Assembly (NCBI GenBank): GCA_021234155.1
Contig: JAJEKV010000100.1
Span: 660,116 to 724,115, forward strand
DNA length: 64,000 nt
Direction: 5' to 3'
Origin: Isoetes taiwanensis
Taxonomy: Eukaryota > Streptophyta > Lycopodiopsida > Isoetales > Isoetaceae
Within the stretch, counting starts at the first letter, position 1. Every line of letters starts with the position of its first letter. This document shows positions 1 through 64,000 of the stretch, piece by piece. Below the pieces are notes generated by a model. It was given only the letters and a program-made list of their open reading frames with translations. It ran no database searches and was not told the DNA's origin. Made by a program: the position numbers and the translations under genes.

Positions 1-181
1 TGCCTACAATGAGTGTTGATCTGGAACATGGGAAGATAGTCTTGCCCACACAACAATAACTACTTTCAGCTGGATCTTGAACAGCCTGCCTACGATGAGC
101 GACACTCAATCTTTAGCTGGAACATGGTAAGATAGTCTTGCCCGAACAACAATAACTGCTTTCAGCTTCCAGTATATACTA

Positions 182-403
182 TTATAACTCTCCATTTGAA
201 GAAATGTGTCCACCCCGTATAGATCTGGGGGATAAATTTCCACCGGTACAAATCTTTTCATAGTCTATGAACAAAACAACAGTGATATCATCATGAAAGT
301 GCCGCCTAACACCTCTGTCAATCTTTCTTATATCGGCATATCTCATTTCTTGTTTTCTAGCAGCAACATGAAGAGCTGCTTTTAGCAATCGTCTTGCAAT
401 ACC
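182..403 (-). CDS. Last exon of a PP2C-type protein phosphatase (partial)
   Basis: The minus-strand reading encodes about 72 residues ending in TAA at 184-182. It contains ARKQEMRYADIRKIDRG followed by VRRHFHDDITVV, which is the C-terminal signature of plant type-2C Ser/Thr phosphatases (the HDDITVIV strand carries a metal-site Asp). In the family this sits after GIARRLLKAAL, also present here. A consensus acceptor (TAG before GGT at 403) fits the usual exon boundary just before GIARRL. No upstream exon with the SDGLWE motif was recognised in the next several kb, so this is either the 3' end of a gene with long introns or an orphan exon. The enzyme would dephosphorylate Ser/Thr residues with Mn/Mg. 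The reading frame is open, with no decay visible. Confidence 0.75.
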   Translation of the reverse strand, partial: GIARRLLKAALHVAARKQEMRYADIRKIDRGVRRHFHDDITVVLFIDYEKICTGGNLSPRSIRGGHISSNGEL

Positions 404-3400
404 CTATTTGGCAAAATCATAAAGAGCTGTTAATATCCGTTTAGATAAATAGACCTACAAAAAGATGTTTTAGCATTGAAAAAAAATACATCTTGCTAGC
501 TCACTGATGACTGAACAAGAATATTTCGCTAATCTGTGCTAGTCTCCAGCCAAAGCATCATTTCCAAAATCTTAGCTTGTTGAAGAGCCCGTATTTTCTC
601 TTGTTTCTGAGTGTTTTCCTTAGTTTAATTAGTGGTGATGTATCACACAAAACCTTCCTTGATGGTGTTTCGTATGTCACATAACATCAAGCTTCTAGCT
701 TCCTTGATTTCGTATGCCACATAAAATCATTGTAAATCAAATAAGTTATGTGATACTATCACATCCCCCTTATAAACTAGAATACATGCTAGGAATCGAA
801 AACAAAAAAAACCCTTTCCAACTATTCCTGGACTATAATCACTCTCTCTCACAAACGGAAAGATACCTTGTCATGCTTCTATAAATTTAAGTCGAACCCC
901 TTTTACTTGTCCTTTATTCTTAGTGATGGAGACTTTACTCCATAAGCTATTTGAGCTGCATTGCCAATGTCATGGATCTCCAATTCTCTAACAAAATTCC
1001 TGTCTTTTATATCAAGTTTCAAAGGCCACAAAATGGATATGACGTTGAATAATTAAAGGCCCGGACTAATCCCCAACATAGCAGAGTGCTCGTACGCTTT
1101 AATAACATCTTCAAAGCCTTTATTGAAGGTCACTGCCCATGCTCCTCCTTCCTTTGCTTCAAGTAAACAAGTGCAGACTTTTGAATAACCTGACCCAAAA
1201 CATACAAAGCTGGCTTCAGACCTGCCAATGCTAAATGTTGATGTATGCTCTGCCTGCTCAAGCTTGTGCAAATAACCTTCAGCCATAGCCAGATCATTAC
1301 GATCAATCTCTGTTTAATAATCTTAAAAGACCTACCATCACCCTGCTGCAAAAGCAACAGAAGTATCTGTTCCTCTCAGCAGCATAAGTATCTGCTCCTC
1401 TGGAAGCATCTAAAGAAGACTTCCAAAGCCTACCTTAGAAAGCATTTGAGGTCTCTATTGTTCTAGAAAACTTGCGTTTATTGGGTTCTCACCCATTCTA
1501 TCTGCAAATGCCAGCCGCTGGATCACGAGGAAAGTGATCTTGCAGCGCTCGATCACGAGGAAAGTGCCCTAATGCTATCGGACATAAGCATGCTACAACC
1601 TACTACTTTTGAAACTTGCCAAAGTACTTACATAGGTACTTCTGGATTGGGTACTATTTCCTTGTTCCTTTCATCAAAAATTATTCAGAAGTTCAAACTA
1701 AGAGCGAAATCAAAACAAATAAAAAATTAGAAAGACACCCATCGGGCACTATTTAACGCAACCCTATCACACTCGAGCCCGTCCAAACCAAAAATAAATA
1801 AATTGAATTTAAATGGCCAAGATTTGAATTTAATGGGCAAGATCTTAAGATGTCCATATGGCAAAAAAATAATGCATGCCAAAAGTTTAGACATGCAATA
1901 TTGCCCGTCCAAAATTTTAATGCATGTCAAAAGCCACATCATACTTTAGGCACCATGGTGTGATACATTGGGTGCTTCTTTTATCCACATGGCAAGTTAT
2001 TATTAGCCTACGTAAAAAAATCTTTGGGTTTGGATAGAAGTGTGATTTCGCCTTAAGAGTCAAAAGCATGTTAATATTCAAGGTTAAAATAAAGACGTTG
2101 GAGATCAAGATAAATGCATCCAATTTAATGCAATTGAGGTTATTGATATATTATACAAGTACCCCGTATCCAACGTTTGGTATTTTTTACGTAGTTTTAT
2201 GGTCCCTTTGATAGGATGTAGCATGCTTATGCCTTGTCACTGGGGTTTCTGCCAAAAGAGGACTCGTTGAAAAGTTTATGTGATTTTGAGCAAGGGTGAA
2301 ACCTTGCCTTTCGAAATTAATAGCAACTTTTATAATGTTATTCAATTGCATGTTAAAATCTTTGATTGTCGTTCAACTAGTATGACATAAATTAGACAAC
2401 TAAAAAGTCGTTTTATATAATAATAGCTGTAAAAAAATTTAGATATATTTTAGTGGTGTTAGAAAATTCGATGAGAGCATTTAAGGCTTCTTCTTTGAAG
2501 GATTAGATGTCTTTCTTTGGTTTCGATTTTGTTGTATGCCAGGGTTTTTCAAATACATATCCATGATGGTAAATATGCCTGAAACAATTTATATTTTTGC
2601 TTTTGCCATGCTTTGTGCAAAACTGATGGCATTAATTTTATGTGTAGCAATTTATGACTGCGAGTTACATGTCCAGTGCTACTTGGTATGGTGTGCTCTC
2701 TTCTGTTGGTTCTGATGCCCCATGTTTTGATGTGCCCTCTTCTTCTGGTGAACAGGAAAAGCTGCCAACTTGGGGTAGGTTCCGGATCTTTTTAACAACT
2801 CTTTTGCTTCATCTTTTGCTGTTGCATTTGTTCTTGCATAACAACAGCTTATGTGCTAAGTAATAACAACACTTCTGTTTCTGTTATATTGGATGTTTCA
2901 CATTGAATCAAATTGCAAGATGAATCCCATGCCTTCTGTACGACTTCCAGCATGGTTGCATTTCTAAGCCTTCCTATAATTTAAAAGATACTACGAACAT
3001 AAGAATCTTGCATCTCGCACATTTGACATTAGCATGCTTATCTTTATATTGCGTAGGTATAGAGTTTATGTGTGCTACTTATTCATTATTTTCATCCATG
3101 CATTTTTTAGTTGGCAAGGACATTTAGTGTAGAAGGTTCCCACTAGGCTGTACAATTTCCGTCTTAAATGCTCTCCATGCAGATGGCTCACTGAGTTGCG
3201 GCATATTTGTGGAGGGAGTTCAACGTACTGTCTACGTATGAAATCTGTGCAGGCCCCTGCTGTTGTTGTTGTTGTTCAAATGGCGTCTGTTTGAGGTTTT
3301 ACATTGGATCAGGAACAACCCTTATGGCCATCATGACATGTGTCCATGAGGCACGTGTACTATCTGCATATTTTATTCATTATACATGTTCTTCTTGCAC

Positions 3401-4389
3401 GTTGCAATCACTGGCATTGAAATGATGGGTGGTTTATACTTATTTGATCTGCTCTATTTAATTTGGTCTACTGCACTGATTGAGGTAACCTCTTTATGGT
3501 TGTGAATTAGTTCAGGTGCTTAATTTTTGTTAGATATATGGCTTCTGATGATTACCAGCCTTCTCAATAGTTACTCATAAAATACATGGCATGTAGCATT
3601 TTGAAACAAAAATAGACATAAAAACACTTGTAAAAACCCATTATGCTTTTATACTTTTGAGATGCAAAGAAGCCAACAAAGCATGTCTACCTGATTAAGC
3701 TACCTGGTATGCTTTATTTGCAATTATGCTGGTGATGGTAACCCATAGAGTTGTAAGCGTAATATCTTCCTCCAAGAGAAACTCTTAAGAACTTACAGAG
3801 ACCGTTCAGTTTGAACAACATGGATCTCCCAGCCACCTATTAAAATTTGGAAGTCCACTGATGATTTTGAATGCAAGACAACCAAAATGGAGAATAAATG
3901 GTAGTCTGTAACTAAAAGACACAATGCACGCGAACTTACCATGAGAAAGACTTCTGTAGTCTAGAGCAGACCAGATAAGAATCTTTGAAGCTTTTCCAGT
4001 TCTAAAATTTAAGCTTAAATAGAATCCATTACTTTTATTTCAGAATCAAAAGAGGGAAAGGCCAAACATACCATCAGATGATTCAAATCCTGCTCTGGCG
4101 GACTCATATCTCTATTAAAAGGTGACAAATTGCCGACATGTTGCCTCAGCTCTGAGTGGACTCATATCTTTTCTTCAATTTGCTTGCTGCAGTGAGATCA
4201 GGCAAGATGCCCAAAGCAAGCAACTTCATCTTTTTCTTTTCTTAATCTTGCAAAAAAAAAAAAAGCCTGGGGGTATAAAATTGCAACTGTTGTAGCAAAA
4301 ATCACCATCCGGTTGCCACTTAAAAGTGCTTAAAAATGGTGGTTTTTAAACACATAGTATTTGGTGCTTATTCAGAGAAGCATATGACG
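404..4389. other. Gene-poor stretch, nothing recognised
   Basis: I found only short open frames with no recognisable domain. The minus-strand frame 1286-1053 ends in a run (VIKAYEHSAMLGISP) that loosely resembles a pentatricopeptide repeat, but this is too weak to call. If the PP2C exon has upstream exons, they should lie on the minus strand here as short pieces. Base composition is AT-rich, with poly-A at about 4249-4264. Confidence 0.4.
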
Positions 4390-4870
4390 AAGTATTTTTT
4401 TTTTGGATGATTCACAAGAATTGTTCATGAAATTGACTCAATCTTGACCTTCTAATTCGTTTTTGACTCAATCTAATGGAGCAGATGTCATTACATTTTA
4501 TGAAGCCATTAATTGTGAGATATATGCTTTCCCCTTATAGATACCATAAATCATTTTTTAGCTTTTTCACAATCAGTTCTTTATGAAATGATCTGAAACT
4601 TGACCTCCAAAGACATTTTTTCATTACAAATTCAATGGAATAGACGACATCAAATTCTGTGGTGTAGTTTATAAGATATTAGATTTCTTCGGTAAAACAC
4701 CAGAAATCGTTTTTTGCCTCTTGCAGTGAAAATACTCAATGGATTTACTTGAAACTTGGTGTCCTAGGACATTTTTCTACTACAAATTCAATGGAACTGA
4801 CAACAATTGATTCCATGAATTATTTTACGAGAGATTGGGTTATACTCTATGGCAACCTTGATCTGATTTT
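4390..4870 (+). repeat. Three diverged tandem units of about 156 bp
   Basis: Three consecutive blocks share an order of landmarks: a run like CCATAAATCATTTTTT (4544) or CCAGAAATCGTTTTTTG (4700), then a segment with 'gaaacttg', then 'acaaattcaatgga', then 'gagata/gagatt'. The spacing of the clearest landmark is about 156 bp (4544 to 4700). The units are roughly 65-75% alike by eye, so the array is old. The size is in the nucleosomal/satellite range. It could be a short relic of a satellite or an internal array of a transposon. Confidence 0.55.
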
Positions 4871-7800
4871 TCATGATTGTGTTCAAAATATGCACAGGTA
4901 GAATTCACAATTTCATAACTATACTTAGCTTTGGATGCGGATTCCAATGAGCCATAGTTTGCTTTATTTGGTGAAGTAGATTAAATGCCACAAATGGAGA
5001 GCCGCTACTGTTACGATGCATCGAGCACATATTAAGAAATTCTAAGCATTGGTTAGTTTTGACGATCATGATGGTCTGAGTCTCATTGTGCTCTCATAAT
5101 GCTTATGTATTTATATGCTTCGCCAAAAATTGTACCCTGCTAGCAATTTTCTACCCTTGGGAAAAACCATGTGTTAAGCTTTAGAGCTTCGTATTTTATG
5201 TTAGGGGAACATCCCTATCGGACTATATAAATCTTCTTTATTAAAATGGGATGGCATTGGTATTTGTGCCGGATGCCACTGTGCAGACACATGTGGGGTT
5301 CCCTTCCCGCATGCGGCTCCTATTGCAGGATGCAGGTTGCTGGCATTCAATGCCAATTTGAACCCTTTCCCCTTGCGATGATGTATTCCCTTCTCTAGTT
5401 GTGACGATTTGTTTCAATTTTTTGCACGCGATTAATCCCTGCTTGCTCGACTTCTATCATGGAGTATCCACCCCGCTGCTTAGAAATGTTTTACAACCAG
5501 GTTGTTTTATGTGCACACTGGTCAATATAACGATTAGATTGCAGTCGATTGCATTTGATCGGCATACATAGCTGGTTGTGATTCCATGCTACTGATTTAC
5601 CTCTTAAGACAATTTGGGTAGCTTTGATGTCTCATATTCATATTGCAAAATGCTATATTCAGAAAAGAGCTACTAGATCAGCCATTTTTTGCCTCTATTT
5701 TGATGCTTCTAGAGTCCCTTCTAGACCATTTTTGTCCTGATTCAAAAGGTTGATGCATTTATTTATTGGTTTAGGGGTTGATCTAAGATGTACAATCCGA
5801 CATTGAGCTCAAGCGCTAGCAAGCTGAGGAATGTGCATGGAAGCATAAGGTCACAAAACAAGCTGATAGGGCAGGTGGGTTTGTGGTGAGTTGTGTGGAC
5901 GGAATGGAAGCAGAGGTGGATGTGGATCATGGGAATTAATACAGAATTTTTTCGTCTTGATGATGGCACCAGAGAATTCACAATCTGGGTTGCCACAATT
6001 TTCCCTCGTGATGATGATGGGTCCTGATATTGCACAATCTATGTCACATTGTGCCCCATCTACTATTTTATCTTTATCTTTGCAGACAATGGCATTTGCT
6101 TTCGATGTCAGTGGTGGTAAAGAAAGAGTTGGGTCTGGTAGACAAAAGCCCCTTAGTAAACCAAGGCCCATGATAAAAAAGAAAGCAAATCATCTTCCCT
6201 CTCAACTCTACACAGGGCTTCTAAATATTTTGCTTATGAAGCTTTAGTTATGCATAGCTCTTTGTACTGAATTATGCAAGATGATAGATATTTGCACCTG
6301 TTATGAATGCCATGTCATACACTGAAGTGCTATAGAGGTAACCATGCAAATGAAAAATTCAGCAGATCTTTTTCGTTTTTCATGTCTTCTGATGTTTTTA
6401 AGTTTAACTATGGCCATCCGTTTCTAGCTATGAAGGGTCTAGAATTAGTTTCCTAGCAACATCTCATGTTATGCCAAAATGCCTCAATGACTTTGCTGTT
6501 GATGGCTGGAATGCATGCTTCTTTGATTGAATATGGCATGCCTTATCCTTTTCACTCATTCAGAGGCACCTCCAATCTTGCTCTGCACAATAACAGTGAC
6601 AATAATAGTAAGAGAATAATACGTGTATAATGTTTCAAACTTTATCATTTTTTTGCAGAAGGTAAGCATTTTACAATCATCATGTCATTATTTTTCTATT
6701 TTGTAATTCATTCTGTAATTTAGGTATTTAGGTAGAGGTCTGATTGGATCTGATTTGTTTCAGGCTTTTGGAGTTATAGTGTCGGTTTCTTCCCAAAGGA
6801 ACACTAGTGTTAGTTTCATACATCTCATCGTAGAGGCGTGCAATAATAACAAGTTGTTTGCTTTTTGAAATGTTTGTGATAATTATGCATGCATGAAATT
6901 TTATTTTCTTCCCTTCCTTGAATATGATAGAGAACGATGTGATATAGTAGGAACTCTGTATGCATCTGATGTGAAGAGCCATACTTTGAATTGGTGGAAA
7001 GACCCATATCGAAGTAGCTCTTGTGCACAACTATATATAGTCATATTGGAAGGAGTTCGATTCCAAATTTGTGAAAACTATATGGATGTGTAAGTACAAT
7101 CTAGCAAATTTTTCTTGATACAGATTACAGCTTATTGCTCTTGCCAGCAACTATAGTTAGATTGGAAGGGATTTGGATGTGTATGTACAATCTAGACAGA
7201 TTTTTCTTGATCCAAATTGCAGCTTATTGCTCTATATTTCATGGATAGTACAGAGGATTTTAATTTGAGTGCACAACTCCCATTGACCATATATTGCCAA
7301 CATATGCCAGTTAGGCACTGTTTTTAGTGTACAATTATGTAGCCACAAAGAAAACTTCATGACCCAACATAGAGCATTGAATGCAAGTAAAGAACATTTT
7401 TCTAGGGCATTTGTTGAACATATGCTTCAAAGCTTTAGTGCTCATAACTAATGATAGATAGATAGATAGCTTTAGTGCTCATAACTAATGAAGCTTCTAT
7501 CCATTGCAACAAGCAAGCATGACCATAGATACGGACAAAAAGGATGGCTCTTAGTTGCTGGAATGTACTAAGGTAATTTTTCTGGGACAAAATCCCTCCT
7601 TTGTCCGGTTAAACCGCGACCGGCAGTAGCTGGGAGCAGTTTTCCGGATAAAGGGGGAATTTTGGACAAAAAATGTTACCCTAACAATATAATTATTGGG
7701 GAAATTTTTTGAGTTTCCTTTTTTCCTCTGTCTGGGTCTGCGTTTCTCGCAGCGATGGCTTGTCATCGGGTTCGCGAGCAGCTCGATTTTTGTCGTCAAC

Positions 7801-9106
7801 GCTTAGATCGTCTGCTAGAACAGGGCATAGTGAAGGAATATCTACCTTTTCAGACTTTCACTTATTTTTAGGAATTCTTATGCTAGATTTTTCTTCCATG
7901 ACTGTGAGGGAATGATGCAAGATGCTCTAACAAAAAGCAAGAGCCCTCATCCTACTGTTCCTCACGAATTTTCCAAGCCAAAAGGTTGCACATTCTTCTC
8001 CAGTTCATAAATCTTTGCTAGTTTCTGCTTCAGCTTGTTTTATTGAATTTATTTTCTTCGTTATTTTGCTTGCGGGCATTAAGGTCTACTGAGGTCATAG
8101 AAGCAAGCATTGCAAGCATTGCCTTGGATTAACTTGCTGGAAAAACTTGCTGGAAGTATTGGTCACTGGAAACATTGTTTGTTGTTGCTGAAAACCTTGC
8201 TGGAAGTATTGGTAACATTGTTTTGAAAACTCTGATAATTCTGCTGAACATTTTTTACCAGGCCACTGCTACTGTAAAAATTGAATGGTGGCTTTTTGCC
8301 TGATTAAGTTGTGATCTTATCATTGTAAATTTCCTGATGTAGCTCAAATTTCAGCTTCTGACATTGTAAGTATTATGCTGAAATTTGCCTTGTGAAATCT
8401 ATGTTGAAATTTGCCACTGTTTGAAATTTGACTACGTGTCACTAGCTGGTTAATTTTACCTCTTGAACTGGTAAACCAGAATTTTCATACCCAATCTTTA
8501 TTCCTAAAAGTTGCCATAGGACACGTGGAAAACTGAAACTACACCACCCAAAGAAAAATTGTCATTTCACACTAAATGCAAGGGTCGTTTCTTCATGGAA
8601 TGTGGTCACCTAGTTTCCTCACCCAGGGTTCAAAAAAATTTCTAAGCCATACCAGACAATTTGCCGCCAATAGATAATACGTACCGGATTTAATATAGAA
8701 CAAGACTCAGATATACCGGATTTTACAGTAAACTATGTTATTTTGTACTAGAATTTTGCGGACATCCAAAAATCTAAACTGGAAATTTTGAACTCACCTA
8801 GTCATTAAATGCCAATCGAAGGTCTCCCTCCTTGGCCTCTGCCAACATAACACACGGAAAAAACCATTGGGCTTCATTTTGCCTTCCCATGGTAAGTATT
8901 CTTTGTCTCGAGCAAGAACATCAGCAGATTTTACCTTCCTTTCGTCGATCTTATCCTGCATTCCATGGATCTTACCCTTGCATTCCCGGCCAGAAAACAG
9001 CCCAGCGGGCCTTTCCTTTAGTATTTTTGGCCAGACAAATGCACTTTGCATTGTGGTAATGTGACGCGTATAAAATAGAAAAACTAATATCAAATTTCGA
9101 TTTCGT
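4871..9106. other. Gene-poor stretch with small local repeats
   Basis: No gene recognised. Short open frames at 5891-6247 (+), 6171-5851 (-) and 6893-7093 (+) show no domain I know. At 7432-7453 and 7469-7490 a 22-bp sequence is directly repeated around a short ATAG microsatellite (7454-7468), consistent with a slippage or unequal-exchange event. The sequence around 7570-7680 is more GC-rich and could be a degraded transposon end. Confidence 0.35.
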
Positions 9107-9242
9107 GACATGTTATACCCACGGGCATATCCGTGGTAATATCCGTGTGTTTGACATGTTATAGCCACGCCCAAAAAAAATTACACGGGGTTTTTGTGGA
9201 CTTAGCGGATTTTTTGCCATTTAAGGCTGGGTATAACATGTC
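9107..9242. repeat. Inverted-repeat (MITE-like) element
   Basis: GACATGTTATACCCA at 9107-9121 is repeated as its exact reverse complement at 9228-9242. A third, one-mismatch copy in the forward sense lies at 9153-9167. The ends are 136 bp apart with no coding capacity, as in a small MITE or fold-back element. No convincing target-site duplication is seen. Confidence 0.45.
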
Positions 9243-9925
9243 AGCGTCCGACATTTACCGCCATGCAGGGCTCGAAAATAGCAATTTGTCTAACCAGTAA
9301 AAATGCCGCTGGGTATTTGAGGCTACCGGAAAAAATATATGTTAGTGCATTTTCTAGTGTATTTTGCCGGAAATTTTTTATTTTCTTACCAGAAAATCGC
9401 CGGAAAAATTTCGGGATGACCGGAATTTAACACAAGTGGGCGGATTTTTAGGGGAGGAACTCCCCTATTTTCGAACCATGCCGCCATGGATTTCGGAGCG
9501 CAGTAAATAGCAATCAAATTTCCACCAAATGCTGAAACCAAACTTGTACCAATGCATCAAGAAACACTGGAAACTGTGCAGTTATGTTAGCCTCGAAGAA
9601 TATGTACACATGAAAGCTCTGCTAGGTAAACTTTCGCTAAATACCGAGGGCGAAAATGTTTACCTTGAACAAGAACCATTCCACTCCAATCCGGCTTAGA
9701 TCAAAGATTGTGCCTGTTCTAAGATCCGCTTCAGGAAATCTAAGATGTTGGGCGCAAATCCTTCAACCTAACTCGCCTGATGCGAAAAGCAGAAAAAACC
9801 TTGGACATTGGTTTCGAGGCAATGCAACGCCTTCTATCAGATATTTGTGCCATAAAAAGGTAAAAAGGTTTTGTTGCCTTTGTTTGAAATCGCAAAAAGG
9901 CCGAAAAAGGCTTTGTTGAAGTAGC
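9243..9925. other. Upstream region of the CDC48 ORF
   Basis: No gene recognised. CCGGAAAA-type words recur at about 9328-9432. Just before the TATA box, a tract rich in AAAAAGG and CTTTGTTG words is partly repeated (9855-9920). Confidence 0.3.
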
Positions 9926-9935
9926 CTATATAAGA
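9926..9935 (+). promoter_or_regulatory. Probable TATA box of CDC48
   Basis: CTATATAAGA lies 43-52 bp before the ATG at 9978. With initiation about 30 bp downstream, the 5' leader would be only about 15-20 nt. If the CDC48 ORF is a retrocopy, this element would have been acquired at the landing site. Confidence 0.5.
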
Positions 9936-9950
9936 GAATCCAAAGACTAG

Positions 9951-12344
<2,394 letters not shown>

Positions 12345-13412
12345 AGATATAGGTGTTTATATATTATTTTGAATTGATATTCGTTACTTGCAAGTTGAAT
12401 GCTGGCTTTATACTCTGTAATATAAAAGATATGGTTTTGCTTCTTTTATCCTTTTGCATGGTGATTTTTTTATTCTTGAAGAGTGGGCAATCACTAGGTA
12501 ATGGTGGTAAATCTTTAAGGCAGCACATAAACATAGGGAGAAAAGAAACGTGGAGGGATTATCAGAGTTCTAAGAGCTACAACCATATCTAATGGGACCA
12601 CAAACCTTTTAAACTGTCTCAATATGGGACCACAAACCTTTTAAACTGTCTCAGGAATGCTCCTTATAGTCTTTCCCGAATTTAAGCAATGCATAAGAAT
12701 TGAAGACCAAGCTAATCAACACATGAAGAAGGGTCCTTTTGGTATGTGATCATTAATTTGTGAAAAAGTTGGAGGAATCTGCTCGGGAGAGTGGAATTGA
12801 ATTTAACCATTACCTCAAATCTGCAACCAATCCTGTGATTTGTAGGAGCCAAAAACATACATTTCTTGTAAAGCCATCAGAAATTTGCTTCGTCAAAATT
12901 AGGGACCATATCAAAAGGACTTGGCGTCGACTGATTCTGGAGAACAGATATAAGTGTGTGACAGATGTCAAGCTGTATAAAGGTCAAGTCGAGCTAATTT
13001 ATGGCATGGACTGAAAGCCAACAGGACCAATAGCTGTATGCTGAGTTCCTAGAGGCAAATGACTGCATTAGCTAGCTACGGTAGGTTAGTGAAACAGATC
13101 ATCCTAGCTATACTGGGCAAAATCATATGCTTAGTCACCAACGCATCCTTCAAGATTAACACAGTGTTGCATAGCAGGAAAGCAACAATGATAGGCTACG
13201 CACCAAAAAGACATCGAATAACATTAGCTAGCATAATCCATCAGTGAAAACTTTCTACATAAAAAACTTATGTTTACTAGGCAGTGCATTTTATTTTAGT
13301 AATTAACACTGGCTTTAATTAACACTGGCTTTCTAGCTTTCAATAATAAATAGCAGATCTAACTACTAGTATGCTTCAAATAGATGCCTACAAATACTGA
13401 ATCCAAGTCTTA
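12345..13412. other. CDC48 3' flank, no gene recognised
   Basis: The 3' flank is AT-rich. A 30-bp sequence is repeated with 32-bp spacing at 12592-12653. An 84-codon open frame at 12760-13014 (+) has no recognisable domain and is broken in the second duplicate. Polyadenylation signals cannot be chosen with confidence. Confidence 0.4.
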
Positions 13413-13440
13413 CTAGAAATGGTGCCCGGCGTTGCCGGGC
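13413..13440 (-). mobile_element. Candidate Helitron 3' terminus
   Basis: On the minus strand the sequence reads GCCCGGC-AAC-GCCGGGC (13440-13424), a perfect 7-bp stem with a 3-nt loop. It is followed after 7 nt by CTAG (13416-13413) and then T. A GC-rich hairpin a few bases before CTRR is the hallmark of a Helitron end. The element would extend to higher coordinates. I could not find its TC 5' end, and no Rep/helicase is present, so it would be non-autonomous. The hairpin is lost in the second duplicate (about 25,835). Confidence 0.4.
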
Positions 13441-13479
13441 CGGGAATGAAATTATAGGCATGCGTGTACATGAGCCTGC

Positions 13480-15560
13480 TAAAGTGCATAAGTGCAAAGT
13501 TTTTGAGGTTGCATGGAAGATGAATAGATGTTGCATTCAACAAAAGAGTGTTTAGTAGAAAGCAAGGAGTTCTTGCCCAATTTGTTGTACATGGGCTTGC
13601 TAACTTGCATAAGTGCTTCGATGTTGCAGGGAAGATGGGTGGTCCACGGCTAAGTTATCCATGGCTGGTCGTGTAACTGTGGCAAAGTCAGTTCTGAGTG
13701 GTACACATGTCTACATGGCATCCATATTGCTGGCACCGCAGTCAAAGATGCAGCTCATTGTTCGCACTGTCAGGAACTTCATCTAAGGTGGCACTGAAGA
13801 AGGAGCTGATGTTAAAGTTAGTTGGGCAAAGTGCATTATGCCTAAACTTTGTGGGGGGCTGGGGATGATTCACTTTTTCTCCAGAGCAAGGTGCTGATCT
13901 CTAAGTTCATGTGGCGGATTCTCAATAATGCTGATAATTCTCCAGGTCTGCGTCTCATTCACCAGTCTTTACAGAGGTGCATTTCCTTTGGCTCTCCATC
14001 CATTAAGCCTCTCCTCCCATGGGCATTATTCTATCCACTTTCTCCATATCCTAATGCATCTCCTTTCCTCAAGGGATTGCTAACCGCTTTGGAGATCAGG
14101 CTGCGACTTTGTTTCCATCCAATGGCCCACACACATCCTACAAACTAGTTGTTGGTGGATCCCTTTGGATGACGGTCATGCGGTTGTCCCCCGGTCTCTT
14201 CTCATCCATCCATTGACGAACGCGTCGGTGGGCGAGCAGCAGTGTGCTCCGCTGTGATTCTGCATGGTATAATGAGACAAGATTGTTGACGGGAATGAGT
14301 TCAAATTGAAGTTCCTTCTCCTTCAAGGGACCGAGCATTTGGGGAAAAGTAGCCGCTACACTTCCTCCACACCCACAAGACGTGGCTCTCCCCACTGGGT
14401 GGTTCATGGTAGTGTTAAGGAGGAGCACCCGTGCACTCGATGTATGTGGTCCCGCTTCATCCCGAGGTGTTGCCTCCATCGCCAAAGTAGCCTTTAGTTA
14501 TCCCCGAGCCTCATCGTAAAGCAAGCGATGCAGCGATGGGTATGGGATAAATTGCTTCATCCTAAGCTATCCATTTTATGGTGGCAGATCACTCATAGAT
14601 GCGCGCGGGTAAACACTCGTTGTTCATCGATTTCGTCCCACGCCTCGTGATCTGCCCTCTTTGCACGCTAGAGGGATGAGACAATTGAGCACCGCTTTTT
14701 CTTGTGTCACCATGTTCGACCTGCGGCGCTGGCTTCTCGAAGTCTTTTCCATTGTGACTTGAATAGTCGCTGTGTCCTTTTGTCGGTCTATCCTAGTTCT
14801 TGGGACAAGTTGGCAAAGAGGGCTTTCCACTTAGCATCCGCTTGGATCATCCGGGTCCATCCGAAGAGATCTAAATCTCCTCATCTTCAAGGGACAGCTC
14901 TTTTTCGATACGCAAGTGCTTAGGGATGCCCGTAATCGATTGTGAAGGCGCATAAATGTTCTTCCCTTGAAGGATGACATCAAAAGTGTCATTTGGGAAC
15001 AATATCTTCGATTCACACCTACCATAAGCAAACAGCAGTGCATGGGTGATCCTGATTCTCTCGCTTTCTATGTTATGTATGTGGTGGGTAGTGTTGCTCT
15101 AGTGGATATCTTCTCCACTGGGTTTTGAGTCCCCCATGTACTCTTTGTATTCTTTTGAGTAATAAAGGTCCACGTTCATCAAAAAAAAAAAAAGATGCTG
15201 CATTCAACAAAAAAGTATTTAGTAGAAAGCAAGAAGTTCTCATCCAAATGTTGCCAATGTGAACGCATAATATATGTTATTGCAATAAATACTTTGTGTT
15301 GTAACACCAACCTTATAGAGGCAAACTAAAACATACTTTGAAAATGCATGCGTTTATCTTTTTTTTGTAAATTAAATATGCTTACCAAAGACATTAAAAA
15401 AGGTAAAGATATCAATGTGTATGTGGGCTTGCTAAAGTGCATAAGTGCGAAGTTTTCGATGTTGCAGGGAAGATGGGTAGATGTTGCATTCAACAAAAAG
15501 AATGTTTAGTAGAAAGCAAGAAGTTCTCATCCACATGTGGCCAATGTGTACTTTGTGCTA
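13480..15560 (+). repeat. Local repeated sequence interrupted by a LINE
   Basis: A roughly 110-bp motif (words: cttgctaa.gtgcataagtgc, gatgttgcagggaagatg, gttgcattcaacaaaa, agtagaaagcaag) occurs at about 13480-13632, resumes in part at 15194-15260, and occurs again complete at 15424-15545. The L1-like LINE lies between the first and second. The arrangement says the LINE inserted into one member of a small dispersed or tandem family. Confidence 0.55.
13634..15193 (+). mobile_element. 5'-truncated L1-like LINE with poly(A) tail (left copy)
   Basis: Translation in several broken frames gives the C-terminal part of a plant L1 ORF2: the KLSMAGRVTVAKSVLSG-like segment, GGLGMIHFFSRAKVLISKFMW (frames shifted), then the zinc-binding zf-RVT region with DETIEHRFFLCHHV. 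AATAAA at 15161-15166 precedes 13 A residues at 15181-15193, so the true 3' end is preserved. The endonuclease and catalytic RT core are absent, as expected for 5' truncation during target-primed reverse transcription. It encodes nothing functional. Confidence 0.8.
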
Positions 15561-16190
15561 TAACACCAAAGACGTTCACAAAGATAGAGATAAAATAAGA
15601 AATAGGCACCCAAATTTTATTGAATGTCACTCGAATGGTAGAATGCTATAGGATCCCATACAATAGCCTAGTGTGGCCATGCCACGCTTTAGTAAACACT
15701 ACAATTTGCAGCATCACTATAAAGATTGTTTTACAATGTTGTATTGCAATGTGATGAGATGTTTACAACAACTTGAAACATATCACTACATAGGTTGTAG
15801 GCTTGGGAAGCCTATTTGAGGCATCATTCCAGTGTATCTCTGCTTGATTAGTAAAACCCACCCAGAAACAACATGATCGCACACCAAATTGTGCATGGTT
15901 GGTAATGTTCAGTATCAACAATAGCAATGTTGGATCTGAGTATTGCCACGAAGTTCAACCACAGCAGCATAACTATTTCTTTGCCACCAACAAAAACAGA
16001 GTATCTTAAATCCATGGTTTGATATCAAGTGTAAAAGTAACATTAAGAACTAAACATAAATAATAGTCATATTATGCAACATCCTAGCATAGTGTAAGTG
16101 CAATATCGTTATGGTCTACTTTTAGAATTGCATTGCTTGATATAGAGGTCATGTCCGCCCTCATTGTGAAGGCCCTGCAGTTTTAAGTAG
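15194..16190. other. Non-coding sequence between two LINE fragments
   Basis: No gene recognised. It includes two partial copies of the local repeat that flanks the L1-like LINE and AT-rich unique sequence. The same stretch recurs at 27541-28450 with few differences. Confidence 0.4.
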
Positions 16191-18060
16191 TTATGTAATG
16201 ATACAAACAGAAATATGGATAAATGTAGGCATTCCATTCATGGCATAAAACTGCATCATGTTGCCTGCAATGAAAGCCAAGTAGAACGATTGCCTCGGCC
16301 CTCTTGCTTTCTCAAATAGTGCCCTGAGTGTTAGAGCATGATCTAACGTGCTAATGTTGGCTTCTGAATCCTGCTTAGCATGGAGACCTCTTATTGTTCT
16401 TTTCAGCCCAATGACTAAGCTTCTATCCCAGCACTGTACCACTCAGTTTAGCAAAGATTGAACCAATCAATATGGTTCAATAGTTGCGTGCACCATCCTT
16501 AGCACCAATTTTATGAATGGGATGGACTCTGTTTTCTCTCCAAGATTTCTGCAGTCCTTCGCCTAAGGCCATGTTGAGCAGTCTGGTAAGTGTCTCCTGT
16601 ATTTTCTTTCCACTCCATTTCATCAATTCTACATGCAATCCCTATAGATCCGCTGCTTTGCCATACTTCATCCCATGCAATCCATTTGAAATGCCTTCCA
16701 TGGTGAGCATGTCCCCTAAGACTATTATCTGTGGCATCCCTTCTGCATTTTGCACGTCATATATTTTCTTCATAAATTCAAAAAGCTCATAAGCTTAAAA
16801 TAGGTGCATTGCCTTTTTTAGAACAACGTTACAAAACGTCTTTTGGGCTATTGCGCGATTTGGTGCACATTTTGGATTGCCTTTGCTTAATGTATTTCCT
16901 TTTTTCTTCGCTTTGGAGCTTTTTGTACCAGTGAGGTTTGGTAATACATGCTTTTGGAAGTAGCGCCCTTGCTGCAGAGCAATCTACATCCCACCATCTA
17001 TTTCTTGGTCGCCTATTATTTCTTGGCTTTGTGTGGCCGAAGATTTCTTCATTAACTTCTAGGAGGATCTGTGCAAATAAGGAAGCATCACTTTCTAGTT
17101 TCATAGACCAAATAGTGCATGCTCTTCTAGCTTCTAATGCTTTGCAATATTGCTCTTTTTTGTTGAAATCTAGTTTCAACTGTGGTTTAAAAACATTGGC
17201 ATTTTCTGATGATATGGATAAGCATCCCACGTTGAAGCGCAACTGTACATGATCTGACTCAGGGTTTTACTCAAGATCTGGAAAAAAATGTGATTACTGT
17301 TTTGTGCCAATACATAATCCACGACACTTGCTCCTAAATGTGTAATGCAGGTGTGTCCAGTCGACATTGGAAAATCCTTTGTGCCATTCAGAATTTTAAG
17401 ATCACAAATGGTGCAGAGCTCCAATAGTTTGTGATTCATTTCTTCATCAACAGATTTTCGAGAATAGATCTCTTCATGGATTTCATCCAGGAGCAAATCA
17501 TGCAGGTTTTCAAAAATAACAGCTTGCATATTGCTAGTACTGGCATTGAACTCCCCTGTGATAATGATTTCGCCATGATCTCTGATACCAATTATAACCG
17601 AGCATAAGCTGTGGAACGGATCATTATGATCTGTTCTAGCATCTTTATAAATCTTTGCATGGAGCGGTGCAAAATAGCAAAGTGCTATAAACAGAGGCTT
17701 GTCTCCATTTAATTTGAGCCCCATATATTGCTTTAGGTTATCCATTGTATGCACTGTAATCATTTTTGCCAAATCAATTTTTGCATATGTAGCAAGGCCG
17801 CCATGGCCTCTTCCAGCATCTTTGTTCTTGTGATTCCAGACATTACCAATCAATGTGAACCCGCATAAATCAGGAAGTGAATTATCTTGATGTTGCCATG
17901 TCTCCACAATCAATATTAAATCAACTGTTTTCCAAGTCTCAGTTGAAGCATCAAAGTGAGCTTGTCATGCGCCATGTACATTCCCGACTAGGATCTTCAA
18001 AGCCCCAATTTTCTATGCCTTTTTTCACTTTGTTTGCTTTGCCTCCCAGTCCAAATACGC
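16191..18060 (-). mobile_element. APE-type non-LTR retrotransposon, endonuclease to RT palm (left copy)
   Basis: Reading down the minus strand: an endonuclease-like start (LKILVGNVHGA near 18,030), then an open frame 17913-17176 with IVETWQHQD, GRGHGGLATYAK, IITGEFNAST (the GDFNA motif with D to E) and SVVDYVLA. A second frame, 17242-16829, holds the EN-RT linker with RNRWWDVDCSAAR. It is followed by RT motifs spread over broken frames: KAADLxGLHVELMKW, GLQKSWRENRVHPIHKIG, then STLDHALTLRALFEKA in 16442-16191. The catalytic YADD box is not reached, so the 3' part is missing. Stops and frameshifts make it inactive. A near-identical copy lies at 28.45-30.40 kb. Confidence 0.8.
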
Positions 18061-18881
18061 AATGAAACTGAGGTCTCTTGCCTCTTTAACTTTTGCCCAT
18101 TCTTTCTATCTTGCATCTAATTGAGCCGGAGTTAACGCGGGTTGCCATTTGGTGACCCCAATGGTGAACACAAGTGGACACTTGGCCCGATTGCTGTGGC
18201 ACCCTTTGTGTCCGCCATTAGCGCTTTGTCGGACACCGTCGCATGAATTTTCGGGTTGGAGGCATGGTGCCCTGTCTTACCCTAATGGTGAACCCGGGAG
18301 ATCGGAGATGGCGCGCCACGATCCGGCCGTTGGAGGAATCATTGTTGCAGATGGTGGGGGTACTATTTTTGGTGGCGAGGAGTTATCCCTGTATGGCGCA
18401 TGCATAACCATCAATGGTGAGCCAAGATTCTCGGCTAAAACAGGTGACATTCATGCTATTTCTGTATTGGTTTGAGATTTTTTTTGGTTTACTTTCATCT
18501 TTTGCATGTTTATTGCTCCAATGGTCCCGAGAGGTGAGGATGTGCTGCCATTCAACCAAAATTCCCTCCAATTTCCCCATCAGGGGCACTCGGATTGCTG
18601 ACATGTCTACATATCCAGCCCCTGATTTTGCTGCTACCAATTTGCCCCCTCTTGATGAGGGATTCTGTGCACATGATTGCCCAACTGGGGTGTGATTGCT
18701 TTTGGCTTGGATTGATGAGTTGTATGTGTTTGGTCCCATCCATTTCTTCCTCCTAACTGACGAAAGCTAGACCCTCCGCACCATCTCGAATTTTTTCTCT
18801 CTTGCAAAATACTCAAAAAATGGCCTTCCCCGAATAAAGACGCCTCCTAGATCTTTGGATCTGCAATTCTGCAAATCCAAC

Positions 18882-20252
18882 ATGAATCTGAGGAGCAAGA
18901 AGTGCATAGCCCCAAATCTGGCCACAGGTGCCGATCTGCCTCCACCCAATCCTGTCCCAATTCAGAAGGGAAGGAGAACACCCAAGCCTCTCATCTTGGA
19001 GCAGCAAATTTTGGAGGATCTGCCCAAGACTCCCAGGAATTATGCTAGAGGGGCTTGGACAATGAAGCAGATGGAGGATTGCATAGCTTCAATTGAAGAT
19101 GGTGTCTTCTCCATAAGAAAGGCTGCAATGCATTTTGGCATCCCTCAAACTACAATCAGGAACCATCTTGATGGGATCTCCACAAGCAAGTTTGGGAGTA
19201 CTCCCCGAGGTCTGACCCCAACTGAAGAAGCAGATCTGTTGGAATGGGCCTTCAAGTTGGGAGATGAAGGCAGGCCTATCACTTTGGAGGTCATGAGGCA
19301 GAAAGTAGCTGAGATGACAGCAAACATGCCAACAATTTTCAAGGGCGGGCTGCCAGGATCAAAGTGGTGGCATCTTTTCAAGAAGAGGCACCCTGAGGTC
19401 ACAATCAAGTCAGCTCAAGGCGTGGAGTTCAACAGGGTAAAAGCTATGACTTCCTTCAATTTGTCTAACTTCTATTCTACTCTAAAGAATTGCATAGATA
19501 CTCTAGGATTGGATGCATCTAGAGTTTGGAATGCAGATGAGACAGGTGTGCAAGCAGGGTTTAAGGGATCAATGCGTGTCATAGCAAGGAAGTCAGACAA
19601 GCATCCACACCAAAATGTTCCTACAAACAGGGAGTGGCTTTCTTTGTTAGTTTGTGTAAATGCTCAAGGTGTTGTTATGCCTGGATTGTATGTGTTCAAG
19701 GGGAAGAGGATGAGAGATGTAAATGTAATATCAGGTTGTGAGCCAGGGGCTGTCATGAGCTTCTAGAAGAGTGCTTGGATCACGGATGCACTCTTCCAAG
19801 CTTGGATTGACCAGTTTAGGAAGCATGTTCCAGGTGGAATTTCAATAGATAGGCCTCACTTACTCATTTGTGATGGTCATGGGAGTCATGTGACCTTGGA
19901 TACTGTCATGAAGGCAAAAGAGTTTGGTCTTCATATTCTGCAGCTTCCTCCATATACATCTCATAGGTTCGCGACCCACCGGATGTGGCGTAACGGCCCC
20001 TTCAAAGGCTACTTTAAGAAGAGTAGGGCTGACTTCATGAGCAAATCTGCGTGGGGAAGAACCAAGCAAGGAAGGAGCCACCCAATTGTATCAAAGTCAA
20101 TGAAGCATGCGTTGTCTCCAAATAATGTGAAGGCCGGTTTTGAAAAAACAGGTATTTGGCCATTTGATGATAAAGCAGTTTCTACTGACCCCAAGGCAGA
20201 TGAGATCCAGGCTGCAAGACAAAGAAAGTTGGAGGAGCTCAAAGCTGACTAA
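18882..20252 (+). pseudogene. Pogo-like DDE_1 transposase, left copy (broken)
   Basis: Start chosen at ATG 18882 (MNLRSKKCIAPN); the frame is already open a few codons upstream without an ATG. A Psq-type helix-turn-helix follows (WTMKQMEDCIASIEDG, SIRKAAMHFGIPQTTIRNHL), then a CENP-B/Tc5-like segment (LLEWAFKLGDEGRPIT), then the DDE_1 endonuclease fold: first Asp in VWNADETGVQ, second in HLLICDGHGSH. A TAG stop occurs at 19764-19766, codon 295, inside the catalytic domain, and the same stop is in the other copy. The third catalytic Asp (QPLDVACFGPFK in the right copy) is scrambled here. Such enzymes cut and paste elements at TA sites in the nucleus. No functional product is expected. Confidence 0.85.
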
Positions 20253-21610
20253 GGAGGTGAATACACTGGAACTTGATAATTCAAGGTAAGGGGCTTGAAG
20301 CATTGGCAGAGGCAGCCAGCAAAGAAGGACCAGGTAATTACACTTTGAACACAATCAATTGATTATTTTCATTGTGCTCAATTTCATTTCATTGTTTATT
20401 ATTACTTGGCGGACCGTGTGAGGATAGGGATCTTTGAGAGTTCACCAAGATGCAAAGGGGAGCACAATGTCCCACTTCGTACAAGAGGATGGGTTGAGGA
20501 AGTAGGGAATCTGATAATGAGGTGCCACAAATTTGTTTTAGTTACCATTTTGGTTGTTGTTTTCGCACCAATTACATTAGTTTAATACTTTGTCTATCTT
20601 AATGCTTTGCATTCATTCATAGGGTGCTGCCGGTGTATAAAAAAAAGAGGGCAAAGGTTTGGCTCCCGAGTCTCTTAAGAATAGAATTTTGGCAATGTGA
20701 GTCATGATGAGGTGATTTCAGCAAGGTTGGAGCACAAGAAGAAGAGTTTGGGAGAATTTGAGGCCCGACAGGAAGAAGCGGTACAGGGAAAGAAGCAAGG
20801 GGATGGACAAAGAGGAGAAGGGAAGAAGAGAATAAGAAACCGCGAGGAGGGAGAATAAACAAAGAGAGGTATGCTTGAGAGAAAAGGTCGAGGATGAAGC
20901 GGAGTAAATGATTCAAGTTGATAAATTGATGTTTTTATACTAACATCCGGTGTTTAATTTTATCTGGCCCGGCATGTGAGGGGTGTTAGACAAAGAAGGA
21001 TCGGGGAGAAAAGTCGAAATTACATAGAGTATGAAGGTTAAGTGATAAAGGGAGGTGAGGTTTGGATGTTCGCGGTCTGGTGAAATGTTGTTGGGAGACG
21101 GGGAAGACAAAGGGACCACCGAGGTTTCAGCTGGAAGTAAGGACATTGGAGTTGCACTACGGCCAGTATGCCAATGTAACCCGGTGACGAGGTTGATGCA
21201 ATTGAACCAGCTCAAGAGCCCCTTCAACTGCGGTCTCGATTCAATTTGCCTCACGAAGCAATGTTGCGGGATTCTCAAATTCCAGATTAGGATGAGACCA
21301 TGTTTGGGTGTAGCTTAGAAGAAACACATATTTGTTCATGGGATGAATTGATGAGGAAGAAGAAGGTGTACCCATATACTATCTGATTGGAGCCAATTGC
21401 AGATGGGGCAAGGGAATGGCCTTCACCAAATGAGATCTGGACAGACCCTGATGGTTATCATGGCGGCGGTGCAGTGAGAGCAAAGTGGAAGGAAATGAAG
21501 CTTGATGGCGACCAAAGAGTGATAGTGCTGAAATTTGTAGGAAGACAAAGAATTTGGATGAGCTATACGAGGCACAAGCTGTACACACCTCAGTTCGCAG
21601 GTTTGTGAGA
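20253..21610 (+). pseudogene. C-terminal exon remnants of the pogo-like gene, left copy
   Basis: These segments align with the right-hand copy at about 32,600-33,970: the acidic exon, the Lys/Glu-rich coiled-coil region and the CSLEETHICSWDELMRKKKVY segment. Splice sites are mostly destroyed; for example, the acceptor 'attgcagcag' of the right copy is 'attacttggcgg' here. No frame is usefully open except short pieces such as 21387-21608. Confidence 0.65.
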
Positions 21611-21779
21611 ATTTTTATATGCATGCACCTTTTATTATTTTTTTTGTTTAGAATTTCCTTACTCTAACATTCTCTTTGTTCAAAATTAGTTGAATGCATG
21701 CATCATTGATTTGCTTTAAAACTTGGCTTCTTGGTTTGAGCTTTCTAACTTTGTCTTAGGGTTTTGCTTGATCATGGTA

Positions 21780-22950
21780 GCTCTAAAAGGGCGTGAAGAA
21801 GGGAATCGACTCAAAGTTTCACATGACTATTAGCATGGGAGAGCTAAAGGTTTGAGAATCTAAGGATCAAGGTTTGTAATGAAGCTGAAGGATGCTGTGA
21901 GGAATAGCACTTAGGCTGATCTAGTTCATGTGCAACAAATATCAGCGTATTGCAAAGGGGAACATGACCTGGCGAAGGGTGTTTGTTGCTTCGTGAGGCT
22001 CATGCGGGGTTTTCGTGTGACCGGATCCTGTATGAGTGCTGGCGGCCGCGGGATGCTGGCGGCGTTGGTGGTTGGCCCAGGATTTTCCGTTTTATGTTGA
22101 TAATGTCGTTTGATAGTGTCGTTTGATTTGGCGCCAGATTGGACCTGGAATTTTGTGAAACTTGTTTCTGGGTTTGTGAAGGCTACCTCGCTTTGCTGTT
22201 TGCGGTAGCTGTGTTTGATCATGGACTGCCTGCCTGCCGCCTGCCGCCTGCCGCCGCCTGCCTGCCTGGCACTCGTTTGGTGCATGTGCCATTGCTTTTG
22301 TTTTGAGGGGTGTCCATTGGCGGTGTGAATGCACTGTTGGGTTTAGCGGATGCGCCATTGGAGTCGGCTGGCATTTTGTTTGAAGAAGTGATGGTGGTTT
22401 TAGAACTGTAGTTTCTGTACATATGCCACATATGTATCTTCAAAAAGAAATTGTAAGGTTGGCCAATATCCCTCTAGATGCCTGGAGTTGGTTGCATAAC
22501 ATCTTCCTTCAAGGTTAGAGATAAGTGCATCTAGAAGATGGTTGCATTGAATGTAGTCTTTGACTATGGATATTATAAGCTATGTTGTGAGAGCCACGAT
22601 TGATTTTTTTTAATATTATTGTAGATCGCTTCATTGTTGATTATTATTTTGAATTGTGAGGTACAATATATCTAAAGCTACAAAACTTATATTTTGCTTT
22701 TCTAGTTATAAAATAGCCAAGTGAAAGTTTGTAGCATAGCCAAATTCAAAAGTTACCATGAGATCCAAACACATATAAGCGTAATGATAATAATATCTTT
22801 AGCCAAATGTATATCATAAAATACTGTAAAATTGAAAAATATAGCCAAACCATTTTTATGGAAAAATATATAGTATGCTTAATTTTTTTCCACGATTGGT
22901 AATTGATGAGCTTTGAATGCTTTGACAATTTCATTGTTGGGCATCAAGAG
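21780..22950. other. Last pogo exon remnant and flank, left copy
   Basis: The sequence matches the right copy 34,140-35,230 but with many indels. The 3'-terminal exon is frame-broken. Beyond about 22,430 the flank is AT-rich and non-coding. Confidence 0.5.
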
Positions 22951-23779
22951 GTCGTGCATCTGAACAAGTAGACCTTTGAATATGAGAAGATTCCTTCTTT
23001 TCCAAATGGATCAAATTATCCATCGCGAAGCCAAATAGGCAGCCCTTTTGCCAAATTATCCTAACTACTTGGATAGTACGCTAATAGCTTATCTGGCTGG
23101 CTATTCAAATTGCAATGAAAAGGAGCCTTGAAGCCACAACCAACATGTCCTGACCCTGTCTACACATAGGAAGAAGCAATGCTCAATTGTTTTCGTCCCT
23201 ACATTGCACATAAGGGACAAAATGCCGGAGATAATGCGGGCGAAATTTGTGCACCGAATGCTTGAACAACGATGGTGACTGCCACCATAAAGCAGATACA
23301 TTGGGATGGAGTAGTTTATCCCATACCCATTCCATCTTGCTTTTACGCGATCCCTAGGAATGACCAAAGGCCACTTGGGCCGAAGGAGGCAACGTCGACA
23401 TCAAACAAGACCTTGTACATGGAATTCACCAACTTATACTGCTGACATGATCATGAACTACAGGCTAGGGGCCATCCACTTGTGCTGCGGAGGAAGAATT
23501 GAAGCGCATACGCCCAAATAGCTCGATCCACCTTAAAGGAGGAACTTAGCTCTAAACCCTCCCATGTCAGCCAAGCTGTCTTTGATTATTATTATACCAA
23601 TCAGAGATATCATATGCACACTGTGCTCTCCATCGGCGATGGGTCAATGGAGTGGACTAAAAGCTACCAAAAGAACCACCATCAATGGAATCCACCAACA
23701 ACTTGTAGTAGTGCTAGTATGTAAAGATGGTGAAAATGAAGCAGAGATTGTATGCGGTCTCCCATGCAACTAGCAATCC
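22950..23779 (-). mobile_element. L1-like LINE 3' end, truncated at the duplication junction
   Basis: The minus strand encodes pieces of the plant L1 zf-RVT tail (VIPRDRVKARWNGYG, a CNVGTKTIEHCFFLC-like zinc region) in 23367-23101. It matches the longer LINE at 35,230-37,020 but stops at 23,779, where sequence switches to CDC48. It is broken in frame by many indels. Plus-strand open frames here are shadows. Confidence 0.7.
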
Positions 23780-23789
23780 TCACAAGACA

Positions 23790-24830
23790 GTGTATTAGAA
23801 AAATGGATGTTATTGACCCTGAAAGGCAGGAGGCTGTCGTCCTGAAATTCTGAATTCTTGGCAGTGGCGCAATATTGTTTTCAAGCCCGCTTTGTGGCTA
23901 CAACCAAATCCTTCTGCATAGGTAGTATTTTGGGGAATTGTGCCGTGTCCGTGGGAGATGTTGGTGGTGTCGGTGTAGAAGAAACTGCAAAGAGACTGTG
24001 GCTATCCTGTTGACATCACGAAAGTTTTGGAATGGCTGCATCAAAAGGTGTTGCTCATTATGGCCCCAGGTTGTGACGGGAACTCTCTGGCGAAACGATT
24101 ACTAATGAATGCCAAGCCAATTTTACAAAAGTAAAGGGGCCCCAGAGTTGCTTACAATGTGCAGTTTGGCGGCCGGTAAGAATGTTAGAGATGTCTTTGA
24201 CAGGCAGCAGCGTAATCCACCCGTATTGTTTTTGATGAGTTGATTTCCGCACAGCGCTACTCGGCAGAGAAACGCCGTTGGTGAGGGAATGCTGAAGGAG
24301 CTGATGAGTTCTTGTCAATACTGAAATGGATGGCATGGGCTGCCAGGCTAACATCATTGAAGAGCTGAAACTCGGGCTGATATCATTGGTGTCGCCGTCT
24401 AGTGGCTAAGATCAGCTTATCACCCTCCACTAGATGAAAGCCGCGTGCAGAATATTTCCCCAGCTGCTCTTGGAAGTCTTCGCGCTGGGACGCGTGATCT
24501 GGGATGCAAAATGTACTCTGGCTTCAGTGGTGCTGATATTACAGAAATTTATGGCGATGCTTGTAGGTATCTTTCTTCTGAAAAATCAACCAGGACTTGG
24601 AGATGGAGAAGAAAGGCTGAAATCCAGATGCCATGGATGAAAGAGGGTAAAGAAGTGCTGACTTAGCTATGCACGAGGAGGGCGTAAGTGAAGCTCGTCG
24701 TGACATTGAAGTGATGTACTAAAATTAGGAAATTATCGAAGCATTTGCTGAACATTCATAATCAGTTTGGATCTTCATTTTAGCTTTCCTGACCAACAGC
24801 CTTGCATAAACACTAATGGAAGATGACTTA
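23790..24830 (+). pseudogene. Broken 3' fragment of CDC48 (duplicate)
   Basis: This aligns with CDC48 codons about 419-788 and its stop region (compare 'gaccaacagccttgcataaacac' with 12,291 onward). Indels occur every 10-20 bp, so no D2 Walker motif is translatable in one frame. The 5' end of the gene is absent because the duplication starts inside the ORF. The decay pattern does not respect codons, and the nearby non-coding flank is equally noisy. Confidence 0.9.
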
Positions 24831-24839
24831 TGGCTGAAT

Positions 24840-26035
24840 ATATGGTGTATATATTATTTTGAATTGATATTCGTTACTTTTAATTGAATATTTTCTCCTC
24901 TACTATTAAAATCTGGTTTTGCTTCTTTTTATCCTTTGCATGGTAATTTTCTTGAGTGGGCAATCACTAGGTGAGTAATCTTTCCCAGCTTTGCTTGCAC
25001 TAACATAGGGAGAGAAAAGAAACGTGGAGAGATTAGCTCTCATGCGGGTTCTGAAACTTTAATACATGTCAATGGGACCTGAAACCTTTTAAGCTATGTC
25101 AATATGGAGTTCTGCTTACCTTCTTCTCCAGAATGCTCCTTTATAGTCTTTCGAATTTAAACAATGCATAAAGTGAAGACAAAGCTAAATCACTGAAGAA
25201 GGATTAACTTTTGGTATGTGATCATATTTGTGAAAAGTTGGAGGAATCGCTCGGAGAATGGAGTGTTAACATTACCTCAAATGCAACCAATCCCCGGAGT
25301 TTGGCAGGAGCCAAAAGCATACATTTCTTGCTTAAAACCGTATGAAATTTTGCTTTGCGTCAAAAGTGGGACTTGGCGCTTCGGCTGATTACGAGATATA
25401 GTCAGTGACGAGATGTCCAAAGCTATAAAGGTCCGATGAACTAATTTATGGCATGAATGAAAAGCCAGCAGGGCCAATAGCCATCTTTGAGTTCTGAAGC
25501 CAATGGCGCATTAACTTCGCAGCTACACGGTGAGTTGAGTGAAAAGCGAGATCATCCCTATTATCTTGGGCAATCTTGCTCCTTAGTCACCAGCATCCTT
25601 CCAGATCCCAACCACGATGTTGCACAGGAAACAACCATTCTGTCCCTGCAAATATGATAGCTAGCATAAATCTGGCTTTCACATAAAAAACTTATCTCTT
25701 ACCTAGAAGGTGCATTTTTATTTTAGTATTAACAACGGCTTTGATGCTTACAGCTTTCAATAATAAATAGCAGATCTAACTTCACTAGTACCTTCAAATA
25801 GATGCCTGTCTTGGATCATCCAAGTCTTACTAAAATATGTTGGATTTAGCATCAAGAAATATAATCATGCCATGAACTTATAAAGTGCATAAGTGCAAAG
25901 TTTTTAGAAGTTACTGGAAGATGAATAGATGTTGCGATAATATAAAGAGTGTTTAGTAGAAAGCAAGGAGTTCTTGCCCAATTTGTTGTACATGGGCTTG
26001 CTAACTTGCATAAAGTGCTTCGATGTTAGGGAAGA
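24840..26035. other. Duplicate of the CDC48 3' flank
   Basis: This is the counterpart of 12,345-13,633 with frequent indels. The 32-bp-spaced repeat and the Helitron-like hairpin of the left copy are not preserved. No gene recognised. Confidence 0.5.
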
Positions 26036-27540
26036 TGGAGCCGTCCGACACAAGTTATCCATGGTATTAGTGTAGCACATGTAAGAAATCCAGGTTACAG
26101 TGGTACATGTCTACATGTATATCCTATTATATGGCTTTGTGATCAAGATCTTGACTGAACTGTATAGCTTGTCGAGAACTTCATCTAAGGTGGCAGAAGA
26201 AGGAGGCGTGTTAAGACCAGTGTAGAAAATTATGCCCTAAACTTTGTGGAAATTTGGGGATTGGTCACTTTTTCTCGAGCAAGGTCTTTGATCTCTAAGT
26301 TCATGTGGATTCTCAATAATCTTGATAATTCTCCAGTGCGTCTCATTCACCGGTCTTCTGAGAGGTGCATTTCCTTTGGCTCTCCATCCATTAAGCCCTC
26401 TCCTCCCATGGGCATTATTCTATCCACTTTCTCCATATCCTCATCTCCTTTCCTCAAGGATTGCTTCGGGAGGCTGTCGCACTTTGTTTGATTCCATCAA
26501 TGGCCCACAGTCCCTCTGACTTGTTGGTGGATCCCTTTGGATGGCGGTCATGCGGTGTCTTGTCCATCCATTGGCCTTAGCGTCATTGGCGGCGGCGGAG
26601 TGTGCTCACGGTATACGCATGGTATAATGAGACAAGATTGTTGGCGTGGAATGAGTTCCAAATTGAAGTTCCTTCTCCGCCGTTGGGACGGGCATTTGGG
26701 AAAAAGTATTGCTACACTTCCTCCACACCCACAGGCGTGGCTCCCCGGCTCACAGGTGGTTCATGGTAGTGTTAAGGAGGGCACGGTGCACTTCGATGTA
26801 TGTGGTCTGCTTCATCAATGCGGTGTTGCCTCCATCGCCAAAAGTAGCCTTTAGTTATCCCAGAGCCTCATCGTAAAAGCGATGCAGCGGATGGGTATGG
26901 GATAATTGCTTCATCTAAGCTATCCATTTTTATGGTGGCGAGATCACTCATAGATGCGTCTTGGGTAAACGCGTTGTATTCATCGATTTATCACGCGTCG
27001 TGATCGCCCTCTTTGCACCTTGAGAGGGATGAGACAATTGAGCAGCACTTTTCTTGTGTCACCATGTTGGAATTTTGCTTGGCATTGGCAAAGTTTTTCC
27101 ATTGTGACTTGAATAGTCGGCCGGAGGTCCTTTTTTGTCGATCTATCCTAGTTCTTGGGACAAGTTGGCAAAAGGGCTTTCCATAACATCACCTTGGATC
27201 ATCTGGTCCCATCGGAAAGAGCGAAATCTCCTCATCTTCAAGGGGGCGACTCTTCCGGATACAGGAGTGCTTAGGGATGCCGTAGTCGCATTGTGAAGGC
27301 GTACAAATGTTCTTCCTTGAAGGATGACATCAAAAAGTGTCATTTGGGAACAATATCTTGATTCACACCTACTCGTAACAACGGTTGTGCTCATGGTGAT
27401 CGTATTCTCGCTTTTCTATGTTATGTATGTGGTGGGTGGTGTTGCTCTAGTGGATATCTTCTCCCTTTGGGTTTTAGTCCCCATGTACTCTTTGTATTCT
27501 TTTGAGTAATAAAGGTCCACGTTCATCAAAAAAAAAAAAA
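26036..27540 (+). mobile_element. 5'-truncated L1-like LINE with poly(A) tail (right copy)
   Basis: This is the duplicate of the LINE at 13,634-15,193, ending in the same AATAAA and a 13-A tail (27528-27540). The body has many small indels relative to the left copy, while sequence after the tail is clean. RT thumb and zf-RVT traces remain (ISKFMWILNNLDNSP). Confidence 0.8.
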
Positions 27541-28450
27541 GATCGCATTCAACAAAAAGTATTTAGTAGAAAGCAAGAAGTTCTCATCAAATGTTGCCAA
27601 TGTGAACGCATAATATATGTTATTGCAATAAATACTTTGTGTTGTAACACCAACCTTATAGAGCAAAACTAAAACATACTTTGAAAATGCATGCGTTTAT
27701 CTTTTTTTTTGTAAATTAAATATGCTTACCAAAGACATTAAAAAGGTAAAGATATCAATGTGTATGTGGGCTTGCTAAAAAAGTGCATAAGTGCGAAGTT
27801 TTCGATGTTGCAGGGAAGATGGGTAGATGTTGCATTCAACAAAAAGAATGTTTAGTAGAAAGCAAGAAGTTCTCATCCACATGTGGCCAATGTGTACTTT
27901 GTGCTATAACACCAAAGACGTTCACAAAGATAGAGATAAAATAAGAAATAGGCACCCAAATTTTTATTGAATGTCACTCGAATGGTAGAATGCTATAGGA
28001 TCCCATACAATAGCCTAGTGTGGCCATGCCACGCTTTTAAACACTACAATTTGCAGCATCACTATAAAAGATTGTTTTACAATGTTGTATTGCAATGTGA
28101 TGAGATGTTTACAACAACTTGAAACATATCACTACATAGGTTGTAGGCTTGGGAAGCCTATTTGAGGCATCATTCGGTGTATCTCTGCTTGATTAGTAAA
28201 ACCACCCGAAACAACATGATGATCGCACCAAATTGTGCATGGTTGGTAATGTTGAATTATCAACAATAGCAATGTTGGATGCGAGTATTACCCGCAGTTC
28301 AACCACAGCGGCATAACTATTTCTTTGCCACCAACAAAAAGCAGTATCTTAAATCCATGGTTTGATATCAAGTGTAAAAGTAACATTAAGAACTAAACAT
28401 AAATAATAGTCATATTATGCAACATCCTAGCATAGTGTAAGTGCAATATC
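27541..28450. other. Non-coding sequence between LINE fragments, right copy
   Basis: This is nearly identical to 15,194-16,190. Differences cluster at CTG/CAG sites, for example 'gatgctgcattc' (left) versus 'gatcgcattc' (right). No gene recognised. Confidence 0.5.
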
Positions 28451-28451
28451 G

Positions 28452-30400
28452 TTATGGTCTACTTTTAGAATTGCATTGCTTGATATAGAGGTCATGTCCG
28501 CCCTCATTGTGAAGGCCCTGCAGTTTTAAGTAGTTATGTAATGATACAAGCGAAATATGGATAAATGTAGGCATTCCATTCATGGCATAAAAGCGCATCA
28601 TGTTGCTGCAATGAAAGCCAAGTAGAGCGATTGCCACCGGCCCTCTTGCTTTCTCAAATAGTGCCACAGGTGTTAGAGCATGATCTAGCGTGCTAATGTT
28701 GGCTACGAATCCTGCTTAGCATGGAGACCTCTTATTGTTCTTTTCAGCCCAATGACTAAGCTTCTATCCCAGCACTGTACCACTCAGTTTAGCAAAGATT
28801 GAACCAATCAATATGGTTCAATAGTTGCGTGCACCATCCTTAGCACCAATTTTATGAATGGGATGGACTCTGTTTTCTCTCCAAGATTTCTGCAGTCCTT
28901 CGCCTAAGGCCATGTTGAGCAGTCTGGTAAGTGTCTCCTGTATTTTCTTTCCACTCCATTTCATCAATTCTACATGCAATCCCTATAGATCCGCTGCTTT
29001 GCCATACTTCATCCCATGCAATCCATTTGAAATGCCTTCCATGGTGAGCATGTCCCCTAAGACTATTATCTGTGGCATCCCTTCTGCATTTTGCACGTCA
29101 TATATTTTCTTCATAAATTCAAAAAGCTCATAAGCTTAAAATAGGTGCATTGCCTTTTTTTAGAACAACGTTACAAAACGTCTTTTGGGCTATTGCGCGA
29201 TTTGGTGCACATTTTGGATTGCCTTTGCTTAATGTATTTCCTTTTCTTCTGTCTTTGGAGCTTTTTGTACCAGTGAGGTTTGGTAATACATGCTTTTGGA
29301 AGTAGCGCCCTTGCTGCAGAGCAATCTACATCCCACCATCTATTTCTTGGTCGCCTATTATTTCTTGGCTTTGTGTGGCCGAAGATTTCTTCATTAACTT
29401 CTAGGAGGATCTGTGCAAATAAGGAAGCATCACTTTCTAGTTTCATAGACCAAATAGTGCATGCTCTTCTAGCTTCTAATGCTTTGCAATATTGCTCTTT
29501 TTTGTTGAAATCTAGTTTCAACTGTGGTTTAAAAACATTGGCATTTTCTGATGATATGGATAAGCATCCCACGTTGAAGCGCAACTGTACATGATCTGAC
29601 TCAGGGTTTTACTCAAGATCTGGAAAAAAATGTGATTACTGTTTTGTGCCAATACATAATCCACGACACTTGCTCCTAAATGTGTAATGCAGGTGTGTCC
29701 AGTCGACATTGGAAAATCCTTTGTGCCATTAATTTTAAGATCACAAATGGTGCAGAGCTCCAATAGTTTGTGATTCATTTCTTCATCAACAGATTTTCGA
29801 GAATAGATCTCTTCATGGATTTCATCCAGGAGCAAATCATGCAGGTTTTCAAAAATAACAGCTTGCATATTGCTAATGCGGCATTGAACTCCCCAATGAT
29901 AATGATTTTAGCCATGATCTCGATACCAATTATAGCAGGGCATAAGGCGTGGGCGGATCATTATGATCTGTTCTAGCATCTTTATAAATCTTTGCATGGA
30001 GCGGTGCAAAATAGCAAAGTGCTATAAACAGAGGCTTGTCTCCATTTAATTTGAGCCCCATATATTGCTTTAGGTTATCCATTGTATGCACTGTAATCAT
30101 TTTTGCCAAATCAATTTTTGCATATGTAGCAAGGCCGCCATGGCCTCTTCCAGCATCTTTGTTCTTGTGATTCCAGACATTACCAATCAATGTGAACCCG
30201 CATAAATCAGGAAGTGAATTATCTTGATGTTGCCATGTCTCCACAATCAATATTAAATCAACTGTTTTCCAAGTCTCAGTTGAAGCATCAAAGTGAGCTT
30301 GTCATGCGCCATGTACATTCCCGACTAGGATCTTCAAAGCCCCAATTTTCTATGCCTTTTTTCACTTTGTTTGCTTTGCCTCCCAGTCCAAATACGCAAT
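28452..30400 (-). mobile_element. APE-type non-LTR retrotransposon (right copy)
   Basis: This is the duplicate of 16,191-18,060. Endonuclease pieces are in 30250-29930 and 29868-29518, and the linker frame is 29584-29171. The endonuclease frame that is open in the left copy is split here by indels at about 29,728 and at 29,870-29,950, where CTG in the left copy reads as CG or is altered. The RT fragment shows the same stops as the left copy, so the element was already dead before the duplication. Confidence 0.8.
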
Positions 30401-31218
30401 GAAACTGAGGTCTCTTGCCTCTTTAACTTTTGCCCATTCTTTCTATCTTGCATCTAATTGAGCTGGAGTTAACGTGGGGTTGCCATCTTTGGTGACCCCC
30501 AATGGTGAACACAAGTGGACACTTGGCCCGACAAGGTGGCACCCTTTGTGTCCGCCGTGGCGCTTTGTCGGACACGCGTGGCGAATTTCGGTTGGAGGCA
30601 TGGTGCCCTGTCTTACCCTAATGGTGAACCCGGGAGATCGGAGATGGCGCGCCACGATCCGGCCATTGGATGAATCATTGTTGCAGATGGTGGGGGTACT
30701 ATTTTCGGTGGTGAGGAGTTATCCTTGTATGGCGCATGCATAACCATCAATGGTGAGCCAAGATTCTCGGCTAAAACAGGTGACATTCATGCTATTTCTG
30801 TATTGGTTTGAGATTTTTTTTAGTTTACTTTCATCTTTTGCATGTTTATTGCTCCAATGGTCCCGAGGGATGAGGATGTGCTGCCATTCAGCCAAAATTC
30901 CCTCCAATTTCCCATCAGGGGCACTCGGATTGCTGACATGTCTGCATATCCAACCCCTGATTTTGCTGCTACCAATTTGCCCCCTCTTGATGAGGGATTC
31001 TGTGCACATGATTGCCCAATCTGGGGTGTAGATTGCTTCTTGCCTCGGATTGATGAGTTGTATGTGTTTGGTCCCATCCATTTCTTCCCTAACTGATCGA
31101 GCTAGACCCTCCAGACCATTCGAATTTTTCCCTCTCTTGCAAAATACCCAAAAAAAATGGCCCTCCTGACAGCAGCACGCTCCTAGATCTGTTGGATCTG
31201 CAATTCTGCAAATCCAAC

Positions 31219-32673
31219 ATGAATCTGAGGAGCAAGAAGTGCATAGCTCCAAATCTGGCCATAGGTGCCGATCTGCCTCCACCCAATCCTGTCCCAATTC
31301 AGAAGGGAAGGAGAACACCCAAGCCTCTCATCTTGGAGCAGCAAATTTTGGAGGATCTGCCCAAGACTCCCAGGAATTATGCTAGAGGGGCTTGGACAAT
31401 GAAGCAGATGGAGGATTGCATAGCTTCAATTGAAGATGGTGTCTTCTCCATAAGAAAGGCTGCAATGCATTTTGGCATCCCTCAAACTACAATCAGGAAC
31501 CATCTTGATGGGATCTCCACAAGCAAGTTTGGGAGTACTCCCCGAGGTCTGACCCCAACTGAAGAAGCAGATCTGTTGGAATGGGCCTTCAAGTTGGGAG
31601 ATGAAGGCAGGCCTATCACTTTGGAGGTCATGAGAGGCAGAAAGTAGCTGAGATGACAGCAAACATGCCAACAATTTTCAAGGGCGGGCTGCCAGGATCA
31701 AAGTGGTGGCATCTTTTCAAGAAGAGGCACCCTGAGGTCACAATCAAGTCAGCTCAAGGCGTGGAGTTCAACAGGGTAAAAGCTATGACTTCCTTCAATT
31801 TGTCTAACTTCTATTCTACTCTAAAGAATTGCATAGATACTCTAGGATTGGATGCATCTAGAGTTTGGAATGCAGATGAGACAGGTGTGCAAGCAGGGTT
31901 TAAGGGATCAATGCGTGTCATAGCAAGGAAGTCAGACAAGCATCCACACCAAAATGTTCCTACAAACAGGGAGTGGCTTTCTTTGTTAGTTTGTGTAAAT
32001 GCTCAAGGTGTTGTTATGCCTGGATTGTATGTGTTCAAGGGGAAGAGGATGAGAGATGTAAATGTAATATCAGGTTGTGAGCCAGGGGCTGTCATGAGCT
32101 TCTAGAAGAGTGCTTGGATCACGGATGCACTCTTCCAAGCTTGGATTGACCAGTTTAGGAAGCATGTTCCAGGTGGAATTTCAATAGATAGGCCTCACTT
32201 ACTCATTTGTGATGGTCATGGGAGTCATGTGACCTTGGATACTGTCATGAAGGCAAAAGAGTTTGGTCTTCATATTCTGCAGCTTCCTCCATATACATCT
32301 CATAGGTTGCAGCCACTGGATGTGGCATGCTTTGGCCCCTTCAAAGGCTACTTTAAGAAGAGTAGGGCTGACTTCATGAGCAAATCTGCAGGGAAGGAGC
32401 CAAGCAAGGAAGATCTGGCCACAATTGTATCAAAGTCAATGAAGCAAGCGTTGTCTCCAAATAATGTGAAGGCCGGTTTTGAAAAAACAGGTATTTGGCC
32501 ATTTGATGATAAAGCAGTTTCTGCTGACCCCAAGGCAGATGAGATCCAGGCTGCAAGACAAAGAAAGTTGGAGGAGCTCAAGGCAGCTAAGGAGGTGGAC
32601 ATACCTGCAGACTTGATAATTCAAGGTAAGGGGCTTGAAGCATTGGCAGAGGCAGCCAGCAAAGAAGGACCAG
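31219..32673 (+). pseudogene. Pogo-like DDE_1 transposase, right copy (two lesions)
   Basis: Same gene as the left copy. ATG at 31219. A 2-bp AG insertion at about 31,633 shifts the frame after LEVMR, and the TAG at 32103-32105 is shared with the left copy. The remainder is open and shows what the left copy lost: second Asp in LLICDGHGSH, third Asp in HRLQPLDVACFGPFKGYF, and the KTGIWPFDD motif usual after the DDE_1 domain. The first exon ends at a GTAATT donor (exon end 32673). The matching acceptor at 32745-32747 restores the frame in phase 1 (G/CA giving Ala). Nuclear cut-and-paste transposase; inactive as it stands. Confidence 0.88.
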
Positions 32674-32747
32674 GTAATTACACTTTGAACACAATCAATT
32701 GATTATTTTCATTGTGCTCAATTTCATTTCATTGTTTATTATTGCAG

Positions 32748-32870
32748 CAGACCCGTGTGAGGATAGGGATGCTGAAGCTGAGGTTCACCAAGATGCAAGG
32801 GAGCACAATGTCCCCACTTCAATGCAAGAGGATGGAGTTGAGGAAGTAGGGAATCACCAGCCAATAACAG
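32748..32870 (+). pseudogene. Second exon of the pogo-like gene
   Basis: The exon lies between 'ttattattgcag' (acceptor) and 'ataacag/gtgcca' (donor). It encodes an acidic stretch beginning ADPCEDRDAEAEVHQD. Frame and phase agree with the upstream transposase exon. No domain is known to me. Confidence 0.6.
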
Positions 32871-32973
32871 GTGCCATTTTGTTTGGTGTTACCATTTAGT
32901 TTGTTGTTTCACTTTCCAATTACATTAGTTTAATACTTTGTCTATCTTAATACTTTGCATTCATTCTGCATAG

Positions 32974-33900
32974 GAACAACAACAGTGTATAAAAAAGAGG
33001 GCAAAGGGTTTGAGGCTCCCAGAGTCTCTTAAGAATAGGCTGTATGTGAGTCATGATGAGGTGCTTTCAGCAAGGTTGGAGCACAAGAAGAAGTTTGAGG
33101 AGGCTGAGGCAGCAAGGAAGAGAAGAAAAAACAGCAGGCTGCAAGGAAAGAAGCAAGGGAGATGGACAAAAGGAGAAGGGAAGAGAATAAGAAGGCACGA
33201 GAGGAGAAAAAAAGACAAGCAAGAGAGAGGGCTGTAGCAGAGAGAGAAGAAGAGGTCGGGGATGAAGCAGGTAAATGATTCAAGTTATTCAAATTGATGT
33301 GTTTTTTATACCTAGCTTGTCAATTGTTTAATTTTACTCTTTATGCAGCAGCATGTGAGGGTGTTAGACCAAAGAGGATCGGGAAGAAGTCTAGAAGGTA
33401 CATAGAGTATGAAGAGTTAAGTGATGAGGAGAGTGAGGTTTAGATGTTCAAGCAGTCTGGTGAGAATGTTGTTGGAGATTCAAACAAACAGGAAGACAAG
33501 GGACCTCAGGTTTCAGCTCATAGTGACAGGACATGTCATTTGGAAGTTGCACTCGACAGTATGCCAATGGCAACCAGTGACCAGGTTGATGCAATTGAGC
33601 CAGCTCAAGAGCCCCTTCAACCTGCAGTGCTTGATTCCCAGCTGCCTCCTGAAGCAATGTTGCAGGATTCTCAAATTCCAGATTCGGATGAGACCATGTT
33701 TGGGTGTAGCTTAGAAGAAACACATATTTGTTCATGGGATGAATTGATGAGGAAGAAGAAGGTGTACCCATATACTAATACAGTGGAGCCAATTGCAGAT
33801 GGGGCAAGGGATTGGCCTTCACCAAATGAGATTTGGACAGACCCTGATGGTTATCATGGCAGGGGCAGTGTAAGTGAGAGCCAAAGTGGAAGGAAATGAA
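32974..33900 (+). pseudogene. Coiled-coil and acidic exons of the pogo-like gene
   Basis: The frame 33010-33237 encodes LPESLKNRLYVSHDEVLSAR followed by a Lys/Glu/Arg-rich helix with coiled-coil character. A GTAAAT donor at about 33,270 and a TATGCAG acceptor at about 33,348 are apparent. A second long frame, 33444-33899, contains CSLEETHICSWDELMRKKKV and WPSPNEIWTDPDGYHG. The exact joins are uncertain because phases between exons 2 and 3 do not match simply. These belong to the transposase gene's C-terminal region or to a second element-encoded protein. Confidence 0.5.
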
Positions 33901-34123
33901 ACAGTGACAGCCAAAGTGATAGTGCTGAAATTTGTAGGAAGACAAGGAATTTGGATGAGCTATACAGGGCACAAGCTAATGCACACCTCGGATTCCTTGG
34001 GTAGAATTTCCTTCCACTCTAACATTCTGCTGTTCAAAATTAGTTGAATGCATGCATCGTGATTGCAATATCCCTTTAAAACTTGGCTTCTTGGTTTGAG
34101 CTTTCTAACTTTGTCTTCTGCAG

Positions 34124-34443
34124 GTTTTTGCTTGATCATGGCGCGCTCTAAAAGGACTGTGAAGAAGGGAATCGACTCCAAGTTTCACATGACTATTAGC
34201 ATGGGAGAGCTTCAAAGGTTTGAGAGTCTAGGGATCAAGGTTTGTAATGAACTGAAGGATGCTGCTGAGGGAATGGCACCGGCTGATCTGATTCATGTGC
34301 AAGCAAATATCACTGTGTACAAGGGGAACATGACCCTGCTGAAGGGTGTTTGTTGCCCCTGTGAAGGCTCCTGCCCTGAGGGCTGTGTAACCCGATCCTA
34401 TGATACTAGCAGCACAGATACTAGCAGCAGTGATGGTGCTTAG
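34124..34443 (+). CDS. Terminal exon with a Cys cluster, pogo-like element
   Basis: The exon follows a clean polypyrimidine/TCTGCAG acceptor and ends in TAG at 34441-34443. It contains ATG 34138 (MARSKRTVKKGID) and could be a last exon or a separate small protein of about 101 residues. It encodes basic residues, an amphipathic segment (MGELQRFESLGIKVCNEL) and a cysteine cluster, CCPCEGSCPEGC, possibly metal-binding, then a Ser/Thr/Asp tail. Its homologue in the left copy (21,790-22,060) is broken. Function unknown. Confidence 0.45.
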
Positions 34444-34485
34444 AATTTCCATTTTATGTTAATGTAATCGGCTGGTAATGTGTCA

Positions 34486-34505
34486 TTTGGTGTTTTAACA
34501 CCAAA
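34486..34505 (+). terminator. Palindrome in the 3' flank of the pogo-like gene
   Basis: TTTGGTGT-TTTA-ACACCAAA is a perfect 8-bp stem with a 4-nt loop, 43 bp after the stop codon. It may be a 3'-end or subterminal element signal; the role is not established. Confidence 0.3.
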
Positions 34506-34509
34506 TTGA

Positions 34510-35229
34510 ACACAAATTTTGTAAAAACTTATTTCTAAGTTTAATGAAAACTACCTCCTTTTGCTGTGCTTTATGTTGTCCAGCATGGTTTTTCACTGCA
34601 CTATTTGTTGAATTGCATGTGCCATTGCTGTTTTGAGGGTGTCCATTGCAGGGTATGAATGCACTATTGGGTTGCGGATCTGCACCATTGGGGGGGTCGA
34701 CTGCGCTGTTTGAAGAAAGTGATAGTAGTTTTTCGAACTATGAATTTCTATTACATATACCACATATGTATCTTCAAAAAGAAATTGTAAGAGTTGGCCA
34801 ATATCCCTCTAGATGCCTGAGTTGGTTGCATAACATCTTCCTTCAAGGGTTAGAGATAAGTGCATCTAGAAGGTGTCGTTGCATTGAATGTAGTCTTGAC
34901 TATGGATATTATAAGCTATGTTGTGAGCTTCTGTTAATTTTTTTTTTAATATTATTGTATCGTCCTTCATTGTTGATTATTATTTGTAATTGTAGTACAA
35001 TATATCTAAAGCTACAAAACTTATATTTTTTGCTTTTTCTAGTTATAAAAAATAGCCAAGTGAAAGTTTGTAGCACTTAATTCAAAAGTTCGCCAAGTCC
35101 AAACACATATAAACGTAATGATAATAATATCTTTAGCCAAATGTATATCATAAAATACTGTAAAATTCTGAAAAATAGCCAAACCATTTTTTATGGAAAA
35201 ATATATAGTATGCTTAATTTTTTCCCTGT
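34510..35229. other. AT-rich flank between pogo element and LINE
   Basis: No gene recognised. The open frame at 34646-35080 has no recognisable domain and is not preserved in the left duplicate. The LINE 3' end lies at about 35,220, next to a short T run on the plus strand. Confidence 0.4.
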
Positions 35230-37020
35230 TAGTAATTGATGAGCACCTGAATGCTTTGACAATTCATTGTTGGGCATCAAGAAGGATCTGTGCATCTGAA
35301 CAAGTAAGACCTTTGAATATGAGAAGATTCCTTCTTTTCCAAATGGATCAAATTATCCATGCAGAAGCCAAATGAAACGCCCTTTTTGCCAAATTATCCT
35401 AACTACTTGGATAGACTGCTAATAACATCTGCTGGCTATTCAAATTGCAATGAAAGAGGCCTTGAAGCCACAACCAAGCATGTCTGACCTGTCTACATAG
35501 GAAGAAGCAATGCTCAATTGTTTCGTCCCTCTGTGCACATAAGGGACAAAGTGCAGATAGCTCTGGACGAAATTTGTGCACCAGAATATTAACGCGCAGA
35601 CAACGATGAGTGACTTGCCACCATAAAACAGATACATTGGGATGGAGTAGTTTATCCCATACCCATTTCCATACTGCTTTCTGCCGATCCCTAGGAATGA
35701 CCAAAGGCCACTTGGCCGAAGGAGGCAGCGTCAGCATCAAGCAAGACCTTGTACATGGAATTCACCAACTTATCTGCTTTGACATGATCATGAACTACCC
35801 AAGGCTAGGGGCCATCCACTTGTGCTACTGGAGGAAGAATTGAAGACACCTTCTGCCAAATAGCTCGATCCCACCTTAAAAGGAGGAACTTAGCTCTAAA
35901 CCCTTCCCATGTCAGCAACTGTCTTTGATTATTATACCAATCAGATATCATATGCACACCTGCTGCTCTCCATCGACGATGGGTCAATGGGTGGACTAAA
36001 GCTACCAAAGAACCACCATCCAATGGAATCCACCAACAACTTGTAGTAGTGCTAGTATGCGCAAGATGGTGAAAATAAACAGAAGATTATGCAGTCTCCC
36101 ATGCAACTAGCAATCCTCTAAGAAATGGGGCGCATTAGGGTATGCGGTCAGTGGATAAAGCGAGCCCAGGGAAAAGTGGCCTAAGAGGCCAAGAGACCCA
36201 AAAAATGCACATTTGCAAAGGCCGATAAACAAGGCGGGAACAGGGGACTCATCCACATTATTCAAAAATTCTCCAAATAAACTTAGAAATCATCACCTTG
36301 CTCTTGCAAAAGAAAATTGATCATTCAAGGCCGCAAAAATGCTTTGGCAACATGCACTTTTTCCAAGCCCGACTTTGACAATGACACCCTCCTCTGTTCC
36401 CCCGGATGAAGTTCGACAACCACGGCGAGAAGTTGTATCTTTTGTTGTGGAGCCAACATGAGCGAAGCCATATACACATGGGTCTTTGCTTAAAATTGCC
36501 TTAGCCACAGCGATTAGATCTGCCGGGGAAAGCTTATTTGTGGACCACCAAAATAAATTGCTTTTCAAGCCCTTAATCACTTGCCTCCCATGCATCTCGA
36601 TGAAATATGAACACCTCTGGGGATACTAAGTTTGGTTGCTTTACCATGGGGAAGGATCTTCCATGGATGGCAGCTACACATGGTGGGCCCTGGGAGTCCA
36701 ATGCCCATAGTGTTGTACATACGCCCAACCCACAAAATACTAGATGCTAGGGAAAAAGAATCCAACAAAGGAAGCGACATTACGCAAATTTTGCTCATAC
36801 GCCCCTCGAGAAAAAGGAAAGTGTCATCCGTATTGATTACAAATCTCCTGCGACCCATTGTTCATAAGAAGTCCATGCAAGATTCCCCCTCATGCGGCAG
36901 AGAGAAGACACGGGCAAGGACCTGCGCCTGGCCCGTAAATAACAATGGAGCTAAAGGGCAGCCCTGACGGATGCCACGACCCACCTGAAAGAATACTGAG
37001 GATTCCTGCAAATAGAAAGG
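35230..37020 (-). mobile_element. L1-like LINE, RT motifs to zf-RVT (right, longer copy)
   Basis: Down the minus strand: FQVGRGIRQGCPLAPLLF-like RT segment at about 37,000-36,930, then a degenerate catalytic box INTDDTFLFLEGR at 36,858 onward (usual plant L1: FADDT), then LSPADLIAVAKAILSKDPCVYG (36,530), then LTWEGFRAKFLLLRWDRAIW (35,930) and the zf-RVT region, VSVLWWQVTHRCLRVNI with CPLCAQRDETIEHCFFLC. Several frameshifts separate these blocks. The 5' endonuclease is missing. This element spans the right end of the tandem duplication (36,117) without a break. Confidence 0.8.
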
Positions 37021-39300
37021 AATAGAAAAAGTATGGGTCATTTATTGTACATTGCAAATAGAAAGGATTAGAAAACATAAATTGAAGTTATATTTCTACA
37101 AATTCTTGGATGTAACACAATCTACAGAAGTAATACTGATCTCATGATGTAAGCTTGAACAATAGAACTAATAGAACTGCATAAGAGATGAGATGCATTG
37201 AAATACCCCTATGCACAAAAACATTTGTTAGAAAAAAGTGCTATGGTGTAGTGAAGGGTGCAATCGGATGTACACTTCTTCTATAATCAAAAATGGCATT
37301 TTAACACTCAAAAGCAAAGACTCATACCTTTATAGAGGACTGAAAGCATAATGGGAGACACGATAATCATTATCGAACCCAGGAGTCAAATAGTGTCTTC
37401 TATCAAACATTTGCATACCAACTTCATGGTTCTTTATAGCCATCCAACCAAAAAGTGAGCAAAATCCACTCATAGGAATTCCTATATAAAGTTAGTATGG
37501 CATCTAGCAATAAATAGAACCGCCTAACATGATACAACCTGTAGTCAATGCAACTTGGCAACATGCTACAGATTCTTGAAGGAGTCGAATTTAACTCATG
37601 AACATGCATAAATGGATATTACTTTCCTTAGTCTTCAACAATAAAAAAAAAAACAAACTATCTGTTAAATCACATTTCTGACACCTATAATTGTGACAGA
37701 TTATTATCCTCAAAGCATGAAGCCCCTCTTTCTTGGTTAAACAAAAATAAAAGAGAGGATGAAGTAGAATAGGATCTGCACATCACTCAGAGAGATTATT
37801 AGATGTGCATAAACTACATCCAAAGCAAAAAAAATTAGGAGTTGCGAAACACTTACAGAAATAGCTGAGAATTCTTCAATTATTTATATATGGCAAAGAC
37901 CAACATGCCATTTTGCCCCTAGAATCATTAACAGGAAAAGATTAAAACATCTACAGAAAACAAAATCGTTTCCTTACCTAGTTGATGGATGCCGGAAGTA
38001 ATCATGCTGCTCCAAGAGATATGACGAACCCTGAAATTTCTGGCAAATTCTTAATCTTTTACAATTTGCAGAGCATTTTGAGTGCCAGAAGAAGAAGTAC
38101 GGTCAGTTTAAGCTAGCAAGAGCTGCCGCTGTGATATATCAGAGGTCCAATACCGCAAAACGCAGGAGGCCAGAAACTTATTTTCCACAGGCAAACCCTA
38201 ATCTAACGTGGAGTCAAGCCAAAACAGGAATGCAATCCCAAAAACACAAATCATAGCAAATTGAATTTAAAAAGTTTTTAGTCAAACTTGAAAATTCCAA
38301 ATTAACAATATTGATTAATATGTAGCAAAATAATAGAGGGTTCCAGGGGGATTGAATATGGATGTAAATTGGTAATTCTTGAAACCATAGACCATATCCT
38401 CAAAACAATTGAATGAATACAATTGAATGAATAGAATGGCTTGTTATAAAAAAATATAGATTAAAGATAAAAAATAATTAGGTTAGCTCACTAGTTATAC
38501 TAGTCAAAGCAGTCTTATTAAGACATTGAGTTATTTTGGTACAGGTCGAAGCCATATAGAGGCTCGATATTCATTAAAACCTTAGGCAAACTCGTCTTTC
38601 ATATTTCAAAATCATAGATGCTCCCAATCATAAATGACTATAAGCGAAACAAGAGATGCCCAGAGGCTCCAACATACGGTCTGGACCGTAGGATCGACAG
38701 ATCCTACGATTGTGGTAGTCCAAGGTGCACCTCGTTTACACAATATGTAGCAAAATAACAATTTAGAGTTGCCGTAAAGATATCTAGATATACTAGACCA
38801 CATGACACATATAAATACAGACCATAGAACATCATAATTCTATGATAAATAACTCTAGCATCTAAGAACACCAATTTCAATACTGTTTCAAGTAGAACCT
38901 TGTTTGGATGTAGCACCTCATAATCAGAAATCTTCTCATCTTCATCACTTCAATAATATTTGCAGAGCTAATGGTTGCCCTCATGCCCAGTCATGCATCC
39001 CATGATGTTCCTATCAAATTTGGTATCAATGTTGTGCAGCCTACCAAGTTCTAGCAATTGGGTCATGATAAGGCCTTAGTGACATTCCAGAGACATGCTC
39101 AGTATATAAAAGGATAAAAAGACTTTAGGGTTTAAATTTTGCGCCAATTACTGTACATATCTGGTAAGAAAACCCAGTTTCCATTTACATATATATTTTC
39201 ATGGAGATAGAAGAAATCCGGGCCACAAATCGCCAATTTGCATGCAACAGATGCCTCAGCATTTTCCGCCAGCCCGCAATACCATCCGCCTACATGACTG
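37021..39300. other. AT-rich intergenic stretch, no gene recognised
   Basis: No supported coding region. At 38687-38708, CGTAGGATC-GACA-GATCCTACG forms a perfect 9-bp hairpin. An approximate direct repeat (gaatgaatacaattgaatg) lies at about 38,411-38,432. Confidence 0.4.
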
Positions 39301-39304
39301 TATT

Positions 39305-39451
39305 AGGGAATGCCATAAGGGACCTCTTTCTGGTTTGGTAGGGAATGCCATAAGGGACCTCTTTCTGGTTTGGAAGGGGGATCCCGCAACTAGCGGTAGC
39401 CGGGAATGTGTCCCTTCCAAATCGGAAAAGGGGGACCGTATGGCATTCCCC
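39305..39451. repeat. Fold-back repeat with a doubled left arm
   Basis: A 35-bp sequence (words: gggaatgccataagggacc, ctttctggtttgg) is directly repeated at 39305-39339 and 39340-39374. A diverged inverse copy lies at 39412-39451 (ttccaaatcggaaaagg, gtatggcattcccc). It resembles a small fold-back transposon or MITE end. No target duplication identified. Confidence 0.5.
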
Positions 39452-40285
39452 AACAACATGGAAGTTGGGAGCCTTTGGAGGAGCTCTGTTCTCGGCTCCG
39501 CCTTGCTTCACGGTCTCCCCTTGCCTCTTTTGCCATTGTATAGTGTTTTGTTTCTTTGCTCCGAAAGGTGATTTGTTGTCTCTTATCGAAGGATATGGAA
39601 GGCAGACTCTCTGCCCATTTTTAAAATATGAGCATGGACCTCAAAGCAAAAAACAGAGAGCTTTTGGCGATTTACTCCGGCGATTCAAAGCAAAAACAAA
39701 GCACGTCCATGATATTCTTCGTAGCAAAAACAGAGGGCTTCTGTACTGTTGAAACATGGGCTTTTTTGCAGATGTGTGCAGAAGCAAAAGTAGAATGAGC
39801 CCTTGCTTGACCAAATCTCGAGCCCTAAATATTGCAGGGGCAAAGCTCGTTTCTGCTTTGATCCGAGGGAAAAACGTGCCTAGTTTCCACTTTGATCTAG
39901 AAAGAGAAAGTGCTCGACTATTCTACCCTCTTGATTGCTATTGCTTCACAAAAAGCACGACTTGGAGAGCTCAAGGTCCATGGGAGATCTCTAATCTCCT
40001 GTTGTCTTAAGACGAAGTAGAACAAAGCAAGGCAAAAGCAGGGGAAAGGGGAATGACTTGTAAAACCGGTATAGAAATCGCTATTGTCGAAAAGTTCAAC
40101 CCAACTTCCATTCCGCAGTGGAGAGGATGTCACATGGCATCACAGGCTTAATCTTCAGGGAAAAACTAGCGACCAACTTCCATGTTGTAGCTTCTAAGTA
40201 AAGTTACGCGTAGGGTTTTCAGAGGAGCTGCAGAAATTTTAGGTCAGACAATTAGCTAATATTAGCACATCGGCCATTGTTGCCA
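39452..40285. other. Intergenic stretch, no gene recognised
   Basis: Short plus-strand open frames (39408-39752, 39756-40010) contain repeated words such as GCAAAAACA and show no domain. I see nothing functional. Confidence 0.35.
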
Positions 40286-41250
40286 TCACAAGATGACGAT
40301 TCGCGCCTCAATATCCTGAAAGCGATAGCCACTAATGTCAAAAGAATATTCCAAGAAAACATACCTTCTAGACATTAGATCAATCTTTTTACGAGTAGAG
40401 TATGTACCCAAGCCAAACATCCAAAAATATGCAAGTTTAACATCCGGCTTATCCCTAGTCCATAACTGATAAGGAGTCATATCACCTAAAGCAATAGAAA
40501 GAAATCTATTTTGATTAACCTGGGGAAAGGCATGATTCGTGCCACCAGAAAAGCTGCCACTAGAATCACGTCGAGTAGGAAAATTCCTTCTTGGAATATA
40601 TGCTTCTTTTTTAAACTTTTTATAAGCACTGTAAAAAGCCTTTTCACCATCACTAGGCTCTCTAGTACGTCTGGAGCCTATAAAATTTGCTCATCAGGCA
40701 AAATGCACTTTCAAACGCCATATTTTCGTTGTTTATAGTTTTAAAATTATGAGGCATCGTGCCTAACAACATAACATGTAATTGTTCTTTCTCCACTGGT
40801 GCCCCGGTTGCTGACAGTTGTTCCACCAACTCTTTGAATTTATTACTTTAAACTGATTAAATTATGATGTAGATGCAACACTTCTTGTTTTGTCCGCTTC
40901 AAATAAATCTTGTCCAAATACTCTCATACTTCATTAGCATGCGCATGTATTTTGGCATCAATAAGAATGGAATATTTAAGGGCATAAACTATCATGCCTA
41001 GAGCAATCTGATCTTTATCATCTCAATCTTTTACTTCTTTATGGCATGCATCATACAGAGGCCCTTATTTCAAAAGAGCCCCAGGCATATCTTCAGGTTG
41101 CAGAGGACATACCACTGCTCCTAACAGAACATCAATACAATCTTCATCTTTGTCTGCCACACAAGATAACCTGTTCTATCAAACACATAAAATTCCTTGT
41201 TCCAATCACTCCATGTATGGAAACAGTTGCCCGCTTTAATACCATATTAA
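40286..41250 (-). mobile_element. Ty1/copia retrotransposon fragment (gag and integrase tail)
   Basis: Near 41,246-41,233 the minus strand reads TGGTATTAAAGC, close to the initiator-Met tRNA primer-binding site of copia elements. Gag-like sequence follows (AHANEVWEYLDKIYLKR, UBN2 family) in broken frames around 40,950-40,840. The frame 40480-40286 then gives MTPYQLWTRDKPDVKLAYFWMFG and SRRYVFLEYSFDISGYRF, the conserved C-terminal end of copia integrase. Protease and the integrase core are missing, so there is an internal deletion; RT and RNase H are also absent. Confidence 0.75.
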
Positions 41251-41260
41251 GTAAATGAAT

Positions 41261-41631
41261 AACAAGAGGAGATGCAACACTAAGAGATCATAATATTAAT
41301 GATTCATATGTCATACATATGTTATGCTTCAGATTGAGATGCTAATAATAAAGAATATCTAGATAAATATAGGCCTAGAATGCCTCGAACAATATGCAGG
41401 GATATGGCTCTGATCTGGCCGCTCTATTATGGCCAAAAATTTCATATTAAACTCCTGTTAAGTTTCATGTAGGCAGCATGCTTGATATTTCTTCTCTTTA
41501 TGTTTAGCAATCAAAGAGGAAAGCTTGAGCATCTTATGAAGGTAGCACATTTTCTCCTATTTGCTTATGGTTTGGCTATTATATTGGATTTCTGACAGGG
41601 AATGTCTTTGCTCAGCTTTTCTCTTCCTTGA
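41261..41631. other. Possible copia LTR remnant and flank
   Basis: The position is where the copia 5' LTR would lie (minus orientation). The sequence is AT-rich, without clear TG...CA ends. No gene recognised. Confidence 0.25.
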
Positions 41632-43547
41632 GGTCAGCCTAACAGGAGCATTGATGCATGGACACGGCATCGGTGTATTGGGTCACTTTTCTTTGGATCT
41701 TTGGCGCGACGATAGTAACTTTCATGTGGGATTACTAAATCATGTGTTGAAGACTCTCGAGGATGTATCTAATGACAGTTGGGGCCATTTGAGAGATATA
41801 GATCAACCTGAATGTGGTTGGGCATTATCGGTTCTAAACACCGAGGCTTTGAGGACAAAGGTATCGAATGGCACCAGAAGTGATTTCTCGCCTCCTCAAA
41901 AGAGGCTTAAAGAATCAAAGAAGCCATCGAGGCGGCTCTACTTGCAACTTGATAATTGCTTGGGTCAGAACAAGAATAGGTACTTGTTCTCATACTTGTC
42001 TTACCTAGTTTAGTTGGGTGTTTTTGATCAGGTTCAACTTGTTAGTCCTGTGCCTCCTGGTACAGGACTATTCATGCATACGACAGACCAGGTCAAGCTC
42101 AAGGATCCTCAGTCAGCCACGGGTCAGACATATAAGGCTCCGCAGAAGACCAAGCAGCAGACCACGCAGTCAAAGCCTGTGGCTGTCAACAAGAGGCGCC
42201 GCTCAGACAAGTGACGGCCCGTCACCGCCCGCGTCAGCATCAGCGTGATTCTAGGCACTTCAAGAGGCACCGCCAACATTCCTGCAAATCAGGCCTCCTT
42301 CCAGGAGTCGGCACCGAGATCAGTCAGAGTGTCTATATTGGGCCCAAGGCCATTGTACTATATATATGAGTAGAGTTAGCACATAAGTTTTTTAGATGAG
42401 TTTTGAGTCTTGTCTCCTTTCAGTTTTCTCTCTATTGTGAGAGCTCATGTATTCTCATCATTGATATCAAGGAAGCTTATCATCTTCCTCTCATTTGTTC
42501 TGTTTTCTTCTTTTTCTTCTCTTCTTGCAAATCCCGCGTGACATAGTCCCCCGGACTCTCCTGTTAGATCCACGGGTCCTCACAGAGGGCTGTCTTCCAG
42601 GAGTTCCCGAACCCAGACCCCAAACACAACTGGGATTCATGATGGTTGGACACACCCATGATGACATAGATGCTCTCTTTAGAAACTACTCGACTCTAAT
42701 GAGAAGTTCGGATGCATTGACTATTCCAGAGCTTATGCAACTCTTCAGGGAGTGTAGTTCCAAATCTCCTTCACCTTACCTTGTGACTGAGGCCCCTAAC
42801 TGGAAGGAATTTGTGAAAGGTTTCATCCCTGATAAGAAGGACCGGTTATATAGTCATTTAGAACCTCTCTTATTCAAGTTCTGCTTGAAAGATGGATGGC
42901 CATTAATGTTCTACAAGATGAGGTCCGGGCATAGGGAGTGGCCCCCTGAAAAAGGAATCAGGATGTGGAAGGAGGATGCCAACGGTCTGCCTATGATTCC
43001 GAAGGGGTCACCCAAGGTCGTGCAACCATATGGGAGTTTGAAAGATATAGGTGCATTGAGAGCATCTATTGCCAAGTACATGATGCACTGGGCATTTATC
43101 TCCAGAGCAGGCGATAACTCATGGTCCAACACATATATGAATGAGGTAATTGACTATTGGTCCGCCCTCTTGCGTGTGCTTGAGGATGTGCAGCCCGACA
43201 TGGCGGTCATTCAAGATTTCTGGCCCAGCACTAGGCAACAACCATTGGCAGAACCTGAGGATGTGTTGGTCGATGAATATATTGAACAAGCTCCTTACGT
43301 AGGGCCGTATTCAGGTCGTCCTAAGAATGCAGTCAAAATTTTTGACCCATATCAAGATATTAAGAAAGGTATGGTCTTGCTCATCAGACCACACGATAAC
43401 TGCCTAATGTGGATGGATTACGCCGAGGAGGACCTAATAGAGGATCCTAGCCTTCCCTATTATGAGGAGGTGTTTGTCCCTTGGTGGGAGCCAGTTGCTA
43501 AAAAGAGCAACCTCATACATAATGCAGTACAGAGATTGCTGGAGTAA
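41632..43547 (+). pseudogene. DUF7869-like gene (copy A), split by a solo LTR
   Basis: The first part (from VSLTGALMHGHGIG, 41,632) reaches SRRLYLQLDNCLGQNKNRYL at 41,929-41,988. A TAG (Trp in copy B) and the solo LTR follow, then LGFMMVGHTHDDIDALFRNY (42,640) and the rest: TIPELMQLFRECSSKSP, FVKGFIPDKKDRLYSHLEP, GWPLMFYKMRSGHREWPP, ending at 43,547. The pattern QLDN..xNKNR, then VGHTHDDID about 25 residues on, then a Lys/Pro-rich tail is what I associate with DUF7869, a widespread domain of suspected transposon origin with RNase-H-like acidic motifs. The name is from memory. The function is unknown; a transposase role is inference. Inactivated by the stop and the insertion. Confidence 0.6.
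42040..42626 (+). mobile_element. Solo LTR of 587 bp with 5-bp target duplication
   Basis: The insertion begins TGTTAGTCC and ends CCCAAACA, and is bounded on both sides by CAACT (42035-42039 and 42627-42631). Removing it makes the host frame continue exactly as in the uninterrupted copy B (VQL/GFMMVGH). It contains a TATATATATGAG box at about 42,360 and no coding domain. TG...CA ends and a 5-bp duplication identify an LTR left after recombination between the two LTRs of a retrotransposon. Confidence 0.93.
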
Positions 43548-43970
43548 GAAGTGGAGGCCAAATCCCAACGACAGACATCGTTACCAGCATCTCAAAACCA
43601 TAGACTATGGTTGGTCCATCAACAACAAGCCACAGATGGTTGTGATATTTGCAATTGTAGCGGCTCAGTTACAGGAATTACTGGCCAAAGAGGCCACATG
43701 AGGATGGAGAAAAATTTTAAATCTTCAAGGTACATTAAAGTAGTTGCTATTCATTATGCATTGCATTTTTTAAATTAATACAAGAGCTCTTACACATTAC
43801 CATATCTTATATGCCAGAATATCACTATATTGTATATTGCTAAATAGGTGCTGGATACACCTAAAGCACACAATAATCACATCAGTCACTCATCATGACC
43901 ACGCAAGGTCAACGAGTTAATCTCATAGGTATAGCGCTCTGAAAGCCATACGAGATGGATAACAACATAG
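43548..43970. other. 3' flank of DUF7869-like copy A
   Basis: The stretch is still homologous to copy B's flank (the words 'agactatggttgg', 'agctcagttacaggaatta' and 'caagagctcttacac' have counterparts near 48,480, 48,420 and 48,250 in inverse orientation). The repeated element therefore extends past the stop codon by at least 250 bp. No gene seen. Confidence 0.5.
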
Positions 43971-45190
43971 AGTAGAATAGAATAGAATAGATTTTTTATC
44001 GTCCACGGAGACCAATTGACCTATGGGACCCAAACAAAAAGAGAGCAGCAAGCGTATTACTGTCAGAATTAAAAAACCCCGGCCCCGAAGGGTTTTCGAG
44101 GGAAAAACCTTAGCCAATTATATATGGTAGTTCAATACTGTCCCGGAGGACACAACTGACCGTGCATCCATAACCTCCTGGAGGTATGACCCCAACAAGC
44201 CCACTGACGCCCTATTCAATAACTCATGCAACGGCTGGCCAGACATTAGTAATCGAACATACCGCGGATATGGACAAACGCTGGGCAGAACTGGAGGGCA
44301 TGATATTCATCTTCAATGGCGCCCTGGTGGCAACACTGGCAAAGCCTTTCCTCCAGTGCTCCCCGAGCCCAACGTCTTGTCTCAATGCGGAAACAATATG
44401 CACCCGTGCGAATGGAAGCTACAAGTCTATGCTTCTTTATGGGCAAATGGGTGTACAAGTACTGGTGTAGGCCTCTCGTGAGCCTAGGATTGACTTGCTG
44501 CTAATAGTGTGCCAGCCTAATGTGCGTCAGAGCATCTGCATCCCAGAGCTTGCGAAGGAAAGTAGCATCTAGGTACAGCTTAAGTGCATTGTGATCCTTC
44601 TTTGTCCGTACCTGTACGCATCTGTTTGCTTGTACACCCCAACGTGAGAACCACTGAGCTTGCTTGTCCTTCCTACAGGCTTTGAGGCGTTGGGGACCCA
44701 TCGCTACGGCCAAAGCAAAGGTTGGGCAAACGTGACCACCTTCTGGAAGTAAATAATATGACGCTCCAATGCAGCCTGTTGAAAGGGTAAAAAACCTATC
44801 TCCTGGAGTAGGATCTGGTATGGAACCGCGGACTTTACCCCAAGGGCCCATGCCAAGAAGGCTTTCTGCACCTGCTCGAGGTCATTCCAGGTGTTGAGGG
44901 ATATCACCAGTCCCCACACTTCTGCCCCATATAAGAGGACCGGCTTGACCAAAGCCCTAAATAAGTGTGACTGGTGGCCCCAGGCATACAACTCTGCCTT
45001 GTGGCTATTGCTCTGCATGGCATATAGTGCTTTCCAATCCGCCGTGACCCGCAACCTGATGGCAGCATCCCAGTGGGTGGTAGCAGAGAACTCAATCCCC
45101 AAGTACTTGTAGGTCGGAGCCACCTCTACATCTTGTCCTTGGTAAGTGAATGAGGGAAGCCTTGGCTGACGGAATGACAAAACTAGCGAC
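43971..45190 (-). mobile_element. LINE 3' half with AGAAT-type tail
   Basis: The minus strand 45180-44704 encodes the post-RT (thumb) region: YQGQDVEVAPTYKYLGIEFS, LVKPVLLYGAEVWGL. A second frame, 44851-44501, continues. The third, 44458-44246, has the C-terminal zinc motif, RWARGALEERLCQCCHQGA followed by IEDEYHALQFCP (a C-x2-C-x11-H-x4-C arrangement), typical of several plant and invertebrate LINE clades. The 3' end is a short microsatellite (TCTAT on the minus strand; AGAATAGAATAGAATAG at 43974-43990). Two frameshifts and the missing RT core make it inactive. Confidence 0.75.
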
Positions 45191-46589
45191 TCGGTGGTTT
45201 CGTGTTGTGGTGGCAGACACCTCAGCTTCTGACTTGAGGCGGGAGATGGTTGTCACTGTATCCTTCTCAGCAGACTGCCTGTCCCGTGCCATGGTCTCTA
45301 TGGTGGTGAGGAGGGAATCCACGCGAGCTCGCAGATCAGCAAGACCCGGCTTCTCCTATTGCCTCTCAAAGAAAGAAGCAGAGGGCGACTCACCCCGCGT
45401 ATTTTGAGTGTGCTCTCGTGAGGGAATCCATCTCGTATTTTGAGCGTGCTATGGATTGCAAGTAGGGATCAAGCTAGATACCTCTCATTATGCATTTATT
45501 CAGATCATTGTAAGTCATGGAGCAAGTGATGGATTCGAAATTTTCAGCTCGAGCAGGTGACAGTGCTCTATTGGTAGTAGATCCTCAATGCCAAGTCATT
45601 GCAAATAAATGCCTCCTGCACTCAAGTGCGAATATATTTATAGCCATGAATAATAATGGTGTAATAATAGTGGTGTATGTATCTACCATCAATAATAGTG
45701 GTGTATGTATCTACCATCAATAATAGTGGGCCACCAAATACTTGGGTGGCAATTAATAATTTTGATGGATACTCGTGCTTTAGAAGTAGGAGAAAATACT
45801 TCTGCTTGACTAGATTAGCTGAGGTCAAAATTCTCAAAATCGCGTTGTTCTCTCCAATTAATGAAATCATGCTTTATAGTTCATGATAACCAACCTGTTC
45901 GATCCGTAACATGCATAATTGCTTAAACAAAATTTCAATGAAACATATGGCCATGATAAAATGTCCTCCAGAGATTGCCATGACAAAATATGAACGCACA
46001 TGATCTGGTGCTATCATGTTTTAAACAAATTGGGAGACACATGATGTTGCAAAGTTTAAGTACACACAATATGTAACCTTACCGATCAAACCTCCATATT
46101 CTTCAATTGCTCAGTTCCATTTCAAGGCTCCAATTGCAGCATATAGAACATGAAGATAGTGAGTATAGATCTACAATTATAGCATATAGAACTTGAAGAT
46201 AGTGAAATATAGATCCTAGATCTATACTGTGTGGTACATAGCAACATTTTTTAACAAAATTTGGAAGAATGCACTGTACTGCAGACATTGCTATTCCTAC
46301 TGCAAATAATGCATAATCACGTCAATAGAATGATTTGCACCTCATAGTAGTGTTTGAAAACTACCTAACTATATGTCTTCATGAACTATGTTAAGTATAC
46401 TCTGTCAAAAGTTAATGAGAATAATCCTATTCATTTAGAGCAGTATATGATTCACCTGATTTAAAGAGTCGAATCCACAAGTGTCCAACGAAGAGCAACA
46501 TGTCCCAGTAGGAGAAGGAGAAGATATTATAGACTCAATGGCAACATCCACCAAATTAGCTCCATGTATCTACTATCTGAAAATCCTAA
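45191..46589. other. Intergenic stretch with short tandem repeats
   Basis: The sequence at 45,191-45,420 may still be degraded LINE. At 45663-45729 a 28-bp unit (containing 'gtggtgtatgtatctacc') is repeated about 2.4 times. At 46,130-46,205 a ~45-bp motif (agcatatagaac.tgaagatagtga) occurs twice. No gene recognised. Confidence 0.4.
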
Positions 46590-46853
46590 TCATACTTATT
46601 AATTCTTCCAACTGCTCTAAAATCTGCCCAAGATCCGAGCAGCATATTGAGCATCGGCCTTGTCTACAGTGGCATCTTCGAAAGGCAGATGATCTACCTT
46701 CATGTTGTGATAATCAAGTACAACAAGCAAGGCTACTTTCAGATACAGAGCATGGCGTTTCATGGCCAGAATACACTATTTTCATCTGATATACCTCCTG
46801 GGATTGGGATGCAGATATGTGTGAACTTAAAGGCACATGACTTCCATGAGTAA
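46590..46853 (+). CDS. Exon-like ORF of unknown function (partial)
   Basis: An open frame from 46,590 to TAA at 46,853 reads ...LPTALKSAQDPSSILSIGLV, then YSGIFERQMIYLHVVIIKYN, KQGYFQIQSMAFHGQNTLFS and SDIPPGIGMQICVNLKAHDF. Composition is protein-like, with alternating hydrophobic strands and no low complexity, unlike neighbouring open frames. There is no good ATG at its start, so it may be the last exon of a gene whose other exons I cannot see, or a captured exon. I do not recognise the family. Confidence 0.45.
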   Translation, partial: SYLLILPTALKSAQDPSSILSIGLVYSGIFERQMIYLHVVIIKYNKQGYFQIQSMAFHGQNTLFSSDIPPGIGMQICVNLKAHDFHE

Positions 46854-47322
46854 GCCATAGCCACCACTGGCAATATTTCTTAGATTCGGAACAGCTGACA
46901 CCACAACACAAATCCAGGAAGTACTCATGGCCATACATCCCAAATTCACGGACAGATTCAGCAATGGGCCTTTGCTGCCCAGCACAAATGGCAAATAAAA
47001 CATGTTTTTTAACAAACAACTTTTTGTTTATACACTGCCCAAATTCGATCGCCAAAGATACCTGGCCCATACTTTGTTGCTATCAAGCACGATTTCATTA
47101 ATTGGAGAAAATAAGCCCATTTTTGAGAATTTTAAGCACACCTAATTTGCTCTAGCACGAATACTTTCACCTACTTCTCGAGCACAAGAAACATGAGGTA
47201 ATTAACATACACATATACATAAAAATTTTGTGTTATACTTGTACGTGTACATGACACTCGTAGAAGCTCAATAATGGCCCTACATTGTACACCAATAATT
47301 CACATAAATAATTTTACTTCAC

Positions 47323-47329
47323 TATAAAA
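47323..47329 (+). promoter_or_regulatory. TATA box of the 68-residue ORF
   Basis: TATAAAA within CACTATAAAA lies 43 bp before the ATG, preceded by CCAATAATTCAC at 47292-47303. The same arrangement recurs before the second copy, so the promoter was duplicated with the gene. Confidence 0.55.
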
Positions 47330-47365
47330 ACGGCTTGACGAGGGGGTAGAGGCCATTCATCTTCC

Positions 47366-47572
47366 ATGGCTTCCTCGATGCCTCGTCCAGAGCACATCCG
47401 CTCTTTCAAGTGTTACTTGAGCTACAACGATCTGGGCGAATGCGCTAGAAATGGCGTTAAGCTTGATCCATGGCTCTTATCTAAAGCTGATGGACCTGCT
47501 AGTGCTTGCGGGGAAGCTCACTTTCGTGTTAAGGTCCACATTCGCGGCTTCGGATCGGAGATCTATGAGTGA
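47366..47572 (+). CDS. Small protein of 68 residues, unknown (tandem copy 1)
   Basis: ATG 47366 to TGA 47570-47572. It begins MASSMPRPEHIRSFKCYLSY, has two Cys separated by nine residues (KCYLSYNDLGECARNG), a third Cys (SACGEAH), and ends FRVKVHIRGFGSEIYE. There is no signal peptide or membrane segment. A diverged, stop-containing copy lies about 600 bp downstream with similar promoter sequence. Conserved positions between them include HI..IKC..S..DL..C, LDP and RV.IH..GF. The leader would be very short (about 12 nt) given the TATA position. I do not recognise the family. It could be an expressed short gene or the first exon of something longer. Confidence 0.5.
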   Translation: MASSMPRPEHIRSFKCYLSYNDLGECARNGVKLDPWLLSKADGPASACGEAHFRVKVHIRGFGSEIYE

Positions 47573-47927
47573 ATGGCATCACGAGCTTTGATGTTGATGG
47601 CGAGTGAATGCGCACCGCCAATAATGTAATAATGACATGGGTACCTAATAACTAAGTAAGGATGTAATAGCATTACGATTAAGGATGTAATATCAATGCA
47701 TTACCTTAAGCGAGTATATTGTAACGATGTGCTATCCCACCTCCACTTTTTACGCTAAAGGCGTCATTGAATTCAATCATAGCTAAATTCGTCAAGCAAA
47801 CATGTTTTCAAACATGCATATTAGTATGAAATCAATAATATTATTATGCGTATACAGCTTGATCGATACACGTTCAATAATGGGGTGAAGTCTACCCCAA
47901 TAATTCACCTCAATCATTCCACTTCAC

Positions 47928-47934
47928 TATAAAA
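47928..47934 (+). promoter_or_regulatory. TATA box of the second short-gene copy
   Basis: CACTATAAAA, 41 bp before the ATG at 47969, again preceded by CCCAATAATTCAC (47897-47909). About 75 bp of upstream sequence is recognisably conserved with the first copy. Confidence 0.5.
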
Positions 47935-47968
47935 GCTTCTCACTTGGGGCTAAATTTCATTCATCCCC

Positions 47969-48175
47969 ATGGATTTTTAGCCTTCTTCAATTCACCACAT
48001 TGAGGCGATCAAGTGCTCAATGAGCCACGAAGATCTTGTTGGTTGCCTAGGCAGGCATCTTCTTCTTGATCCCTACCGCGAAGAAAAGCTTTGGTGAGAT
48101 TCATTGCCTGCGTCAATTCGTGTTATGATCCATCGATTTGGCTTCACGGCATGAGCTATGAGATATCGGGGATCA
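47969..48175 (+). pseudogene. Second, broken copy of the short gene
   Basis: ATG 47969 is followed by an early in-frame TAG (codon 4), then a frame alignable with copy 1: HIEAIKCSMSHEDLVGCLGR, LLLDPYREEKLW, stop, then SIRVMIHRFGF and a further stop. The first and second Cys are retained. Three stops show it is not expressed as a full product. Confidence 0.5.
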
Positions 48176-48640
48176 CTACTACGGATATGTAGGGATCACT
48201 ACTACGGTGTGAAGATGAATGAATCACTGTTTGGCATTGTATAGTGTAAGAGCTCTTGTGTTGAGATGAAAAACACAAAGCCTAATGAATAATAACTAGT
48301 CTATTGTAAAATTTGCATGTCATGTATGATATAGTAATTATGTAAAAGAGCATTGCATACCTCAAGAGTTCTCATCCTCGTCGTTTAACTTAGCTTCTTT
48401 AGCCACTAATTCTTGCAACTGAGCCCCCACACTCTTTGGGGATCACCACGACAACGGCTTTTGGTCCCTACTGGCCCAACCATAGTCTATCGTTTTCAAA
48501 TGTTGGTGCCGTGGCGGGTCATTGGGATTGGTCTCCAATTCTTACTCCCGGCAATCCCTATCTTGCATTGCATATGAGGTACCCTTTAAACGCAGCAGGG
48601 CTCAAACCAAGAAACAAACACCTCTTCATAGTGAGGGAGA
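48176..48640. other. 3' flank of DUF7869-like copy B
   Basis: The stretch is inverse-homologous to the flank of copy A (43,548-43,800), so it belongs to the same repeated element. At 48,173-48,203 a 15-bp word (ggatcactactacgg) is repeated. No gene seen. Confidence 0.45.
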
Positions 48641-50091
48641 TTAGGGTCCTCTTTGGGTCCTCTTCGCAAAGGCCATCCACGTCGAGGCGGTTATCATGTG
48701 GCTGATCGGCAAGAGCATTCCTTTCTTCACATCTTGGTAGGGGTCGAATATTTCAGCGGGGTTCTTGGGTCTACGAGGAGAAAGGCCGACATAATGAGAT
48801 GCACCAATGTGTTCATCTACCAATAAGTTGTCGGGTTCTTCTAATGCGGTTTGTCTCGTCTTTGGGCGAAATCACGAATAGCCGGTTCTCCGGCCGAAGC
48901 GTCCCCAAGCACTTCGCAACAAAGGTGGACCGGTAGTCAATAACTTCATTCATATATGTGTGAGACCATGAGTTATCGCCGGCTCTAGAAATAGCTGCCC
49001 AGTGCATCATGTACTTGGCAATTGAAGCTCTCAAGGCACCTATATCTGTCAAGCTCTGATATGGCTGCACGACCTTAGGTGACCCCCTAGGAATCATAGG
49101 TAAGCCTTGGGCATCCTCCTTCCACATTTTAATTCCCTTTTCAGGTAGCCACTCCCTATGCCCTGGCCTCATCTTGTAGAACATTAGTGGCCATCCATCA
49201 TTCATGCAGAACTTGAAGAGTAGAGGTTCCAAATGACCACATAAGCGGTCCTTCTTATCGGGGATAAAACCTTTCACGAATTCTTTCGGTTGGGAACCTC
49301 AGACACAAGGTAGGGCGTAGGAGACTTTGAACTACACTGCCTGAAGAGTTGCATAAGCTCCGGAATAGTCAATGCATCTGATCTTCTCAATAGAGTGGAG
49401 TAGTTTCCAAAGAGGGCATCTATGTCATCGTGGGTGTGTCCAACCATCATGAATCCCAGTTGCACCTGATCGAAGACACCTAACCAGACCAAATATGACA
49501 AGTAAGAGAAAAGATACATTCTTGTTTTGTCACGAGCAATTGTCAAGCTGCAAGTAAAGCCTCCTAGGCAACTTCTTGATTATCGAGGGCCCTTGATAGG
49601 AGGCATAAAATCATTTCTAGTGCCATTCACCATTTTTGTCCTAAGGGCTTCCGTGTTCATAATTGCTCCACCCAGTGACTTCCTTGATGATCTATATTTC
49701 TCAAATGACCCCAGTTGTCCTCAGATTGATTCTCTAGTGTTTTCAAGGTATGATTTAAAGATCCCACATGAAAATTGAATCATCGGCCGGAGGTCCAATC
49801 CCGGAAGTGGCCCAAAGCACCTACACCATGCCCATGCATGAGAGCACCGATAAGACTCACCTTCAACCGTTCACCCCTCCATACAGATTTTGCTAGCTTC
49901 TCGGGACGAGGAACCATCGTCTTATTACGATCCATCTTATCATGTATAATGGTTAAGGCATTTTCGGGGAGATCGATGAGACAAAGCTCTCCACGACCGG
50001 TAGAGACTCCTGCGGGGAAAGTTGGGTTTGTCATGTGAGATTTCCTTTCCCGCGAGCTCTCTTCTCTCTCTTGGATCTCTAGTCTTGGCAA
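48641..50091 (-). pseudogene. DUF7869-like gene (copy B), frame-broken
   Basis: Minus strand, N to C: LPENALTIIHDKMDRNKTMV and VSLIGALMHGHGVGALGHF (50,091-49,780), a damaged middle, LPRRLYLQLDNC (about 49,550), then YLFSYLSYLVWLGVFDQVQL and GFMMVGHTHDDIDALFGNYS in 49546-49274, then FIPDKKDRLCGHLEPLLFKF to MNEVIDYRSTF in 49277-48813, and the final part to 48,641. No LTR interrupts it and Trp replaces copy A's stop, so it shows the ancestral joint. Indels at about 49,275, 49,530, 49,780 and 48,900 break the frame. Some may be sequence errors, because those stretches show CTG/CAG loss. Function unknown; a transposase-like role is inferred. Confidence 0.6.
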
Positions 50092-51500
50092 GTTTCTCCT
50101 TTATCACAATCACGAGGTATTACACTTAGAAAATGCTATCCTTTTGGCGATTGCTACCTCGAGTGGTTCTCCTTCCACGTTGACAAGAAGGGCGATTGAG
50201 AAACATGTTTTCTGTCATCTCATGGGCCGGTTATATCTACCTCTTGATGTATGTCCTTTTTAGTCAAGATGGAAGGTAATCTCTTCACATTTTCTCTAGT
50301 TCCCCCACTCGTAACCTTTTGGCGGTGTGGCATAGTTTTGACATTTTCATCTATGTACATAGATAGCCACGGCACCTCCGGCCCGATTGTATGAGACTTT
50401 GGCTTCATGGACCCGGAGTTTCCATGCTCACCAATCTGTGCCCTTCCATAAAAAGCTTCCTCCATTTGTAAAATGTAAGCCCCGGTATACCGTATGCACT
50501 ATGCCATGCCTTCACCACAGACTTCCCTGTTGTTCAGCATTAGCTTTTTCACACATCCATTCTACGAACAAAGATCTAGCATGTTTATGCGCATAAAAGT
50601 CGTATGCGTTACGAGTTTTCATGTTCGGTAGAAGGTCCTCATGGCGGATATCTCCTTAAGCGTGAAATTAGCACAACATCTCTTCAAGCGACACATCGAG
50701 GGACTGGCGCAAGATAGCCGGTGTGGTTTTCCTTTCACCTTTTTTGGGGTCGGCGTCCTCTCGCCTTCTGTTCACCATGTGGTCTTGTCTTTTTTGTTAC
50801 TCCAGCCTCTCGGCTGGCGGCATAAGCTTCCTTCTCGACCTCGGTCTCCTTCGCGGCCGTAACTAGGCTAGAAAGCTGGAATCTTGTCAGCGAGAACCAA
50901 TGCTATTGGCCATCTCACCAAGTCATGCATCGTGGCATTTACGCACAAGCGGCCAGAGCATAGAAATCTTTCGGGCATTGGCAACAAATTCATAACAGAA
51001 ACCCTATCCATGCTTCACCCAACTTCATGTCGGATCGGCATCGTTTGGATCTGCGAAAGCGATGACACACTGTAGCATAAAGGCGGTTTGCGGCACTTTC
51101 GTCAATTAACTCACATGTCTTTTCCACTAGTTTATCCACGCAAATCCCCCCGCAATTCAATTGGTTCCTTTGTTTTTCCTTCACGAGGAGTTTCTTGGAA
51201 CTTGCCAATTTATCCGTTTGATCGACCGGTGGTGTGCTAACATCGGTCTTTGGAGTGATTTCATTACGAGCGTCGCTTTTGGACCAAAGAATGAAGCTAC
51301 CAACGACCTCCTCTAGGTGGTTCAATTCGGTTGGATACGGCGGTGGTATACGCCCATCAAAGACAACGACAAGAGAAACTACTATCAATTAAATGCAGCG
51401 CGGGGATGTTGTGGTGATTTTTGAAGTTATGCACTCGCCCTCGACCACCTTCTTCCCCAGCGGTAGAAAGGCGTAGAGCTTCCATCGAAGAAAGTCAACT
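50092..51500 (-). pseudogene. Probable upstream part of the copy B element (degenerate)
   Basis: Minus-strand frames 50465-50220 (VPWLSMYIDENVKTMPHRQK) and 51388-50990 (IPPPYPTELNHLEEVVGSFI and CVDKLVEKTCELIDE) are protein-like and collinear with the DUF7869-like gene, so they are probably its N-terminal exons or domains. No family is recognised. The region is frame-broken and unusually poor in CTG/CAG. Confidence 0.35.
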
Positions 51501-51508
51501 TTGCTTTC

Positions 51509-51950
51509 GTCAACATCGCGATGGCGATCTCTTTGGACCTAGAAACTTTGTCTAATCTAACTAACCATTTAAAACCACTTATCTCTTTGGACTTACCTCC
51601 ACAAGATCGCAATCGCGATTAATTCGATGTAATCTCGCGTCGCTATATAAATGCTATGCTCGGGATGAATGCGATCGCGATTCTTTCGAGGCGGAACATC
51701 GAGCAGTCGGCCGAGCAAGAAATAGATGCTCGTCAACATCGCGATGGCGTCTGCTTTGGACCTAGAAACTTTGTCAAAGCTAACTAACCATTTAAAACCA
51801 CTTATATCTTTGGACTTACCTCGACAAGATCGCAATCGCGATTAATTCGATGTAATCTCGCGTCGCTATATAAGCCGCTATGCTCGGGATGAGCGATCGC
51901 GATTCTTTCGAGTGAGACATCGAGCAGTCGGTGAGCAAAAATAGATGCTT
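51509..51950. repeat. Two-copy tandem repeat of about 222 bp
   Basis: The block starting 'cgtcaacatcgcgatggcg' (51,511) recurs at 51,732. Both copies contain 'acctagaaactttgtc', 'ctaactaaccatttaaaacc', 'gacaagatcgcaatcgcg', 'ctatgctcgggatga' and 'gacatcgagcagtcgg'. Identity is about 90% with small indels. The copies are dense in CGCGAT words. Confidence 0.8.
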
Positions 51951-54900
51951 GAGTAAGTCTCGCCAAATCAAATGTCTATGTGAATATTAATTGCGGTTTA
52001 TTATTTCCACAGCGAAAATTACTGTCGGTTAATTAAAATGGAGATTTGTCGTGAATTGAGCAGTGGGGCGAGAACCATTAGCGAGAACCATTGTGTTACC
52101 GTGATATTCCCTCACTATCAATTAGTCAGAAATAAACAATTCAATTGGGCCTCGATAACCTATCTTGTTATGGTTGTGAAGGCACTATTATAACCTATAC
52201 ATAAACAACAAATCGAAAATCTCTCCGAATTGACAACTTCTAGGTGGCTAGGCGGTAAGGCATTAGGATTTTGTACCCGGTAGCTTAAAGTAGGCGGCGC
52301 CTTCAAGATCGACACTACTGACCACGAAGAAACGGTCGGCGGCTCAAAAACCCAACGGCGCCAGGGCGAGAAGAGCGGCGCCTTCGAGAACACCTTCTTT
52401 GGATTACAAGCGGAAATCCGCCCTCTTCATCGGCCTTGAAATTCGGGTTTAAAATTTGAAATCGGTTGTCTCTTTCGGGCCTTCAACCCAGCGCTCAGGC
52501 GTCTTAATTTTGGTTCCGTAGGTCCTTTATTACGATACACTTTTTGAATATGGAGGTGCGACCCGAAGTACCTCTTGTCGAGGAAAAACCCACGTTTACA
52601 ATAAAGTTGTTGGCCGTCCATAAAATCTGGTTTTTGCATTAATGGTGGGTATTTATGAATGCGGCCGTAATAATGGCGACAATTATGGCGTGTCGAGGTC
52701 CTTGCGTGCGGATTAAATTAATCCGGCTTCCCCGACCGATATTTATTCTCGCGATCCTTTCGAACTTCATTCCGCCCCGATTTTTTCGGCGCCTTCCGCG
52801 ATTCCCAGCCTTAAGCCTCCTCGGCGCCTTCCAGCCGGTCGAAATCAACCCGTTTTTGAAAGCTTCCCGCCCGGCGATCCATGGCACCAAAGCCCACCTC
52901 GAGAGAAGGTTAGTTCCAACCCCTCGGCTCAACAAGATGCGGTAGCGATTTCTTTCGATATGTTTAATTAGACTCTTCACCTTTTTAAATAATGTAGTCA
53001 TGAAGGTGCGGAACTCAACGGGATGCGGTAGCGATCTGGCTGAGAAATGTCGAGCGGATCAGCGTCTGCGATCTGGCGAGTGCTTCGGTAGCATCAGCGG
53101 ACGCGATCGTGTTAGTGGTCAACAACATCGGCGGTCGCGATCTTCAAAACTCCGCGACCTCGCGGCCGCGATCTTACGAATCACTCATGAGGATGCGGCG
53201 CTGATCGTCGTGCTCTCTTGAAGATCGCGACCCAGCGATCTGTTGATTTTACGGAAGAACTTGTCCATTGGGAATCTTGACCCACCTCTTACTTGCGGCT
53301 CTGGATTTGTATGCGGCCCGGGACGTTGAGCCCAATAAGATCATCACACCTTCAAATGAAAGAAAGTGGTGCATTGAAATTGCCGCGAGGCAATTCCACC
53401 AGACGAAAGCGACCGCCCGTAAAGACCTCTGCTTGTTCCTCGGGTGGCAAGAAAGCCGATGACATACTGCCAGATAGGAATTACAATCGCTATGTGGGAA
53501 GGAACAAAAACAATGTCCAAGGCGCTATTATATGCAGCGTAGAGGACACCACGAAATTTGTAGTTCATTGAGTATGTCCTTAAATGGACAAACTATGATC
53601 CCTCGCTCATGACAGTTAGCAAGTTAAACAAGCCGGCAACTGGAAAGAATGTTTCGACCGGTCGCGAAAGGATCTGGTAGATGCTGCGGTCCTATGAATC
53701 TCTGTCTGCATGCGGAATAACGGGCAATAGGGATATATTATGCGGCTTCGACATGCGAGAAAAGGTTTGCGGCGGATAAGAAACCACCTAGCATTGCACT
53801 GAAAGCTAAGCGAGATGAGAAGATGCCTTCTGTAATGGACACGAACTGGTTAAGGGCTCGGGCGAAGAAAAAACATGTGAAGCCCGTATCTATAGCAGAG
53901 GCGTCCACCGAACCCAGAGCCCTCTCCGTGGAGACTGTTTCCCTTTGCCCAACCATCGCTATTATAGATCTGCTCAACCTCGGCTATTTGTGCTCCCCCT
54001 CTCGTGTCTAAAGATTCTACCATCCCAAAGTTGAGAATCAACCTCGCCAAACTCAATACCGGATAGCCGAGAACCTTCTTCTTCCAACACCCCCCCCTTC
54101 GTCTCGGTCTTTTGCATCGTCCAAGAGGCTAGCATTTCCTATTGCTTACGAAGCTGCCGCCGGACCTCAAATTCAATCTCGAAGAAGAAGCGCCAAATTG
54201 GCGAGAACAAAGCGCACGAAGCTTGAACAATTCAAGCGGTTCTACCCGCTTGGTGTGAACCGGTTTATGAAGGTTTCAATATTCGATTGCGAACCACCTC
54301 GCTAACCTCCACGCGTCGAATGCGTTCAAGCGACCCGCGTCGCGGACTCGTGAAGAGTTTCAAGGCGTATCCTACGGAGGTGCTCACACCGCCGATGTTG
54401 TCCCCTTCGACCCCATTACCGGTGATTGTTATTGTTCATGATTTACGGTTTGTGGCTGCCTAACTTACAAGTGCACATTATTGCGGGGAAAAAGATCACA
54501 TGGAGTACGAGAGGTGACTTGAAGGGCAAGAAATTTTGGATAATATCGGTAACCACGGTATATGTGCAGACTCAAGCTGCTATCTTTGTCTTGTTGGAGA
54601 AGCGGGAACATCGGATGGAGTTTGCTAAAAGCCTATGCGAGGAGAAGAACAAGAGTGCTTAATGGAAACTTGACGGATAGAGAATATATTGAGTTGAGCA
54701 TTGATTGCAATGAAGTCATCGCTAACACTTTGTATATAGAGAGCCATTGTTAGAGAAGCTTCATGACTCACGGCATCAACATAAAGCGTATGGTTGTCCT
54801 CCTCAAGGTCCCATTGATACGCCACCACCTCGGCATGGAAGGTATTTTTATTATCTTAGCTCAAAGACATGTGACGCGATTTCCCGACCATTTGTTTTGT

Positions 54901-55764
54901 AGGACTTCCACGAGATAGCTACCACAACGTTGAAGGTGAAGGAGCTAAGGGCGAAGCAATTTATTTTTATGGAGGAGGCGGGTGTTGAGAAAGTTAATGG
55001 AAGTGGCCAATGCGGATGGGTCAACAAAAGATGCGTGGACGAGCATGGAGATTTTCACGATAAGCCCTCGAAGGACTTCTTCAACAAAACACTGGTTAAG
55101 ATACCTTGAGGCATGTCTAATCTGAGAGGTTTCTCGGCTTTCGATGAGATTTTGGAAGGAAAGACATACATTAAGGTGCAAAGCGGATATCATGGCGAGG
55201 TTTAATTGCCGCCAGCGCCATTGATATTAGAAGCTTTGAGCTTCATGCGAAAAGAGATTTTGTCATCTGGCGTCCACGGCGCCTTGAGAAGGAATACACT
55301 TTTTGGGAAGAGTTGGTTTTACGAATTTCCGGCTTTCCGCAGCGGCCGGATTACGGATATATCGATTCGGATCACGATGCATGTGAAAGCCAATTATAAT
55401 AAGGAACATGTTGTGGGTAATTTGCCCGTTGCATTTCTAGAACCCATTAGATCGATTTTGAAAACCGAAGAGGCTATCAAGATCAAGGAGAAGAAAAATG
55501 TTGTACATCTTTGTAACAAAGGAAGGGATTCCTACCTCCACTCCGATTATCGAGAACACAACTATGGTGTTCATAGACATTAGAGGATTGTCCGCATTAT
55601 GGACGTGCAAAAAATACATGGAACTCTTCACCACGAATATCCGGCATGACAAGCTGCTAACATTTATCACCTTGTGATTACGATCGCGGTCTCGTGAACT
55701 TGCGGATTGCTTGTATAGCCGTAAATGTGATTCAAAGGCGGGTCCCATATCTCTGTAGGCACAT
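51951..55764. other. CpG-rich, frame-broken sequence, probably an element body
   Basis: No continuous gene. Protein-like pieces on the plus strand, such as KITWSTRGDLKGKKFWIISV (54,491) and VLLEKREHRMEFAKSLCEEK (54,590), then LILEALSFMRKEIL (55,221) and GKSWFYEFPAFRSGRI (55,303), lie collinear with the methyltransferase-like ORF downstream. They probably belong to one long gene broken by indels. CGCGATC words are frequent (53,000-53,240), and CTG/CAG triplets are scarce. Confidence 0.4.
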
Positions 55765-56882
55765 ATGGCGACGAGCGGGATGGGTCAACAAAAAAGGGTG
55801 AAGGAATATCGGTATTACATCACCCATATGTGCATTAATGTGAAGCGACTCGGGGTCAACGCGATAATGCGAGCTGGAGCTTCGTTTGACACGGTGACCA
55901 CCGCACCAAAGAACACGCCCTTGCCACCAATGCCCGTCGGTGGTGGCGAAGATCTTGATGAGAAAATGAAGAAAAATGGCGGACTTATTTCACGCGGGTA
56001 AACCCGGTACAAGTTTGTCGGAATGGAAGGTGACCACGTCTTTGAAGTGCGGTTGAAAACATCATATGCTTACTACCTAGTTGACAAGCTTGTGCCCAAG
56101 GATGGTTGTGTTCTTGATTTCTTCTCAGCAGGTACTGCTTCCCGTGTCGCCTTAATGCAGGGAAAGAAAAGTATTGCTTTTGAAAGCCAGGGTAAAGTAT
56201 GCCGATTTCTGAGGGCTTTCCTGGATAAGCTCGAAAAACTTGTGGGCGTATTTACTGGGAGGCAGTTGAAGAGGATAAAGGCGAGCATGAATGATCCTAA
56301 CGCGATCAATTTGAACATTACCCAGAGAACAGATATATCTAACATTGATACAATCTTGGATCAAATGGATGAGAAAAGCTATGAGGAAAGAATGCAGGAA
56401 ACGAAAAGACTTCTGGAGGCTACTGAAAAAGGTATTATTGCGCTAGAGCCCGTGTTTCAAAAATTGGGGGCTTTAAACAAAAAATTTGATGCCTACATGC
56501 CTTTCTTGACAGGCGGGTCGAGTTTCGAATACGTAGGCATGGTCGTGGACCCTGCGGTTCAAGAGGGTGAGCCATCAGGTACACAAGAGCATGAGGTTCC
56601 ACCGACGAAAAAAACCAAACTCTTCCATGCACCCGATATCGCTGCTTATTTGGCGAGTGGGCGCGATCGTCGAAGGAACACGACATCGATACTTGGACTG
56701 AAGGACCGGATCCACATGTCCAAGTCCTTGCACAGGCCATGTCTGTAGAAATCCCAGATGTAACAGGCTACACTGAGATGGACACAGCAGATCTTCTACA
56801 AAGGGGCCAGGAACATATAGATAGGATAGCTGCTGAGATAGGTGTTGTACCTGAGTCAGTATCGGAAACCCAGATGGACTAA
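55765..56882 (+). pseudogene. ORF with a methyltransferase-like motif (frame-broken)
   Basis: Frame 55765-56001 ends in TAA after HAG-like codons and continues as 56023-56748, then, after a one-base shift near 56,675, to TAA at 56880-56882 (DIDTWTEGPDPHVQV ... SETQMD). The segment YYLVDKLVPKDGCVLDFFSA followed by GTASRVALMQGKKSIAFES resembles the end of an N6/N4-type DNA methylase domain, where LDLFxGSGTT and GRRxIGIE form the SAM-binding motif I. The rest is helical (EERMQETKRLLEATEKG) with a KKTKLF nuclear-signal-like stretch. The catalytic DPPY-type box is not identified. Assignment as a methyltransferase relic, perhaps of a transposon, is tentative. Confidence 0.4.
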
Positions 56883-57872
56883 TTTCTGCCCCTATGGCAA
56901 AGTAATGTACATTGAAATGTTTGAGGAATATAAATTACAATGCTTTGAAGTCTCCATATCTTTGAGTTTTCTTACTATTTAAGTTTTGTTTCTTGTCTAA
57001 ACTTTCCTTGACACGAAATTTGCTAGCACTTTCTTATAATTATTGGCAGAATGTGGGTACCTTAACAGCTCAAAATGTCCGCCGCCGCGATCCTCATTAT
57101 CAATTTCATTCCTTTTTATACATGTGTAGAGCTTAAGGGACTTGTGATATTACATCCATGGGTCAGCTAGGCAGCTTCAAATCTTCGCCGTGGCGATCCT
57201 GCTGAGTATTTTCACTCTTTCTTGTGGACCGCTCTTACTCACAAAGGAGCTTGGGATAGCCTTATATATGTCAAAGTCGGATACATCGCTGGTTGTGACC
57301 AATAAACAGCGGAAAAAACGTCAACTTTTGCTCTGCTGCAACCATTCACGGTGTTTTATAGACAATCAAGAACCTATTTCATGCTAAACGAGAATTCCGA
57401 AATTCTCTAATTAATTAAATCGTGCTTTATCTTGTGTTGTTTCACCTGGAGCATTAGGGACAGTTTGGATTAGCAATACCTTACGATAAGGATATTAGCA
57501 TGCATTCAAATCTAACCACAGAATTTGGGTCTAAAACCATGGATTATGGCAGGATTATGGATTATTTTCGTTTCAAGAAAATATAATTTCCGCAGCAAAA
57601 AAACCATGATGTAAAGTATATATTAATAAGTCAGATAGAGTTTAGATGCCATCTCATCTGTAGACAACAATGTGTCTTTTATTAGATTGAGAGAGAGATT
57701 GATATGCCTTATTGGAAACGTAAAGGACCTTTAGGATCCTTTCCATATAAAGGCATGCCTATGAATAAAGGCATTGGCTAACAAATATTCATGGTTCTGA
57801 ACTTTGAAAGTGTCTTATCCAAATATTTCAAACGCTTTATCTAGGTACAAGGATGTCACGAGGTGGATCACC
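56883..57872. other. Flank of the kinase array, no gene recognised
   Basis: From about 57,497 the sequence is the 5' flank of the repeated kinase unit (catgcattcaaatctaacc; ttgagagagagattgata), which recurs at 59,130 and, split, at 60,811 and 63,418. Before that it is AT-rich, with no supported gene. Confidence 0.45.
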
Positions 57873-58925
57873 TCATGATATCATAGTGAAGTCAGAATTT
57901 GTGTTTCTAGGCGGCTTCATGATTGGATGGGGCTCTGCTAAGGTGGGCTCAGGCACCTCCATCTTTCCCTACAACATTTGTATAATTTGTGACATTGCAG
58001 GCCTTTATTCTGCAGTTTCATGAATGCACCAGCACGCCAACTTGTGATGCTCGAAATTACCATCGAGTTTGGGATCTACAATCTCCATAATGTTGCCAGA
58101 TACAACTTTTATATACACCCAAGAAGGAAGAAACCCAGCCTCGAATGAGCCATAAACCTTTTTTCCGCTTATAATTTGAAGAAGTACAATGCCATAACTA
58201 TAAACATCGCATTTCTTCCCTACAATCAAGTCACCAAACAATTCTGGGGCAAGATAACCAGCTGTTCCTCTAGTTTGTGTAATCTGAAAAGTACTGTTAT
58301 TATGCAAATAAGAGGCAGTCTTATCATTGTCATGGTCAAGGCATCTTGGTTGATAAGCCTAGCCATGCCAAGATGTGATACCTTGGCCTTGAATTTTTCT
58401 CCCAAAAGGATGTTTTGAGGTTTGATGTCCAAATGAATAACAGGTTGAGAGCATTCGTGCAAATATGCCAGATCTTGTGCAATATCCATGACTATGGCTA
58501 TCCTTGAGGTCCAAGATAAATCTTCAATATCTGAGTCCCTACAAAGAGCCATTGATCAAGTGATCCATTTGACATCCATCCATAAACTAGTAGCCAATTT
58601 GTGCCTTCGATACAAAACCCATAGAGACGGACCAAATTTATGTGGTCTATACCCAAGAGTCCTGACTTCAACTTCAAATTCCTTCTGCCCTTGGATGGCA
58701 CCTTCAAGCCTCTTTACTTCAAGCCTTTTCATTTGCGGAAATAATTAAGTACTTGCATAATTCAAGTGCTGCATAATTCCATCTTGGCATTGAGGGCTTG
58801 GCAGCATTCCAATGGCCTTTCACATAAAGAATAATGCTGCAACTACCATGAAGTATCCTTTCTTTGCCATAGCTATCAAGATCCCCCCAGCCATGCCATG
58901 GTTTGGAGACTCCAAGTTGGACTCT
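57873..58925 (-). pseudogene. Receptor-like kinase fragment, array copy 1
   Basis: Down the minus strand: a membrane segment (GGILIAMAKKGYFMVVAALF, about 58,890-58,830), an ATP-lobe strand with [20 protein letters not shown], then [20 protein letters not shown], the catalytic loop VIHLDIKPQNILL (58,430), then KVSHLGMARLI, where the DFG-equivalent (DLG in copy 2) Asp is His, then GTAGYLAPELFG and KCDVYSYGIVLLQIISGKK. A stop follows CIHETAE, and a TGA at 57,873-57,875 ends it. This is the transmembrane-to-kinase half of an S-domain (G-type lectin, SD2-5-like) receptor kinase. The ectodomain is absent. Stops, frameshifts and the lost metal-binding Asp make it dead. Confidence 0.8.
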
Positions 58926-59494
58926 GTGTTCGAAAAAAAAAATCAAATTTTATTGTTGTGGTTGCTTATGGTTGATTTTTTATTTTTTATTTTATTTTTC
59001 AAACAATATAGCATCATCTCTCACAAACAACCACAACAATAAAATTTGTATTTTTATAAAATTTGAATTTGAATTTTTATCTATTTTGATTTCTATTGGT
59101 ATATAAAGGTATGATATCTTTTTCTAGCATGTATTCAAATCTAACCACAGAATTTGGGTCTAAAACCATTGATTATGACAAGATATGACACTCGATTCAG
59201 AAAATATAGTTTTCGCAGCCAAAAAACCATGATGTAAAGTATATATTAATAAGTCAGATAGAGTTTAGATGCCATCTCATCTGTAGACAACAATGTGTGT
59301 TCTATTAAATTGAGAGAGAGATTGATATGCCTTACCTAAAGATTAAGGACCTTTAGGAGCCTTTCCATATAAAGGCATGCCTATGAATAAAGGCATTGGA
59401 TAACAAGTATTCATGGTTCTGAACTTTGAAAGTGTCTTATCCAAATATTTCAAACGTTTTATCTAGGTACAAGGATGTCACAAGTTGGATCACC
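58926..59494. other. Spacer between kinase copies 1 and 2
   Basis: AT-rich spacer. From about 59,130 it repeats the 57,497-57,870 flank. Low-complexity T/A tracts lie at 58,940-59,110. No gene. Confidence 0.5.
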
Positions 59495-60612
59495 TCATGA
59501 TATTATAGTGAAGTCAGAATTTGTGTTTCTAGGCGGCTTCATGATTGGATGGGGCTCTGCTAAGGTGGGCTCAGGCACCTTCATCTTTCCCTGCAGCATT
59601 TGTATAAATTGTGACATTGCGGGCCTTTGTTCTGCAATTTCATGAATGCACCAGCATGCCAATCGAATGACCTGCTCTGCTTGGTGATGCTCAAAATTAC
59701 CATCGAGTTTGGGATCTACAATCTCCGTAATGTTGCCTGATACAACTTTTATATACACCCAAGAAGGAAGAAACCCAGTCTCGAATGAGCCATAAACCTT
59801 TTTCCCGCTTATGATTTGAAGAAGTGCAATGCCATAACTATAAACATCGCATTTCTTGCGCACAATCAAGTCACCAAACAATTTTGGGGCAAGATAACCA
59901 GGTGTTCCTCTAGCTTGTGTAACCTGAAAAGTACTGTTATTATGCAAATAAGAATAGAATAGAATATGATTTTATCGTCCACGGAGACCAAAGAGGCAGT
60001 CTTATCTATTGTCATGGTAATGGCATCTTGGTTGATAAGCCTAGCCATGCCAAGATCTTATACCTTGGCCTTGAATTTTTCTCCCAAAAGGATGTTTTGA
60101 GGTTTGATGTCCAAATGAAGAACAGGTTAAGAGCATCCTTCGTGCAAATATGCCAGATCTTGTGCAATATCCATGGCTATGGCCATCCTTGAGGTCCAAG
60201 GTAAATCTTTAATATCTGAGTCCCTACAAAAAGCCATTGATCAAGTTATCCATTTGACATCCATCCGTAAACTAGTAGCCAATTTGTGCCTTCGATACAA
60301 AACCCATAGAGACAGACCAAATTTATGTGGTCTATACCCAAGAGTCCTCACTTCAACTTCACATTCCTTCTACCCTTGGGTGGCACCTTCAAGCCTCTTT
60401 ACTTCAAGCCTTTTTATTTGAGGAAATAATGAAGTACTTGCATAATTCAAGTGCTGCATAATTCCAGCCTGGCATTGAGTGCTTGGCGGCATTCCAATGG
60501 CCTTTCACATAAGGAACAATGCTGCAACTACCATGAAGTATCCTTTCTTTGCCATAGCTATCAAGATCCCCCAGCCATGCCATGGTTTGGAGAATCCAAG
60601 TTGGACTCTGTG
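59495..60612 (-). pseudogene. Receptor-like kinase fragment, array copy 2
   Basis: Same organisation as copy 1 and about 90% alike. The frame 59947-59495 preserves subdomains VIII-XI: GTPGYLAPKLFG (Glu of APE replaced by Lys), YSYGIALLQIISGKKVYGSF, EQVIRLACWCIHEIAEQRPA. Upstream, the codon before DLG is TAA and another TAA precedes the catalytic loop HLDIKPQN. A 41-bp piece of foreign sequence sits at 59951-59991. Pseudogene of an S-domain receptor kinase. Confidence 0.8.
59951..59991 (-). mobile_element. Very short LINE 3'-end insertion
   Basis: Relative to copy 1, copy 2 has gained about 41 bp made of AGAATAGAATAGAAT followed by 'tttatcgtccacggagacca'. The same string forms the 3' end of the LINE at 43971-44011. 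An extreme 5' truncation of that LINE family is the simplest explanation. The target duplication is at most a few bases (aag/aagag). Confidence 0.65.
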
Positions 60613-61122
60613 TTCGAAAAAAAATTCAAATTTTATTGTTGTGGTTGCTTATGGTTGATTTTTGCCTTTTTATTTTATTTTTCAAACAATATGGCATCAT
60701 CTCTCATAAACAACCACAACAGTAAAATTTGAATTTTTATAAATTTTGAACTTGAATTTTTATCTATTTTGATTTTTATTGGTATATAAAGGTATGATAT
60801 CTTTTTCTAGTATGCATTCAAATCTAACCACAGAATTTGGGTCTAAAACCATTGATTATGACAGGATATGGTGCTCGATTCAGAAAAAATAGTTTCGGCA
60901 GCCATATCACTCATATCTAATTCAGTGTCATTTTTTGTTTGATAAATATTTGTTTGATGGAATTTGTTTGAAGCATCCTTGTGGTGACACGTATGGCGGC
61001 TATGGCCTTTTCCCCTGTTTCGTGCTCTGCCTCTGGCTATGGCAGATCCAACTCCGATGCTGGTAGCGGTTAGTACCAGTTTCGGCTGGCACAAATTTCC
61101 TTGACGATACACCTCTTCTTCT
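60613..61122. other. Start of the split third kinase unit and insertion edge
   Basis: Sequence 60,811-60,900 is the flank of a third kinase unit. At about 60,905 it switches to unrelated sequence, and the unit resumes at about 63,418 ('attaataagtcagatagag'). The stretch 60,905-61,122 has no recognised gene. Confidence 0.5.
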
Positions 61123-61744
61123 TGCCTGCCCTCAAGTATGCAGAGCTTTTCATGTTAGCAAGAGAGAAGAGAGCGATGAAGAGAAGATCGATCCATTTTC
61201 GCTTGTGGCAGATGAGCTGAGCTTTGTGGCCCAGAGATTGAGGGAAATGGTTATAGCAGAAGTCCCCAAACTAGCTTCTGCCGCTGAGTACTTTTTCAAG
61301 ATGGGCGTTGAAGGAAAGAGGTTCAGGCCCACAGTGTTGCTGCTTATGGCTTCTTCCTTGACTGTTGTGGTGCCGGATGTTGTCACAGATGAACAACGCT
61401 GGAGGCAGCAGCGCATTGCTGAGATTACTGAGATGATCCATGTTGCAAGCCGCATTGCTGAGATTACTGAGATGATCCATGTTGCAAGCCTTCTTACTGA
61501 GATGATCCATGTTGCAAGCCTTCTTCACGACGCCGTCTTGGATAATGCGGATACAAGAAGAGGTATTGGGTCTTTGAATTTTGTAATGGGCAATAAACTT
61601 GCTGTTTTGGCTGGGGACTTCTTACTTGCTAGGGCTTCAGTAGCATTGGCATCCTTAAAGAATACAGAAGTAGTGGAGTTGTTATCAAAAGTTTTAGAGC
61701 ATTTGGTTAATAGGGAAATTATGCAATGGACGAATATCATGTGA
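61123..61744 (+). pseudogene. Solanesyl diphosphate synthase (SPS3-type) cDNA-like fragment
   Basis: A continuous frame reads KREESDEEKIDPFSLVADEL, then VPKLASAAEYFFKMGVEGKR, FRPTVLLLMASSL, then IAEITEMIHVAS three times in part, LLHDAVLDNADTRRGIGSLN, FVMGNKLAVLAGDFLLARAS and ends MQWTNIM. This is the N-terminal half of a trans-long-chain prenyl synthase making the ubiquinone side chain. The first Asp-rich motif DDVLDDADTRR is changed to DAVLDNADTRR, losing metal-binding Asps. A 39-bp in-frame tandem duplication (61,411-61,487) plus a partial third copy is absent from normal enzymes. Several family exons appear fused without introns, suggesting a retrocopied fragment. The C-terminal half with the second DDxxD is missing. 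Confidence 0.85.
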
Positions 61745-61789
61745 TGCAAACAAGATTGACAGAAATGAGACGGTGATCTTTGTGCTTAC

Positions 61790-62109
61790 TTTAAAGGATG
61801 TTTCATCATAAACCTCTGGTCTGATTTGGATGGCATATATCCTCCATCATTGTAAGCCCAGGTTCTGGCTACTGTGAGGCCTAATCCAGCAGCTTGCTGC
61901 ATTAAACTGCTCACCTTTGCTCTGTTTGTTGGATCTACTGACATATAATGCATCCAGTAGGCATTGAATCCATTCACATAAAAAGGATGTCCATCCAATA
62001 TGAACTTGGTTCCTTGTGTTTTCACAAAGCCTGCAACTTCTTCATCCAGCTTATATACAACCAGCAGAAGCATGCAAACCAGCATTTTTTGAATGTTTCT
62101 TTTTGCCAT
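61790..62109 (-). pseudogene. First exon of a mannan endo-1,4-beta-mannosidase
   Basis: ATG at 62109 is followed by a signal-peptide-like stretch (MLVCMLLLVVYKL), then FVKTQGTKFILDGHPFYVNG, FNAYWMHYMSVDPTNRAKVS and GLGLTVARTWAYNDGGYM, the start of the GH5 endo-mannanase fold that cleaves cell-wall mannan. A one-base loss near 61,831 shifts the frame; in the other frame the family sequence continues (IQIRPEVYDETSFK) up to a good GTAAGC donor (61789-61784). The catalytic Glu residues lie in later exons that are not present, since the SPS3 fragment lies immediately beyond. It is therefore an isolated exon 1 with its donor site, not a working gene. Confidence 0.8.
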
Positions 62110-63417
62110 CACCAGAAAGCAATGTTGCCCTGCAGATTACAGCAATCTGAATATAAATCTGCCTGACAAAAGCATTTCACACATTTAACAAAAATGCAAC
62201 TGAATAGACAGAAGAAGAAGAAGAAAAGCTAGAAGCTTTAATGAACGGAAGAAATGGTCATACTTAATCCTGAAGCACTGGTGAAGATTCAGGTAGCTCA
62301 AAACTAAACCAGAAAAAGGAGAGGGCAGGTAACTTAAATATACAAAGGAAAAGGGTAGTGGATGGAGCATGGCAATGAATAGTTTTTCAACGTTCATTTC
62401 TTCATTACTTTAATGGGCAAAGCATGTGAGTTAACGTGAAGACATGGCGGCAGATTTTAGAACTTTTGAGACTGGGCCACCTCAAAATGTTACTGTAATT
62501 TTTGACTACAAGAGGTCCTGCTGAAATCTATGGCATTTAATTACCAACCCTCTACTTACTTTTTCCAAGTCGGGCGCTGATCAACTTCGGGCGCTGATCA
62601 ACTTGACTTTATGTTATCACACAAGCTTGATCCCTGTGATGCTGTTTTCCAATGTTTGCATTCTTATAGCTATGCCATGTTGGTGCATTTGCAGAGTTTT
62701 CTTTTTTAAATTCCTTTTTTGGGTTAAAGAGCCCGTGTCTGAAGGCAAGAATCATGTCAATGACAGGATTCCTAGTACTCCACATGCCTGTTCCCATCAT
62801 CTGGTTCCAAAAAATTTCGTCTTTGCAGGTTGCCTTTGTGTGGTTTCTAAGTTTGCCCTTTGTTCAAAAGATGGGAGCTTATTAGGTAGTTGTAGTTCGA
62901 TGGTTTATTTGATTCCTTGCTTTCGTTCATCGGTTTAACAAATAGATTTATGGATCAAACGTTTAGAGACAAGCGGCAAGGTGCAGATGATGTTTTTTTG
63001 TGGGCATCTCGTGATAACGGAGAGCCTTCATGTCTTAAATGTGATAACATCAGTCTCAGTCTATTCAATGACGATATGGGTTTTGGTTACTAAATTATTG
63101 CAGCCCATGACAAAGGGTGTGGCAAATAGGTGTGGTGCATTAGTAGAGACATTTGGGGGCAGAGATCCAGGCTTCCCTGTGGGCAGAGTTCCCCTGTGGG
63201 CAGAGATCGTATGCATATGTGAAAAGTCCCATTCCGGCAATCACTATGGTATTGAAGTGGTATAGCTGCATTTTCACCCTGTCCAATGCTTTGAGAACCT
63301 GAAACCTTGATCCGCCCTGTGGTTATGGTCGTCATCCTTCTATCGTGCAGATTCAAATTGTGCATGTTCTAGCATGTATAGACGAGTTGGGGACAAGGCC
63401 GCCGCGATAAGTTTCTT
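62110..63417. other. Remainder of the insertion, no gene recognised
   Basis: The stretch may include the mannanase upstream region. A 17-bp unit CGGGCGCTGATCAACTT is tandemly repeated at 62571-62604, and CCCTGTGGGCAGAG recurs at about 63,176-63,207. Open frames such as 62603-62938 (+) show no domain. Confidence 0.4.
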
Positions 63418-63628
63418 GTATTAATAAGTCAGATAGAGTTTAGATGCCATCTCATCTGGAGACAACAATGTGTCTTTTATTAGATTGAGAGAGAGATTGA
63501 TATGCCTTATCTGGAGGTAAAGGACCTTTAGGAGCCTTTCCATATAAAGGCATGCCTATAAATAAAGGCATTGGCTAACAAGTATTCATGGTTCTGAACT
63601 TTGAACTTATCCAAATATTTCAAACGTT

Positions 63629-64000
63629 TTATCTAGGTATAAGAATGTCACGAGATGGATCACCTCCTGATACCATAGTGAAGTCAGAATTTATGCTTCT
63701 AGACGGCTTCATGATTGGATGGGGCTCTGCTAAGGTGGGCTCAGGCACCTCCATCTTTCCCTGCAGCATTTGTATAATTTGTGACATTGCGGGCCTTTGT
63801 TCTGCAATTTCATGAATGCACCAGCATGCCAACCGAATGACCTGCTCTGCTTGGTGATGCTCGAAATTACCATCGAGTTTGGGATCTACAATCTCCGTAA
63901 TGTTGCCAGATACAACTTTCATATACACCCAAGAAGGAAGAAACCCAGTCTCGAATGAGCCATAAACCTTTTTCCCGCTTATGATTTGAAGAAGTACAAT
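63629..64000 (-). CDS. Receptor-like kinase 3' end, array copy 3 (runs off the window)
   Basis: The minus strand is open from the window edge to TAA at 63631-63629: ISGKKVYGSFETGFLPSW, then VVSGNITEIVDPKLDGNFEH, AEQVIRLACWCIHEIAEQRP, AMSQIIQMLQGKMEVPEPTL. This is kinase subdomains IX-XI plus the C-terminal tail of an S-domain receptor kinase. Unlike copies 1 and 2 it has no premature stop before the natural end (it reads MVSGGDPSRDILIPR), so it may be the intact parent. The rest lies beyond the window. Confidence 0.75.
   Translation of the reverse strand: MVLLQIISGKKVYGSFETGFLPSWVYMKVVSGNITEIVDPKLDGNFEHHQAEQVIRLACWCIHEIAEQRPAMSQIIQMLQGKMEVPEPTLAEPHPIMKPSRSINSDFTMVSGGDPSRDILIPR

Follow-up and report, generated by a model that had tools for sequence, protein, structure and literature searches.

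CHG-associated errors in a head-to-tail unit pair of the Isoetes taiwanensis assembly and their probable base-calling origin

The window analysed here, a 64,000-nucleotide stretch of contig JAJEKV010000100.1 of Isoetes taiwanensis, contains two head-to-tail units in which CAG and CTG of one copy repeatedly appear as CG in the other. Are these CG forms mutations, or are they errors of the assembled sequence? The original prediction ascribed them to unpolished base-calling errors at CHG-methylated cytosines of silenced transposons. All six sequence pairs on which it was based were found in the window, some of them about 10 bases from where it had placed them (agtactggc/aatgcggc lies at 17537/29876 and ccactgg/ccaccgg at 32317/19980).

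The two units and the erroneous side

Features of the window are listed in Table 1. The endonuclease-like ORF is perhaps part of another LINE; in unit B, a GA insertion at 31632 shifts the transposase-like ORF.

Table 1. Features of the window, with coordinates, strand and basis
Feature	Coordinates	Strand	Basis
Single-exon CDC48-type AAA ATPase ORF, 788 aa	9978..12344	+	Pfam CDC48_N and AAA
Unit A of the head-to-tail pair	11229..23787	+	Self-BLAST and alignment
LINE 3' part (zf-RVT, A-rich end), high genomic copy number	13638..15190	+	Genome copies; zf-RVT
Endonuclease-like ORF, Exo_endo_phos below curated cut-off	17176..17913	-	Pfam
Transposase-like ORF, HTH_psq; HTH_Tnp_Tc5 below cut-off	18855..19766	+	Pfam
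Heavy noise stretch	19970..27540		Alignment; polarity via third copies
Repeat, noisy in A	22896..23563	+	Compared with 25 other copies
Unit B of the head-to-tail pair	23788..36118	+	Self-BLAST and alignment
LINE piece of unit B matching 13638-15190 of A, heavily scarred	26040..27536	+	Copy comparison
Light noise stretch	27541..30650		Alignment

A first MAFFT alignment of the units (gap opening 1.0) forced mismatches where gaps belong (1691 mismatches) and was dropped; an anchored alignment was used instead. The differences between A and B are an indel-rich noise, located in B at 23788-27540 (lighter to about 30650) and in A at 19970-23787. Base error in the heavy stretch is 18-29% in three region sets. 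This stretch is roughly centred on the unit junction (23787/23788) and extends about 3.8 kb to either side; because it straddles the junction, the duplication itself is doubtful. Unit A was taken as the cleaner reference up to 19960, with corrupt patches of its own at about 14070-15070, and unit B after about 32300.

Copies elsewhere in the genome mostly match the cleaner copy of the pair. Third copies agree with A rather than B at 300 columns vs 84 in 13638-15190, 34 vs 1 in 15565-16269 and 30 vs 10 in 16270-18134, and a single CDC48 paralogue agrees with A at 387 columns vs 8 for B. In 22896-23563 they agree with B at 127 columns vs 2 for A, so that the erroneous unit is B in one part of the pair and A in another. 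No third copy served for 12381-13637 and 18329-19960 of unit A; for unit B, third copies covered 35229-35900. The repeat at 22896-23563, a second repeat family, has a new CG at 10 of 22 CWG sites in A, whereas 25 other copies each have it at 0 or 1 of 22; that none of these 25, all top-ranked, is scarred counts against the base-calling explanation. It was also considered whether the errors are confined to unit B; this was rejected, as A is wrong both at 19970-23787 and in its patches at about 14070-15070. The CG forms sit on the noisy side, in agreement with the predicted range of 19967-30700, which overlooked A's own scars outside it.

Broken CHG trimers

Trimers of the cleaner copy broken in the noisy one were counted along the aligned units. 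CAG/CTG trimers are broken more often than their mirror trimers GAC/GTC in three regions: 63/70 vs 31/60 in A 12345-15190 (p 1e-6), 17/67 vs 2/39 in 15191-18320 (p 0.007) and 92/130 vs 26/69 in 19961-23700 (p 6e-6). The observed count was matched by 0/2824, 0/3108 and 0/3717 circular shifts of the error map, respectively, and the excess was unchanged across three alignment scorings. In the same order, a new CG arose at 21/70, 11/67 and 39/130 CWG sites vs 98/2482, 30/2849 and 187/3466 other trimers. CCG/CGG trimers are also broken (31/35, 6/21 and 8/14, with 28/56, 4/72 and 23/80 for the control GCC/GGC); the context is therefore CHG. The predicted enrichment of CAG/CTG is confirmed by these counts.

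The CG total rises in 19961-23700 (from 36 to 93) but is nearly flat in 12381-15190 (75 to 76), and CG arises at only 21 of the 70 CWG sites of 12345-15190; both observations count against the base-calling explanation. Since most of the broken trimers in the heavy stretch are not CHG, methylation would account for the signature and not for all errors. No CWG excess was found in 18321-19960 (CAG/CTG 3/54, GAC/GTC 2/31). Homopolymer shortening is a habit of nanopore reads; the ratio of shortening to lengthening over five regions is mixed (7:0, 11:5, 3:4, 1:1 and 12:2). Deletions are more frequent than insertions in the CDC48 coding part and in 12345-15190, whereas 19961-23700 shows no such excess (275 vs 276).

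In 15191-18320, base error is highest in or beside CHG and fades within about 3 bases; for the light stretch (27541-30650) it is 13% in CHG trimers and 1-3% at distances of at least 3 bases. Among CHG trimers common to most other copies, 4/7 are broken in B in 15565-16269 (controls 1/17) and 2/25 in 16270-18134, neither of them into CG (controls 1/28). By these comparisons, the light stretch is the weakest part of the case.

The CDC48 gene and LINE copies elsewhere

The 3' part of the CDC48 gene (11229-12344) is repeated, in garbled form, in B from 23788, and serves as an internal contrast. Nowhere is base error higher than in this part, at 28.8%, for which CHG methylation gives no account. 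CAG/CTG trimers of this coding part show no excess, being broken at 15/40 vs 10/20 for GAC/GTC and 532/1072 for other trimers. In three bins inside the gene, CHG trimers are broken at 2/11, 9/13 and 4/13; the fraction is 5/9 in the bin spanning the gene end and 10/10, 11/15, 12/13 and 15/15 beyond it, while the range for other trimers is 0.42-0.57 across the same bins. The coding part is thus spared, as errors caused by methylation would require, unmethylated CHG in a conserved gene being the expectation; the one high coding bin stands against this reading. Transitions between A and the paralogue (L022) are found at 9/170 CHG, 22/759 CHH, 9/80 CG and 46/1394 A/T positions, numbers too small for judging gene methylation.

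The same gene bears on an unlikely explanation, namely raw long-read noise from a base-caller that is weak at CAG/CTG irrespective of methylation. The stretch is indeed noisy overall, and the bin with 9/13 broken CHG trimers lies within coding sequence. However, the equally noisy coding part lacks the CAG/CTG excess, the excess begins at the 3' end of the gene, and CCG/CGG are affected too.

The LINE part of the units provides a comparison over the assembly. Its copy L010 contains zf-RVT (E 4.7e-8, 34.0 bits vs a cut-off of 27.5), which marks coding sequence of a non-LTR retrotransposon; no reverse transcriptase domain was found in the 3' piece at 13638-15190. In unit A, the LINE carries CTG-to-CCG or CTG-to-CG scars, and scars of this type are also present in 5 of 34 other copies fetched from the assembly. 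Over 58 conserved CWG sites, the changed sites and the resulting words differ among the scarred copies, which have 10-46 indel events vs 0-15 in the other 29. For one CTG site with 333 genomic matches, the first 100 listed include 12 that read CCG, CG or CCGG, one of them being copy A of the window. For a GAC control site with 254 matches, the first 100 listed include 2 with a changed middle base and none with a change of length (p 0.01 vs the CTG site).

Genuine sequence divergence within a true tandem duplication, by transposon decay or an unrecognized CWG-to-CG mutation process, is very improbable. A few clean A/B transitions at 18329-18925 do resemble ordinary substitutions (in the search covering this part, none of the 39 other matches listed starts before query base 842, window 19041). 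Yet the noisy regions have more gap columns than mismatches, decay of methylated C is expected to yield TTG or CAA, and other copies are scarred at differing sites. Moreover, CDC48 mismatches between A and B are flat over codon positions 1/2/3 (25/19/20, vs 27/11/64 between A and the paralogue); together with the polarity from third copies and the shift of the wrong side from B to A, this led us to reject divergence. Least probable of all is an origin of the CG forms in LINE copies from a LINE subfamily or gene conversion: at one site, the first 100 listed of 333 matches include 10 in which CTG reads CCG, as a subfamily might have it, but the scarred copies disagree in sites and words and stand apart in their indels.

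The 29 cleaner copies have C-to-T changes at 5.2% of CG, 3.8% of CHG and 1.7% of CHH positions vs 0.8% for A/T transitions. The excess at CG and CHG may be a methylation footprint, of an evolutionary kind only. Transversions are also raised at CHG (56/4061 vs 90/15156 at CHH), so part of the CHG excess may be residual error and not decay.

Base-calling of methylated cytosine and its consequences

The reading that we prefer, with a probability of roughly 0.85, is that the CG forms are nanopore base-calling errors at 5-methylcytosine in CHG sites which survived failed polishing. Most likely, the assembled sequence is wrong here and holds a faint print of plant DNA methylation. In native plant DNA, silenced transposons would carry 5-methylcytosine at CHG (CAG, CTG, CCG), and a base-caller trained on 5mC mainly within CG could read methylated CAG or CTG as a word containing CG (CG, CCG, CGG, GCG or ACG). 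Short-read polishing would clear such errors where reads map uniquely, and would fail where their mapping is not unique, namely near the unit junction and within young LINEs present in many copies. We infer the nanopore platform, the 5mC itself, the habit of the base-caller and failed polishing as the cause of survival. The proposal of unpolished errors at methylated CHG is supported by the CHG-wide excess, its absence from the coding part and its reappearance in further LINE copies, where the affected sites differ.

Nanopore error induced by methylation is of a known kind, and here, too, errors are concentrated at the methylation motif. In Klebsiella, about 70% of the errors in the consensus fell at Dcm sites when the default models of that time were used (PMC6591954). 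The case of Dcm (CCWGG) in Enterobacteriaceae is similar in the 5mC within a C-W-G core, the untrained model and the persistence in consensus. It differs in the motif, which in the window is plant CHG lacking the CC..GG frame, in the sparing of a coding region here, and in the frequent conversion to a CG word, an outcome not found described for Dcm in the available text of that paper. Native plant DNA is known for lower nanopore accuracy and has prompted species-specific base-callers, plant DNA modification absent from training data being implicated (PMC9749173, PMC7501810), as proposed here. Unlike in our data, CHG-resolved errors or a CWG-to-CG signature were not found in the available text of these studies, where the term CHG occurs 0 times and once, respectively. 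In the polished nanopore assembly of maize A188, about 96.4% of potential errors fell in transposons or other repeats (PMC8188678), a similar concentration; a link to CHG sites was not found in the text available. A search of open-licence literature found no description of CWG-to-CG error at plant CHG, which may still exist elsewhere; as far as those sources go, the plant form with its CG outcome has not been found described.

The results indicate a patterned error in part of a plant assembly, elsewhere in which one LINE is affected in 5 of the 34 copies fetched. Where young transposon copies contain false CGs and indels, methylation context calls, transposon ages and gene models would be skewed, and a count of CWG-to-CG changes against GWC controls makes a simple screen for such damage, which could give an indirect readout of CHG methylation. 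Tentatively, and with rather more doubt than confidence, we suggest that CHG methylation may be legible in plant reference assemblies built from native nanopore reads, unpolished CWG-to-CG scars marking methylated sites and their density stepping up at the gene edge, as that of CHG methylation would. If true, silenced regions would be readable from assembled sequence alone, and CG content, repeat dating and transposon gene calls would be biased.

Two Units and Their Uneven Noise

The window (contig C909, 660116-724115) belongs to a 1.66-Gb genome in 1110 contigs; CHG decay and gene content point to a plant. Unit A starts within a CDC48-type ORF, only the last part of which recurs, garbled, in unit B. 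At the unit junction (23781-23800; 36100-36130), which lacks long homology and lies inside heavy noise, the unit end 'tagcaatcct' is followed by a few unmatched bases and then the middle of the CDC48 ORF.

Features of the window (window positions)
Feature	Position	Remark
Unit A	11229-23787	head to tail with unit B
Unit B	23788 to about 36118	head to tail with unit A
CDC48-type ORF, single-exon	9978-12344	
Inverted pair, about 80% alike	42627-43618 and 48472-49462	
Encoded DUF7869 protein	42495-43547	
Direct repeats, 91-94% alike	57496-64000	
Protein-kinase ORF	59495-59947	within the stretch 57496-64000
Polyprenyl synthetase ORF	61205-61744	within the stretch 57496-64000

The CDC48 ORF has a 95% full-length relative at C1045:24939898-24942300, with 64 of 102 coding differences at third codon positions, and is possibly a conserved retrocopy. 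Clustered clean transitions at 18329-18925/30665-31262, in copies otherwise near-identical, are unlike the noise and are perhaps haplotype differences. A GA insertion at 31632 puts the transposase-like ORF of B out of frame relative to A.

Differences between A and B are rich in indels and very unevenly spread. Base error against the cleaner copy was 28.8% at 11229-12380 (the CDC48 part), 25.3% at 12381-15190, 3.4% at 15191-18320, 3.2% at 18321-19960 and 18.0% at 19961-23700, where A is the noisy copy. Heavy noise reaches about 3.8 kb either side of the junction; light noise goes on in B only. The CDC48 coding part is the noisiest of the five stretches, which CHG methylation leaves unexplained.

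Polarity of the Differences

At 13638-15190, five LINE copies match A at 91-92% and B at about 82%. Other genomic copies side there with A in 300 columns versus 84 for B (31 split or neither), and the 84 take in the corrupt patches that A itself carries at about 14070-15070. Other copies also side with A at 15565-16269 (34 versus 1; 10 split or neither) and 16270-18134 (30 versus 10; 5 split or neither). At 22896-23563, a second repeat family, the likeness is reversed: five copies match B at 96-97% and A at about 85%, and the columns favor B by 127 to 2 (3 split or neither). The single CDC48 paralogue sides with A in 387 columns, with B in 8 and with neither in 24. Mismatches between A and B in CDC48 are flat over codon positions 1/2/3 (25/19/20, plus 258 gap columns), versus 27/11/64 when A is compared across the entire ORF with L022, its 95% paralogue. 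This flatness, together with the polarity of the third copies, rules out evolutionary divergence of A and B; judged from these comparisons, their differences are error.

CHG Context of the Errors

Trimers altered in the noisy copy were counted as broken, GAC/GTC (GWC), the mirror trimers of equal composition, serving as control for CAG/CTG (CWG).

Broken trimers and new CG by stretch (unit A coordinates)
Stretch	CWG broken	GWC broken	CCG/CGG broken	New CG at CWG
CDC48 coding part	15/40	10/20		
12345-15190	63/70	31/60	31/35	21/70
15191-18320	17/67	2/39	6/21	11/67
18321-19960	3/54	2/31		
19961-23700	92/130	26/69	8/14	39/130

The error context is CHG, because CCG/CGG is broken as well as CAG/CTG, and the CDC48 coding part is spared this specificity; in the heavy stretch CHG explains only a minority of errors. 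The original observation, that CAG/CTG repeatedly becomes CG between the copies, was borne out by the alignment count, new CG being found at only 1-5% of other trimers. At 12345-14069, 46-47 of 52 CWG versus 16 of 31 GWC were broken under three alignment scorings; neither scoring nor the cut at 14069, just before A's corrupt patches, changed the signature. A stricter count, confined to CHG trimers common to most other copies and again set against mirror trimers, gave 32/36 versus 29/63 broken in B at 13638-15190, 4/7 versus 1/17 in B at 15565-16269, 17/21 versus 12/31 in A at 22896-23563, and 17/38 versus 28/43 in CDC48; 16270-18134 (2/25 versus 1/28 in B) lent no support to a CHG excess.

In 330-base bins, broken CHG numbered 2/11, 9/13 and 4/13 within the coding part, 5/9 across the gene end and 10/10, 11/15, 12/13 and 15/15 past it, the broken fraction of other trimers holding steady at 0.42-0.57. 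A methylation edge at the gene end would give such a step, though the middle coding bin (9/13) spoils a clean gene-edge picture.

Recurrence in the Genome and Proposed Origin

The signature recurs elsewhere in the genome. A search with 12400-15190 scored 40 of 2542 first-pass candidates, and the LINE sample comprised 34 listed copies besides window copy A, shorter listed ones being omitted. Five (L031, L038, L044, L049, and L056) stand out: of 58 conserved CWG sites, each has CG at 11-16 (window copies: A 19/58, B 22/58), and their indel events number 10-46; the remaining 29 have CG at 0-6 of 58-60 sites, L012 and L055 being highest with 6 each, and 0-15 indel events. As B's own scarred copy is absent from the list, the scarred share is probably a lower bound. 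Scarred copies were picked by leave-one-out against all copies, and the counting reference was then built without these five; altered sites and resulting words vary from copy to copy. At one LINE CTG site, the first 100 listed of 333 genomic matches, tallied by hand, read 81 CTG, 10 CCG (one being window copy A), 1 CG, 1 CCGG, 4 CTA, 2 CTT, and 1 TTG. A GAC control site, tallied likewise in the first 100 listed of 254, gave 95 GAC, 2 GAT, 2 GGC, and 1 AAC, with a length change in none. In the second repeat family, 25 copies were fetched from 39 other listed matches. None of these had gained CG at more than 1 of 22 CWG sites; window copy B had gained it at 0 and window copy A at 10.

Counted over the 29 cleaner LINE copies, CG sites had changed by C-to-T (or G-to-A) in 107/2072 cases, CHG sites in 153/4061 and CHH sites in 264/15156, with A/T transitions at 181/23350. 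On these counts, CG and CHG show the raised level expected as a trace of CG and CHG methylation; transversions are also raised at CHG (56/4061 versus 90/15156 at CHH), so part of the CHG excess may be leftover error. In the proposed origin of the errors, a nanopore base-caller acquainted with 5mC mostly in CG would, on meeting 5mC in CAG/CTG, output a CG word, and short-read polishing would be unable to reach the affected places. The junction is presumably backed by few or chimeric reads, and the apparent tandem duplication may be false, having arisen in assembly.
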